A stretch of 64,000 nucleotides of DNA from the NCBI RefSeq assembly GCF_948472415.1, contig NZ_OX419519.1, forward strand, positions 806,001-870,000. The letters are read 5' to 3'. This DNA comes from Kitasatospora fiedleri (GTDB taxonomy: Bacteria > Actinomycetota > Actinomycetes > Streptomycetales > Streptomycetaceae). A model generated the notes under the pieces. That model worked only from the letters and a program-made list of their open reading frames with translations. It was not told the origin of the DNA and did not search any database. The translations under genes and the position numbers were made by a program. This document shows, piece by piece, positions 1 through 64,000 of the stretch; within the stretch, counting starts at the first letter, position 1; each line of letters begins with the position of its first letter.

Positions 1-528
1 CCCGCAGGGGCCGTGGTGGACGACGTCGTACCCGAACTCGCGGAAGTAGTCCGCACCTCGGCCCGACAGCGTGTCGTCGAACCACGGCGGGTTGACCACC
101 GCGATGCGGCGGGCGCCGAGCGCGTCGAAGGCGGCGCGGGCGGCCTTGGTGGTCCCGGTGATCGGCAGGCCCCGGGTGACGGGCAGCAGCCGCTCGTACA
201 GCTCCCGCTCGCCCCGGGCCTTCAACGCGTAGCTGGAGGAGGTGAAGCCCAGGGCGAGCGCGTGCAGCGGGGAGGCCGCCAGCAGTTCCACGGCGTTGTC
301 CAGGTACGGCGCCTGGACGAAGGACAGGATCGGGTCGTACGGGATCTTCTCGTCCATCTCGCCGCCCGCGCGCATGGCGGCGAAGTGGACGCGCGAGCCG
401 TGGACGGACACCGTGGCCGGGGCGACGGCCTGCAGTTCGGCCTCGGGGCCGACGTCCGCGTGCGGCACGACGACGCCGATGCGGGTCGAGGCGTCCCATC
501 CGTCGACGGGCGAAGGGGTGCTGGTCAC
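1..528 (-). CDS. Partial Asp/Glu racemase-superfamily enzyme (arylmalonate decarboxylase/maleate isomerase-like)
   Basis: The first 176 residues are present and the 3' end lies beyond the left edge. The GTG start at 528 follows a GGAGAG ribosome site, 11 bp after the stop of the upstream gene, so the two are co-transcribed. The N-terminus has IGVVVPHADVGPEAEL, the substrate-pocket opening of the maleate isomerase/arylmalonate decarboxylase branch, and later AVVNPPWFDDTL and a conserved G-YF--FGYDV helix. These enzymes use one or two Cys as proton donors or nucleophiles. The first Cys position (normally in a C-T-S-x-S turn) is Phe95 here (G94-F-T-S-S-S-Y100), as if only the second Cys, off the window, were used. 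That resembles arylmalonate decarboxylase, which has Gly at this place. Family call is good; the substrate is unknown. Confidence 0.72.
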   Translation of the reverse strand, partial: MTSTPSPVDGWDASTRIGVVVPHADVGPEAELQAVAPATVSVHGSRVHFAAMRAGGEMDEKIPYDPILSFVQAPYLDNAVELLAASPLHALALGFTSSSYALKARGERELYERLLPVTRGLPITGTTKAARAAFDALGARRIAVVNPPWFDDTLSGRGADYFREFGYDVVHHGPCG

Positions 529-539
529 GGGCTTCTCTC

Positions 540-1214
540 CTACCGGGTGGGGGCGGACTCGTCGGCCAGGCGGCCACCGCTGACGGTGCCGGTGCCGCCG
601 GCGTCGAGGAACTTGGGGTGCTTGCGGCGCATGGTCTCCAGGACGAAGTCGTACGGGACGTCGTCGAAGGCGCCGTGGTCGGTGAGGAACTCCATGGCGC
701 CGCCGCCCCCGTGGGGGTGGTGCAGGCTGTCGCTGAGCCCGTCGAACTCCAGGGCCCGCATCCCGTACAGCTTGCAGAGCAGCTTGTTGAACACCGGGGT
801 GGCCTTGACCCACCTGCCCTCGAGGTGGACCTGGGTGAGACCGTGGAAGAACACGTCGCCGCCGACGTGCTCCAGGAGCCGGGGCGAGGCGAGGTGGTTG
901 CGCACGTCGCCGTACACCAGGCGGGACGGAATGCCCAGGGCGCGCACGGCGGCCGCGTACAGCGCGGACTTGTGCAGGCAGAAACCGGACTTGGTGGTGG
1001 CGGTGTGCGAGGCCCGGAGGCCCTCCCGGGTCAGCGGGGCGCCGTAGACCTCGTAGTCGACGCCGTCGCGCACCGCGTAGTAGAGCTCGACCGCGTTGGT
1101 CCGGCGGTCGGCGGAGCGGTCCTTGACGGCGTGGTCGATGAAGGTCTGCACCTCCTCGGTCTGGTGGTCGAGGAACTCGGTCGGGCGGGTGAGGTGGTCC
1201 ATCGGGTCGGTCAT
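540..1214 (-). CDS. Transglutaminase-like (papain-fold) protein
   Basis: 224 residues. The ATG at 1214 has AGGA 8 nt upstream and lies 17 bp after the acyl-CoA dehydrogenase stop. The transglutaminase core is visible: Cys79 in SGFCLHKS, followed by the hydrophobic helix ALYAAAVRALGIPSRLVYGDV, and His124 in FFHGLTQVHLEGRWVKATP. The third catalytic position, normally Asp in a W-V-x-x-D-P-T motif, reads W-V-K-A-T-P, so the Asp is missing. The C-terminal EFLTDHGAFDDVPYDFV stretch belongs to a bacterial subfamily that shares this feature. Such proteins may be amide-forming or amide-cleaving catalysts. In this operon an acyl transfer from the carrier protein, or hydrolytic release from it, is possible but is only inference. 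Confidence 0.75.
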   Translation of the reverse strand: MTDPMDHLTRPTEFLDHQTEEVQTFIDHAVKDRSADRRTNAVELYYAVRDGVDYEVYGAPLTREGLRASHTATTKSGFCLHKSALYAAAVRALGIPSRLVYGDVRNHLASPRLLEHVGGDVFFHGLTQVHLEGRWVKATPVFNKLLCKLYGMRALEFDGLSDSLHHPHGGGGAMEFLTDHGAFDDVPYDFVLETMRRKHPKFLDAGGTGTVSGGRLADESAPTR

Positions 1215-1231
1215 GTCGGAATTCCTGTCGC

Positions 1232-2350
1232 TCAGAGTCCGAGGAGCATGGCGATGCGGTTGCGCTGGATCTCGGAGGTCCCGGAGTAGATCGTTCCGGC
1301 GATCGAGTTGCGCAGGTCGCGCTCGATCCCGTGCTCGGTGAGCACGCCCCGTCCGCCGTGGATCTGCACCGCGTCCAGCGCGGTCTGCACGTTGGCCTCC
1401 GACACGACGGTCTTGGTGACCGCCAGGTCGAGCGAGGCGTCCTCGTTGCGTTCGACCTTGGCGCCGGTGTCGGTGAGCCACTTCCGGGCGGTCTCCACCC
1501 GGATCTTCATGTCCGCGATCTTGTGGGAGACGCCCTGGTAGGAGCTGATGGGCCGGCCGAACTGGTGGCGCTCCTTGGCGAAGGCGACGGTCTCCTCCAG
1601 GCGCCGGGTCATCTCGCCGAGGGTGAGGGAGAAGCCGAAGAGGACCTCGCGCTTCATCACGTAGTCCAGGACCCGGAACCCGGCGCCCTCCGGGCCGACC
1701 CGCCGGCCGACCGGCACCCGCATGCCGTCGAAGGCGAGCGTGCCGATCGGGCTGGTGCGCAGGCCGATCTTGTCCATCGCGGGGCCCACGGTCAAGCCGG
1801 GGGTGTCGGCGTCGACGAGCAGCGTGGTCAGGCCGAAGGGGCCGGGCTTCCCGGTGCGGACGTAGAGCAGGAAGAGGTCGGCGACCGGAGCGTTGGTGAT
1901 GAACATCTTGTCGCCGGTGACGACGTAGTGGTCCCCGTCGCGGTGGGCGACGGTGGCCAGGTTCACCGCGTCCGACCCGCCGGACCGTTCGGTGATCGCG
2001 TGCGCGGTGATCGCCTCGCCGGAGACGATCCTCGGCAGGTGCTCCTCCTTCAGTTCGTGGCTCGCGAACCGTTGCAGGGGCGTGCCCACGGACACGATCT
2101 GCGTCGAGGCCGAGAACGAGAGGCCCGCGTCCCGGGAGGTGTGGCCCAGTCCCTCCAGGGCACGCATCGTCTCGGTGAGGCTGCGGCCGGCGCCGCCGAA
2201 CTCCGGGGCGAAGGGGACGCGCAGCAGGCCGCTCTCCTGGATCGCCTTCCACTTGCCGTACGGGAAGGCGCCGGCCGCGTCCAGCTCGCGGGTGTCGGCG
2301 TTCAGCTGCTCGGCCCACGGGGCGGTGAGGTGAAAGAGGTCATCGGTCAC
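1232..2350 (-). CDS. Acyl-CoA dehydrogenase family flavoprotein
   Basis: 372 residues, normal length for the family. The GTG at 2350 is preceded by AGGATC. FAD-binding and substrate-loop motifs are present: AITERSGGSDAVN, ITNAPVADLFLLYVRTG, and the C-terminal QIHGGRGVLTEHGIERDLR and SGTSEIQRNRIA. The residue that is the catalytic Glu of medium-chain dehydrogenases (Y-E-G-T) is Ser here (IYSGTSEIQR). A Glu in the helix KREVLFGF sits where isovaleryl- and long-chain dehydrogenases carry their alternative base. Beside a free-standing adenylation enzyme and a carrier protein, it probably oxidises a carrier-bound aminoacyl thioester (as prolyl-carrier dehydrogenases do) rather than a CoA ester; that role is inferred. 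Confidence 0.88.
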   Translation of the reverse strand: MTDDLFHLTAPWAEQLNADTRELDAAGAFPYGKWKAIQESGLLRVPFAPEFGGAGRSLTETMRALEGLGHTSRDAGLSFSASTQIVSVGTPLQRFASHELKEEHLPRIVSGEAITAHAITERSGGSDAVNLATVAHRDGDHYVVTGDKMFITNAPVADLFLLYVRTGKPGPFGLTTLLVDADTPGLTVGPAMDKIGLRTSPIGTLAFDGMRVPVGRRVGPEGAGFRVLDYVMKREVLFGFSLTLGEMTRRLEETVAFAKERHQFGRPISSYQGVSHKIADMKIRVETARKWLTDTGAKVERNEDASLDLAVTKTVVSEANVQTALDAVQIHGGRGVLTEHGIERDLRNSIAGTIYSGTSEIQRNRIAMLLGL

Positions 2351-2538
2351 GGGAGATCCTGGGGTCCGTTTCGGCAGTGGATCGGGCAACAGTGGATCGG
2401 GGTCATGCCATGACGACGGTCGCCGGCTCGCGCGGACGGCCACGGACTCGGACGCGCGCGGCCGGGTGCCCGGCCCGGGCCCCGACGGTGAGCGGGAACC
2501 GGGCCGGGCGGCGCACTCGCGGCCGGAGGGGCGGCGGC

Positions 2539-2913
2539 TCAGTACTGGGAGAACCCGTCCTCGGACAGGGTGTGCTTCTCGTCCCCGTTGATCGGCGGGT
2601 TGAAGATCGACACCAGGTGGAGGTCCTCGTCGGCGGAGGCCAGCAGGTAGTGCGGGTCGTGCTGGTCCAGGACGTAGATGGTGCCCGGCACGATCTTGTG
2701 ACGGGTGCCGTCCTTCTCCACGACCTCGCCCGAGCCGCCGATGCAGTAGCAGGCCTCCAGGTGGTTGCGGTACTGCAGGGCGCTCGAAGTCCCCTTGCGC
2801 ACGAGGGTGTCGGCGACGGCGAAGCCCATGCCGTCGCGCTTGGTCAGGAGCCGGTAGCTCAGACCGTTGCCCCACTCGACTGCGGCGACGTCATCGAGGC
2901 TGCGGGTGAACAT
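2539..2913 (-). CDS. Ectoine synthase-like cupin (orphan EctC homolog)
   Basis: 124 residues, close to EctC length. The ATG at 2913 has AAGGAG 10 nt upstream. The sequence follows EctC closely: an N-terminal MFTRSLDDV, GMGFAVADT, then YRNHLEACYCIGGSGEV, IVPGTIYVLDQHDPHYLLA and the C-terminal FNPPINGDEKH. The Glu of NHLEA and the Tyr and His of TIYVLDQHDPHY match residues used by EctC for metal binding. EctC closes a ring by condensing an amide carbonyl with an amine. No ectA, ectB or ectD is nearby, so this is an orphan EctC-like enzyme, probably acting on an operon-specific substrate that could be carrier-bound. The 98 bp before the carrier-protein stop and the 188 bp after this gene hold no recognisable gene. 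Confidence 0.85.
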   Translation of the reverse strand: MFTRSLDDVAAVEWGNGLSYRLLTKRDGMGFAVADTLVRKGTSSALQYRNHLEACYCIGGSGEVVEKDGTRHKIVPGTIYVLDQHDPHYLLASADEDLHLVSIFNPPINGDEKHTLSEDGFSQY

Positions 2914-3011
2914 CTCTCTGGTTCTCCTTCGGAATCGGGTGGTGCGTCGGTTCGGTGCGGTGCGTGCGGCCGGTCCGGGCGGCTCGGAGGCCGGACCGTC
3001 GGAGCGGTCGC

Positions 3012-3278
3012 TCAGGCGGCTGCGGCCGGGCGGTGGTCCGCGATCATCGCGACGATGGCGTCGATGGTGCGGAAGTCGTCCGGTCCGAAGTCGATGTCGT
3101 CGACCGGCAGCCGGTAGACGGAGGTGAGGTGCCCGAGCAGCTTCACCAGGCCGAGGCTGTCGATGACTCCGGAGTCGAGCAGGTCGTAGTGGCCGGTGAG
3201 GTCCGAGACGTCCTCCCCGGCCAGGAACTGGTCCACGATGTAGGCGCGGACCTCGGCGGCGATGGCGGTGGTGCTCAT
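3012..3278 (-). CDS. Free-standing acyl/peptidyl carrier protein
   Basis: 88 residues. The phosphopantetheine site is Ser41 in LLDSGVIDSLGLVKLLG, followed by the typical helix III region (DFRTIDAIVAMIADH). The ATG at 3278 lies 3 nt after the presumed stop (TGA, 3282-3284) of the adenylation gene, whose last codons also form the ribosome site. This spacing implies translational coupling. The partner is very likely the adenylation enzyme encoded just upstream, with the dehydrogenase and EctC-like protein acting on the loaded thioester. The acidic recognition helix and short length fit a discrete carrier rather than a fragment of a megasynthase. Confidence 0.9.
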   Translation of the reverse strand: MSTTAIAAEVRAYIVDQFLAGEDVSDLTGHYDLLDSGVIDSLGLVKLLGHLTSVYRLPVDDIDFGPDDFRTIDAIVAMIADHRPAAAA

Positions 3279-3281
3279 GCG

Positions 3282-4742
3282 TCACTCCCTTGGTGAGGTT
3301 CTGCTTGATCAGGTTCCGGTCGGGCTTGCCCGTCGAGGTGCGGGGCAGCGGAGCGGCGGTGAGGTGCACCGAGGCCGGGATGGCGTGGCGCGGTAGCTGC
3401 CGGCCCAGGTGGGTGCGCAGCCGGAGGCTGGTGAGGTCGGTGCCGGGGCGCCGGGTGACGTGGGCGTGCAGCCGGACGCCGGCCTGCGGGTCCGGCAGCG
3501 GCACGACCACCGCCTCGGCGACGTCCGGGTGGGCGGTGATGACGTTCTCCACCTCTTGCAGGTTGGTGCGGACGCCCCTGACCTTGACGTGCCAGTCCGC
3601 GCGCCCCTCCAGGAAGTGGAGGCCCTCGGCGGTGCGGGTGACGATGTCGCCGGTGCGGTAGAAGACCCGGCCGTCGAGGTGGGTGAACACCGCGTCGTTC
3701 AGGTCCTGCCGGAGGTAGCCCCCGGTCTGGAACGGCGTGGACACCAGGAGTTCACCGGTGCCCGCCGAGTCGAGGCGCGCGCCCTCGGCGTCGACGACCA
3801 GGGCGTCGGTGCCGCGGATGGGACGGCCGATGGGCATCGGGCCGTCCACGGCGGTGGGATCGACGCGGTGGATGAAGGAGTCGTTGGTCTCCGTGCAGCC
3901 GAACACGTTGTGGAAGGCGGCCCGGGGAACGCCGGTGGGACGCGGCGCAGGAGGTCGACCGGCATGCGGTCACCGGTGAAGACCGCGTGGCGCACGGCGG
4001 CGAAGGTGCCGCCTCCCTCCAGGAGCAGCCGGTACATCATCGGCACGCCCTGGACGAAGGTGACGTCGTGCCGGCTGACCAGCGCGGCGAGGTGCGCGGC
4101 GTCGGTCGCCCGCTGCTGTTCGACCAGGACGACGCTCGATCCGAGCCGGAGGAAGGTCCAGACGTCGAGCAGGGCGAGGTCGAAGTTGAGGGGTGCGTAG
4201 GACAGGGCGGTCTCGTCCGGTGCGAGCGCGAACTCGTCGACGGCCCAGTCGGCGAAGGCGTCGAACCCGGCGGTCTCGATCGGCACGATCTTCGGCGTGC
4301 CGGTCGAGCCGGAGGTGGTCAGCAGCAGCTGGGTCCGTGCCGGGTCCGGCACCGCGAACCCCTCGGCCTCGCTCCGCTCCGCCCGTACCGGCAGCGCGGT
4401 GAGCGCGCCGTCGTCGGCGGCGGTGAGGAGGTGGGAGACGCGGGCCTGGTGCGCCAGGCGTTCGAGTGCCGCGCTGCCCAGGCTCGGTGAGGGCGCGAGG
4501 GCGATGTGGCCCTCGCGGAAGACGGCCAGCAGCAGCGCGATGGTCTGCGGGTTCTTGTGCGCCGGAACGCACACGGTGCTGCCCGCCGGGAGTCGCAGCC
4601 GCGCCAGGTGGGCGCGCAGGCTCCCGGTCAGGTCGTTCAGCCGGCCGTAGGTGACGGCCCGGTCGTCGAAGTGGAGCGCGGTGTGGTGGGGCCGGTTCTC
4701 GCCGTGAGCGGCGACGGTCTCGGCCAGGAGGGACGATGGCAC
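3282..4742 (-). CDS. Free-standing amino-acid adenylation enzyme (AMP ligase), two apparent one-base indels
   Basis: About 486 residues once two indels are corrected. GTG start at 4742 with GAGGAA upstream. Motifs in order: LLTTSGSTGTPKIVP (ATP loop), LNFDLALLDVW with the Asp that binds the alpha-amino group in amino-acid-activating enzymes, FGCTETND, YRTGDIV, VKVRGVRTNLQEVE, and TSTGKPDRN with the catalytic Lys. A G run at 3924-3927 (plus strand) lacks one base: adding it joins RRVPPAF to PRAAFHNVFGCTE. A C run at 3287-3289 has one extra base: removing it ends the protein at NLTKE with TGA just before the carrier-protein ATG. Both corrections together leave exactly 487 codons, so sequencing error is the best explanation. 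It should load an amino acid onto the adjacent carrier; which one cannot be read. Confidence 0.85.
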
Positions 4743-4820
4743 GGCGGGATTCCTCGCGGTCGGCTCAGCCGTCGGGACGAGTGCCGACCGGCTGTTCGAA
4801 TTCGTGCGGTGTCGACGTTG

Positions 4821-4851
4821 AAGTTACCGAACCAACTGGATGCTTGGTCAA
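4821..4851 (-). promoter_or_regulatory. Candidate promoter of the adenylation-enzyme operon
   Basis: On the minus strand a TTGACC (4846-4851) and a TAACTT (4821-4826) are 19 bp apart, about 80 bp upstream of the GTG start. The -35 element lies inside inverted CTTG/CAAG elements (GCTTGGTCAAGC at 4842-4853 and CAAGCATGTACTTG at 4849-4862), where a bound MarR dimer would block RNA polymerase. Confidence 0.4.
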
Positions 4852-4892
4852 GCATGTACTTGGCGAAGTGAGTGTGACGTAGGCCACAAGAG

Positions 4893-4908
4893 TTGCATGT
4901 TCAAGCAA
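4893..4908. promoter_or_regulatory. Candidate MarR operator 1
   Basis: TTGCATGTTCAAGCAA is a partial palindrome (TTG-N6-CAA core). It matches TTGCACGTACAAGCAA at 5527-5542 in 14 of 16 positions. One copy lies upstream of the adenylation operon and the other upstream of the marR-like gene, the arrangement expected for an autoregulated MarR repressor that also controls the operon. Confidence 0.5.
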
Positions 4909-4936
4909 AAACCCCGAACGCGTTCCGCGTTCGGGG
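4907..4936 (-). terminator. Rho-independent terminator of the marR-like gene
   Basis: An 11-bp perfect stem (4912-4922 with 4926-4936, arms CCCCGAACGCG) and a 3-nt loop are followed on the minus strand by TTTTT. It starts 37 bp after the marR-like stop codon. This is the only hairpin in the window with a clear T tract. It separates the regulator transcript from the operon promoter. Confidence 0.85.
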
Positions 4937-4972
4937 CGGGGTCGGGGCGGCCGGCCGCCGGGCCGGCGCGGG

Positions 4973-5422
4973 TCAGACCTGGATGGCGCGCAGGGCCTGG
5001 ACCGTGGGGCCGAGTTCGGGGTCGGCAGTGAAGGTGTTCAGGGCGGACGACAGGACCTCCGCGTAGGTGGCGCGGGCGGCCTGGTAGCGCTGGCGCCCCT
5101 CGTCCGTGATCACGGCGTACACGCCCCGCTTGTCCGACGGACAGAGGTCCTTGAAGGCGAAGCCGGCCGTCTCCAGGCGGCCCACCAGGCGCGTCACCGA
5201 CGACTGCCCCAGGCCGACCTTGTCGGCCAGGTCCTGCATCCGCAGCTCGCTCGTCTTGGAGTGGTGCAGGTGTTCGAGCGAGCGGTACTCCGACAGCCCG
5301 ATCCCGTGCCGCCGCTGCAGCGCCAGGGCCAGTTCCCGCTCCACGTAAGCGTGGAGCGAGAGCACCCGGTTCCATGCGGCCTGGTCGGAGGTGCGCAGGG
5401 GCGCGTGGGATGAAGTTGCCAT
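4973..5422 (-). CDS. MarR-family transcriptional regulator
   Basis: 149 residues, usual MarR length. The ATG at 5422 has CGGAGG 5-6 nt upstream and is preferred to an in-frame start 48 nt further up. Winged-helix features: LALQRRHGIGLSEYRSLEHL, SELRMQDLADKVGLGQSSVTRLVGRLE (recognition helix) and the wing LCPSDKRGVYAVITDEGRQ. MarR proteins are dimeric repressors usually released by a small phenolic or thioester-like ligand. It has its own terminator (4907-4936), so it is a separate transcription unit from the operon at 540-4742. Near-identical motifs on both sides (4893-4908, 5527-5542) suggest that it controls both units. Confidence 0.92.
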   Translation of the reverse strand: MATSSHAPLRTSDQAAWNRVLSLHAYVERELALALQRRHGIGLSEYRSLEHLHHSKTSELRMQDLADKVGLGQSSVTRLVGRLETAGFAFKDLCPSDKRGVYAVITDEGRQRYQAARATYAEVLSSALNTFTADPELGPTVQALRAIQV

Positions 5423-5526
5423 GGGGGCCTCCGTTGCAAGGTGTCGCCTGGCAGAAGAGTACATGCGCATGCAAGATCCTGGCGCCCCGAATTTTCCTTT
5501 CCCGAAGATTTAAGGGCCCATTAGAC

Positions 5527-5542
5527 TTGCACGTACAAGCAA
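5527..5542. promoter_or_regulatory. Candidate MarR operator 2
   Basis: TTGCACGTACAAGCAA lies 105 bp upstream of the marR-like start and differs from the copy at 4893-4908 at two positions. A third, weaker element (CATGCGCATG within 5462-5471) lies between this site and the gene. Confidence 0.5.
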
Positions 5543-5672
5543 TTTCTCTGACCCGATCACCAGCCCGCAAGACCTCGGGAGACCCGCGGCACCGACCGCG
5601 CCGGGTCGTACTCCATCCTTCCGCCGGCCCCGGTCATCACCGACCGTCCGGGGCCCGTCACCAGCGGCCCGA

Positions 5673-5702
5673 ATCCCCTCCGACCGGACGGGTGGAGGGG
5701 AT
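5673..5702 (-). terminator. Hairpin downstream of the PRC-barrel gene
   Basis: A 9-bp perfect inverted repeat, ATCCCCTCC (5673-5681) with GGAGGGGAT (5694-5702), and a 12-nt loop about 80 bp after the PRC-barrel stop. There is no T tract. It fits a GC-rich actinobacterial intrinsic terminator. Confidence 0.5.
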
Positions 5703-5780
5703 CACCGCATGCTCCGGGTCGCACCGAGGGGGGCCGACTCCGTTGCGTCCCAGCGTCCGGATCGAACGCCCCCACGGCCC

Positions 5781-6155
5781 TCAGGGCAGCCGGTTGCCGT
5801 AGAACGGGCCGTAGTAGAGCGCCAGTTCGGCCCGCAGGTCGAGGTCGGCGTGCTGCTCGGCCCGCACCAGCGGCGGGGCGGCCCCGATCTCCTCCTTGGT
5901 GCGGTCGACCGTGATGGTCCGCCGCTCCTCGTCGACCTGGCGGACCGTCACGGCCGGCAGCAGCACCCGGTGGTGGAAGATCCACGGCGCGGTGTCGACC
6001 ACCAGGTACTGCGGTCCGAGGTCCTCCGCCATCCGGTCCACCTTGCCGATCGGCCCGTCGACCGCCTCCACGTGGTACCCGACCAGGTCGCCCACCGGAC
6101 GTCCGGAGGCGTCCCGGTACGCCCACACGTCGAGGTCCTCCCGCTGTTCGCTCAC
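5781..6155 (-). CDS. PRC-barrel domain protein
   Basis: 124 residues. GTG start at 6155 with GGAGG 7 nt upstream. The PRC-barrel fold is visible in DASGRPVGDLVGYHVEAVDGPIGKVDRMAEDLGPQYLVVDTAP and the following beta strands (HRVLLPAVTVRQVDEERRTITVD). Proteins of this kind in actinomycetes are small cytoplasmic stress-associated proteins of unknown biochemistry. It is divergent from the GlsB-like membrane protein gene (204 bp apart), another stress-linked family, so a shared control region is likely. Confidence 0.8.
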   Translation of the reverse strand: MSEQREDLDVWAYRDASGRPVGDLVGYHVEAVDGPIGKVDRMAEDLGPQYLVVDTAPWIFHHRVLLPAVTVRQVDEERRTITVDRTKEEIGAAPPLVRAEQHADLDLRAELALYYGPFYGNRLP

Positions 6156-6358
6156 GCTGGTGCCTCCGCTCGCGCGGCCCCTGGCGGGCGGACCCTCCGC
6201 CGCCGGCCGCCCGGAACGATTGCCCGCCGGAGGTAGTTCCATGCCGCGCCGAACAACCGCGTTCTCCCAGCGAATTCACAGGAATGAGTGGCCGTCGGCC
6301 GGGCATGCGTTCGGCACGACGCCGCTGGGGCCGTCAATCCGTAGGACGAGGAGGAACC

Positions 6359-6619
6359 ATGTCGATCCTTTGGGCGATCATCGCCGGTCTGGTGATCGGT
6401 GTGCTGGCCAAGCTGGTCATCCCCGGGCGGCAGCCGATCCCGCTGTGGCTCACCATCCTGCTCGGCATCGTCGGCGGCCTGATCGGCAACGCCCTGGCGA
6501 GCGCGTTCGGCGTGGCCGACACCAACGGCATCGACTGGATTCGGCACCTCTTCCAGATCGGCGCCGCCGCCGTCCTGATCCTGCTGGTCACCCCGCTGTG
6601 GGCGCGCCGGGGCGCCTGA
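6359..6619 (+). CDS. GlsB/YeaQ/YmgE-family small membrane protein
   Basis: 86 residues, typical of the transglycosylase-associated (GlsB/YeaQ) family. The ATG at 6359 is preceded by GAGGAGG at 5-6 nt. Three hydrophobic segments are visible: ILWAIIAGLVIGVLAKLVIP, LWLTILLGIVGGLIGNAL and LFQIGAAAVLILLVTPLW, with the Gly-rich G-I-V-G-G-x-I-G-N motif of the family. These are integral membrane proteins induced by general stress; the molecular role is not established. Confidence 0.88.
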   Translation: MSILWAIIAGLVIGVLAKLVIPGRQPIPLWLTILLGIVGGLIGNALASAFGVADTNGIDWIRHLFQIGAAAVLILLVTPLWARRGA

Positions 6620-6665
6620 CCCCCGGTCCCACCCCGACGATCGACGGCCCGGCCGCGCCACGGAG

Positions 6666-6696
6666 CGCGCCCGGGCCGTTCGCGTGCCCGGGCGCG
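6666..6696. terminator. Bidirectional GC-rich terminator
   Basis: A 10-bp perfect inverted repeat, CGCGCCCGGG (6666-6675) with CCCGGGCGCG (6687-6696), and an 11-nt loop. It lies in the 99-bp gap between the convergent GlsB-like gene and glmS. Confidence 0.6.
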
Positions 6697-6718
6697 TGCC
6701 CGCACCGGGGGGCGGCCG

Positions 6719-8560
<1,842 letters not shown>

Positions 8561-8606
8561 GACGTGGGCTCCTGTCAGTCGTGAGAGGGCGGCGGGGCCG
8601 TTCCCG

Positions 8607-8912
8607 TCAGCCGTAGACCATCCGCCGCAGCTGACGCGCCGACAGCTGCGGGGCGGCCACCCGGCGGGCGGCCAGCTCCCCGGCGAGGCGGGTGAAGATC
8701 CGGTCGTTGGTCAGACCCCGGGCCTGGAGCTCACCGTGACGGCGGCGGACGTACTCCTCGGTGGTCTCCGCGAAGTACGCCAGCACTTCCGCGACGACCC
8801 GCGCGGCCTCCCCCGGGGCCAGTGGAGTGGTCCGGGCGAGGTGGGCGAGCAGGTCCTCGTGAGGGTGCGGTGAGGCAGGTCCGGATCGGGAGCCTAGGCG
8901 TGAAGTGTCCAT
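8607..8912 (-). CDS. Small protein of unknown function upstream of glmS
   Basis: 101 residues from the ATG at 8912; a longer form from a GTG at 8948 is possible. No domain is recognised. It is predicted helical and highly charged (AARVVAEVLAYFAETTEEYVRRRHGELQARGL, then RLAGELAARR and a C-terminal QLSARQLRRMVYG) with no signal peptide or membrane segment. It is 46 bp upstream of glmS on the same strand and may share its transcript. An 11-bp inverted repeat (8921-8946) covers the likely ribosome-binding region of the short form, so expression may be controlled by mRNA structure. Function unknown. Confidence 0.65.
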   Translation of the reverse strand: MDTSRLGSRSGPASPHPHEDLLAHLARTTPLAPGEAARVVAEVLAYFAETTEEYVRRRHGELQARGLTNDRIFTRLAGELAARRVAAPQLSARQLRRMVYG

Positions 8913-8920
8913 TTGCCAAA

Positions 8921-8946
8921 GATCCTGCCCGAATCCGGGCAGGATC
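8921..8946 (-). promoter_or_regulatory. Perfect 11-bp inverted repeat over the start region of the 8,607-8,912 gene
   Basis: GATCCTGCCCG (8921-8931), loop AATC, then CGGGCAGGATC (8936-8946). On the minus strand the 3' arm carries AGGATC, the best ribosome-site candidate for the ATG at 8912, so folding would hide it. It could instead be an operator or part of the coding sequence if the GTG at 8948 is used. Confidence 0.5.
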
Positions 8947-9212
8947 ACTAGACACGGCGGCCGTACGCGCCCTTCCGGCGGGCGGCGACGGGGCGGAAGG
9001 TGGCGGGAGGTAGCGGGAGGTGGCGGCCGGACCGGTGCCCGGGGCGCACCTATGATGTGGTGCCGCCGTCGGAGGGACGGCGCGCGGGCGGTGTTCGGGT
9101 GATCGTGGCGGGCGGCTGACCCCGTCGGCGGTGTCCCTGTCCCGGTTTCCGGCGGTCACCCCGCAGGATGGGCCGTGCACCGTCCGTGTCGATCACAGGG
9201 GGAACGTCCGTC

Positions 9213-10322
9213 ATGCAACCGCGCGTGTTCGCCGTCGTCACCGCCGTCCTGCTGGCCGTCCTCGGCCTCGGGTCCGTCATGGTGACCGACTGGACGCCGA
9301 AGCCCGCCGCCGCGAGCGCCGCCACCGGCGCGGGCGGCCAGCGCCCCGGCGCCGTGCCCGACGCCGCCGGGTCCCCCTCCCCCACCGGCGACCCGGCGGT
9401 GTGGACCAGGTCGACCCTGCGCAACAAGCTGATGGCCGAGATGGCCGCCACCGACCCCGGCGTCGCCCTCGCCGACCTCGACAAGATCACCAAGGACAAG
9501 CCGTACACGGTGCGGTTCTGCCACCCGATCGCGCACGAGCTCGGGCACGCCGCGGTGGCGCGCTACCAGCAGGACTTCCAGAAGGTGATCTCCTTCCCGC
9601 ACGAGACCTGCGCGGCGGGCTACCTGCACGGCGCGGTCGAGGAGATGCTCGCCAACTCCAAGGACCCGCAGAGCGACATCCTGACCCTGTGCGCGCCCGC
9701 CAACACCGGCCCGTGCATCCACGGCGTCGGCCACGGCATCATGTTCGTCACCAAGCAGGACATCCCGGCCGCCCGCGCGCTGTGCGACAAGTTCCCCAGC
9801 CAGAGCCGCCGGATCACCTGCTCCGAGGGCGTCTTCATGCAGCTGTTCGCGCCCGACGAGGAGGACGAGAAGGCCAAGGCCAACCTCCCCGCCGACAAGC
9901 TGGCCGCCGAGCCGCTCTACCCGTGCCCCGAGCAGCCCGCCCTCTACCAGTCGGCCTGCTTCTTCTACGCGCCGACCTTCTTCCTCTCCTCGCACGACTA
10001 CGCCAACCACCCCGAGGCGTTCGCCCAGGCCCTCCAGTGGTGCCTGAACGCGCAGGCCGCCGGCGGCGGCGAGGACTGCTCGCGGGGCGCCGGCTCGCGC
10101 ACCATGAAGTACAACCTGGACCGCCCGGACTGGGCCGCCCAGCAGTGCGCCACCGCCAAGGACACCTGGCAGCGCAAGGCGTGCACCCAGGGCCTGGTCA
10201 GCTACTACACCGTCAACGACACCAGCGCGGGCGCCGCCGGGCGGCTGTGCGCCCAGATCGGCGACAAGGAGATCCAGGGCTACTGCCGCTCGGCGGGCGG
10301 CCTGTCCACCACCCTGGACTGA
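9213..10322 (+). CDS. Secreted or membrane-anchored Cys-rich protein with HExxH motif
   Basis: 369 residues from the ATG at 9213 (AGGGGGA 9 nt upstream); a start 45 nt earlier would precede the signal. The N-terminus is one hydrophobic segment (VFAVVTAVLLAVLGLGSVMV) followed by an Ala/Pro/Gly-rich stretch, so the protein is exported or anchored. The mature part has about 14 Cys, suggesting disulfides, and repeated His/Gly motifs: FCHPIAHELGHAAVARY, GYLHGAVEEM, CIHGVGHGIMF. HELGH fits a zinc-protease HExxH, but no third ligand is obvious, so protease activity is unproven. I do not recognise the family. The gene is single, ending at a strong bidirectional terminator. Confidence 0.75.
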   Translation: MQPRVFAVVTAVLLAVLGLGSVMVTDWTPKPAAASAATGAGGQRPGAVPDAAGSPSPTGDPAVWTRSTLRNKLMAEMAATDPGVALADLDKITKDKPYTVRFCHPIAHELGHAAVARYQQDFQKVISFPHETCAAGYLHGAVEEMLANSKDPQSDILTLCAPANTGPCIHGVGHGIMFVTKQDIPAARALCDKFPSQSRRITCSEGVFMQLFAPDEEDEKAKANLPADKLAAEPLYPCPEQPALYQSACFFYAPTFFLSSHDYANHPEAFAQALQWCLNAQAAGGGEDCSRGAGSRTMKYNLDRPDWAAQQCATAKDTWQRKACTQGLVSYYTVNDTSAGAAGRLCAQIGDKEIQGYCRSAGGLSTTLD

Positions 10323-10341
10323 GCACCCCGGGCCGAGCACC

Positions 10342-10383
10342 CGGCAGCGCTCCCGGCCGGTCCACCGGCCGGGAGCGCTGCCG
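10342..10383. terminator. Strong bidirectional terminator, 19-bp perfect stem
   Basis: Arms CGGCAGCGCTCCCGGCCGG (10342-10360) and its exact complement (10365-10383) with a TCCA loop, between the convergent secreted-protein gene and the cupin gene. It ends the RiPP-like operon on the minus strand. Confidence 0.88.
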
Positions 10384-10387
10384 CGCG

Positions 10388-10717
10388 TCAGTCGACGATC
10401 AGCAGGGTGGCGCCGTGCTCGGTGCTGGAGCGGTGCGCCTCCCGCTCGTCGGCGACCTGGTAGCTGGCGCCCTGCGGGGTGACCACCACCCGGCCGTCGT
10501 CCAGCGTGGTGGTCAGCTCGCCGCCCAGCACGAACAGCACGTGGCCCTTGCGGCACCAGTGGTCGGCCGCGTAACCGGGGCTGTACTCCACCAGCCGCAC
10601 CCGGACCGCGCCGAAGTGCCGGACCCGCTGGCTGACGGTGCCGCTCTCGCCGGGCCTGACCTCGGCCGGCACCGCGCTCCAGTCCGTCGAGGTGAAGTCG
10701 AACCCGTCCAGTCTCAT
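10388..10717 (-). CDS. DHCW-motif-type cupin protein, last gene of the RiPP-like operon
   Basis: 109 residues, ATG at 10717. Single cupin barrel: SQRVRHFGAVRVRLVEYSPG, then ADHWCRKGHVLFVLGGELTTTLDDGR (the D-H-x-C-like turn that names the family; here D-H-W-C), and EREAHRSSTEHGATLLIVD. Small cupins of this type are enzymes or metal-binding proteins without an assigned reaction. It follows the methyltransferase by 82 bp on the same strand and precedes the operon terminator at 10342-10383. It is therefore likely the last gene of the DUF692 cassette, although the gap is larger than the overlaps among the other genes. Confidence 0.82.
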   Translation of the reverse strand: MRLDGFDFTSTDWSAVPAEVRPGESGTVSQRVRHFGAVRVRLVEYSPGYAADHWCRKGHVLFVLGGELTTTLDDGRVVVTPQGASYQVADEREAHRSSTEHGATLLIVD

Positions 10718-10799
10718 CGCCGCTCCCCGTCCCTCTCCGCTGTTCGACGGCCTGCTCGACGGCCTGCTCGATGGCCTGCTCGGTGGCCTGCTCGACGGC

Positions 10800-11579
10800 C
10801 TACTTGATGGCCAGGATGCCCTCGAAGTGAAGGTACTTCTGGATGGTGGAGATGCTGGTGAAGCCGACCCGGCGCAGCAGTTCGTGGGTCTCGGCGCTGC
10901 GCTGCGGGGCCATCACCGACCGCAGGCTGTGCGCCTTCTGGTAGATCTCGCCGGGGTCGAAGCCGTTGTCGAACTTGAACTCCGCGTAGAGCTGCTGAAC
11001 GATGTCCTGGGTCCGCGAGTCCGGCTCCAGGGTCTTCTCGAACAGCAGCAGGCCGCCGCCCTCGACCAGGCCGTCGCAGACCATCCTCATCGCGGTCTGC
11101 CGGTCGCCCGGCGGCAGGAACTGCAGCGTGTAGTACATGATGACGGCGTTCGCGCCGCTGTAGTCGACCGAGAGCATGTCGCCCTGGCGGATCGTCACGT
11201 TCTCCAGCTCGCGGCAGCGCTGGCGGGCCACCCGCACCATGTCCGCCTCGATGTCGAAGCCGATCAGCGACACGTCCTTGCAGCAGTCCTTCGCGGCGAT
11301 CTGCGCGAGCAGGGTGCCGGTGGAGCAGCCGACGTCGATGATCAGGCCGCCGCGCCGGCTGAAGAACTCCACGCACTGGCTGATCAGGGCGTGGCCCTCG
11401 GCGTACAGCGGGACGCTCTTGCTGACGTGGTTGTCGAACTTCTGCGGGGTGCCGCCGGAGAAGCTCCAGCGGGTGTCCACGGGCACGATGCCGTCGCCGA
11501 CGTCCAGCAGGTCGGACGTCTCCCGCAGCACGGCCAGGTCCGCCGTCAACGCGGGGAGGCTGTCGGTCGCTTCACTCAC
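10800..11579 (-). CDS. CmoA-like SAM-dependent methyltransferase
   Basis: 259 residues. The GTG at 11579 overlaps the exporter stop (GTGA). Class I fold: LIIDVGCSTGTLLAQIA (SAM loop), LIGFDIEADMV, and YTLQFLPPGDRQTAM. It aligns along its length with CmoA, the carboxy-SAM synthase of tRNA wobble modification: FDNHVSKSVPLYAEGHALI, FKFDNGFDPGEIYQKAHSLRSVM, ETHELLRRVGF. CmoA has Arg after Q-K in that last region (QKRS); here it is QKAH, so the carboxylate-binding function may be lost and a plain SAM methyl transfer is as likely. There is no CmoB partner nearby. Its place in the operon points to modification of the peptide or its product. Confidence 0.85.
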   Translation of the reverse strand: MSEATDSLPALTADLAVLRETSDLLDVGDGIVPVDTRWSFSGGTPQKFDNHVSKSVPLYAEGHALISQCVEFFSRRGGLIIDVGCSTGTLLAQIAAKDCCKDVSLIGFDIEADMVRVARQRCRELENVTIRQGDMLSVDYSGANAVIMYYTLQFLPPGDRQTAMRMVCDGLVEGGGLLLFEKTLEPDSRTQDIVQQLYAEFKFDNGFDPGEIYQKAHSLRSVMAPQRSAETHELLRRVGFTSISTIQKYLHFEGILAIK

Positions 11580-12952
11580 GGCGTCTCCTGGAGGCGGTCG
11601 GTCCCCTCGGCCGCCGCCCACGCCGCGGCCTGCGGCGGGCCCGGGGGCCGGGGGTCGGTCGGGGCGGGGATCTCCAGTCCGAGCGCGGCGGACCGGGTGA
11701 GCACCAGGAACGCCAGCACCGCGAGGGCGACGGCGCCGAGGGCGAAGGTGGAGCGCAGGCCGAACCAGCCGACGCACAGGCCCGCCGTCATCGCGCCGAC
11801 CGGGAGCGAGCCCCAGGCCAGCATCCGGTAGACGCTGGTCACCCGGCCGAGCAGTTCCTTCGGGATGGTCGACTGCCGCAGGGCCAGGCTGACCGAGCTG
11901 AACTGCACCACCGCGAAGCTCGAACAGCTCAGCGCCAGCACGGTCAGCAGCCGGCTGCTGGCCAGCAGCATCACCGTCTGGTCGACGGCCTGCAGGCCGA
12001 CCGCGAGGGCCAGCGCCCGGGTGACGCCCAGCCGCTCGGCGATCCGGCCGGAGACCAGCCCGGCGAACACCCCGCCCGCCGCCGCGCAGGACAGCAGCAG
12101 GCCGAACCCGGCCTTCCCCAGGTGCAGCACGTCGTGCGCGTACAGCACCATCACGGCGTTGGTGGCGCCGGTGAAGAAGTTGATGGTCGCGGAGGAGGCC
12201 GACAGGAAGCGCAGCGTGGACTCGCCCCACATCCAGCGCAGCCCCGCGCCCGCGTCCCGCAGCACCCCGCGCACCCCGGGCCGTTGACCCGCCGCCGCGG
12301 GGGCGGCCTGCTCGGCGGGGGCGGTGCGCAGCCCGGCGAAGGCCAGCAGCACCAGGACGCCGGAGAGGCCGAACGAGACGCCGTCCACCACGAACGGCAG
12401 CGAGACCGCGGCGGCGAACAGCAGCCCGCCCAGGGCCGGACCGAGGAACTCGGTGCCCAGCGTCTCGGCCGCCATCAGCCGCCCGTTGGCGCGCACCAGC
12501 CGCTCGGCCGGGACGAGGGCCGGCAGCGTGGTCTGGACGGCGGTGCGGAACACCGTGTCCGCGGCGGCCAGCAGGAAGAGGGTGACCAGCAGCAGCGGAA
12601 TCCGGGCCACCCCGGCCAGCAGCGAGAGCACCACCAGCAGCAGCAGGGCGCTGCGGGTGAAGTCCAGGCCCGCCATCAGGCGGCGGCGGTTCATCCGGTC
12701 GACGGCGACGCCGCCGACCACGCCGAGCAGCAGGTACGGCAGGGTGACGGCGACCTGCGCACCGGCCACCACGGTCGGGTTGCTGTTCAACGAGAGCACC
12801 AGCAGCGGCCCGGCGGTCAGCAGCACGCCGTCGCCGACGCAGGAGACCAGGCTCGCCGCCCACAGCAGGCCGTAGCGGCCGGAGAGACCCGAGCGGCCGG
12901 AGCGGCCGGCGTGGTCCGGGCCGTCGGCGCGGGCGGGGCGGACGCTCAGCAC
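11576..12952 (-). CDS. MFS exporter of the DUF692 cassette
   Basis: 458 residues with the hydrophobicity of a 12-helix major facilitator. The GTG at 12952 overlaps the partner-protein stop by 7 nt. Family signs: SLVSCVGDGVLLTAGPLLVL (helix 1), loop VDRMNRRRLMAGLDF between helices 2 and 3, DTVFRTAVQTTLPALVPAERLVRANGRLMAAETLG (typical of drug/macrolide-type exporters of the MefA-like branch), and a second half beginning about LRFLSASSATINFFTGATNAVMVLYA. By position it should export the modified peptide product. Its stop overlaps the methyltransferase start, so stoichiometry is coupled. Confidence 0.92.
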   Translation of the reverse strand: MLSVRPARADGPDHAGRSGRSGLSGRYGLLWAASLVSCVGDGVLLTAGPLLVLSLNSNPTVVAGAQVAVTLPYLLLGVVGGVAVDRMNRRRLMAGLDFTRSALLLLVVLSLLAGVARIPLLLVTLFLLAAADTVFRTAVQTTLPALVPAERLVRANGRLMAAETLGTEFLGPALGGLLFAAAVSLPFVVDGVSFGLSGVLVLLAFAGLRTAPAEQAAPAAAGQRPGVRGVLRDAGAGLRWMWGESTLRFLSASSATINFFTGATNAVMVLYAHDVLHLGKAGFGLLLSCAAAGGVFAGLVSGRIAERLGVTRALALAVGLQAVDQTVMLLASSRLLTVLALSCSSFAVVQFSSVSLALRQSTIPKELLGRVTSVYRMLAWGSLPVGAMTAGLCVGWFGLRSTFALGAVALAVLAFLVLTRSAALGLEIPAPTDPRPPGPPQAAAWAAAEGTDRLQETP

Positions 12953-14004
12953 GGGGCCACGTCCAGCAGGCCCCACTCGGCCAGCGAGCCGAGCAGGCCG
13001 CGCAGGCCCGCGTCGGCGGGGTCGAGTCCGACGCCGGCGGCGATCTCGGCCAGCGGCAGCCCGGCGGCGAGGCCCTCGGCCACCCGGGCGGCGGGGGCGC
13101 CGATGCCGGTCAGGGCGTACAGCTCGGCCGACCCGTCGAGGCGGACCAGCACCGCCCCGGACCGCTCGGGGGCCCGGTCGAGCCCGCCCCCGACCGGATC
13201 GGCGAGCCACCCCAGGACGTCGCGCTCCCACCGGACGACCGCCCCGCGCCCGGTCCAGCGGTACTCCCCGCCACCTGCCCCCGCCGGGGCCGCCCCGGCC
13301 GGGGCACCGGGCTCCGGAGCGGGACCGGCCGAAGCGTCGCCCGCCGCGACTGGACCGGCCAAGTCACCGCCCGCCGGGGCGGATTCGGCCGAAGAACCAC
13401 CCCGCGAGGCGGACTCGGCCGAAGCGCCGGGCTCCGGAGCGGGACCGGCCGAAGCGTCGCCCGCCGCGACTGGCTCGGCCAAGTCGTCGTCCACCGGGGC
13501 GGGTTCGGCCGGAGCGCCGCCCGCCGGGGCCGTCCCCGGCGTCGCGCTGCGGGCGATCAGTTCGGCGGCGGTGCGTTCCAGTCGCAGTACGTCGCGCAGG
13601 GCGGCGGTGGAGGGCCCGGTGGGGAGGGTGCGGTCGAGGCGGTGCAGGTACTCGGCGGTGACGGTGTAGACGTACGGGCCGCGGTCGGCCCAGCCGGTGG
13701 CCGTCACGTAGTCGGTGACCAGGGCGTCGGGGTCGTGGCCGAGCTGGCGCAGGGCGCGGGCGGTCAGCGGGGCGCCCTCGGCGACGGCGGCGCGGGTGAC
13801 GCGCAGCAGGCGGTAGCGGTAGGCGTCGACGGCCCACTGCACGCCGGGGCCGTTCTCGGCGTACACGGCGGCGATCTCGGTCTCGGCCGGGGTGAGCCCG
13901 AGGTCGGCGGCGCGGGCCCGGACGTCGCCCGCGACGACGGCGTCGGCCAGCGCGGGTTCGCGCAGCACGCGCCGCCACAGCCGCCAGGTGTGTTCGGCCT
14001 TCAC
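12946..14004 (-). CDS. DUF692 partner protein with periodic linker and PqqD-like C-terminus
   Basis: 352 residues. The GTG at 14004 overlaps the DUF692 stop (GTGA). The N-terminal ~145 residues are helical (WRLWRRVLREPALADAV, VYAENGPGVQWAVDAYRYRLLRV) and correspond in position to MbnC/TglI-type partners of DUF692 enzymes. Then comes an Ala/Pro/Glu/Ser linker with a 10-residue period and a 40-residue duplication. The last ~95 residues (GAVLVRLDGSAELYALTGIGAPAARV, LPLAEIAAGVGLDPA, LLGSLAEWGLLDV) look like a PqqD-type RiPP recognition element, which would bind the leader of the precursor. Assignment as partner rests mainly on context and the fused recognition-like domain. Confidence 0.7.
   Translation of the reverse strand: MKAEHTWRLWRRVLREPALADAVVAGDVRARAADLGLTPAETEIAAVYAENGPGVQWAVDAYRYRLLRVTRAAVAEGAPLTARALRQLGHDPDALVTDYVTATGWADRGPYVYTVTAEYLHRLDRTLPTGPSTAALRDVLRLERTAAELIARSATPGTAPAGGAPAEPAPVDDDLAEPVAAGDASAGPAPEPGASAESASRGGSSAESAPAGGDLAGPVAAGDASAGPAPEPGAPAGAAPAGAGGGEYRWTGRGAVVRWERDVLGWLADPVGGGLDRAPERSGAVLVRLDGSAELYALTGIGAPAARVAEGLAAGLPLAEIAAGVGLDPADAGLRGLLGSLAEWGLLDVAPC
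13327..13520 (-). repeat. 30-bp/120-bp tandem repeat in the partner-protein linker
   Basis: The element CGGCC-GAAG recurs every 30 bp (about 13327, 13356, 13386, 13416, 13446, 13476, 13506). The block ending ...GCTCCGGAGC-GGGACCGGCC-GAAGCGTCGC is duplicated 120 bp apart. It encodes the period-10 linker (E/D-x-A-x-P-A-x-G-x). The reading frame is kept throughout, so the repeat is coding. Confidence 0.85.
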
Positions 14005-14930
14005 GCCCGCGCCTCCGTCCCGGCGGTGGTGCGGCGGCTGTGCGGGCCGTAGACCCGGTCCCAGATGGCGGCGGCGCGTTCCAGGTCGCCGAGGATGAGT
14101 TCGGCGTCGGCGAGCGGGTCGAGTTCGCGGGTGCGGGAGGAGTGGGCGCGGCCCTGGACCTCCAGGACGACGGCGCCGGGGCGGGAGCGTCCGAGCAGGT
14201 CCTCCAGGGTCTCCCAGACCGGTTCGGGCACCCGGGAGTCGTGCCAGTCGTGGTAGGTGCCGCCGGACCAGCTGCCGCCGGCGACGTGCACCTCGACCAC
14301 CCGTTCCAGGGGCAGCCGGTCCAGGTAGGAGGCCAGGGTGTAGCGGCCGAAGTTCACCGCGTTGGTGTGGATGTTGTGCAGGTCGATGTGCAGGTGGGTG
14401 CCGGCCTTCTCGACCAGCGCGGCCAGGAAGTCGGGCTCGTCCAGGTCGGCGCCGGGGCAGGGCACGTAGTAGGCGGCGTTCTCGTGCGCCAGCGGCACGC
14501 CCAGCAGTTCCTGCAGGCGGGCGGCGCGGCCGGCCAGCCGGTCCACCTCGGCGCGGGAGAACTGCACCGGCGAACTCCACATGTCGGACCAGGAGCCGTC
14601 CCCGTAGAAGCAGTGGTCGCTCATCCACGGGCTGCCGAACAGCTTCGCGGCGGGGACGTGGCGCAGGACGGCGGCGGTGCGCTCCAGCGGTTCGAAGCCG
14701 AACTCGGCGCCGTAGTTGGAGTGGGCGATCACGGTGGGCTCGGCCGCCACCAGGGCGTCGATCTCGTCGAGCCGGTCGGGCAGGATGACCTGCGGGCTGT
14801 CCAGCGGCGCGATCACCGTGTCGAGCAGGACCTCGACGGCGTCGATGCGCGACTCGTGGAAGGGGAACCACTCGGCGACCTCGGGGTTGTACTGGAGCCC
14901 GATGCCCAGTGGTGCTACTGGCCCGCTCAA
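14001..14930 (-). CDS. DUF692 (MNIO, MbnB/TglH-like) peptide-modifying iron enzyme
   Basis: 309 residues from a TTG at 14930 with GGAGG 8 nt upstream; a GTG at 15023 is in frame but lacks a ribosome site. TIM-barrel enzyme using two or three irons and O2 to rewrite Cys or other residues of ribosomal peptides. Expected metal-ligand segments are present: VIAHSNYG, SDHCFYGDGS, PLAHENAAYYVP, LHIDLHNIHTNAVNFG, VEVHVAGG, DWHDSRVPEPVWE and VVLEVQGR. It lies between a Cys-ending peptide gene and a gene for a probable partner, the standard arrangement of methanobactin, 3-thiaglutamate and related pathways. Overlap with the partner gene (GTGA) supports an obligate complex. The reaction cannot be read from the sequence. 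Confidence 0.9.
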   Translation of the reverse strand: MSGPVAPLGIGLQYNPEVAEWFPFHESRIDAVEVLLDTVIAPLDSPQVILPDRLDEIDALVAAEPTVIAHSNYGAEFGFEPLERTAAVLRHVPAAKLFGSPWMSDHCFYGDGSWSDMWSSPVQFSRAEVDRLAGRAARLQELLGVPLAHENAAYYVPCPGADLDEPDFLAALVEKAGTHLHIDLHNIHTNAVNFGRYTLASYLDRLPLERVVEVHVAGGSWSGGTYHDWHDSRVPEPVWETLEDLLGRSRPGAVVLEVQGRAHSSRTRELDPLADAELILGDLERAAAIWDRVYGPHSRRTTAGTEARA

Positions 14931-15055
14931 AGGTGCTGCCCTCCGGTTCTCCGCGGTGTGCGGGTGCGGGCGGTGCTGCTCGGTGGCCGTGGCGATCAAG
15001 AACCGCCGCTGGGGCAGCGGCACGCTGCCGACGTCGTTGTGGTGCGGATGGCTCG

Positions 15056-15074
15056 GGGGCGCGCTCGGCGCCCC
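15056..15074 (-). terminator. Attenuator-like hairpin after the peptide gene
   Basis: A 7-bp perfect stem, GGGGCGC (15056-15062) with GCGCCCC (15068-15074), and a 5-nt loop, 16 nt downstream of the peptide stop. There is no T tract. A stem here often lets a short precursor message outnumber the downstream enzyme message. Confidence 0.5.
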
Positions 15075-15089
15075 GCGTCAGACGCCGTT

Positions 15090-15152
15090 TCAGCAGGTGG
15101 GGTTGCGCGGGGTCTTGGCCTCGCGGGTCACGATGATCGTGGTGGTCTCCAT
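15090..15152 (-). CDS. Candidate RiPP precursor peptide, 20 residues ending in Cys
   Basis: METTTIIVTREAKTPRNPTC, ATG at 15152 with GGAAGGGGG 8 nt upstream, TGA at 15090-15092. It is 159 bp upstream of the DUF692 start and the first gene of the cassette. The N-terminal half (hydrophobic/charged, TTTIIVTREAK) would serve as leader; the C-terminal PRNPTC is the probable target with a single, C-terminal Cys. DUF692 enzymes commonly act on Cys, and TglHI acts specifically on a C-terminal Cys. It is unusually short even for this class. The call rests on position, ribosome site and the terminal Cys, with no sequence match that I recognise. Confidence 0.6.
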   Translation of the reverse strand: METTTIIVTREAKTPRNPTC

Positions 15153-15667
15153 GTGCGTCACCCCCTTCCCGGGATGTGGCATCACGCCGCGAGCGGTTCT
15201 TGACCAGCAGGGCCACCGAGGGGTGCTCCCGCCGACCGAAGTCCACCACCGGGGACCGGTCGGCACCAGACGGTCCCGGCCGGGCAGGACACCATTCGGC
15301 CGACACGCCGCAGCCATGCGCCGTTCACACATCGGGCCCGCCCCGGGGGGTGCACGCCTGGCCGGAACACCTGGTCAACTTCCGTTCAGAAAACGGGAAA
15401 TGACGTGGCGTCACTTTTGTCCGCGCCCCGAACACGGCCGAAAAGCGGCCACCGGCCGACCCCGGGAGTCCCGCCCGCCCCACCCGTGCGGAACCGTACG
15501 CTCCGGCCGGTCCGGGGCGTCCGGCGGAATCCCGCGAACGCCGCCCGCGGGGCGCAGCGGTGGCCCATGATGTGGCAACACCACCGCCGGCCCGCCGACG
15601 CACCACCGCCGGCCCGCCGACGCACCGCCGCCCGGGCGGGCGCGCCCCGGAGAGGACGAGGGACCCC
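15153..15667. promoter_or_regulatory. Divergent intergenic control region between the peptide and methyltransferase genes
   Basis: 515 bp with no convincing gene. It holds the only sensible promoter space for the RiPP-like operon. Seen: TGACGTGGCGTCA (15401-15413, 5-bp palindromic arms), a minus-strand TTGACC at 15372-15377 without a good -10, an A+T-richer patch at 15388-15420, and a perfect 22-bp tandem duplication at 15579-15622. Confidence 0.45.
15579..15622. repeat. Perfect 22-bp tandem duplication
   Basis: The unit CACCACCGCCGGCCCGCCGACG occupies 15579-15600 and again 15601-15622, 46 bp before the methyltransferase start. A third partial copy (CACCGCCG) follows. No function is evident. 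Confidence 0.9.
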
Positions 15668-16509
15668 ATGGACGTCCAGTTGGACTACTTCTCCCAGCAG
15701 CACTGGAACCGGGTGGCCGAGGCCCGCGGCCACGGCTCCTGCGACGTCGGCGCCGACCTCGCCGCCTCCCTGGTCGCCACCGTCGCCGAGACCGCCCCCG
15801 GGCCGTCCTCGACATCGGCTCCGGCAACGGCGCCCTCGCCACCGCCCTGGCCACCGCCCTCCCCGGCGCCCGGGTCGACGGCCTCGACTACTCCGACACC
15901 GCCGTCCGGCTCGCCACCGAGAACGCCCGCGCCCACGCCGCGCCGGACGTCCGCGACCGGCTGGCCTACACCGTCGGCTCCGCCCTCGAACTGCCGTACG
16001 AGGACGGGCGGTTCGACGCCGTCACCATGCTCAAGACCGCCTGGGTGCTGCCCGACCTGGGCGCCGCCCTGGCCGAGTGCCGACGGGTGCTGCGCCCCGG
16101 CGGGCGGATCTTCCTGCAGTCCTGGGGCGAACCGGAGTCCTGCCCGGTGCTCACCCTGAGCGGCGCGGTGCTCGGCGCGGCGATCAGCGGCTTCGAACTG
16201 CCCGACGAGGCGATGGCCCCGTTCGAACTCACCGCCGACCTGGTCACCGCCGAACTCGCCGCCGCCGGGCTGCCGCTGGCCGACCGCCGCTCCTTCGACC
16301 GGGACGTCCCCGCCGCCACCCCCGCCGAGTACTGGGAGCAGCTGCGCTCGCTGGCCGGCACCGCCTACTGGGCGTTCGCCGTCCAGCCCCCCGAGTTCAA
16401 GGACCGCCTCGACGCCGGCTGGCAGCAGCTCAGCGCCGCGCACGCCGACGCGGCGGGCGTCCGGCACCTCCCGCTGGCCTGGCACGTGTCGATCGGACGC
16501 CGCGCCTAG
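15668..16509 (+). CDS. SAM-dependent class I methyltransferase, one apparent base missing
   Basis: 280 residues after correction; ATG at 15668 with GGACGAGG upstream. The frame breaks at the SAM loop: residues 1-44 (MDVQLDYFSQQHWNRVAE...) are in one frame, while VLDIGSGNGALATALATALPGARVDGLDYS onward is in another. Adding one G to the GGG at about 15796-15798 joins them as APG-AVLDIGSGNG and gives exactly 281 codons, so this is most likely a sequencing error. Further motifs: FDAVTMLKTAWVLPD, RRVLRPGGRIFLQSWGE. UbiE/MenG-like small-molecule methyltransferase; substrate unknown. It is divergent from the RiPP-like operon and may or may not belong to it. Confidence 0.82.
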
Positions 16510-16656
16510 GACCTGTCGCGCGCCGGGTCCGCTCTCAGCCGGTCCGGCGGGGTGAACCGTCTGCGCCCCCTCCGCCCCGGACGGCCGTGCCAGGCTGGTA
16601 CCGGCGCGGCCCGCACCGGACCGGGCCGGCCGGATCGTCGAACGGAGCGTCAGCCG

Positions 16657-17421
16657 ATGGAGGGGCTCGTGCACCTGAGTGCGTCACCGCCGTGGAACCC
16701 GGGCAGCGGCCAGGGCCTGCGGCAGCTCACCGAACTCGGCCTGGCCCTGGTGCTGTCGACGCTGATCGGCCTGGAGCGGGCGTTCCAGCAGAAGAGCGCC
16801 GGTCTGCGCACCCACGCGCTGGTCGGGCTCGGAGCGGCGCTGTTCATGGAGGTCTCCCAGCACGGCTTCAACAACGTGCTCGGCCTGTCGCACGTCTCCC
16901 TGGACCCGTCGCGGGTGGCGGCGCAGATCGTCTCGGGCCTCGGCTTCATCGGCGGCGGACTGATCTTCGTGCGGCGGGACATCGTCCGCGGACTGACCAC
17001 GGCCGCGACGGTCTGGCTGACCGCGGCCGTCGGGATGGCGTGCGGTGGCGGGCTGTGGGTGCTGGCCCTGGCCGTGACCGGCGCCTACCTGCTCATCGTG
17101 CGCGGCTACCCCCTGATCACCCGCCGCATCCCGGCCATCTCCACCCCCGCGGCGACCGACCTGCGCCTGCTCTACCTGCCCGGGCGCGGAGCCCTGCGCC
17201 GCGCCCTGGAACACTGCACGGCGCAGGGCTTCCGGGTGCTCGGCGTCCGGGTCGACCGGGCGCCGCAGGACGGCGGCGAGGACGCCGGACCCGACACCGG
17301 CGGCACCAAGGTGCACCTGTCCATCGAGGGCACCGGCGACGTGTACCGCCTGCTGGCGGAGCTGGCCGAACTGGACGGGATCGTGGGCCTGTGGGGCTCC
17401 GAGACCGAGAGCACCGACTGA
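16657..17421 (+). CDS. MgtC/SapB-family membrane protein
   Basis: 254 residues; ATG at 16657 with GGAG about 10 nt upstream. The N-terminal MgtC domain has about four membrane helices with the signature LIGLERAFQQKSAGLRTHALVGLGAALF, then GLGFIGGGLIFVRRDIVRGLTTAATVWLTAAVGMACG. A cytoplasmic C-terminal ACT-like domain follows (DLRLLYLPGRGALRRALEHC, VHLSIEGTGDVYRLLAELAELDGIVGLWG). MgtC relatives influence Mg2+ homeostasis and ATP synthase activity; the exact role in actinomycetes is not settled. Monocistronic by position. Confidence 0.9.
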   Translation: MEGLVHLSASPPWNPGSGQGLRQLTELGLALVLSTLIGLERAFQQKSAGLRTHALVGLGAALFMEVSQHGFNNVLGLSHVSLDPSRVAAQIVSGLGFIGGGLIFVRRDIVRGLTTAATVWLTAAVGMACGGGLWVLALAVTGAYLLIVRGYPLITRRIPAISTPAATDLRLLYLPGRGALRRALEHCTAQGFRVLGVRVDRAPQDGGEDAGPDTGGTKVHLSIEGTGDVYRLLAELAELDGIVGLWGSETESTD

Positions 17422-17489
17422 CCGCGCGAACCCGCCGGACCGGCGGTGGAGCCCTCCGGTGCGGACGGCCGCCCGGCGGCGGCGGGGTC

Positions 17490-17684
17490 TCAGGCGTCCT
17501 CGGCCGGCGCGTCGGCCGCGGGGAGCCGGGCGGCGAGGTCGGAGCCGGCCTCCAGGACCGCGTGGGTCAGGGCGGCCAGGCCGAGGGCGATCGCGCGCTG
17601 CCCCGGGTCCGTGGTCTTCTCGATCATCTTCTTGCTCTCGTCCAGGTAGTGCCTTGCCGACTCGGTGCTCTGCTGCTGTGCCAC
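17490..17684 (-). CDS. Small hypothetical protein
   Basis: 64 residues from the GTG at 17684, chosen because GAGGAGG lies 5-6 nt upstream; a longer in-frame reading exists but lacks a ribosome site. Mostly helical: QSTESARHYLDESKKMIEKTTDPGQRAIALGLAALTHAVLEAGSDLAARL. No signal peptide, no membrane segment, no recognised family. It converges with the MgtC-like gene (68 bp gap). Function unknown. Confidence 0.6.
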   Translation of the reverse strand: MAQQQSTESARHYLDESKKMIEKTTDPGQRAIALGLAALTHAVLEAGSDLAARLPAADAPAEDA

Positions 17685-18022
17685 CTGTTCCTCCTCGCTG
17701 GTACTCGCCGGTACGCGCTCGGCGACCTGGTCGGACCGGGCGGTCGGACGCCGACCGGTCGGACGCCGGTTCGGCACCGCCCGGTCGCTGCCCGGTGCCA
17801 CGAGAGGCTTGTACCCCCGATTCGCGCGCGGGCACGGGCTCGCGGCCGGGTTGTCGGCGCGGATCACCGCCGCTGTCGCCCCCGGCCCGGCCGCGCAGGT
17901 CCGGTCGGCCCGGTCGCGCAGGTCCGGTCGGCCCGGCCGCGCAGGTGCGCCGCCGCGGTGCCCGCCGGGCCCCGCCGGACCCGCCGCAGGTCACGGGGGC
18001 GGGCACGCCTACGATCTGTGCT
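17685..18022 (+). promoter_or_regulatory. Intergenic region with 23-bp repeats and a possible leaderless promoter
   Basis: 338 bp without a gene. A 23-bp unit beginning CGCGCAGGTCCGGTCGGCCC repeats at 17892 and 17915, with a partial third copy at 17938. GGTCGGACGCCG occurs twice near 17743-17771. TACGAT (18010-18015) sits 8 bp before the GTG of the decarboxylase gene; with no ribosome site visible, the message may be leaderless. Confidence 0.4.
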
Positions 18023-19462
18023 GTGAACGACGACTTCCGCGGGGCCGCACGGGCGGCCGCAGACCTGGTGGCCGACTACCTCGACGCGCTGCCGGACCGT
18101 CCGGTGTGGCAGCCGATGGACCCGGCGGAGCGCACCGCGCTGCTCGACCTCCCGCTGCCCGAGGAGGGCGCGCCGCTGGCGGCGCTGCTGGAGGTCGTCG
18201 AGCGGCGGATCATGCCGCACCCGATGGGCAACGGGAACCCGCGCTTCTTCGGCTGGGTGAACTCCGCCCCGCAGCCCGCCGGCGTGCTCGCCACGCTGGC
18301 CGCGAGCGCGATGAACCCCAGCTCGGCCGGCGGCGACCACGCCGACGTGCACCTGGAGCGCGCGGTGGTGCGCTGGATCGCCGAGCTGGTCGGCTTCCCG
18401 CACCCGCCCGGCGGCGGCGTCCTGACCTCCGGCACCTCGATGGCCACCATCGTCTGCCTGGCCGCCGCCCGCGGCCGGGCCGCCCGCCGGGCCGGCCGGG
18501 ACGTCCGCGAGGACGGCCTGGCGGGCCTGCCCCCGCTGGTCGGCTACGTCACCGGCGAGGCGCACAGCTGCGTGCGCAAGGCCGCCGAGCTGCTGGGCCT
18601 GGGCTCCCGGCACCTGCGGACCGTCGCCTCCGACGCCGAGGGGCGCCTCCGCCTGGACGCCCTGGAGGCCGCGATCGCCGAGGACCGCGCCGCCGGCCGG
18701 CTGCCCTTCCTGGTGGTGGCCTCCGCGGGCACCGTCGGCACCGGCGCGGTCGACCCGCTCACCCCGATCGCCGACCTGGCCGAGCGCGAGGGCCTGTGGT
18801 TCCACGTCGACGGCGCGTACGGGGCGTTCGGCGTGCTGGACCAGGCCATCGCGCACCGCTACGCGGGCATGGAGCGGGCCGACTCGCTGGCCCTGGACCC
18901 GCACAAGTGGCTGGGCGTGCCGGTCGACTGCGGCTGCGCGCTGGTGCGCGACGCCGAGGAGCTGCGCGGCACCTTCAGCCTCGTCCCGTCCTACCTGCGC
19001 GACGACGCGGCCGGCGACCTCGGCTGGTTCTCCGAGTACGGCACCGAGCAGACCCGGCCGTTCCGCTCGCTGAAGGTCTGGGCGTCCATCGCCCACCGCG
19101 GCCGCTCCGGCGTCGCCCGGGACATCGCGCACTGCACCGCGCAGGCCCGGCAGCTGGGCGGGTGGATCGACGCGGACCCGGAGCTGGAGCTGGTCGCCCC
19201 GGTGGAGACCTCCATCGTGGCCTTCCGCCACCGCCCCGCCGGGCTGGACGAGGAGGGCGTGCAGAAGCTCAACTCCCTGCTCCCGGTGGCCGTCCAGCAG
19301 CGCGGCCGGGTCTTCGTCACCGGCGCCGTGCACCAGGGGCGGGAGATGCTCCGGGCCTGCCTGCTGAACGCCTCCACCACCGAGGCGGACCTGCGGCTGC
19401 TGCTGGACGAGGTGAAGTCCGCCGGGGCGGAACTCCTGGACCGGTGCCGTACGTCCAACTGA
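18023..19462 (+). CDS. PLP-dependent amino-acid decarboxylase (group II)
   Basis: 479 residues, GTG at 18023. Group II (aromatic L-amino-acid type) decarboxylase fold: NGNPRFFGWVNSAPQPAGVLA near the N-terminus, GVLTSGTSMATIVCLAAAR, VTGEAHSCVRKAAELLGL, VVASAGTVGTGAVDPLTPI, the PLP-contacting WFHVDGAYGAF, and the Schiff-base Lys295 in LDPHKWLGVPVDCG. The reaction is removal of the alpha-carboxylate from an amino acid to give an amine; the substrate is not readable. It has no obvious operon partner: the ACT-GNAT gene begins 105 bp later. No ribosome site is seen and a -10-like TACGAT lies 8 bp upstream. Confidence 0.9.
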   Translation: MNDDFRGAARAAADLVADYLDALPDRPVWQPMDPAERTALLDLPLPEEGAPLAALLEVVERRIMPHPMGNGNPRFFGWVNSAPQPAGVLATLAASAMNPSSAGGDHADVHLERAVVRWIAELVGFPHPPGGGVLTSGTSMATIVCLAAARGRAARRAGRDVREDGLAGLPPLVGYVTGEAHSCVRKAAELLGLGSRHLRTVASDAEGRLRLDALEAAIAEDRAAGRLPFLVVASAGTVGTGAVDPLTPIADLAEREGLWFHVDGAYGAFGVLDQAIAHRYAGMERADSLALDPHKWLGVPVDCGCALVRDAEELRGTFSLVPSYLRDDAAGDLGWFSEYGTEQTRPFRSLKVWASIAHRGRSGVARDIAHCTAQARQLGGWIDADPELELVAPVETSIVAFRHRPAGLDEEGVQKLNSLLPVAVQQRGRVFVTGAVHQGREMLRACLLNASTTEADLRLLLDEVKSAGAELLDRCRTSN

Positions 19463-19567
19463 TCGCGGGCGCGGATCAGCGCCGATCCGACCGGGCCCGC
19501 GGAGACATTTACCGTCAGGTCACGGGGGATTCGTGATCGTGAAACAGCGGAGCGCCACCATGCAGGC

Positions 19568-20932
19568 ATGGACACCATGGCGTACACCCACGGCAGCGGC
19601 ATCGAGGACCAGCAGGAGCGGCGGCGCAAGCGGGGGCACCGCTGGCGCCGGGAGACGGTCGAGCTGGCGGCGGTCTTCGCCGCCGTCGCCGCCGCCGACC
19701 TGGTCGCCAACGTCGTCGTGCACGGCCACGACGGACCGGTGCTGCTGGGCGCCTCCGCCGCGGCCATGCTCGCCACCGCGCTGTTCCGCGGCTGGCTCGC
19801 CCACCGGCACCCGCACGGGCCGCCCGGGGCGTCCGCACCGCCGGGCGGCGGGGCGGTGAACGCGCCGGAGGAGCCGACCGCGCTGTGGCGGCTGCGCACC
19901 AGCGTCTCCGACGCCCCCGGCAGCCTGGCCCGGGTGTGCACGGCGCTGGCCGCGCTGCGGGTCAACATCGTCTCCATGCAGGCCCACCCGCTGCCCGACT
20001 GCACCGTGGACGAGTTCATCCTGCGCACCCCGGCGGAGCTGCCCCGCACCGAGCTGGCCGCGGCCGTCGCCGCCGCCGGCGGCTGGGACATCTGGACCGA
20101 CCAGGCCGACGCCCACGAACTCGTGGACGTCCCCCGCCAGGTCCTCGCCCTGGCCACCCGCACCGCCCTGGACACCGCCGAACTCCCGGTCGCCCTGCGC
20201 CAGCTGTTCGGGCGCGCCACCATCCGGCAGTACCCCGGCCGCGGCGACGACACCCCGGCCGGCCTGGAGGGACACCTGATGCGCCTGCCCCTGCCCGGCG
20301 GCGACCTGCTCGAACTCTCCCGCCCGCACCTGCCGTTCACGCCCACCGAGTTCGCCCGGGCCCGCGCCCTGGTCGAACTGGACACCGTGCTGGGCCCGCG
20401 CGTCCCCGCGGTCGCCGCCCGGATCGGCCGGCTCGACGGCGCCGAGCTCACCGTCCGCCGGGCCGCCCCCGGGGACAAGGCCGCCGCGCTGGCCATGCAC
20501 GCCCGCTGCTCCGCGGAGTCGCTGCGCCGCCGCTACCACGGCCCGGTCCGGGACGCCGACCGCTACCTCGACCACCTGCTGGACCCGCGCCACGGCCAGA
20601 CCCTCGCCGTCGAGACCTCGGACGGCCGCCTGGTCGCCCTCGCCCACCTGATGTGGGACGACGAGGGCGCCGAGATCGCCCTGCTGGTCGAGGACGCCTG
20701 GCAGCGCCGCGGCCTGGGCGTCGACCTGGTGCGCCGGATGGCCGCCCTCGCCCTGGAGGCGGGCGTGCGCACCGTCTACGCCGTCACCACCTCCGCCAAC
20801 ACCGGCCTGATCTCCACCATGCGCCGGCTCTCCGCCCCGCTCGACTACCAGGTCGAGGACGGCACCCTCGTCATCACCGCCCACCTCGCCGAGGCCACCG
20901 AGAAGCTCCCCGCTCCCTGGCCCGCCCGCTGA
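19568..20932 (+). CDS. ACT-domain plus GNAT acetyltransferase fusion
   Basis: 454 residues, ATG at 19568 (a second ATG at 19577). After a charged N-terminus there are two hydrophobic stretches (VELAAVFAAVAAADLVANVVV, LLGASAAAMLATALF), so it may be membrane-associated. An ACT-like domain follows (WRLRTSVSDAPGSLARVCTALAALRVNIVSMQAHPL). The C-terminal ~160 residues are GNAT: LTVRRAAPGDKAAALAMHARCSAESLRRRYHG, LMWDDEGAEIALLVEDAWQRRGLGVDLVRRMAALA (acetyl-CoA loop Q-x-x-G-L-G). ACT domains bind amino acids, so an amino-acid-regulated acetyltransferase is plausible. A terminator follows at 20944-20976. Confidence 0.85.
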   Translation: MDTMAYTHGSGIEDQQERRRKRGHRWRRETVELAAVFAAVAAADLVANVVVHGHDGPVLLGASAAAMLATALFRGWLAHRHPHGPPGASAPPGGGAVNAPEEPTALWRLRTSVSDAPGSLARVCTALAALRVNIVSMQAHPLPDCTVDEFILRTPAELPRTELAAAVAAAGGWDIWTDQADAHELVDVPRQVLALATRTALDTAELPVALRQLFGRATIRQYPGRGDDTPAGLEGHLMRLPLPGGDLLELSRPHLPFTPTEFARARALVELDTVLGPRVPAVAARIGRLDGAELTVRRAAPGDKAAALAMHARCSAESLRRRYHGPVRDADRYLDHLLDPRHGQTLAVETSDGRLVALAHLMWDDEGAEIALLVEDAWQRRGLGVDLVRRMAALALEAGVRTVYAVTTSANTGLISTMRRLSAPLDYQVEDGTLVITAHLAEATEKLPAPWPAR

Positions 20933-20943
20933 GGCTCCCGCCC

Positions 20944-20976
20944 GGGCCCGCCGTCAGGAGCCCTGACGGCGGGCCC
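20944..20976 (+). terminator. Terminator, 15-bp perfect stem
   Basis: GGGCCCGCCGTCAGG (20944-20958) pairs exactly with CCTGACGGCGGGCCC (20962-20976) across a 3-nt loop, 12 bp after the ACT-GNAT stop. Confidence 0.88.
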
Positions 20977-21157
20977 CGCCGTTCTCGCCCCGGGCCCCGG
21001 GGGCGGGCCCCGCTGCTGCCGAAGGGCTGAGCTCGCGCCGCTGGTTGTCGCCCCTGCTCAAGTGTGCGGGCGGGAGTCGGTAGGCTGAGCCCGTCCCCGC
21101 CGCCCGCGGATCGTCGAACGCCCCGGGCGGTGCCGCAGCAAGGAGGAACCCCTGAGC

Positions 21158-22413
21158 ATGCCAGGCACCGATTCGGAAGCCCCGCGCGACGCCTCGCTGC
21201 CCGCCCGCGCGAAGATCGCCGTGACGGCCGGCAAGATGGCCGCAGCGCTCTCCCAGAAGGCGGGCCGCGGCAGCGGCTCGGTGATCGGCGGCAAGGTCGC
21301 GCTCAAGCTCGACCCGGACCTGCTGGCGACCCTCACCGAGCACCTGGACGTGGTCCTGGTCAGCGCCACCAACGGCAAGACCACCACCACCCGGCTGATC
21401 GCCGAGGCGCTGCGGGCGGCCGGCCCGGTGGTCTCCAACGCGCTGGGCGCGAACATGCCGGCCGGCATCACCGGCGCGCTGGCCGGCGGCACCAGCGCCC
21501 GCTTCGGCGTGATCGAGGTGGACGAGAAGTACCTGCCGATGGTCGCCCGGGACACCCGGCCGAAGGCCATAGCGCTGCTGAACCTCTCCCGCGACCAGCT
21601 GGACCGCGCCGCCGAGACCCGGATGATGGCCGAGAAGTGGCGCGAGGGCCTCAAGGACACCGACGCGGTGATCATCGCCAACGCGGACGACCCGCTGGTG
21701 ACCTGGGCCGCCTCGTCCTGCAAGAAGGTGGTCTGGGTGGCCGCCGGGCAGGCGTGGAAGGAGGACGCCTGGTCGTGCCCGTCCTGCGGCGGCGTGATGC
21801 AGCGCCCGGGCGACGACTGGTTCTGCGGCGAGTGCGGCTTCCGCCGCCCGAACCCGCACTGGGCGCTCCAGGGCACCCACGTGATCGACCCGCACCGCGG
21901 CGCCTGGCCGATCCAGCTCCAGCTGCCGGCCGCGCCAACCTGGCGAACGCCACCAGCTCGGCCGCCGTCGCGGCGGTCTTCGGGGTGGCCCCGCAGGTCG
22001 CGCTGGAGCGGATGCAGGCGGTGGCCGCGGTGGCCGGCCGCTACGACGTGGTGCAGTTCCGCGGCCGGGACATCCGGCTGCTGCTGGCGAAGAACCCGGC
22101 CGGCTGGCTGGAGACCTTCTCGCTGATCGACGGCCCGCCCACCCCGGTGGTCCTGTCGGTGAACGCACTGGACGCCGACGGCACCGACACCTCCTGGCTG
22201 TGGGACGTCGACTACGAGCGGCTGTCCGGCCACCCGATCTTCGTGATGGGCCAGCGCAAGCTCGACCTGGCGGTCCGCCTGGAGGTCGCCAACCTCCAGT
22301 TCCAGGTGGTCGACTCGCTCGCCCAGGCGGTGGAGGCCGCCCCGGCCGGCCGGATCGAGGCCATCGCCAACTACACCGCCTTCCAGCAGCTGCGCAAGGC
22401 CGTGGTGGCCTGA
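21158..22413 (+). CDS. murT: Lipid II isoglutaminyl synthase subunit MurT, one apparent base missing
   Basis: 418 residues after correction; ATG at 21158 with AAGGAGG upstream. Mur-ligase-like subunit that activates the gamma/alpha-carboxylate of D-Glu in lipid II so that GatD can amidate it. Motifs: VSATNGKTTTTRLIAEAL (ATP loop), NLSRDQLDR, NADDPLV, a four-Cys zinc-ribbon insertion (CPSCGG...CGECGF) typical of MurT, and a C-terminal MurT domain (FRGRDIRLLLAKNPAGW...). The frame breaks near 21928: one extra G in CCGG (making CTG CCG GGC CGC GCC) joins QLQLP to GRANLANATSSAAV and gives exactly 419 codons. Its TGA overlaps the gatD ATG (TGATG). Confidence 0.92.
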
Positions 22414-23417
22414 TGAGCGAGTACTACGGACAGCAGCCGCAGTACGGCGACCAGGGGGGCTACGGTCAGCCGCAGCCCCACCCCGGACAGCAGTACGGCG
22501 AGCAGCAGTACGGCGGACAGCAGCAGCAGTACGACCAGCAGTACGGTCAGCCGCAGCAACACCAGCAGCAGCACCAGCAGTACGGACAGCAGCCGCCGCA
22601 GCAGTACGAGCAGCAGGCGCCGCAGCAGCAGTACGGCGGGGGCGCGCCGCAGCGGCCCGCGTCCCAGCAGCAGTTCGGGAGGTCTTCGAGGATGAGCGAG
22701 AGCAGCCTGCGGGTGGTCTGGGTGTACCCGGACCTGCTGTCGACGTACGGCGACCGCGGCAACGCGCTGGTGGTGGAGCGGCGGGCGCGCCAGCGCGGCC
22801 TCGGGGTGCAGCGGATCGACGTCCGCTCCGACCAGTCGGTGCCGACCAGCGGCGACATCTACCTGATCGGCGGCGGCGAGGACCGGCCGCAGCGGCTGGC
22901 GGCGGAGCGGCTGCGCAACGACGGCGGGCTGGTCCGGGCGGCGGAGAACGGCGCGATCATCTTCTCGGTCTGCGCGGGCTTCCAGATCCTGGGCCACGAG
23001 TTCGTCAACGACCTCGGCGAGCGCGAGGCGGGCCTGGGCCTGCTGGACGTGTGGACCGCGCGCGGCGAGGGCGCCCGCTGCGTGGGCGACGTGCTGGCGG
23101 ACGTCGACCCGCAGCTGAACCTGCCGCAGCTGACCGGCTTCGAGAACCACCAGGGCGTCACCCACCTCGGCGAGGGCGTCAGCCCGCTGGCCACCGTCCA
23201 GGTCGGCCGGGGCAACGGCACCGGCGACGGCACCGAGGGCGCCTGGCGCGACACCGTGTTCGGCACCTACCTGCACGGCCCGGTGATGGCCCGCAACCCC
23301 GCCGTCGCCGACATGCTGATCAAGCTGGCGCTGGACGTGAACGCGCTGCCGCCGGCCGACACCACCTGGTACGACGCGCTGCGCACCGAGCGGATCGCCG
23401 CGGCCCGCCCGGCGTGA
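22413..23417 (+). CDS. gatD: Lipid II isoglutaminyl synthase glutaminase subunit GatD with Q/Y/G-rich N-terminal extension
   Basis: 334 residues from the ATG at 22413, which overlaps the murT stop. From about residue 94 it is ordinary GatD: LRVVWVYPDLLSTYGDRGNALVVE, LIGGGEDRPQRLAAE, the nucleophile Cys in IIFSVCAGFQILGHEF, the GFENHQG segment and His in GTYLHGPVMARNP. Residues 1-92 are almost only Gln, Tyr, Gly, His and Pro (YGQQPQYGDQGGYGQ-like repeats), which normal GatD lacks. An internal ATG at 22692 with GGGAGG 9 nt upstream would give a standard-length GatD, so two products are possible. Essential cell-wall function: amidation of D-iGlu in peptidoglycan precursors. Confidence 0.9.
   Translation: MSEYYGQQPQYGDQGGYGQPQPHPGQQYGEQQYGGQQQQYDQQYGQPQQHQQQHQQYGQQPPQQYEQQAPQQQYGGGAPQRPASQQQFGRSSRMSESSLRVVWVYPDLLSTYGDRGNALVVERRARQRGLGVQRIDVRSDQSVPTSGDIYLIGGGEDRPQRLAAERLRNDGGLVRAAENGAIIFSVCAGFQILGHEFVNDLGEREAGLGLLDVWTARGEGARCVGDVLADVDPQLNLPQLTGFENHQGVTHLGEGVSPLATVQVGRGNGTGDGTEGAWRDTVFGTYLHGPVMARNPAVADMLIKLALDVNALPPADTTWYDALRTERIAAARPA
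22416..22690 (+). repeat. CAG/TACGG-rich coding low-complexity region
   Basis: Imperfect repeats of CAGCAGTACGG and CAGCAGCAG encode the Q/Y/G tract at the start of gatD. The frame stays open for its whole length. It is probably variable by slippage. Confidence 0.85.
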
Positions 23418-23502
23418 GCGGGCGGCCCCGCCCGGCTCGGGTGAGCGGCCCGGTACGGCTCGGCCGCGCGTTCATCCGCGCGTAAGCCGAGGTCACGGTG
23501 GT

Positions 23503-23533
23503 GGACGGCTGACCGCCATGTGGTCAGCCGTCC
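23503..23533 (+). terminator. Terminator after gatD, 12-bp perfect stem
   Basis: GGACGGCTGACC (23503-23514) pairs with GGTCAGCCGTCC (23522-23533) across a 7-nt loop, 85 bp after the gatD stop. The 226 bp from here to pfkA hold no gene; a TATGCT at 23670-23675 could be part of the pfkA promoter but lacks a clear -35. Confidence 0.75.
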
Positions 23534-23759
23534 CCCCGCGGGACAACTTCATAGGAGAATAGGAGAGCCCGGACGCAACACCCTCCTCGGCGGTCGGGTC
23601 GCAGTTACGTGTGGTGCGTCGAGGAAGCCGCCCCCGCGTCGGTTTCGGCCCGGCCGGACGCAGGAACCGTATGCTGTGCAGCAGGTCAGTTTCGGGCGTG
23701 ATGTCCGATTCCCACCCACCAGTCCGGCCGTCCGATCCTGCTCGGGAGTTGGCAAAGCA

Positions 23760-24785
23760 ATGCGTATTGGTGTCCTGACCAGCGGCGGTGACTGCCCCGG
23801 CCTGAACGCCGTCATCCGTTCCGTGGTCCACCGGGGGGTGGTCGACCACGGCGACGAGATCATCGGTTTCGAGGACGGCTGGCGCGGTCTCCTGGAGGGC
23901 GTGCACCGTCCGCTGACGCTCGACTCGGTGAGCGGCATCCTCGCCCAGGGCGGCACGATCCTGGGCTCGTCCCGGGTCCAGCCCAGCCACCTGCGCGACG
24001 GCGTGGAGCGCGCCAAGCGGCACTGCGCCGACCTGGGCATCGACGCGGTGATCCCGATCGGCGGCGAGGGCACCCTGAAGGCCGCGAAGCTGATGAGCGA
24101 CGCGGGCCTGCCGGTGATCGGCGTGCCGAAGACCATCGACAACGACATCGCCTGCACCGACGTCACCTTCGGCTTCGACACCGCCGTCTCGGTGGCCACC
24201 GAGGCGCTGGACCGGCTGAAGACCACCGCCGAGTCGCACCAGCGCGTCATGGTGGTCGAGGTGATGGGCCGGCACACCGGCTGGATCGCGCTGAACGCGG
24301 GCATGGCGGCCGGTGCGCACGCCATCGTCGTCCCGGAGCGCCCGTTCCACATCGACAAGCTGACCGAGATGGTGCGCGAGCGCTTCGACCGGCAGAAGAA
24401 GTTCGCGATCGTGGTCTGCGCCGAGGGCGCCAAGCCCGAGCCCGGCACCATGCCGTGGGAGGAGGGCACCAAGGACATGTACGGCCACGAGCGGTTCACC
24501 GGCATCGCCACCCAGCTCTCCCGCGAGCTGGAGCACCGGCTCGGCAAGGAGGCCCGTCCGGTGATCCTGGGCCACACCCAGCGCGGCGGCACCCCGACCG
24601 CGTACGACCGCGTCCTGGCCACCCGCTTCGGCTGGCATGCGGTGGAGGCCGCCCACAAGGGCGCGTTCGGCCACATCACGGCGTTGCAGGGCACCGAGAT
24701 CAAGCTGGTGCCGCTGGGCGAGGCGGTGGCCGAGCTGAAGACCGTCCCGGCGGAGCGTTACCGGGAGGCCGAGACCGTCATCTGA
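23760..24785 (+). CDS. pfkA: 6-phosphofructokinase
   Basis: 341 residues, ATG at 23760. It phosphorylates fructose-6-phosphate to fructose-1,6-bisphosphate (glycolysis, cytoplasm). Motifs: GVLTSGGDCPGLNAVIR, GGTILGSSR, IPIGGEGTLKAA, GVPKTIDNDI, VMGRHTGWIAL, and LGHTQRGGTPTAYDR. The phosphoryl-donor positions read Gly in G-G-E-G-T and Lys in P-K-T-I-D-N-D. Gly at the first site (not Asp) is the ATP-using state, and the Gly/Lys combination is that of the actinobacterial PFK-III group, so ATP rather than pyrophosphate is the expected donor. Confidence 0.95.
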   Translation: MRIGVLTSGGDCPGLNAVIRSVVHRGVVDHGDEIIGFEDGWRGLLEGVHRPLTLDSVSGILAQGGTILGSSRVQPSHLRDGVERAKRHCADLGIDAVIPIGGEGTLKAAKLMSDAGLPVIGVPKTIDNDIACTDVTFGFDTAVSVATEALDRLKTTAESHQRVMVVEVMGRHTGWIALNAGMAAGAHAIVVPERPFHIDKLTEMVRERFDRQKKFAIVVCAEGAKPEPGTMPWEEGTKDMYGHERFTGIATQLSRELEHRLGKEARPVILGHTQRGGTPTAYDRVLATRFGWHAVEAAHKGAFGHITALQGTEIKLVPLGEAVAELKTVPAERYREAETVI

Positions 24786-24871
24786 CGGCCGGTCGACTCC
24801 CGCCCACCGAACGGTGCGCCGGGGGCGCGTCGCGGCCCGCCCGCCCGCTCCCCCGGCGATAGCCTCACCGC

Positions 24872-25867
24872 ATGGAGATCCTCGCCTACGGCGTCCAAGC
24901 AGACGAACGACCGCTCCTGGAACGGGCCTTCGCGGACCGCCACTCCCTGCGCGCCCTGGCCGTGTTCCTCAACCGCGACACCGCCCCCCTCGCCGCCGGC
25001 TACCCCGTCGTCAGCACCAGCGTCAACGACGAACTCGACGCCGACGTGCTCGCCGCCCTCGCCGCGGGCGGCACCGGGATGATCGCCCAGCGCTCCACCG
25101 GCTTCAACAACATCGACCTCGACGCCGCCGCCGCACTCGGCCTCACCGTCGCCCGGGTCTCCCACTACAGCCCCTACGCCGTCGCCGAACACGCCTGGGC
25201 CCTCGCGCTCGCCGTCAACCGCCGGCTCACCCGCGCCGCCAACCGCTCCCGCGAGTTCGACTTCCGCCTCGACGGCCTCCTCGGCCGCGACGTCCACGGC
25301 ATGACCGTCGGCGTCATCGGCACCGGCAAGATCGGCGAGTGCTTCGCCCGCATCGCCGCCGGCTTCGGCACCCGTCTCCTCGGTTGGGACATCGCCGAGA
25401 ACCCCGCCTGCCTCGAACTCGGCATGACCTACACCGAACTCCCCGAACTCCTCTCCCGGGCCGACCTGATCAGCCTGCACGTCCCCCTCCTCCCCACCAC
25501 GCACCACCTGATCGACACCGCCGCCCTCGCCCGCATGAAGGACGACGCCATCCTGGTCAACTCCAGCCGCGGCGGCCTCGTCGACAGCACCGCCCTCGTC
25601 GAGACGCTCCGCACCGGACGCCTCTCCGGCGTCGGCCTCGACGTCTACGAGGAGGAGACCGGCGTCTTCTTCACCGACCAGTCCATCCAGGGCATCACCG
25701 ACGACACCCTCGCCCGGCTCGTCACCTTCCCCCAGGTCCTCGTCACCAGCCACCAGGCCTACTACACCCACACCGCCGTCCACCAGATCATCGACACCAC
25801 CGTCCGCAACGTCGACGACCACGCCGGCGGCCGCACCAACGAGAACACCCTCGTCCCCAAGCAGTGA
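24872..25867 (+). CDS. D-2-hydroxyacid (D-lactate-type) dehydrogenase
   Basis: 331 residues, ATG at 24872, 86 bp after pfkA. NAD-dependent D-2-hydroxyacid dehydrogenase fold: RSTGFNNIDLDAAAALGLTVARV, SPYAVAEHAWALALAVNRRL, the NAD loop GMTVGVIGTGKIGECFARIAAGFGTRLLGWD, and HVPLLPTTHHLIDTAAL. The catalytic set is visible: Arg in NSSRGGLVDS, Glu in DVYEEE and His in TSHQAYYT. The LDVYEEE-x-G-V-F-F pattern is that of fermentative D-lactate dehydrogenases, so pyruvate to D-lactate is the best guess. It ends before a convergent hairpin at 25912-25933. Confidence 0.9.
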   Translation: MEILAYGVQADERPLLERAFADRHSLRALAVFLNRDTAPLAAGYPVVSTSVNDELDADVLAALAAGGTGMIAQRSTGFNNIDLDAAAALGLTVARVSHYSPYAVAEHAWALALAVNRRLTRAANRSREFDFRLDGLLGRDVHGMTVGVIGTGKIGECFARIAAGFGTRLLGWDIAENPACLELGMTYTELPELLSRADLISLHVPLLPTTHHLIDTAALARMKDDAILVNSSRGGLVDSTALVETLRTGRLSGVGLDVYEEETGVFFTDQSIQGITDDTLARLVTFPQVLVTSHQAYYTHTAVHQIIDTTVRNVDDHAGGRTNENTLVPKQ

Positions 25868-25911
25868 CCCGGGTGCGCCCGCCCGGCAGCCCCGCCCCGC
25901 GACCCGCGGAA

Positions 25912-25933
25912 CGCGCGGCCGGACGGCCGCGCG
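25912..25933. terminator. Bidirectional terminator
   Basis: A 9-bp stem, CGCGCGGCC (25912-25920) with GGCCGCGCG (25925-25933), and a 4-nt loop in the 96-bp gap between the convergent dehydrogenase gene and the glycosyltransferase gene. It marks the 3' end of the PKS operon. Confidence 0.6.
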
Positions 25934-25963
25934 CCCGCCGGGCCCCGGACAGGAGCCCGGCCG

Positions 25964-27126
25964 CTACCGCGTCAGCAGCTCCTCCAGGACGTCCGCCCCC
26001 TTCGGGGCGCCGCCCGCCCCGCGCACGATCCGGCCCAGGGCCGCCGCCCGGGGGCGGCAGGACATGGCCTCCCGGACGGCCTCGCGGAGGCCCTGCACGG
26101 TCGGCTCGGCGAGCGTCCTGCCGACCCGCATCTCCTCCGCCCGCCGGGCGATCGCCCGCTGTTCCGGGATCTGCGGCACCGCCACGAAGGGCACCCCGTG
26201 GTGGAGCGACTCCATCACCGAGTTCATCCCGGCGTGGCTCAGGAACACCTCGGCGTGGCGCAGCACCGCCACCTGCGGCACGTGCGCGTGGACCTCGACG
26301 TTGGCCGGGACCGGGCCCAGCGACTCCCGGTCCAGCCCGCCCACCGCCATGACGACCTGCCAGTCGCCGTCCCGAACGCCTCGATGCAGGTCCGGTAGAA
26401 CTCGGGCCGGTCGTTGAAGACGGTTCCCAGCGAGATCAGCAGCACCGGGGCCCGCGACCGGGGGTTCCACTCCTCGGCGGCCTGCCGGCTGCTCAGCGAC
26501 GGCCCGACGAAGTGGAAGCGCCCGTCGAAGGTGTCACCCGCCGGCTGGAACTCGCGAGGGACGAACACCAGGCTCGTCGGGGGCACGTGACCGAACATCA
26601 GGTCCGGGTCGTCCAGGAAGGCGTGGCCCTGCGCGAACTTCCCCATGTCCTGGACCGCGGCCACCAGCCGGGGGTGGGTGTGGTCGAAGTCGGCCGGCAG
26701 GTACACCTGCGCCGCCGAGAAGGACTCGTTCTCCGCGAAGGTCGGCACCAGGGAGACCTCCCGCACTTGGAGCAGGTTCGCCAGCATCCTGCCGGTGAAG
26801 GTCACCGAGTCGTAGCACACCGCGTCCGGCGGGTCGGCCGTGAAGTGCGCGGCCAGGACGGGGAAGGAGGCGCGCGCGTCGTCGAGGTAGTACTCCATCG
26901 TCACGGCGAGCTGTTCCGCCGTGAACTCGCCCCGCTCCGCCATGCCGGGCGGCAGCTGCGAGGGCAGGGTCACCGGCGACGCCCCGGCGGCGACGGCGGC
27001 GCCCACGGCGGCCGGTCCGGTGGCGTAGCTGACCCGGTGGCCGCGCCGGACCAGCTCCTCGACCAGCGGCAGGGTCGGGTTCACGTGCCCGGACGCGGGC
27101 GCGCTCACGAAGGCGAAGTGGGCCAT
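25964..27126 (-). CDS. Macrolide-type glycosyltransferase (MGT/UGT family), one apparent base missing
   Basis: 387 residues after correction. The ATG at 27126 overlaps the P450 stop (TGATG). GT-B fold: N-terminal FAFVSAPASGHVNPTLPLVEELVRRGHRVSYAT, PVLLISLGTVFN at the domain junction, and the donor-binding segment VFLSHAGMNSVMESLHHGVPFVAVPQIPEQ. The frame breaks at CCC 26371-26373 (plus): one more base joins CIEAFG to DGDWQVVMAVGGLD and gives exactly 388 codons, so sequencing error is likely. It resembles OleD/MGT-type enzymes that glucosylate macrolides. No deoxysugar genes are in the window, so a common sugar such as glucose, as donor, is possible. Last gene of the PKS operon. Confidence 0.87.
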
Positions 27127-29374
27127 CAGCCCTCCTCCAGGATGACCGGCAGGGTCTTGTGGCCGTTGGTGAAGAAGGAACCCAGCGGTTCGAGTACGGA
27201 CGACGGGACGGCCAGCCGCAGCCCGGGGAACCGGGAGAACAGCGCGGACAGCGCCGTCGTCGCCTCCAGTTTCGCCAGCGGGCTGCCGAGGCAGAAGTGC
27301 ACGCCGTGCCCGAAGGTGAGGTGGTCGGCCCGCGACGGCCGGACGACGGAGAAGTCCTCCGCGTCGGCCCCGTGCTGCGCCGGGTCGCGGCCGGCCGCGC
27401 CGAAGGACAGCAGGATCGCCTCGCCCTTGCGGATCAGCACGCCGTCCGCGGCGATGTCCTCCACGGCGTAGCGCAGCGGCAGGTTCGGCACCGGTGCCTG
27501 CCAGCGCAGCGTCTCGTCGACGACGTCCTCCCACGTGCTGGTCCCGGACCGCACCAGGGCGAGCTGGGACGGGTGGGTGGCCAGCGCGTGGACGGCGTGG
27601 TCGAGCAGGTTGACCGTCGTCTCGAAGCCGGCGGAGATGGTCAGCAGCAGGGTGTCCAGCAGTTCCCGCTCGGACAGCCGGGTGCCGTCCGCCTCCTGCG
27701 CGGCGATCAGGTCGCTGGTCATGTCGTCGCCGGGGTCGCGCCGTTTGGCGGCCACGAGTTCCTTGAGCAGCATGTACAGCTCGCCGGAGGCGGCCTGCAC
27801 CCCGGCCGGGTCCGCGTCGAGGCTGAACACCGCGTCCACCAGCCGCCGCAGGTCCGCGCCCGTCTCCGCGGTCACCCCGAACAGTCCGGTGATGACCTGG
27901 ATCGGCAGCGGGAACGCGAACCGCGCGCGCAGGTCGACCGGCTGCCCCGGCGGCACCGCGGCCAGGTCGGCGATCAGGCCGGCCGTGATCTCCTCGATGC
28001 GCGGCCGCATCGCCTTGATGCGGCGCGGGGTGAACGCCTTGGCGACCAGGCTGCGCAGCCTGGTGTGGTCGGCCCCGTAGGCGGTGAACATGTTCTGCAT
28101 CGCGACCCACATGATCAGCGGCCAGTCCGGCGGGATGTCGCCGTCGCGCCACAGGGGCCAGTGCTTGTTCGCGTCCTTGGAGACCTTCGGGTCGAGCAGC
28201 AGCCTCTTCGCCAGGTCGTGCCCGGTGACGGCCCAGGCCGACACGCCGCCGGGCAGTCGGACGCGGGTGGCCGGGCCCCGCTCGCGGAGGGCGGCGGCCT
28301 CGCCGAAGACGTCGCCGCCCGAGGGGTCGATGACGTACGCGTCGGCGGGCGCGGCCTGCGCGCGCACCGGCTCGGTGAAGGTGGTGGTGGTGCGGGGCCG
28401 GGGCGGCTCGGTGACCTCCAGCAGGGCCGCGGTGAACCGCGAACCCATGCCGAGGCCGATCGACATGACGGTGTCGCCGGGCTTGAGCGTCTCGTCGTGC
28501 AGCAGGTGGTCGATGCCGAGCAGTTGGTCGCACGGCCCGACGTGGCCGAGCTCGCGCAGCATCGGCCAGGTGGTGCGGCCCAGGTCGATGCCGAGCGGCT
28601 CCAGCACGACGACCTCCAGTTGGGCCAGGCCCAGGCCGGTGACGACGAACCTGGTGATGTCGGCGACGCCGACGCCGCCCTCCTTGGCGGCCTGCTCGAC
28701 CGCGGCGACCAGGGCCCCGCTCATCAGCGTCAGGTACGGCGCCAGGCCGGTGACCTCGATCGGCGTGCGGTTCCGGTGGCCCGCCGGGTCCGGGATGGTC
28801 GGGGTGGCGAGGACCTCCATCTGGGTCGCGGAGCTGTTGGCGGTCGCGACCAGCCGCGCCCGGCCGGACTCGCGGTTGAGCACGGCCGCGGCCGCGCCGT
28901 CGGCCAGGAAGATCCCGATGCTGGGCTGCCAGCGCTCCCACCGCGGCGGCAGGAACCGGGCGGTGGCGGTGACCAGGGTCGCGGTCGCGGCCGGGTCGGC
29001 CACCAGGTGCGCGGCGGCGGACTGGAGCGCGGCCGAGCCGCCGTTGCTGGTCGCCTCGACCTCGTAGACGAGGGCGTGGCCGAGGCCGAGGACGCGCTGC
29101 AGGTGGCAGGAGGACGCCATGTGGTCCTGGTGGTCCATCTGGGCGTAGGCGGCCATGGCGATGTCGGCGCCGGTGAGGCCGGACTCGCGCAGGGCTCCGA
29201 TCGCCGCGTGCACGGCCATCGCGTGCTCGGTGACGTCCTCGGAGCTGGTGAACGACACGAAGTCCGACAGTGCGAGCAGCCGCCGCATGGTCGCGGTGTC
29301 CGGCACGGCCTGCGTCGCGGGCGTGCGGGGCGGCAGGTACCGTCCCGTTCCGCCGATGTACACGTTGTCCCAGA

Positions 29375-29378
<4 letters not shown>
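27126..29378 (-). CDS. KAS III-like acyltransferase fused to cytochrome P450
   Basis: 750 residues in one uninterrupted frame. The ATG at 29378 overlaps the PKS stop. Residues 1-322 are KAS III-like ([51 protein letters not shown]), of the ChlB3/CerJ acyl-transferring type. The nucleophile Cys of FabH is Ser111 ([14 protein letters not shown]); GHVGPCDQ carries possible His279/Asp284. Residues ~348-750 are a P450: I-helix [11 protein letters not shown]-helix DETLRW, heme loop [15 protein letters not shown] with Cys696. No stop exists in any frame around the 25-residue linker, so the fusion is not due to an indel. The P450 likely hydroxylates or epoxidises the released polyketide; the KAS-like part may move an acyl group. 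Confidence 0.85.
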
Positions 29379-46787
<17,409 letters not shown>

Positions 46788-46795
<8 letters not shown>

Positions 46796-49700
46796 CGCTA
46801 CTCCTCAGCGTGGCGGACTCGCCCGAGCGGATGACCTCGGTCCTGCGGTGCGCATCGTCCAGAAGGCTGAACAGTTCGTCGTCGCTGGCCTCGTCGACGC
46901 CGGCCGCGGAGCCGGTGCGCCGGGCGGTCCAGGCCGCGAGCAGTGCTTCGAGGCGGGCCGCGACGGTGTCGTGGTCGGCGTCGGCGGCCGCCGCGTCCAG
47001 GCTGGACTTGAGCCGGTCGAGTTCGGCGAGCAGGGGGTCCGGGCCGCCGGTGCCGTGCAGTCGCGCGTGCACGAAGGCGGCGAGGCGGGCCGGGGTCGGG
47101 TGGTCGAAGACGAGCGTGGCGGCAGGCGCAGGCCGGTGTCCGCGTCGAGCTGGTTGCGCAGCTCCACGGCGGTCAGCGAGTCGAACCCGATGTCGGTGAA
47201 CGCCTGGTCGGGGTCGACCGCCTGCGGCGACGCGTGCCCCAGGACGAGGGCGACCTGGCCCACGACCAGGTGCAGCACGTCGGCCTGCGTCCATACCCGC
47301 TCGGCGGCCGGCCTGCGCCGGGGCCGCACCAACTCCCGCAGCAGCGCGGGCGGGTCACCGGCCCGGCGCAGCGCCGGCAGGTCGAACCTGACGGGGGCGA
47401 GGGTCGGGGTGCCCGCGGTCAGCGCGGCGTCGAACAGGGCCAGCGCGTCCGCCGTCGGCAGCGGCCGTACCCCGGCCCTGGCCAGGCGGTGCCGGTCGGT
47501 GGCGGTCAGGCCGCCGGTCATCCCGCTGGCCTCCGCCCAGTAGCCCCAGGCGAGCGACACGGCCGGCTGCCCCTGGGCGTGCCGGTGCGCGGCGAGGCCG
47601 TCGAGGTAGGCGTTGGCCGCCGCGTAGTTCGCCTGGCCCGCGCCGCCCAGCACGCCGGACGCCGAGGAGAACAGGACGAACGCCTCCAGGTCGGCGGTCA
47701 GTTCGTGCAGGTGCCGCGCCGCGAGGGCCTTCGGCTCCCACACCCGCGCGAACTGCTCCGGGGTGAGGGACTCCACGACGGTGTCGGCCAGCGTGCCCGC
47801 GGCGTGGACCACCGAGGTGACCGGGTGGTCGGCGAGCAGCCGCGCCACCGCCGCGCGGTCGGCCACGTCGCACGCCAGGACGTCGGCGGTCGCGCCCAGC
47901 GCCGCCAGCTCGGCGGTCAGCGCGGCCGCGCCGGGGGCGTCCGGGCCGCTGCGGCTGACCAGCAGCAGGTGCCGCACGCCGTGCTCCGCAGCGAGGTGGC
48001 GGGCGATCGTGGCGCCCAGGGTGCCGGTGCCGCCGGTGACCAGCACCGTGCCCTCGGGGCCGAGCAGCGAGGGCAGCGGTTCGGTCCGGGCCCGTTCGAG
48101 GCGGGGGACGTGAACGGCGCCGCCGCGGATCGCGAGCTGGGGCTCGTCGCCGGCCAGCCGGATCTCGTCGCCGTCGGCGGCGTCGACCAGCACGAACCGG
48201 CCGGGGTGCTCGGTGGCGGCCGACCGGACCAGGCCCCAGACGGCGGCGGCCTGCGGGTCGACGTCCTCGCCCGGCCGCACCGGCACGGCGTTGCGCGTGG
48301 CGACCACCATCCGCGGGGTGTCCGTGGCGAGGAAGTCCTGGACCACCCGCAGGGTCTCGACCGGCGAAGTGGCGTGGTGGACCGGGATGTCCGGCTCGCC
48401 GGTCGCCGCCTCCAGGAGCGGCCACGCCACCTGGTACGGCACGTCCTGCGTGGTGGCCGCGGCCGGTCGGCGCAGGGTCAGCGAGGCGATCTCGGCGACC
48501 GGTGCGCCCGACCGGTCGGCGAGGGCGATCGCGCAGGTGTCCTCGCCGGTCACGGTCAGCCGGATCCTGGCCGGCTCGGCGCCGCTCCGGCAGGAGATCC
48601 CGGCGAAGGCGAACGGCAGCTTCGCCCGGTCGTCGGCGACGGTCACGGTCTGGATCGCGGCGTCGAGCAGCGCGGGGTGCAGGGCGAACCGGGTGTCACC
48701 GGCGGGTGCGGCCACCTCCGCGTAGAGGGTGTCGCCGTCGCGCCAGGCCGCGCGCAGCCCCTGGAAGGCCGGGCCGTAGGCGAATCCGGCGTCGGCCAGG
48801 TCGTCGTAGAAGGCGGCGAGGTCGACGGCTTGGGCGGGCGGCGGCCACTGCCGGGCCCGCGCCCAGGGTGGGGTGCGTGCCGCACCCACGCGCCGTCCGT
48901 GCGCGAGTGGACCGAGACGCTGCGCCGGCCCGCCCGGTCGGGGCCGACGGTCACGGACACCTGCACGCCGTCCGCGACCACCAGCGGTGTCTCAGCGTCA
49001 GGTCCGACCGCCGGGCAGTCGACGTGTTCGCCGGCCCGGAGCACGAGGTCGACGAACGCCGCGCCGGGCAGCAGGGGCGAGCCCGCGATGACGTGTTCGG
49101 TGAGCCACGGCTGCGCGGCGGTGGCGAGCTGCCCCGTCAGCACGACGCCGTTGCCGTCCGGGAGTTCCATGGCGTCCCGCAGCAGCGGGTGGTCGATCCG
49201 GCCGTCACGGTCGGCGCGGGGGTGCCGGGGTGCAGCCAGTAGTGCTGGTGCTGGAAGGCGTACGAGGGCAGCCGCGCGCCCGGCTCCCGACCGGTGGGTT
49301 CCAGTCCACCGCGCCGTCCGCCCACAGCCGCCCCAGCGCCGAGAACAGCCGCTCCACGGAGTCATCGTGACGGCGCATCAGGCCGTTCGGCACCAGCGAC
49401 GGGTGCGGGCCCACCTCCAGAAAACCGGTCACCCCCTGGGCCTTCAGCCACTCCATCGCGTCCGCGAACCGCACCGGCTCCCGTACCTGCCGCACCAGTA
49501 CCCGGCTCCCCAGGTCCACCGGATGCCGGCCACGTGGAGACCACCGGAATCACCGGCTCACCGAACGACAACCCACGTGCGACCTGCGCGAGTTCGTCCA
49601 GCACCGGGTCCATCCGCGCCGAATGGAACGCGTGGCTGACCTCCAGCCGCCGCACCCGACGCCCACGGGCCCGCCACACCTCGGCAACCGCCGCCACCGC

Positions 49701-52700
49701 AGCCTCGTCACCCGACACCACGACCGCGTCCGGCGCGTTCACCGCCGCCACTCCACACCAGGCACCAGCGACTCCGCCACCTCCTGGACGCGACGCCTGC
49801 ACCGACACCATCGCCCCACCACCGGCAACCCCTGCATCAACCGACCGGTGCTCACCAGGACACAGGCATCCTCCAGGGACAGCACCCCCGCCACATGGGC
49901 CGCCGCCACCTCGCCCACCGAATGCCCCACCACGAAATCCGGCCGAACCCCGCCACTCCACCAGCCGGAACAACGCCACCTCCAACGCGAACACCGCACC
50001 CTGGGTGAACCGCGTCTCCCCAACACCCCCTCCCCGTCCTCGAACAGCACCTCCACCGGCAACCCCAACAGCCCGCACACCTCGTCCAAACCCGCGCGAA
50101 CACCGGAAACACCCGTACAGACCCCGACCCATCCCACCCACTGACCACCCTGACCGGAGAACACGAACGCCGACGCCCAGGGGAGGCGGCAGTGCCCGTG
50201 ACGGGTCCGGGCTCTCCGTCGATCAGCGCGTCCAGGCCGGCCGGGCCCGTCAGCACGGCACGGTGCGGGAACCGGGCCGCGCGGCCAGGTCGGCGGCCAC
50301 CTCGGCCGGTGTGACCTCGGGGTGCTCGGCGAGGAACCCGCGCAGCCTGCGGGCCTGTTCGCGCAGCGCCGCGTCCGACTTGGCCGACAGCAGCCACGGC
50401 ACCGGCACGGCGACCACGGGGGTGGCCGTGGCGGTGGCCTCGGCCGGTGCCTCGATCACCACGTGCGCGTTGGTGCCGCTGATGCGAACGCCGAGACGCC
50501 CGCGCGGCGGGGACGCCCGGTCTCCGGCCACGGCCGGGCCTCGGTGAGCAGGGCGACCCGGCCCGCCGACCAGTCGACGTGCGAACTCGGCTCATCCACG
50601 TGCAGGGTTCGCGGCAGTTCCCCGTGCCGCATCGCCATCACCATCTTGATCACACCCGCCACACCCGCCGCGCCTGGGTGTGCCCGATGTTCGACTTCAC
50701 CGACCCCAACCACAGCGGCTCGGAACGGTCCTGACCGTACGTCGCCAGCAGTGCCTGCGCCTCGATCGGATCACCAGCGTCGTGCCGGTGCCGTGCGCCT
50801 CCACCACGTCCACGTCCGACCCCGACAGTCCCGCGTTCGCCAACGCCTGCCGGATCACCCGCTCCTGCGACGGACCGTTCGGCGCCGTCACCCGTTCGAC
50901 GCACCGTCCTGGTTGACCGCCGAACCCCGCACCACCGCCCGCACCCGGTGACCGTTGCGCCGCGCATCCGACAACCGCTCCAACAGCACAGACCGGCACC
51001 CTCACCCCACGCGTCCGTCCGCCGCCTCCGCGAACGCCTTCACCCGGCCGTCGGCCGCGAGGCCGCGCTGGCGCGAGAACTCGACGAACCCCGATGGCGT
51101 CGCCATCACGGTCACCCCGCCGGCCAGCGCCAGCGAGCACTCCCCGCCCGCAGCGCCTGCGCCGCCAGGTGGATCGCCACCAGCGACGACGAGCACGCCG
51201 TGTCCACCGACACCGCCGGACCCTCCAGCCCCAGCAGGTACGACACCCGCCCGGAGGTGACACTCGTCGCCGTACCGGTCGAGAGGTAGCCCTCCAGGTC
51301 GGGCGGCTGTGCCCCGGCGCCGTAGCCCGAAGACCAGATGCGGTGAACACGCCCGTCCGGCTGCCCCGCAGCGAGGTCGGGTCGATCCCGGCGTCCTCGA
51401 ACGTCTCCCACACCGTCTCCAGCAGCACCCGCTGCTGCGGGTCCATCGCCAACGCCTCACGCGGCGAGATCCCGAAGAACCCGCATCGAACCCGTCGCAT
51501 CCGCGAGGAAACCACCCCATCGCGTGTACGACCTCCCCGGACCACCCGCCGGATCGTAGAGACGACCCACGTCCCACCACGGTCCGACGGGAACTCACCC
51601 ACCGCGTCCACCCCGCCCGCGACCAAGCCCCACAACTCCTGCGCCGAGCCCACCCCACCGGATACCGGGCCCCCAACCCCACCACCACGACCGGATCACC
51701 CGACACCGCGACCCGACCGGCCCGGGCGCGGCGGGGGCTTCGCGCCGGGCGCCGAGCAGGAGGCCCGCAGGTGGCCGGCCAGTGCGTCGGGGGTCGGGTA
51801 GTCGAAGACCATCGTCGCGGGCAGCCGCACCCCGGCGGCCGCAGCGAGGCGGTTGCGCAGTTCCACCGCCGTGAGCGAGTCGAAGCCCAGGTCCTTGAAG
51901 GCCCGGTCGGCGCTGACGGCCGAGGTGTCGGTGTGGCCGAGGACGGCGGCCGTCTGGCCGGTGACCAGGGCCAGGACGCGGCTGTGCTGCTCGGTCTCCG
52001 GCAGGGCCGCGAGTTCCCGGCCCAGGCCCGGCCGGTCCGTGCGCCGGGCGGGCCGGGTCCGGGTGAGGCGGCTGAGCAGGGGGCGGGTGGACGCCGCCGA
52101 CAGGTCGAGGCGGGCGGGGACCAGCGCGGGTTCGGCGGCCCCCAGCGCCAGGTCGAACAGGGCCAGCGCCCGGTCCGTGGGCATCGGCAGCACACCGGCG
52201 CGGGCGAGGCGCTTGCGGTCGGTGTCGGTGAGGTTCCCGGTCAGCCCGCTGTCCTCGGCCCACTGTCCCCAGGCCAGTGACACGCCCGGCAGGCCCAGGG
52301 CGCGCCGGTGCACCGCGAGGGCGTCCAGGAAGGCGTTCGCGGCGGCGTAGTTCGCCTGGCCCGGGCCGCCCAGCACGCCGGCGGCGGACGAGAAGAGCAC
52401 GAACGCGCTCAGGCCGAGGTCCTTCGTCAGCTCGTGCAGGTGCCAGGCGGCGTCGGCCTTGGGCCGCAGCACCCGGTCGATCCGGGCGGGCGTGAGGGAT
52501 GCGACGACGCCGTCGTCGAGCACACCGGCCGCGTGCACGACCGCCGTCAGCGGGTGCGCGGCCGGAATCGCGTCCAGCACTGCCGCCAGCGCGTCCCGGT
52601 CGGCGACGTCGCAGGCCACCACCTCGGCGTCGAAGTCCACCTCCGCCGCGCTCCTGCCGAGCAGGAGGAGGTGCCGGATGCCGTGCCGCTCGCGCAGGTG

Positions 52701-55700
52701 CCGGGCGACGAGACGGCCCAGGGTGCCGGTGCCGCCGGTGATCAGCACGGTGCCGTTCGGGTCGAGCGGGCCGAGCGGGCCGGGTGCCGGGGTTGCCTCG
52801 GCCCGTACCAGGCGGGCGGCGCGGGCGGCGCCGTCGCGGACGACGAGCTGCGGTTCGTCGCCCGCGACGAGCACGCGGTCGTCGGTGTCGACGAGTACGA
52901 ACCGGTCGGGGTGTTCGGCCTGGGCCGCGCGGACCAGGCCCCAGACGACGCTGGACGGCAGGTCGACGGGGTCCGGCCGGCCGCCCCGCGGGTCACCACG
53001 GCCAGTCGGCCGTCCCCGTCGCGCAGGAAGTCCTGGAGCACGCCCAGCGTCTCGGCGGCGACGGTGTGCGCGGCCGCCACGGGGTCCCCCGCCGGAGGCG
53101 TGACGTGGTGGACGGCCGGGGCTTCGCCGGTGCTCTCGACGGGCACCCAGTCGAGGCGGAAGAGCTGGTCGGTCCCGGCGGCCGGCAGGCCAGGCGCCCG
53201 GTGGCGCACGGTCAGCGCGTCGATCACTGCCAGCGGCCCGGAGTCGTCGGCGAGCGCGACCCGGAAGGTGTCGGGGCCGGTGGGGGTGAGGCGGACCCGG
53301 GCCGTGGAGCCGGCCTTGCGCATCGACACCCCGGCGAAGGAGAACGGCAGGCGGCCGGCCGCCAGCAGGGTCAGCGGCTGGAGTGCGGCGTCGAGCAGCG
53401 CGGGGTGGAGACCGAAGCGGTCGCGGGTGTCGGCGGGCAGCGCCACCTCGGCGTAGAGCTCGTCGCCCTGCCGCCGGATCTCGCGGACACCCGCGAACAC
53501 CGGCCCGTACTCGTAGCCCTGGGCGGCGAGGTCGTCGTAGAAGTCGGTCAGGTCGACGGGTTCACCGGCCGGCTGCCAGGGCTCGCCGGTGTCGTACGGG
53601 TGGGGGCGGTCGGCGGTCGCCAGCACGCCGGTGGCGTGCCGCAGCCAACTGCCGTCCGTCCGGGAGTGCACGGTGACGGGGCGTCGGCCCGTCCCGTCCG
53701 GTGCGCCGACGACGACCTGGATCGGCACGGAACCGTCCTCCGGCAGGACCATGGGGGCTGCCAGCACCAGTTCGTCCAGGACGTCGCAGCCGACCTGCCG
53801 TCCGGCGTGCAGGGCGAGTTCCACGAACACGGTGCCGGGCAGCAGCACGGAGCCGAGGACGACGTGGTCGGCCAGCCACGGCCGGGTGGCCGTCGAGAGC
53901 CGGCCCGTGAACAGGACGCCCTGCTCCCCGGCCAGTTCGACGGCGGCCCCGAGCAGCGGGTGCCCGGCCGGGTCCAGTCCCGCCGCCGACACGTCGGTCT
54001 TCCCGGCGGTCGGGGTCAGCCAGTACGGCCGGTGCTGGAAGGCGTACGTCGGCAGCGGGACGTGGTGGGGCTCGCCGGGGAGGACCGGCGTCCAGTCGAC
54101 GGCCACGCCGTGCGTGTGCAGGCGCGCCAGGGCGAGGTGGAACTCCTGCCTGCCGCTGCCGCGGCGCAGCGTGCCGGTGGCGGCGACGTCCAGCACCGGC
54201 ACCAGGACGGGGTGCGGGCTGACCTCCACGAACACGCCGTGCCGGTCCTGCGTGAGGGCTTCGACCGCGAGGTCGAAGCGCACGGGTTCGCGGAGGTTGC
54301 GGTACCAGTAGGCGGCGTCGAGGGTGCGGGTGTCGACCGGCTCGCCGGTGACGGTGGAGTAGAACGGGACCGCCGCCTGACGCGGCGTGATGTCGGCCAG
54401 ATCGGTGAGCAGGTGTTCGCGGATCGCCTCGACCTGCGCGGAGTGGGCGGCGTAGTTGACGGGCAGGCGCCGGGCGCGGATGCCGTCGGCCTCGCAGACC
54501 GTCAGCAGCTCGTCCAGCGCGTCCAGGTCACCCGACACGACGACCGAACCGGGGGCGTTGACCACCGCCACCGTCAGCCGACCGCCCCAACGGGCCGTGA
54601 ACTCGACGGCCCGCTCGTGCCCGAGACCTATCGACACCATCCCGCCCCGGTCCGCCAAGGCGACCAAGGCCCTGCTGCGCAGCGCCACCACCTTCGCGGC
54701 ATCCTCCAACGACAACGCGCCCGCCACGTACGCCGCCGCGATCTCCCCCTGCGAATGCCCCACCACCGCATCCGGCTCCACCCCGTGCGCCCGCCACAAC
54801 TCCGCCAGCGCCACCATCACCGCGAACAACGCGGGCTGCACCACATCCACCCGCTCCAACGAGCCACCGCCGGTCAGCACCTCCACCAACGACCAGTCCA
54901 CGTACGGCGCCAACGCCGCCTCACACGCATCGACCGCCTCCCGGAACACCCGCTCCGAGCCGTACAACTCCCCACCCATCCCCACCCACTGGGCACCCTG
55001 CCCCGGAAACACGAACACCGACCGGCCCGCCGCACCGGCAACTCCCGTGACGATGCGAGGGTCTCCGTCGGCGAGGGCGGCCAGGTCCGCCATGAGGTCG
55101 GCCCGGGTGCTGCCCACCAGGGCCGCCCGGTGGGCGAGTGCGGTGCGGGTGGTGGCGAGGGCCCGGCCGATCGCGGCCGGTCGGAGGCCGGGGTGGGCGG
55201 TGAGGTGGTCCGCGAGCCGCCGGGCCTGGGCGCGGAGGGCGTCGTCCGTCTTGCCGGACAGCAGCCACACGGTGGGCTCCGCGGAGTCGTCCGCGGCGGG
55301 CTGTTCGGGGGTCTCCTCGGGGCACTGTTCGATGACGACATGGGCGTTGGTGCCGCTGGCCCCGAAGGCCGAGATGCCCGCGCGGCGGGGACGCCCGGCC
55401 TCCGGCCACGGCCGGGCCTCGGTCAGCAGCCGGATGTCACCGGTGTCCCACTCGACGTGCGGCGTGGGCTCCTGGACGTGCAGCGTCGGCGGCAGTTCGG
55501 CGTGCCGCATCGCCATCACCATCTTGATCACACCCGCCACACCGGCGGCGGCCTGCGTGTGCCCGATGTTGGACTTCACCGACCCCAACCACAGCGGCTC
55601 GGAACGGTCCTGACCGTACGTCGCCAGCAGGGCGTGCGCCTCGATCGGGTCGCCGAGCGTCGTCCCCGTACCGTGCGCCTCCACCACGTCCACGTCCGAC

Positions 55701-58700
55701 CCCGACAACCCGGCATTGGCCAGGGCCTGCCGGATCACCCGCTCCTGGGAGAGGCCGTTGGGCGCGGTCAGCCCGTTGGACGCCCCGTCCTGGTTGACCG
55801 CCGAACCCCGCACCACCGCCAGCACCCGGTGACCGTTGCGGCGGGCGTCCGACAACCGCTCCAGCAGCACCAGCCCCGAACCCTCACCCCACGCCGTACC
55901 GTCGGCCGTCGACGAGAAGGGCTTGCACCGACCGTCGGGAGCCAGCGCGCGCTGGCGGGAGAACTCCGTGAACTGCAGGGGTGTCACGCTCACGGTCACC
56001 CCGCCGGCCAGGGCCAGCGAGCACTCCCCCGAGCGCAGCGCCTGCGCGGCGAGGTGGATCGCCATCAGGGACGAGGAGCAGGCGGAGTCGATGGAGACGG
56101 CCTGGCCCTGGAGGCCCAGCAGGTAAGAGACCCGGCCGGAGGTGATGCTCGGCGAGATGCCGGTGGCGAGGTAGCCCTCGGTGTCGGGCGGCGCCTGGTC
56201 GGGGCTGCCGACGTAGCCGGAGGACCAGATGCCGGTGAAGACACCCGTCTGGGTGCCCCGCAACGAGGTCGGGTCGATCCCGGCGTGCTCGAACGTCTCC
56301 CACGCGGTCTCCAGCAGCACCCGCTGCTGCGGGTCCATCGCCAACGCCTCACGCGGCGAGATGCCGAAGAACTCCGCGTCGAACCCCGCCGCGTCCGCGA
56401 GGAACCCACCCGACCGCGTGTACGACGTCCCCGGATGATCCGCGTCCGGATGGAACAGCCCCTCCACGTCCCACCCACGGTCCGACGGGAACTCGCCCAC
56501 CGCGTCCACCCCGCCCGCGACCAGATCCCACAGCTCCTCCGGCGACCCCACCCCACCCGGCAGCCGGCACCCCATCCCCACGATCACCACCGGATCGACC
56601 CCACCACCCACCGACGCCACCGACACCACCGGATCAACACCCTTGGGCGCGCCGGAGAGTTCGGCCGCGAGGTGGTCGGCGAGGTCGGCGGGGGTGGGGT
56701 GGTCGAAGACGAGGGTCGCGGGCAGCCGCAGGCCGGTGGCACCGGCGAGGCGGTTGCGCAGTTCGACGGAGGTCAGGGAGTCGAAGCCGAGGTCGCGGAA
56801 GGCGCGTCCGGGGGTGATCGCGGCGGCGTCGGAGTGGCCGAGGACGGTGGCGGTGTGGGCGGACACCAGGGACAGCAGGTCCGACGCGGGGGCCTTGGGC
56901 GTCGGCAGGGCCTGCGGCATCGCGAGGTCGGCCGTGATCAGTGCGGGACGTCCGGCGGCCAGCGCGGTGTCGAACATGGCCAGGGCGCGTTCGGTGCCGA
57001 GGGGGCGGACGCCCTTGCGGGCGAGGCGTCGGCGGTCGACCGCGGTGAGGTGGGCGGTCATGCCGCTCTCCTGCTCCCAGTGGCCCCAGGCCATCGACAC
57101 GGCGGGCAGTCCGAGGGCCTGCCGGTGTGCGGCGAACGCGTCGAGGTAGGAGTTCGCGGCGGCGTAGCCGGCCTGGCCGGCGTTGCCGAGCACCCCCGCG
57201 GCCGCGGAGAACAGCACGAAGGCGGCGGGGTCGTGCTCGCGGGTCAGCTCGTGCAGGTGCCAGGCGCCGTCGACCTTGGGGCGCAGCACCCGGTCGAGCT
57301 GCTCCGCGCTCAGCCGTGCCGTGACGGTGTCGTCGAGCACGCCGGCCGCGTGGACGACGGCGGTGAGCGGGTGCGCGGCCGGGATGGTGTCCAGGACGGC
57401 CGCCAGCGCGTCGCGGTCCGCGACGTCGCAGCCCACGACCCGCACGTCGACGTTCTCCAGCTCCTCCGGGTGCGGCACCGCGCCGCCGCGGCGGCTGACG
57501 AGCAGCAGGTGCCGCACCCCGTAGCGGGAGACCAGGTGCCGGGCGACGGCCTGGCCGAGGGTGCCGGTGCCGCCGGTGATCAGCACGGTGCCGTCGGGGT
57601 CGATCGGTCGGGGCACGGTGAGGACGATCTTGCCGGTGTGCCGGGCCCGGCTCATCAGCCGGAAGGAGTCGACGGCCTGGCGGAGGTCCGCGGCGGTGAC
57701 CGGCAGCGGGTCCAGCGTCCCGTCGGCGAGCATCGCCACGACCCTGGCGAGGATGTCGCCCCGCCGCGCGGGGTCGACGTCGTTGAGGTCGAAGGCCCGG
57801 TAGATCAGGCCCTCGGGCGAGCGGACGTCCGTCTTGCCCAGCTCGACGAACCGGCCGCCGGGCGCGAGCAGCCGGAGGGAGGCGTCGGTGAGTTCTCCCG
57901 CGAGCGAGTGGAGGACGACGTCCACGGCCGGGAACCGGTCGGCGAAGCGGGTGTCGCGGGACGAACCGATGTGGTCGTCCGCCAGTCCGAGGCGCCGCAG
58001 GGTGTCCCACTTGGCGGGGCTCGCGGTGGCGAAGACCTCCGCGCCGCTGTTCAGGGCCAACTGGACGGCGGCCATGCCCACCCCGCCCGCGCCGGAGTGG
58101 ACCAGGACCCGGTCGCCGGGGCGCAGTTCGCCGAGGTCGAACAGCCCGTACCAGGCGGTGGTGAACGCGACGGGCACCGACGCCGCCGCGGTGAAGCTCC
58201 AGCCGTCGGGGATCGCCGTCAGGAGCCGGTGGTCGGCGACCGCGCGCGGCCCGAAGGCGCCGGGCATCATTCCCGTGACGCGGTCGCCGGGCCGCCAGGC
58301 CGTGACGCCGGGGCCGACCTCGATGACGGTGCCGGCCGCTTCGCCGCCCAGCGGGGGCCGGTCCGGGTACATGCCGAGGGTGATGAGCACGTCGCGGAAG
58401 TTCAGGCCGGCCGCGCGCACCGCGACCCGTACCTGCCCGGGTTCCAGCGCGGCCTCCGGGCAGGGCAGCAGGGCCAGGCCGTCCAGGCGCCCGGTGCCGG
58501 ACTCGCTCAGCCGGTACGCGCCGTCGGGGGCGGCCGCTTCCGGCACGTACCTGGCCTGCCGCGGTACGAGGACGCCTTCCGGGCGCAGGGCCAGTTCGGG
58601 TTCGTCGCCGGCCGTCGTGGCGGCCCGGACCGCGTCCTGCTCGGACGCGTCGCCGACGTCGACCAGGACGAACCGGCCGGGGTGCTCGGCGGCGGCGCTG

Positions 58701-61700
58701 CGGACCAGGCCGCGCACGGCCGCGCCGGCCACGCCACGGGTCAGGACGGCCAGGCGGGCGGCCTCCCGCTCCGGGTGCTCGGCCAGGAAGTCCTGGACGA
58801 GGGCGCGGGCCCGTTGGACGAGGGCGTGCACGGAGTCCGCGTCGGCTTCCGCGGTGAGCACCGGGCTCGGCACCACCTCGGTCGGCGGGCCCGGGGTGAG
58901 GGGCACCCACCGGGTGTGCAGCACCGCGGCCCGGGCCTCGGCGGCCGGACGGACGGTCAGCGCGGTGATGTCCGCGACCGGGTGGCCGGACAGGTCGGTC
59001 AGTGTCGCGCGGTAGGTGTCGGTGCCCGTGCGGACCAGGTGGACCCGGGCCGACGACACACCGGCGGTGTGCACGGCGACGCCGGAGAAGGAGAACGGCA
59101 GCCGGACCCGGGTGTCGGGGCTGAGCAGGATCAGCGGCTGGAGCGCGGCGTCCAGGAGCGCGGGGTGGAGGCCGAAGCGGGCGCCGTCGGGGACGGACAC
59201 CTCGGCGTACAGTTCGTCCTCGCCCTGCCACAACTCCCGCACGCCCCGGAACGCCGGTCCGTACCGGTATCCGAGTCCGGCGAGGACGGCGTAGAACCCT
59301 TCGGGGTCCACGGGTTCGGCGTTCCTCGCGGGCCAGTCGAGGCGACCGGCCGTCACCTGGCCGCCGAGGGTCCCGGACGCGTGGCGGACCCAGCCGTCGC
59401 CGCCCTTGGAGTGCACGGTGACCGGGCGGCGGCCGGCGTCGTCCGGGACGCCGACCGAGACCTGGATGTCCGTGGGGGTGTCCGAGAGCGCGAGGGGCAG
59501 GTGCAGGACGAGGTCGTCCAGGGTCCCGCCGGCCAGGGTGGCGAGTTCGAGGAAGGCGGTGCCCGGTAGCAGGACCGTGCCGTCGACGGCGTGGTCGGCC
59601 AGCCAGGGGTGGGTGCGGGTGGAGACGCGGCCGCTGTGCACGGTGGTCCCGTCGGGCAGTTCGACCGTGCTGCCCGCCAGCGGGTGCCCGGTGCCGTGGT
59701 CGCCGGCCGCGGGGGTCAGCCAGTAGGTGCTGCGCTGGAAGGCGTAGCGCGGCAGCTTGACGCCGTGCGGGCGGTCGTGCGGCCAGGTCACGGCGACGCC
59801 CTGGACGTGGAGGCGGGCCAGGGCGGTGTGGAACTCCCCTGCGGCGCCGTGGTCACGACGCAGGGTGCCGGTGGCGGCGACGTCCAGCGCGGGCACCAGC
59901 ACCGGGTGCGGGCTGACCTCGACGAAGACGGTGTGGCCGTCGGCGGTGAGCCGGGCGACGGCGAGGTCGAAGCGCACGGGTTCGCGCAGGTTGCGGTACC
60001 AGTAGGCGGCGTCGAGGACGGAGGTGTCGACCGGCTCGCCGGTGACGGTGGAGTAGAACGGGACCGCCGCCGGGTGGGGCGTGATGTCGGCCAGGTCGGT
60101 GAGGAGTTGGTCGCGGATCGCCTCGACCTGCGCGGAGTGGGCGGCGTAGTTGACGGGCAGGCGGCGGGCGCGAATGTCGTCGGCCTCGCAGGCCGTCAGC
60201 AGGTCGTCCAGCGCGTCCAGGTCACCCGACACCACCACACTGTCCGCCGAGTTGACCACCGCCACCGTCAGTCGACCATCCCAGCGGGCCATGAACTCGA
60301 CAGCCTGCTCGTGCCCGAGACCGACCGACACCATCCCGCCCTGATCGGCCAGCGCCACCAGCGCCCTGCTGCGCAGCGCCACCACCTTCGCGGCATCCTC
60401 CAGGGACAGCGCGCCCGCCACGTACGCCGCCGCGATCTCGCCCTGCGAATGCCCCACCACCGCGTCCGGCTCCACACCGTGCGCCCGCCACAGTTCGGCC
60501 AGCGCCACCATCACCGCGAACAGCGCGGGCTGCACCACATCCACCCGCTCCAGCGAGCCACCGCCGGTCAGCACCTCCACCAACGACCAGTCCACGTACG
60601 GCGCCAACGCCGCCTCACACGCATCGACCGCCTCCCGGAACACCCGCTCTGAGGCGTACAACTCCGCACCCATCCCCACCCACTGCGCACCCTGCCCCGG
60701 GAACACGAACACCGACCGACCCACCGCACCAGCCACGCCGGTCACCAGACCCGGCACCGACCGCCCCTCCGCCAGCGCCCTCAACGCCTCCGCACCACCC
60801 ACCACCACGGCCCGGTGCTCGAACACCGTCCGGGCAGCCAGCGCACCCCCGACCGCCGCCGGACCCACCTCGGGGTGCGCGGCGACGAACGCGCCCAGCC
60901 GACGCGCCTGCTCCCGCAGCGCCAGCTCGGACCTGGCGGAAAGCGGCCAGAGGACCTGGTCGTCCGCGCGGTCCCGGGGAGAGGGTGCGGCGGAGTCGGC
61001 CTCGGCGGGCGGTTCGAGGGTGCTCTGCTCGATGATGACGTGGGCGTTGGTGCCGCTGATGCCGAAGGCGGAGACGGCGGCCCGCCGTGGCCGCCCGGTC
61101 CCGGGCCACGCGACCGGTTCGGTGAGCAGGCGGACCGCGTCGGAGGACCAGTCGACGTGGGAGGTCGGCGCGTCCACGTGCAGGGTTCGCGGCAACTGCC
61201 CGTGCCGCATCGCCATCACCATCTTGATCACACCCGCCACACCCGCCGCCGCCTGGGTGTGGCCGATGTTCGACTTCACCGACCCCAACCACAGCGGCTC
61301 GGAACGCCCCTGACCGTACGTCGCCAGCAGCGCCTGCGCCTCGATCGGATCACCCAGCGTCGTCCCCGTACCGTGCGCCTCCACCACGTCCACGTCCGAC
61401 CCCGACAGTCCCGCGTTCGCCAACGCCTGCCGGATCACCCGCTCCTGCGACGGACCGTTCGGCGCGGTGAGGCCGTTGGACGCGCCGTCCTGGTTGGTGG
61501 CGGAGCCCCGGACGACCGCCAGCACCTCGTGGCCGTTGCGGCGGGCGTCCGACAGGCGTTCCAGCAGCAGCAGGCCGGCGCCCTCGGCCCAGCCCGCCCC
61601 GTCGGCCGCGGCGGCGAAGGGTTTGCTGCGGCCGTCGGGCGCGCTCGCCCCCTGCCGGGACATCTCGGTGAACAGGGTGGGTGTCGCGTTGACGGTGACG

Positions 61701-64000
61701 CCGCCGGCCAGGGCGAAGGAGCACTCTCCCGAGCGCAGCGCCTGGGCGGCCAGGTGCAGGGCCACCAGGGACGAGGAGCAGCCGGTGTCCAGGGACAGGG
61801 CCGGGCCGAGCAGGCCCAGCTGGTACGCCAGTCGGCCGGACCCCACGCTCGACGCGGTGCCGGTGACCTGGTAGCCCTCCAGGTCGTCGGGGACCGGTCC
61901 GGCGGCGTAGCCGGTGGACCAGAGGCCGGTGAACACGCCGGTGGGTGTGCCCGCCAGCGTGGTCGGGTCGATGCCGGCGTGTTCGATGGTCTCCCACGCG
62001 GTCTCCAGCAGGATGCGCTGCTGCGGGTCCATGGCGAGCGCCTCGCGGGGCGATATCCCGAAGAACGCCGCGTCGAAGTCGCCGGCGGCGTCGAGGAAGC
62101 CGCCCCGGGACGTGCTCGACGTGCGGGGGCGGCTTCCCGTCGGGTCGTGGAGGCGGTCGGTGTCCCATCCCCGGTCGGCCGGGAAGTCGCCGACCGCGTC
62201 CACGCCGTCCGCGACCAGCCGCCACAGGTCCTCGGGGGTGCCGACGCCGCCGGGGTAGCGGCAGCCCATGCCGATGACCGCGATCGGTTCGTCCGTCGCG
62301 GCCGGGGCCGGGGCCGGGGTCTGCGGTGCGTCCTGGTCGCCGGACAGGTGGGCGGCCAGCCGTGCCGGGGTGGGGTGGTCGAAGACGAGGGTGGCGGGCA
62401 GTTTCACCCCGAGCGCGGCGGTCAGGCGGTTGCGCAGTTCCACCGCGGTCAGTGAGTCGAAGCCCAGTTCCCTGAACGCCCGCCGGGGGTCGAGCCGTTC
62501 GGGGGCGGCGTGTCCCAGCACCGCGGCGACGTGGGTGGTGATCAGCTCCAGCAGGTCGGTGCCGGCGGCGGGGGCGCGGGTCGGGGGTGCTGCGTCCGGC
62601 CGTGGGTCTCGGGCAGGTCCCGCAGCAGGCGGCTCGGCCGCGCGTGGGTGTAGGCGCGGGCGAACTGCGCCCAGTCGGCCTCCGTGACGACCGCGAGGGC
62701 CTCGTCGTGGTCGAGGACGTCCTGGAGCGCGTCGAGTGCCCGGCCCGGGTCCAGTTCGCCGAGTCCGAGCAGGGTGCGCTGGCGCTGCACGGGCTCCAGG
62801 GCCGCCATGCCGCCCTCGGCCCAGATGCCCCAGGCGACGGAGGTCGTGGCGCGGCCCCGGGCGCGGTGCTGGGCGGCCAGGGCGTCGAGGAAGGCGTTGC
62901 CGGCGGCGTAGGCCGCGCCGTGGCCGTCGCCCCACACGCCCGCGGTGGAGGAGAACAGGACGAAGGCGTCGAGGTCCGGGAGGAGTTCCGCCAGGTTGGC
63001 CGCCCCGGCGACCTTGGCCGTGACGACCTCGGCGAACTCCGCCGGTGTCGTGTCGGCCAGCCTGGTCGCCCTGATCGCGCCGGCGGTGTGGAAGACCGCG
63101 CGGATGTCGCCGACGCGCTCGACCAGGTCCCGCAGGGCGTCCCGGTCGGCCACGTCGCAGGCCGCCACGGTCACCCGTGCCCCGGCTGCTTCCAGTTCGT
63201 CGCGCAGTCCGGCCGCGCCGGGCGCGTCGGGGCCGCGGCGGGCGGCCAGCACGATGTGCTCCGCTCCCTGCCGCGCGAGGCGGCGGGCCACGTGTCCGCC
63301 GAGCGCGCCGGTGCCGCCGGTGACCAGCACCGTTCCCCGCGGCCGCCAGGACCGGGTGGCCGGGCCCGCCGGGGCCCGGCGGCGCAGCCGCTTGGCGAGG
63401 CGCCGGGCGCCGCGGATCGCCACCTGGTCCTCGCCCGTGCCGGCGAGCACCACGAGCAGCGCGTCCACGCTCTCCTCGTCGGGCACGGCGGGAAGGTCGA
63501 CCAGGCCGCCCCAGTGGTGCGGGAACTCCAGCGCCGCGGACGCGCCGGTGCCCCACGCCAGGGCCTGGGCCGGGTGGGTGACCGGGTCGGTGTCCGAGGT
63601 GCTCACGGCGCCGCTGGTCGCGCACCACAGCGGGACGGCCGCCGTCCTCACCGGGTCCGGGCTGCGCGCCGGGTCGAGGGCGCGGACCAGGTCCAGGGTG
63701 CGGACCAGGCCCGCCGGGAGCACCGGGTGGTCGGGGTGCGGCTCCTCGTCCAGCGCCAGCAACGACAGCACGCCGTCCGGCCCGGGCCGGGCGTCACCGG
63801 TGTCGGCCGCGTCCCAGGTGTCGGCCACCGGGAAGCCCCGTGCGCGCAGGGCCTCGGCCCACGGGTGCCCGGTCGCGGCCAGGACGAGCCAGCGACCCGG
63901 GTCCACCGGGGCTGCGGCACCGCTCGTCGGTGCCCAGGCCACCTCGTACCGCCAGTCGTCCCGGGGCACCGGCGGGGTCGCGGTCACCCAGTAGGGCTCG
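46788..64000 (-). CDS. Type I modular PKS, partial: (end of A)-B-C-D, many apparent single-base losses
   Basis: The 5' end is beyond the right edge. The visible part starts at the end of an AT ([22 protein letters not shown]) and contains KR-ACP of module A; B: KS-AT-DH-ER-KR-ACP; C: KS-AT-DH-KR-ACP; D: KS-AT-DH-KR-ACP; then a C-terminal docking domain and TGA at 46788. From about 52,980 to 62,550 the frame is open without a break (over 3,100 residues). Apparent losses occur near 47,125, 48,870, 52,973, within 62,560-62,620, and densely in 49,000-51,770. Similarity to sister modules resumes in another frame at each site, which argues for sequence error rather than gene decay. It acts upstream of the 46,795-29,375 protein. 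Confidence 0.88.
46791..47060 (-). other. C-terminal docking domain of the first PKS protein
   Basis: After ACP D come helices [39 protein letters not shown] and a second acidic helix [17 protein letters not shown], the pattern of C-terminal PKS docking domains. The matching N-terminal coiled coil begins the next protein at 46795, so the two proteins are consecutive in the assembly line. Confidence 0.85.
46805..51710 (-). other. PKS module D: KS-AT(malonyl)-DH-KR-ACP, heavily frameshifted
   Basis: KS about 50,450-51,710 (VDTACSSSL readable). AT about 49,375-50,170 (GHSVGE, SHAFH: malonyl). DH about 48,470-49,195 ([17 protein letters not shown]). KR about 47,540-48,060 with LAD in place of LDD (the Asp kept, B-type) and FSSASG...QANY. 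ACP about 47,060-47,280 ([11 protein letters not shown]). Expected output: an unmethylated double bond. The KS and AT can be read only by changing frame roughly every 50-200 bp. Confidence 0.75.
49000..51770 (-). other. Frameshift-dense segment of PKS module D
   Basis: Compared with sister copies on the same contig, single bases are missing at many points: GATCACCAGCG for GATCACCCAGCG near 50,774, AGATGCGGTG for AGATGCCGGTG near 51,340, and ACTCCCCGCCC for ACTCCCCCGCCC near 51,142. Almost all are losses in 2-5-base C runs; no stretch of foreign sequence or rearrangement is seen. Confidence 0.85.
51765..56610 (-). other. PKS module C: KS-AT(methylmalonyl)-DH-KR-ACP
   Basis: KS about 55,325-56,610 (IDSACSSSL). 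AT about 54,165-55,025 (GHSQGE, NYAAH: methylmalonyl). DH about 53,200-53,965 ([17 protein letters not shown]). KR about 52,258-52,755 (LDD, B-type; [16 protein letters not shown]). ACP about 51,765-51,975. No ER. One base appears lost at 52,973-52,974, joining RGAAGR to [12 protein letters not shown]. Expected output: methyl-branched double bond. Confidence 0.85.
56660..62295 (-). other. PKS module B: KS-AT(methylmalonyl)-DH-ER-KR-ACP
   Basis: KS about 61,025-62,295 (LDTGCSSSL, Cys kept). AT about 59,850-60,725 (GHSQGE, NYAAH: methylmalonyl). DH about 58,935-59,690 ([17 protein letters not shown]). ER about 57,605-58,500 ([29 protein letters not shown]). KR about 57,075-57,600 with LDD, but FSAAAG in place of FSSAAG, so the catalytic Ser position is Ala. 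ACP about 56,660-56,885. The whole module reads in one frame. Expected output if the KR works: fully reduced, methyl-branched unit. Confidence 0.87.
62345..64000 (-). other. PKS module A (C-terminal part): post-AT linker-KR-ACP
   Basis: Starts at the PYWV end of an AT. KR about 62,815-63,345 ([36 protein letters not shown]). The KR has Trp and lacks LDD ([11 protein letters not shown]), so it is A-type, unlike all other KRs here. ACP about 62,345-62,560 ([11 protein letters not shown]). A frame loss lies in the KR-ACP linker (62,560-62,620). No DH or ER, so a hydroxyl should remain at its beta carbon. Confidence 0.82.

Follow-up and report, generated by a model that had tools for sequence, protein, structure and literature searches.

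Showdomycin biosynthesis is the described pathway closest to the locus analysed here. According to excerpts of PMC8724604, it employs the glutamine cyclase SdmE, the stand-alone adenylation enzyme SdmC and the carrier protein SdmD, followed by on-carrier oxidation and hydrolysis, the route being described for SdmE, SdmC, SdmD, SdmA and SdmB. The later decarboxylation and deamination are called non-enzymatic in these excerpts, and the excerpted text of section 5 does not mention the AMDase-like protein of showdomycin-type clusters (PMC8724604). Ectoine synthase (EctC) has a side reaction that converts glutamine to ADPC, the same cyclic amidine as the one predicted below (excerpts of PMC4795551). 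Here we analysed a window of 64,000 nucleotides of the Kitasatospora fiedleri genome, the left end of which carries what we consider, with some confidence, to be a MarR-controlled cluster resembling the first half of the showdomycin pathway in function, followed by tailoring of its own.

Gene content of the locus and of related clusters

Pfam and NCBIfam searches confirmed as real the six minus-strand genes that an earlier note had described at window positions 1-4742, namely those for an adenylation enzyme and carrier, EctC-like, acyl-CoA-dehydrogenase-like, transglutaminase-like and racemase/decarboxylase-like proteins. The features of the locus are as follows.

5526..5539, no strand assigned: operator-like palindrome CTTGTACGTGCAAG upstream of marR
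4973..5422, minus: MarR-family regulator, 149 aa, with one invariant Cys (Cys94); Pfam MarR_2/MarR on the same-species copy
4912..4936, minus: inverted repeat with perfect 11-base arms and a T-run after it, probably a terminator separating marR from the adenylation gene (inverted-repeat search)
4892..4904, minus: operator-like palindrome preceding the biosynthetic operon, 0 mismatches to CTTGNACATRCAA (genome scan)
3275..4742, minus: stand-alone adenylation enzyme (A); AMP-binding in both halves (Pfam)
3012..3278, minus: carrier protein, 88 aa, phosphopantetheine motif DSGVIDSLG; PP-binding 20.5 bits, just below the cut-off of 20.8
2539..2913, minus: EctC-like cupin, predicted glutamine cyclase; Ectoine_synth 1e-33
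1232..2350, minus: acyl-CoA-dehydrogenase-like flavoprotein (ACD), prolyl-carrier-dehydrogenase type; Pfam and solved-structure match
540..1214, minus: transglutaminase-like protein (TG), predicted thioester hydrolase/release; Transglut_core 3.2e-14
1..528, minus: first part of the AMDase/maleate-isomerase-superfamily protein (AMD), lacking the catalytic Cys positions; Pfam Amdase 3e-14

The AMD gene crosses the left edge of the window. Extending the sequence to the left, as the earlier note had advised, revealed its end, which lies 281 bases beyond the window edge at L006 position 17719, and genes for IS701-like, TadA/guanine-deaminase-like (DEAM), DsbA/FrnE-like and two SMR efflux proteins. 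The six-gene operon of the note stands, but its adenylation gene is split over more than one reading frame as sequenced, and the co-regulated cluster is larger, being joined by the MarR gene and genes left of the window; the note had seen neither the frame breaks nor these further genes. The frame of the adenylation gene changes at about 3924 and 3287. Comparison with the same-species locus L016 showed that each break comes from the loss of one base in a homopolymer run (of 5 and 4 bases, respectively); in L016 the gene is intact, encodes 489 aa and has a stop overlapping the carrier start. Given the homopolymer losses and the intact same-species gene, an assembly error is the likeliest explanation, rather than a dead gene.

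Related clusters were compared in the 80 best-scoring of 222 loci, a non-random set in which AMD identity contributed to the assignment of types. Among these best 80 of 222, 33 loci were type I, 15 type III and 28 type II (tryptophan-type), type III being regarded as the showdomycin type from its gene content; L090, L084 and L098 fit no type. Type I comprises the core (the A, carrier, EctC-like, ACD-like and TG-like genes), AMD and MarR/DEAM/SMR genes, without a C-glycosynthase. Within the same best 80, every one of the 33 type I and 15 type III loci had the core, which was complete or partial in the 28 type II loci; AMD-like genes occurred in 33/33, 15/15 and 0/28 loci of types I, III and II, AMD identity having helped to define types I and III, and DEAM in 31/33, 0/15 and 0/28. 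C-glycosynthase, HAD and MFS-like genes accompanied all 15 type III loci of this set, one of the 33 type I loci (the hybrid L026), and 0, 0 and 3 of the 28 type II loci, respectively. The gene-set search suggested by the earlier note thus found the genes conserved together: the strict order A-carrier-EctC-ACD-TG-AMD was kept in 31 of the 33 type I loci among the best 80 of 222, and the first five genes were ordered in the other two, so the grouping is more than chance. Genes missing in L033, L045 and L051-L059 may reflect truncation, since L033 and L045 start close to the end of a contig, and DEAM is found close to the edge of the locus in L051-L059, eight of which nine lack a DsbA hit. L025 is an exception, with A, carrier, resistance and showdomycin-type genes and no EctC, ACD or TG hit.

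In the core tree, a type III clade is nested within type I, and type labels change 7 times versus at least 28 times in shuffles, from which we conclude that tailoring sets of different kinds are exchanged around a common core. Streptomyces triticisoli L026 carries type I genes together with showdomycin-type PsuG, HAD, MFS and AMD genes and only fragments of a second TG and ACD, as though one core served both sets. The cluster type was found in at least five actinobacterial genera.

Conserved features of the core enzymes

The adenylation enzyme retains, as the earlier note had stated, the Asp for the alpha-amino group in the motif NFDLALLDVW, a position that presumably corresponds to GrsA Asp235. 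This Asp was kept in all listed patterns of 78 A sequences, the pocket letters were common to types I, II and III in the alignment, and the frame-broken L025 copy was left out of alignment A4. Ser41-Leu42 of the carrier was invariant in 68 carriers.

The cupin matched the solved structure of EctC (7e-27), with which it shares the cupin family and the Fe ligands of SaEctC; these metal ligands (Glu-57, Tyr-85 and His-93), mapped with excerpts of PMC4795551 and an alignment to solved EctC, were kept in 73/73 homologues. The positions of Thr-40, Tyr-52, His-55, Glu-115 and His-117 were also kept. In contrast, the position of Trp-21, which contacts the substrate in EctC, was occupied by Leu, Thr or Val and never by Trp in the 71 residues shown of 73 homologues, and types I and III mostly have Ser in place of Cys-105. 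The operon has no EctA/EctB-like or other ectoine genes, and ectoine biosynthesis was rejected on this ground and on the changed Trp-21. The genome of the strain contains no second EctC homologue.

ACD has all three acyl-CoA-dehydrogenase domains (Pfam), and its best solved match was the prolyl-ACP dehydrogenase 4irn (1.4e-72). The L-prolyl-carrier dehydrogenases of pyrrole pathways (RedW, PigA and AnaB) are its closest family, including solved structures, and share the catalytic Glu: Glu235, at the prolyl/isovaleryl-type position, was found in 77/78 homologues, and we infer that it is catalytic. However, ACD reached only about half of the RedW NCBIfam equivalog cut-off (334.7 of 650 bits), and one oxidation of a cyclic amidine would be expected of it, versus two of proline. 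For TG, no solved structure matched at E 0.01. Cys79 and His124 were present in at least 97% of 61 homologues, Thr139 stands where the canonical triad may have Asp, and Thr139 or Asn143 is the candidate third residue. Among the best 80 of 222 loci, a TG hit was missing in 16 of the 28 type II loci; considering this and Thr139, release of the acid may be done otherwise. A TG match was obtained in 9 of 70 genomes of the genus, one of them weak.

AMDase-like protein, deaminase and regulator

The AMD model (pLDDT 85.8) was closest to maleate isomerase and AMDase (Foldseek 7.3e-12; Z 27.5-25 over about 230 residues), and AMD is therefore predicted to adopt the arylmalonate decarboxylase/maleate isomerase superfamily fold; against NCBIfam EutA it scored 73.9 bits, below the cut-off of 318. 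Compared with arylmalonate decarboxylase, maleate isomerase and EutA, AMD has the same fold but neither catalytic Cys of the superfamily: in the alignment to AMDase, Gly74 corresponds to Phe95 and Cys188 to Gly209, and Phe and Gly occupied these places in 39/39 aligned AMD proteins (L061 was omitted owing to a stop in the coordinates used). Both catalytic positions are lost, and a racemase mechanism with two cysteines was rejected by this alignment. Thr96 and Ser97 of the type I protein occupy the places of AMDase Thr75 and Ser76, for which, together with Cys188, we presume functional roles in AMDase, Cys188 being the catalytic residue. Type I and type III AMD proteins are about 30% identical and belong to different subfamilies, type III having diverged. 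Among 394 Streptomycetaceae genomes, AMD was found at 63% identity or more in 19 (the surroundings being examined for the strain's own genome, G011 and G053), relatives at about 50% identity occurred in six further genomes, and pieces were seen in G338. The core was absent from all five of these places that were examined, so a wider role of AMD-like relatives is possible.

The closest solved relative of DEAM is guanine deaminase. DEAM shares the HAE and PCxxC zinc motif with bacterial guanine deaminase and TadA (invariant in 30/30), but differs from TadA in lying far under its equivalog cut-off (55.6 of 150 bits) and in its setting, a biosynthetic/resistance cluster. Cys94 was present in 30/30 type I MarR proteins. 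Operator-like palindromes lie upstream of MarR, A, DEAM or SMR genes and not upstream of internal genes; among the best 80 of 222 loci, an equivalent site (at least 10 of 14 letters) preceded MarR in 28 of the 33 type I loci, and the A upstream regions of 18 of the 33 reached 10 of 14 letters. These shared sites, of the form CTTGTACATGCAAG, are putative MarR targets that would link the cluster parts.

Proposed route, alternatives and comparison with showdomycin-type clusters

Considering homology, conserved residues and the core common to showdomycin-type clusters, four core steps from glutamine to a free aminopyrrole acid are well supported by analogy. The EctC-like cupin would close L-glutamine to 2-amino-1-pyrroline-5-carboxylate by condensing its alpha-amine with the side-chain amide, the stand-alone adenylation enzyme would load this cyclic amidine on the carrier, the prolyl-dehydrogenase-type flavoprotein would take two hydrogens to give carrier-bound 2-aminopyrrole, and TG, as a Cys-His thioester hydrolase, would free 2-aminopyrrole-5-carboxylate. 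Subsequently, the Cys-less AMDase-like protein probably decarboxylates the acid; this is only a guess from pathway position, because neither superfamily catalytic Cys position is present. The guanine-deaminase-like protein probably hydrolyses the amidine nitrogen, although it may serve resistance rather than biosynthesis, standing as it does beside efflux and DsbA genes. A hydroxypyrrole/pyrrolinone would then lead to a small maleimide-type electrophile, exported by the SMR pair, with the DsbA/FrnE-like protein protecting thiols and the invariant-Cys MarR sensing the product or an intermediate and inducing both operons. A pyrrolinone/maleimide-type electrophile as the end product is proposed tentatively.

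The same core could also yield a cationic aminopyrrole or cyclic amidine, exported as a cation by the SMR proteins and destroyed by the deaminase as self-resistance. The deaminase, DsbA and SMR genes do constitute an operon apart from the biosynthetic one, with an operator-like site to itself, and both SMR proteins score best with the model of the guanidinium exporter SugE, below its cut-off (51.9 and 78.1 of 126 bits); however, the deaminase in 31/33 type I loci (best 80 of 222) suits either role, the AMDase-like protein of the biosynthetic operon would still need a job, and a cationic product appears unlikely. It is more improbable still that TG is an amide synthase that couples an amine with the acyl group of ADPC or the aminopyrrole to form an amide like noformycin or anthelvencin. 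Transglutaminase-like proteins can transfer carrier-bound acyl groups, as andrimid AdmF does, and TG follows ACD in 33/33 type I loci and is present in 15/15 type III loci (best 80 of 222), but the operon has no amine-forming or second adenylation gene. In addition, C-glycosynthase clusters carry this TG as well, and hydrolysis is described for them (excerpts of PMC8724604).

The earlier note had placed loading first; in that order, another amino acid, e.g., proline, would be cyclised by the cupin on the carrier. The kinship of the flavoprotein to prolyl-carrier dehydrogenases would fit, but proline needs no cyclase, and the showdomycin route cyclises glutamine before loading (excerpts of PMC8724604); we regard this order as highly improbable, and a pyrrole from proline is disfavoured because the operon encodes a cyclase. 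One part of that proposal is supported: the cupin most likely cyclises an amino acid, which the flavoprotein then oxidises in carrier-bound form, with cyclisation probably preceding loading; release by TG was retained but transfer was not, as TG probably only releases the acid. Equally little credence is given to a locus dead in this strain, with A a pseudogene and the cluster decaying: besides the two A-gene breaks there is one at the end of the DEAM gene, but it is likewise a one-base loss in a homopolymer run, all three runs being of 4-5 bases, and the counterpart in the same-species strain is unbroken, the cluster proteins of the two being about 94-99% identical.

The glutamine-to-aminopyrrole route thus remains our preferred reading, and gives an unassigned operon of these actinobacterial genera a candidate pathway whose first half is already known. 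One such core appears combined with three tailoring sets, namely C-glycosylation, the type I set and tryptophan-like genes, and the AMDase-like protein of the showdomycin type gains a candidate role as a decarboxylase working without either of the known cysteine positions. A bolder and rather doubtful extension is that type I represents an undescribed aminopyrrole branch making a free, non-glycosylated pyrrolinone/maleimide-type electrophile from glutamine. The Cys-less AMD proteins would then be new aminopyrrole-carboxylate decarboxylases (acting on the bare ring in type I and on the ribosylated ring in the showdomycin type), with the guanine-deaminase-like enzyme finishing the ring and the invariant-Cys MarR sensing the electrophile.

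The earlier note had recognised the gene combination from no described pathway. It is in fact already known, because showdomycin-type clusters share the core (15/15 type III loci among the best 80 of 222; showdomycin route in excerpts of PMC8724604). The type I setting itself is apparently undescribed, no description having been found in full-text searches of open-licence papers. Showdomycin itself was rejected for this strain, whose whole genome gave no match to the C-glycosynthase family PF04227 (Indigoidine_A); a type III-kind HAD phosphatase and MFS exporter beside the core were absent from the same-species locus L024. With no sugar-attaching genes, a small molecule different from showdomycin is expected. 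The cluster resembles the showdomycin (sdm) cluster and type III in adenylation, carrier, cyclase, flavoprotein oxidation and release, and type III in having an AMDase-like protein, but lacks PF04227, the HAD phosphatase and the MFS exporter, and instead has MarR, guanine-deaminase-like, DsbA/FrnE-like and two SMR proteins and another AMD subfamily.

Core operon and flanking genes

The six minus-strand genes that the earlier note had read at 4742-1 were present as described in the window (bases 806001-870000 of contig 1, 8.07-Mb genome), and Pfam matches to AMP-binding, Ectoine_synth, acyl-CoA dehydrogenase (3/3 domains), Transglut_core and Amdase were obtained across the operon. The carrier protein scored 20.5 bits (cut-off, 20.8), and its phosphopantetheine-site Ser-Leu was invariant in 68 homologues. 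That description held only in part, since the frame of the adenylation (A) gene is broken twice. Compared with L016, a same-species locus whose intact A gene (489 aa) overlaps the carrier start, the window is one base short at about 3924 (in a run of 5) and at about 3287 (in a run of 4), and the deaminase gene, beyond the window, has likewise lost a base from a 5-base run. From this comparison, the missing bases were taken as assembly errors. The Kitasatospora sp. SolWspMP-SS2h locus is identical to the same-species A gene. The EctC-like cupin is the only EctC homologue in the window's genome.

Features of the cluster and its left extension, L006 (subtract 18000 from an L006 coordinate to obtain the window coordinate)
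Window 4973-5422: MarR gene
Window 4742-1, minus strand: six-gene operon
L006 17719, left of window: end of the AMDase-like (AMD) gene
L006 17432-16212, left of window: IS701-like gene, next after the AMD gene
L006 16028-16040: perfect TTGTACATACAAG palindrome, between the IS701-like gene and the deaminase
L006 from 15948, left of window: deaminase gene
L006 15464-14805, left of window: DsbA/FrnE-like gene
L006, after the DsbA/FrnE-like gene, left of window: SMR gene (two SMR genes in the sister locus)

Both marR and the A gene are preceded by a near-identical palindrome. With at most one mismatch, CTTGNACATRCAA has 14 matches in the whole genome, 4 of them (at 3 places) within this cluster, and 8 of the remaining ones are one repeated word. 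An operator-like site, scored as a 14-mer match of at least 10 in regions upstream of genes of type I (window-like) loci, was found before MarR in 28/33, A in 18/33, the deaminase in 17/30 and SMR1 in 10/29. Upstream of internal genes the counts were 1/34 for the acyl-CoA-dehydrogenase-like flavoprotein (ACD), 0/34 for the transglutaminase-like gene (TG) and 1/32 for AMD, with 2/24 for DsbA and 0/27 for SMR2; shuffled sequence gave about 1-8%, mostly 4-5%. One cysteine of the MarR protein is invariant (30/30).

The IS701-family transposase-like protein, a neighbor of AMD elsewhere too, is linked to 18/33 type I loci among the best 80 of 222. Because only Asp22, Asp199 and Ser355 are near-invariant among its polar residues (20 homologues), this may not be an insertion but a domesticated protein.

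Cluster types and tailoring sets

The TG protein was matched in 9 of 70 genomes of the genus (one match weak), and all 7 strong loci besides the window's own carried the complete core (A, carrier, EctC, ACD and TG). The genomes of 84,980 species were then scanned with an A-domain alignment; the best 80 of 222 loci were kept, to which all counts by type in this section refer, and types were assigned from AMD identity and Trp-like genes. The 33 type I loci (Streptomyces, Kitasatospora, Kribbella, Lentzea and Actinokineospora) contained the core (33), MarR (32), deaminase (31), any SMR (32) and DsbA (23). The strict order A-carrier-EctC-ACD-TG-AMD was kept in 31; in two Actinokineospora loci AMD sits further on. 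The core was present in 15/15 type III (showdomycin-type) loci, from all of which MarR, deaminase, DsbA and SMR were absent. In a separate test that played no part in the typing, queries from the type III locus L060 for genes like C-glycosynthase, HAD phosphatase and MFS found them in 15/15 type III and 1/33 type I loci, and in 0, 0 and 3 of 28 type II loci, respectively. The C-glycosynthase-like query matched PF04227 (8e-94), of which the whole genome of the window has no gene. Four loci were of other type.

Type II comprised 28 loci, with TrpD-like (25), TrpA-like (25), TrpFC-like (26) and TG (12) genes. In L018, L020 and L022, and in type II loci such as L069, L078 (Roseomonas), L081 (Azospirillum) and L088, diverged Trp-like genes, sometimes including a TrpB-like one, surround the core, and a separate housekeeping trpD was present in 3/3 Kitasatospora genomes checked. 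It is predicted that an aminopyrrole replaces anthranilate, giving a tryptophan isostere; these loci may be more novel than the type I finding itself. Two further Kitasatospora loci with the core, L019 and L021, possibly represent a fourth tailoring set; L021 reads as having a TrpB-like gene, an EamA-type transporter and an ATP-grasp-like gene. The Streptomyces rubiginosohelvolus type I cluster (L055 15137-19512) reads as having further genes (phosphopantetheinyl transferase, AfsA-like, TetR, HAD and short-chain dehydrogenase) in the stretch from AMD to the SMR genes, which suggests butyrolactone control.

In a tree of A+EctC+ACD (75 loci, 980 columns), type labels changed 7 times; when labels were shuffled, the mean was 34.8 changes and the lowest count 28. 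Five type III loci were nested in a clade of type I loci that includes the sister strain (support 1.0), and the Actinokineospora type I pair grouped with two type II loci (0.997). Judged by protein identities, AMD goes with the tailoring set, because in the nested type III loci it is 70-100% like that of L060 and 28-31% like type I AMD; in the remaining type III loci it is 50-63% like that of L060. In S. triticisoli L026, both tailoring sets accompany a single intact core; next to the C-glycosynthase gene, a second TG and a second ACD are matched over 68 and 59 residues. Showdomycin-type PsuG/HAD/MFS/AMD genes stand beside type I genes in two Streptomyces loci (L026 885-13905 and L025 2300-11676), and the second TG and ACD of L026 remain as fragments only.

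AMDase-like protein and deaminase

In structure comparisons, Foldseek among them, the AlphaFold2 model of the AMD protein (pLDDT 85.8, pTM 0.88) came nearest to Iso, a maleate isomerase (4fq5; Z 27.5, rmsd 2.3, 232 residues), and to arylmalonate decarboxylase (Z about 25.8). In the profile alignment of 39 sequences, AMDase Gly74 and Cys188 are replaced by invariant Phe95 and Gly209; conserved polar residues include His23, Asp25, Glu29, Glu31, His43, Arg46, Ser97, Thr231, Asn233 and Gln234. We propose that AMD is a decarboxylase, because it is present where a carboxylate should be lost (type I and showdomycin type) and absent in type II (0/28 among the best 80 of 222). AMD-like proteins sharing about 46-55% identity with that of the window were seen in 7/394 Streptomycetaceae genomes (one copy in pieces, in genome G338); the core was absent near these genes in all five loci fetched (L105-L109), and in L105 the gene adjoins what reads as a flavoprotein-monooxygenase-like gene.

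HAE and PCxxC were invariant in 30/30 deaminases, and the closest solved relative is a guanine deaminase (1wkq, 3.8e-17). This fits hydrolysis of an amidine-like ring amino group, which would serve biosynthesis or resistance.

Core chemistry compared with showdomycin

The earlier note had read the operon as desaturating and cyclizing a carrier-bound amino acid, in a combination it recognized from no described pathway; this was partly right. The core is already known from showdomycin. In the showdomycin route as reviewed in PMC8724604 (section 5), L-glutamine is the substrate of the cyclase SdmE, and 2-amino-1-pyrroline-5-carboxylate is activated by SdmC, loaded on SdmD, oxidized and hydrolyzed; ribose is added and dephosphorylated by SdmA and SdmB, and late decarboxylation, deamination and oxidation proceed without enzymes. 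EctC, too, yields this cyclic amidine (ADPC) in a side reaction when it acts on glutamine (PMC4795551). Compared with EctC, the cupins here keep the iron ligands (73/73), whereas Trp-21 is lost in all 71 residues shown. The flavoprotein's nearest relative is prolyl-ACP dehydrogenase. In all three types (I, II and III), every A pocket pattern listed has the letters D, L, L, Q and G, at places we take to be 235, 236, 239, 278 and 301. On the showdomycin route, the EctC side reaction, the cupin residues, the flavoprotein likeness and the shared pocket letters together, types I, II and III very probably share one aminopyrrole acid as the product of the core. No description of the type I setting appears to exist in the literature searched.

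Follow-up and report, generated by a model that had tools for sequence, protein, structure and literature searches.

A TglHI-type gene island with a naturally encoded C-terminal cysteine in Kitasatospora fiedleri

The window analyzed here, a contiguous stretch of 64 kb from Kitasatospora fiedleri, carries a gene island that we read as a RiPP variant of the TglHI (3-thia-amino-acid) pathway, with a probability of roughly 0.7. Most probably, 2-mercaptoglycine formed from an encoded C-terminal Cys is S-alkylated with a methyl or carboxymethyl group, and the peptide is exported. The novelty lies in the encoded Cys, a cassette devoid of PEARL and release protease, and the exporter; a search of the main texts of open-licence papers found no description of TglHI acting on a naturally encoded Cys. 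The sequences themselves show the homology, the active-site residues, the encoded Cys in two lineages and the island boundaries; every chemical step, the order of the steps, and export as a peptide and not as a free amino acid are inferred.

Gene content and boundaries of the island

The features of the island are listed below by window coordinates.

10329–16556, unstranded: island missing in the same-species genome G057, where both flanks are directly adjacent
10388–10717, minus strand: DHCW-motif cupin gene (NF038084, 144 bits, cut-off 70; homologues in loci L034, L038, and L059)
10800–11579, minus strand: CmoA-like SAM enzyme gene, Arg199 replaced by Ala (TIGR00740; residue map)
11576–12952, minus strand: MFS exporter gene (PF07690, E 4e-31)
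12946–14004, minus strand: TglI-type partner gene (NF058584; PDB 8hci_C match)
13277–13530, minus strand: repeat-coded Pro/Ala/Glu-rich linker of ~85 residues within the TglI gene (TRF tandem periods of 30, 60, and 120 nt; pLDDT <50)
14001–14930, minus strand: TglH-type MNIO gene (DUF692, PF05114), TTG start after GGAGGG
15022–15004, minus strand: terminator-like site downstream of the precursor (hairpin/terminator search)
15040–15092, minus strand: GC-rich hairpin region just 3′ of the precursor stop, a possible attenuator (fold −21.7 kcal/mol; weak, with a z of only −0.64)
15090–15152, minus strand: precursor peptide ORF METTTIIVTREAKTPRNPTC, 20 residues, Cys-ending
15400–15414, unstranded: near-perfect palindrome TGACGTGGCGTCA, a candidate operator in the divergent intergenic region, also picked up as a hairpin-like site
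15668–16509, plus strand: MT2, a second class I methyltransferase gene, divergent and frame-broken, within the island

An earlier note on this DNA had placed six genes here, among them a 63-bp ORF with a good ribosome site, and had described starts and stops overlapping by 4–7 nt from the DUF692 gene to the methyltransferase gene. All six lie where it put them, on the minus strand, AAGGGGG precedes the ATG of the short ORF, and the overlaps measure 4, 7, and 4 nt. The DUF692 start is found 159 nt downstream of the peptide stop, and the cupin gene starts 82 nt past the CmoA-like methyltransferase gene. The unit is nevertheless larger than that gene set; the divergent methyltransferase MT2 had been overlooked. 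Comparison with G057 reveals that the 6.2 kb missing there corresponds exactly to the cassette plus MT2; because the flanks are adjacent in that genome, MT2 belongs to the island, and the idea that it is an unrelated neighbor was discarded. The island is host-like in composition (74.6% G+C, against 74.2% for the window), and no integrase was seen among its ORFs.

The TglH and TglI proteins

The DUF692 protein matches PF05114 (E 1e-37) and, over its length, the TglH of Pseudomonas syringae (PDB 8hci_D; 404 bits, 57% identity). All ten TglH residues that PMC10880893 reports to bind iron or to be essential are kept, namely H71, N73, H107, E151, D184, N187, H216, D229, H231, and E258. Asn73 lies in an HSNYG stretch that sets the TglH group apart from ordinary MNIOs. 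Assignment to an ordinary streptomycete-type MNIO was rejected, as the MNIOs found in its genus and family are only 36–38% identical and lack the Asn73 motif; against the BufB, HvfB, ApyH, ChrH, and MbnB equivalog models the protein falls far below the cut-offs. The earlier note had envisaged a new RiPP class built on an unknown DUF692 reaction and knew of no described pathway with this gene set. Neither view is supported: a wholly new reaction was rejected on the identity to TglH and the full conservation of the active site, and both the TglH/TglI reaction and its pathway have been published (PMC9016710, PMC9303977, PMC10880893).

The partner protein matches TglI (8hci_C) with an E value of 3e-20 and the TglI model NF058584 with 74 bits (NCBIfam equivalog cut-off, 450). 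It consists of a helical N-terminal domain, the Pro/Ala-rich repeat linker, and a C-terminal RRE-like domain; none of the other TglI proteins in the comparison has the linker that separates the two domains. An AlphaFold model, for which a row from a plasmid record was left out of the TglI alignment, gave only 8hi7/8hci (TglI) as significant structural matches, over approximately 164 alignment columns. In this model, the N-terminal domain is clear and the RRE is of low confidence. Judged by sequence, the pair is TglH/TglI, with iron ligands and Asn73 in the one protein and the helical domain and RRE in the other, and the island is predicted to work like TglHI. The published TglHI reaction excises the β-carbon of a peptide C-terminal Cys as formate, leaving 2-mercaptoglycine (PMC9016710, PMC10880893).

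The precursor peptide

The METTTIIVTREAKTPRNPTC ORF adjoins the genes for the modifying enzymes, as expected in a RiPP cluster. Its third codon position is G or C in 20/20 codons (8/20 at position 1 and 12/20 at position 2), with 75% G/C at position 3 in its in-frame upstream extension. Among the 105 ATG-initiated ORFs of 15–40 residues in the 64 kb, four end in Cys; two of these are the METTTIIVTREAKTPRNPTC ORF and its own extension, and the remaining two are copies of one other ORF. The 20-residue ORF is therefore more than a chance occurrence. Profile searches returned no family match for the peptide.

In length, the natural ORF equals the minimal well-used substrate of TglHI, which consists of Met plus a C-terminal 19-mer, or 20 residues (PMC9016710). 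This match makes the natural peptide a handy substrate for studies of TglHI mechanism and structure. In laboratory experiments, an encoded Cys is accepted by TglHI and by TmoHI alike. TglHI requires a hydrophobic residue at each of two positions, 13 and 15 ahead of the Cys; by our own count, METTTIIVTREAKTPRNPTC has IIV 12–14 residues before it, and the longer peptide of the relatives described below has LVV at 15–17. Two features of the peptide speak against the TglHI-variant reading: the FxLD motif required by TglHI of P. syringae is absent (as is FxLD/E in general), and the penultimate residue is Thr, which was not in the tested set (Ala best; Val, Gly, and Ser poor). The absence of a protease from the cassette, the broken frame of MT2, and the missing Arg199 of the CmoA-like protein weigh on the same side. 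On balance, the METTTIIVTREAKTPRNPTC peptide is likely the substrate and its C-terminal Cys the target.

Related clusters

When the phylum and class to which a Kofleriaceae MAG belongs were searched, two genomes came up, G957 and G1451, belonging to one family in another phylum, whose clusters (L038 and L059) possess a homologous core. Each consists of a 26-residue Cys-ending ORF directly upstream of TglH, TglI, a DHCW cupin, a chorismate mutase, a CmoA-like protein, and MT2. Their TglH is 58% identical to that of the window, and TglH, TglI, cupin, CmoA-like protein, and MT2 are common to all three clusters. The exporter genes are of a different kind, being a divergent C39-peptidase ABC transporter and HlyD, and the chorismate mutase (PF01817) adjoins the CmoA-like gene. 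The 15 kb surrounding each locus showed no PEARL. The 26-mer ORF is identical at 81/81 nt between L038 and L059, and the flanks differ by indels; as the two genomes are close relatives, the 26-mer counts as one independent case. At the place equivalent to the hairpin downstream of the window precursor, L059 has a hairpin with a z of −3.7, and in L038 the stem is kept through an A-T to G-C exchange; Rfam gave no match.

The conservation of Cys-ending short ORFs beside homologous DUF692 genes, which the earlier note had put forward as a check, thus holds in the nearest relatives. A third relative has a different precursor, with internal Cys:

L034:9710-16211: TglH locus on plasmid plas2 of Burkholderia stagnalis YJ-2, TglH homologue 54% identical

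Here, the upstream ORF codes for a 77-residue, multi-Cys precursor that is rich in CAA repeats and ends in CAAG, from which the target is probably an internal Cys. TglI is an 867-residue fusion ending in a methyltransferase domain, and the locus further includes a CmoA-like protein, a HemN-like radical SAM protein, and the DHCW cupin. By its sequence, this locus looks like one for β-carbon excision at internal or multiple Cys residues. As its TglH goes with a precursor whose last residue is not Cys, homology to TglH is by itself insufficient to define the target.

The apparently dissimilar Burkholderia substrate, together with the very short length of the window ORF and its want of a family match, could suggest that the ORF is a leader or spurious and that the true substrate is encoded elsewhere or is a small metabolite. 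We regard this as improbable, given the third-position composition and ribosome site of the ORF, its length, which is that of the minimal TglHI substrate, and the Cys-ending ORF that clusters of another phylum have at this position.

No further actinomycete copy of P0001 was found at E <1e-45 in 70 congeners, ~395 genomes of its phylum or ~395 of its class; a search of 395 family genomes with P0001 gave a best other match of only 3e-32, and viral contigs gave none. No TglH was seen near CmoA-like plasmid loci of Phocaeicola, Aneurinibacillus, and Paenibacillus. The Kofleriaceae MAG (L003:133-2378) has a TglH homologue followed by a TglI with an extra C-terminal region, PDZ-like by eye. This contig stops immediately upstream of TglH, and any precursor would lie outside it. 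At L060:4039-9165 (genome G1416), a TglH homologue of 45% identity lies near an 828-residue protein, by eye resembling a LanB-type dehydratase or PEARL, and no short Cys-ending ORF is located directly upstream.

The capping group

The CmoA-like protein matches TIGR00740 (CmoA) with 120.6 bits, below the cut-off of 193.3, and the homology spans residues 37–259. The SAM-contacting residues of CmoA are mostly kept. Arg199, which forms a salt bridge with the carboxylate of carboxy-SAM (PMC3663124), is Ala in the window protein and Thr or Ala in the relatives (Thr in L034, L038, and L059); it is missing from every cluster member compared, and carboxy-SAM synthesis cannot simply be read from CmoA homology. 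Carboxymethylation is uncertain for this reason, and the replacement points to methylation, as carried out by TmoS. A genome search revealed no better CmoA than this protein in the genome itself.

MT2 is 36% identical to its counterpart in L038, the match being split over two frames by a one-base break near 15794–15806 in a run of C; this break may stem from a homopolymer sequencing error or be genuine. By sequence, it is a generic class I methyltransferase, with CmoB among its weakest matches, and its AlphaFold model (pLDDT 37) is too poor for use. The cassette contains no TglF/CmoB-type gene.

The capping group may be methyl or carboxymethyl, with methyl slightly favored for the window. In the first case, which we consider a little short of an even chance, the CmoA-like enzyme would use ordinary SAM to methylate the thiol, leaving S-methyl-2-mercaptoglycine at the end of the peptide; TmoS does the same ahead of the TmoD step. 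The loss of Arg199 with retention of most SAM contacts, the lack of a TglF/CmoB-type gene and the TmoS precedent are in its favor. Set against it are the conservation of two methyltransferases, reminiscent of the TglE/TglF pair, and, in L038 and L059, the chorismate mutase adjoining the CmoA-like gene. That neighbor points to prephenate, the co-substrate of CmoA (PMC10491745), and to carboxymethylation as by TglE/TglF. In the second case, somewhat less probable, carboxy-SAM would be formed from prephenate by the CmoA-like enzyme and serve MT2 as donor of the carboxymethyl group, so that the peptide ends in 3-thiaglutamate. This would agree with the CmoA fold across most of the protein, the conserved second methyltransferase and the TglE/TglF precedent for carboxymethylation with CmoA-type prephenate use (PMC10491745), but Arg199 is absent, the window cassette has no chorismate mutase, and MT2 is both frame-broken and generic in sequence. 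The pairing of CmoA-like enzymes that lack Arg199 with a neighboring chorismate mutase invites the question as to the identity of the SAM-derived group transferred.

Comparison with known pathways

The tgl pathway of P. syringae (3-thiaglutamate, TglA-I) shares with the island TglH, TglI, a CmoA-type protein, and modification of a C-terminal Cys. It differs in possessing the PEARL TglB, a reusable 50-residue scaffold with an FDLD motif, the CmoB-like TglF and the release protease TglG, whereas the encoded Cys, exporter, cupin, and different second methyltransferase are particular to the island. The tmo pathway of Tistrella mobilis (3-thiahomoleucine) likewise combines β-carbon excision by TmoHI with a subsequent methyltransferase (TmoS) and has a transporter gene, but it also includes the PEARL TmoB, the B12 radical SAM protein TmoD, and the protease TmoG. 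A PEARL ligase supplies the Cys in both pathways; encoded Cys in tmo is confined to laboratory constructs, while in the island it is natural. The MNIO RiPPs methanobactin, chryseobasin, aminopyruvatide, and bufferin resemble the island in pairing a PF05114 enzyme with a partner protein; they are set apart by the low equivalog scores and by the partner, which is TglI and not MbnC, ChrI, or DUF2063.

The island is not a pearlin cluster: the Cys is encoded in the precursor gene, the cassette has no LanB/PEARL gene and the peptide no scaffold motif, and no release protease is found in the island, although relatives have a C39-peptidase ABC exporter. Pearlins release a free amino acid (PMC9016710), and the genome itself has two loci with LanB/PEARL-type N-terminal domains, megabases from the island. 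The peptide might accordingly serve as a scaffold, an unlinked PEARL adding a residue or a protease freeing the thia-amino acid. We hold this to be quite unlikely, as Cys is already encoded, neither PEARL nor protease occurs in the island, no PEARL occurs in the flanks examined of L038 and L059, and exporter genes adjoin the clusters.

Proposed pathway

Under the TglHI-variant reading, the ribosome would make a 20-residue peptide already ending in Cys. The RRE-like domain of TglI would hold the IIV stretch, and TglH would use O2 and its iron cluster to cut out the Cys β-carbon as formate, giving a C-terminal 2-mercaptoglycine. The new α-thiol would then be S-alkylated by the CmoA-like enzyme and/or MT2, with a methyl (cf. 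TmoS) or carboxymethyl group (cf. TglE/TglF). Finally, the MFS protein would export the peptide or a fragment, the cupin presumably being a conserved accessory. The earlier proposal that the C-terminal Cys is rewritten, methylated, and exported stands insofar as the peptide is the likely substrate and the Cys the likely target, as the Cys-ending ORFs of relatives suggest, with alkylation and export plausible; its choice of methylation is one of two options that both stand.

The authors of the tmo work considered the whole peptide a possible product and argued against it, the clusters lacking peptide transporters (PMC9303977). With an encoded Cys, no cassette protease and adjacent exporter genes, whether the product is a peptide or an amino acid becomes directly testable. 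We tentatively suggest, at slightly less than even odds, that thia-amino-acid biosynthesis has a ribosomal branch, extending over at least two phyla, in which encoded-Cys peptides would be converted by TglHI and capped with a methyl, carboxymethyl, or other SAM- or prephenate-derived group. The exported peptide, with its unstable thiahemiaminal end, would be the active product, e.g., a peptidase inactivator; peptidase inactivation was suggested and left open in PMC9303977.

Elsewhere in the window, positions 50410–62569 contain long direct repeats spaced ~4.9 and 5.7 kb apart and 63–87% identical, as for a modular NRPS or PKS assembly line.
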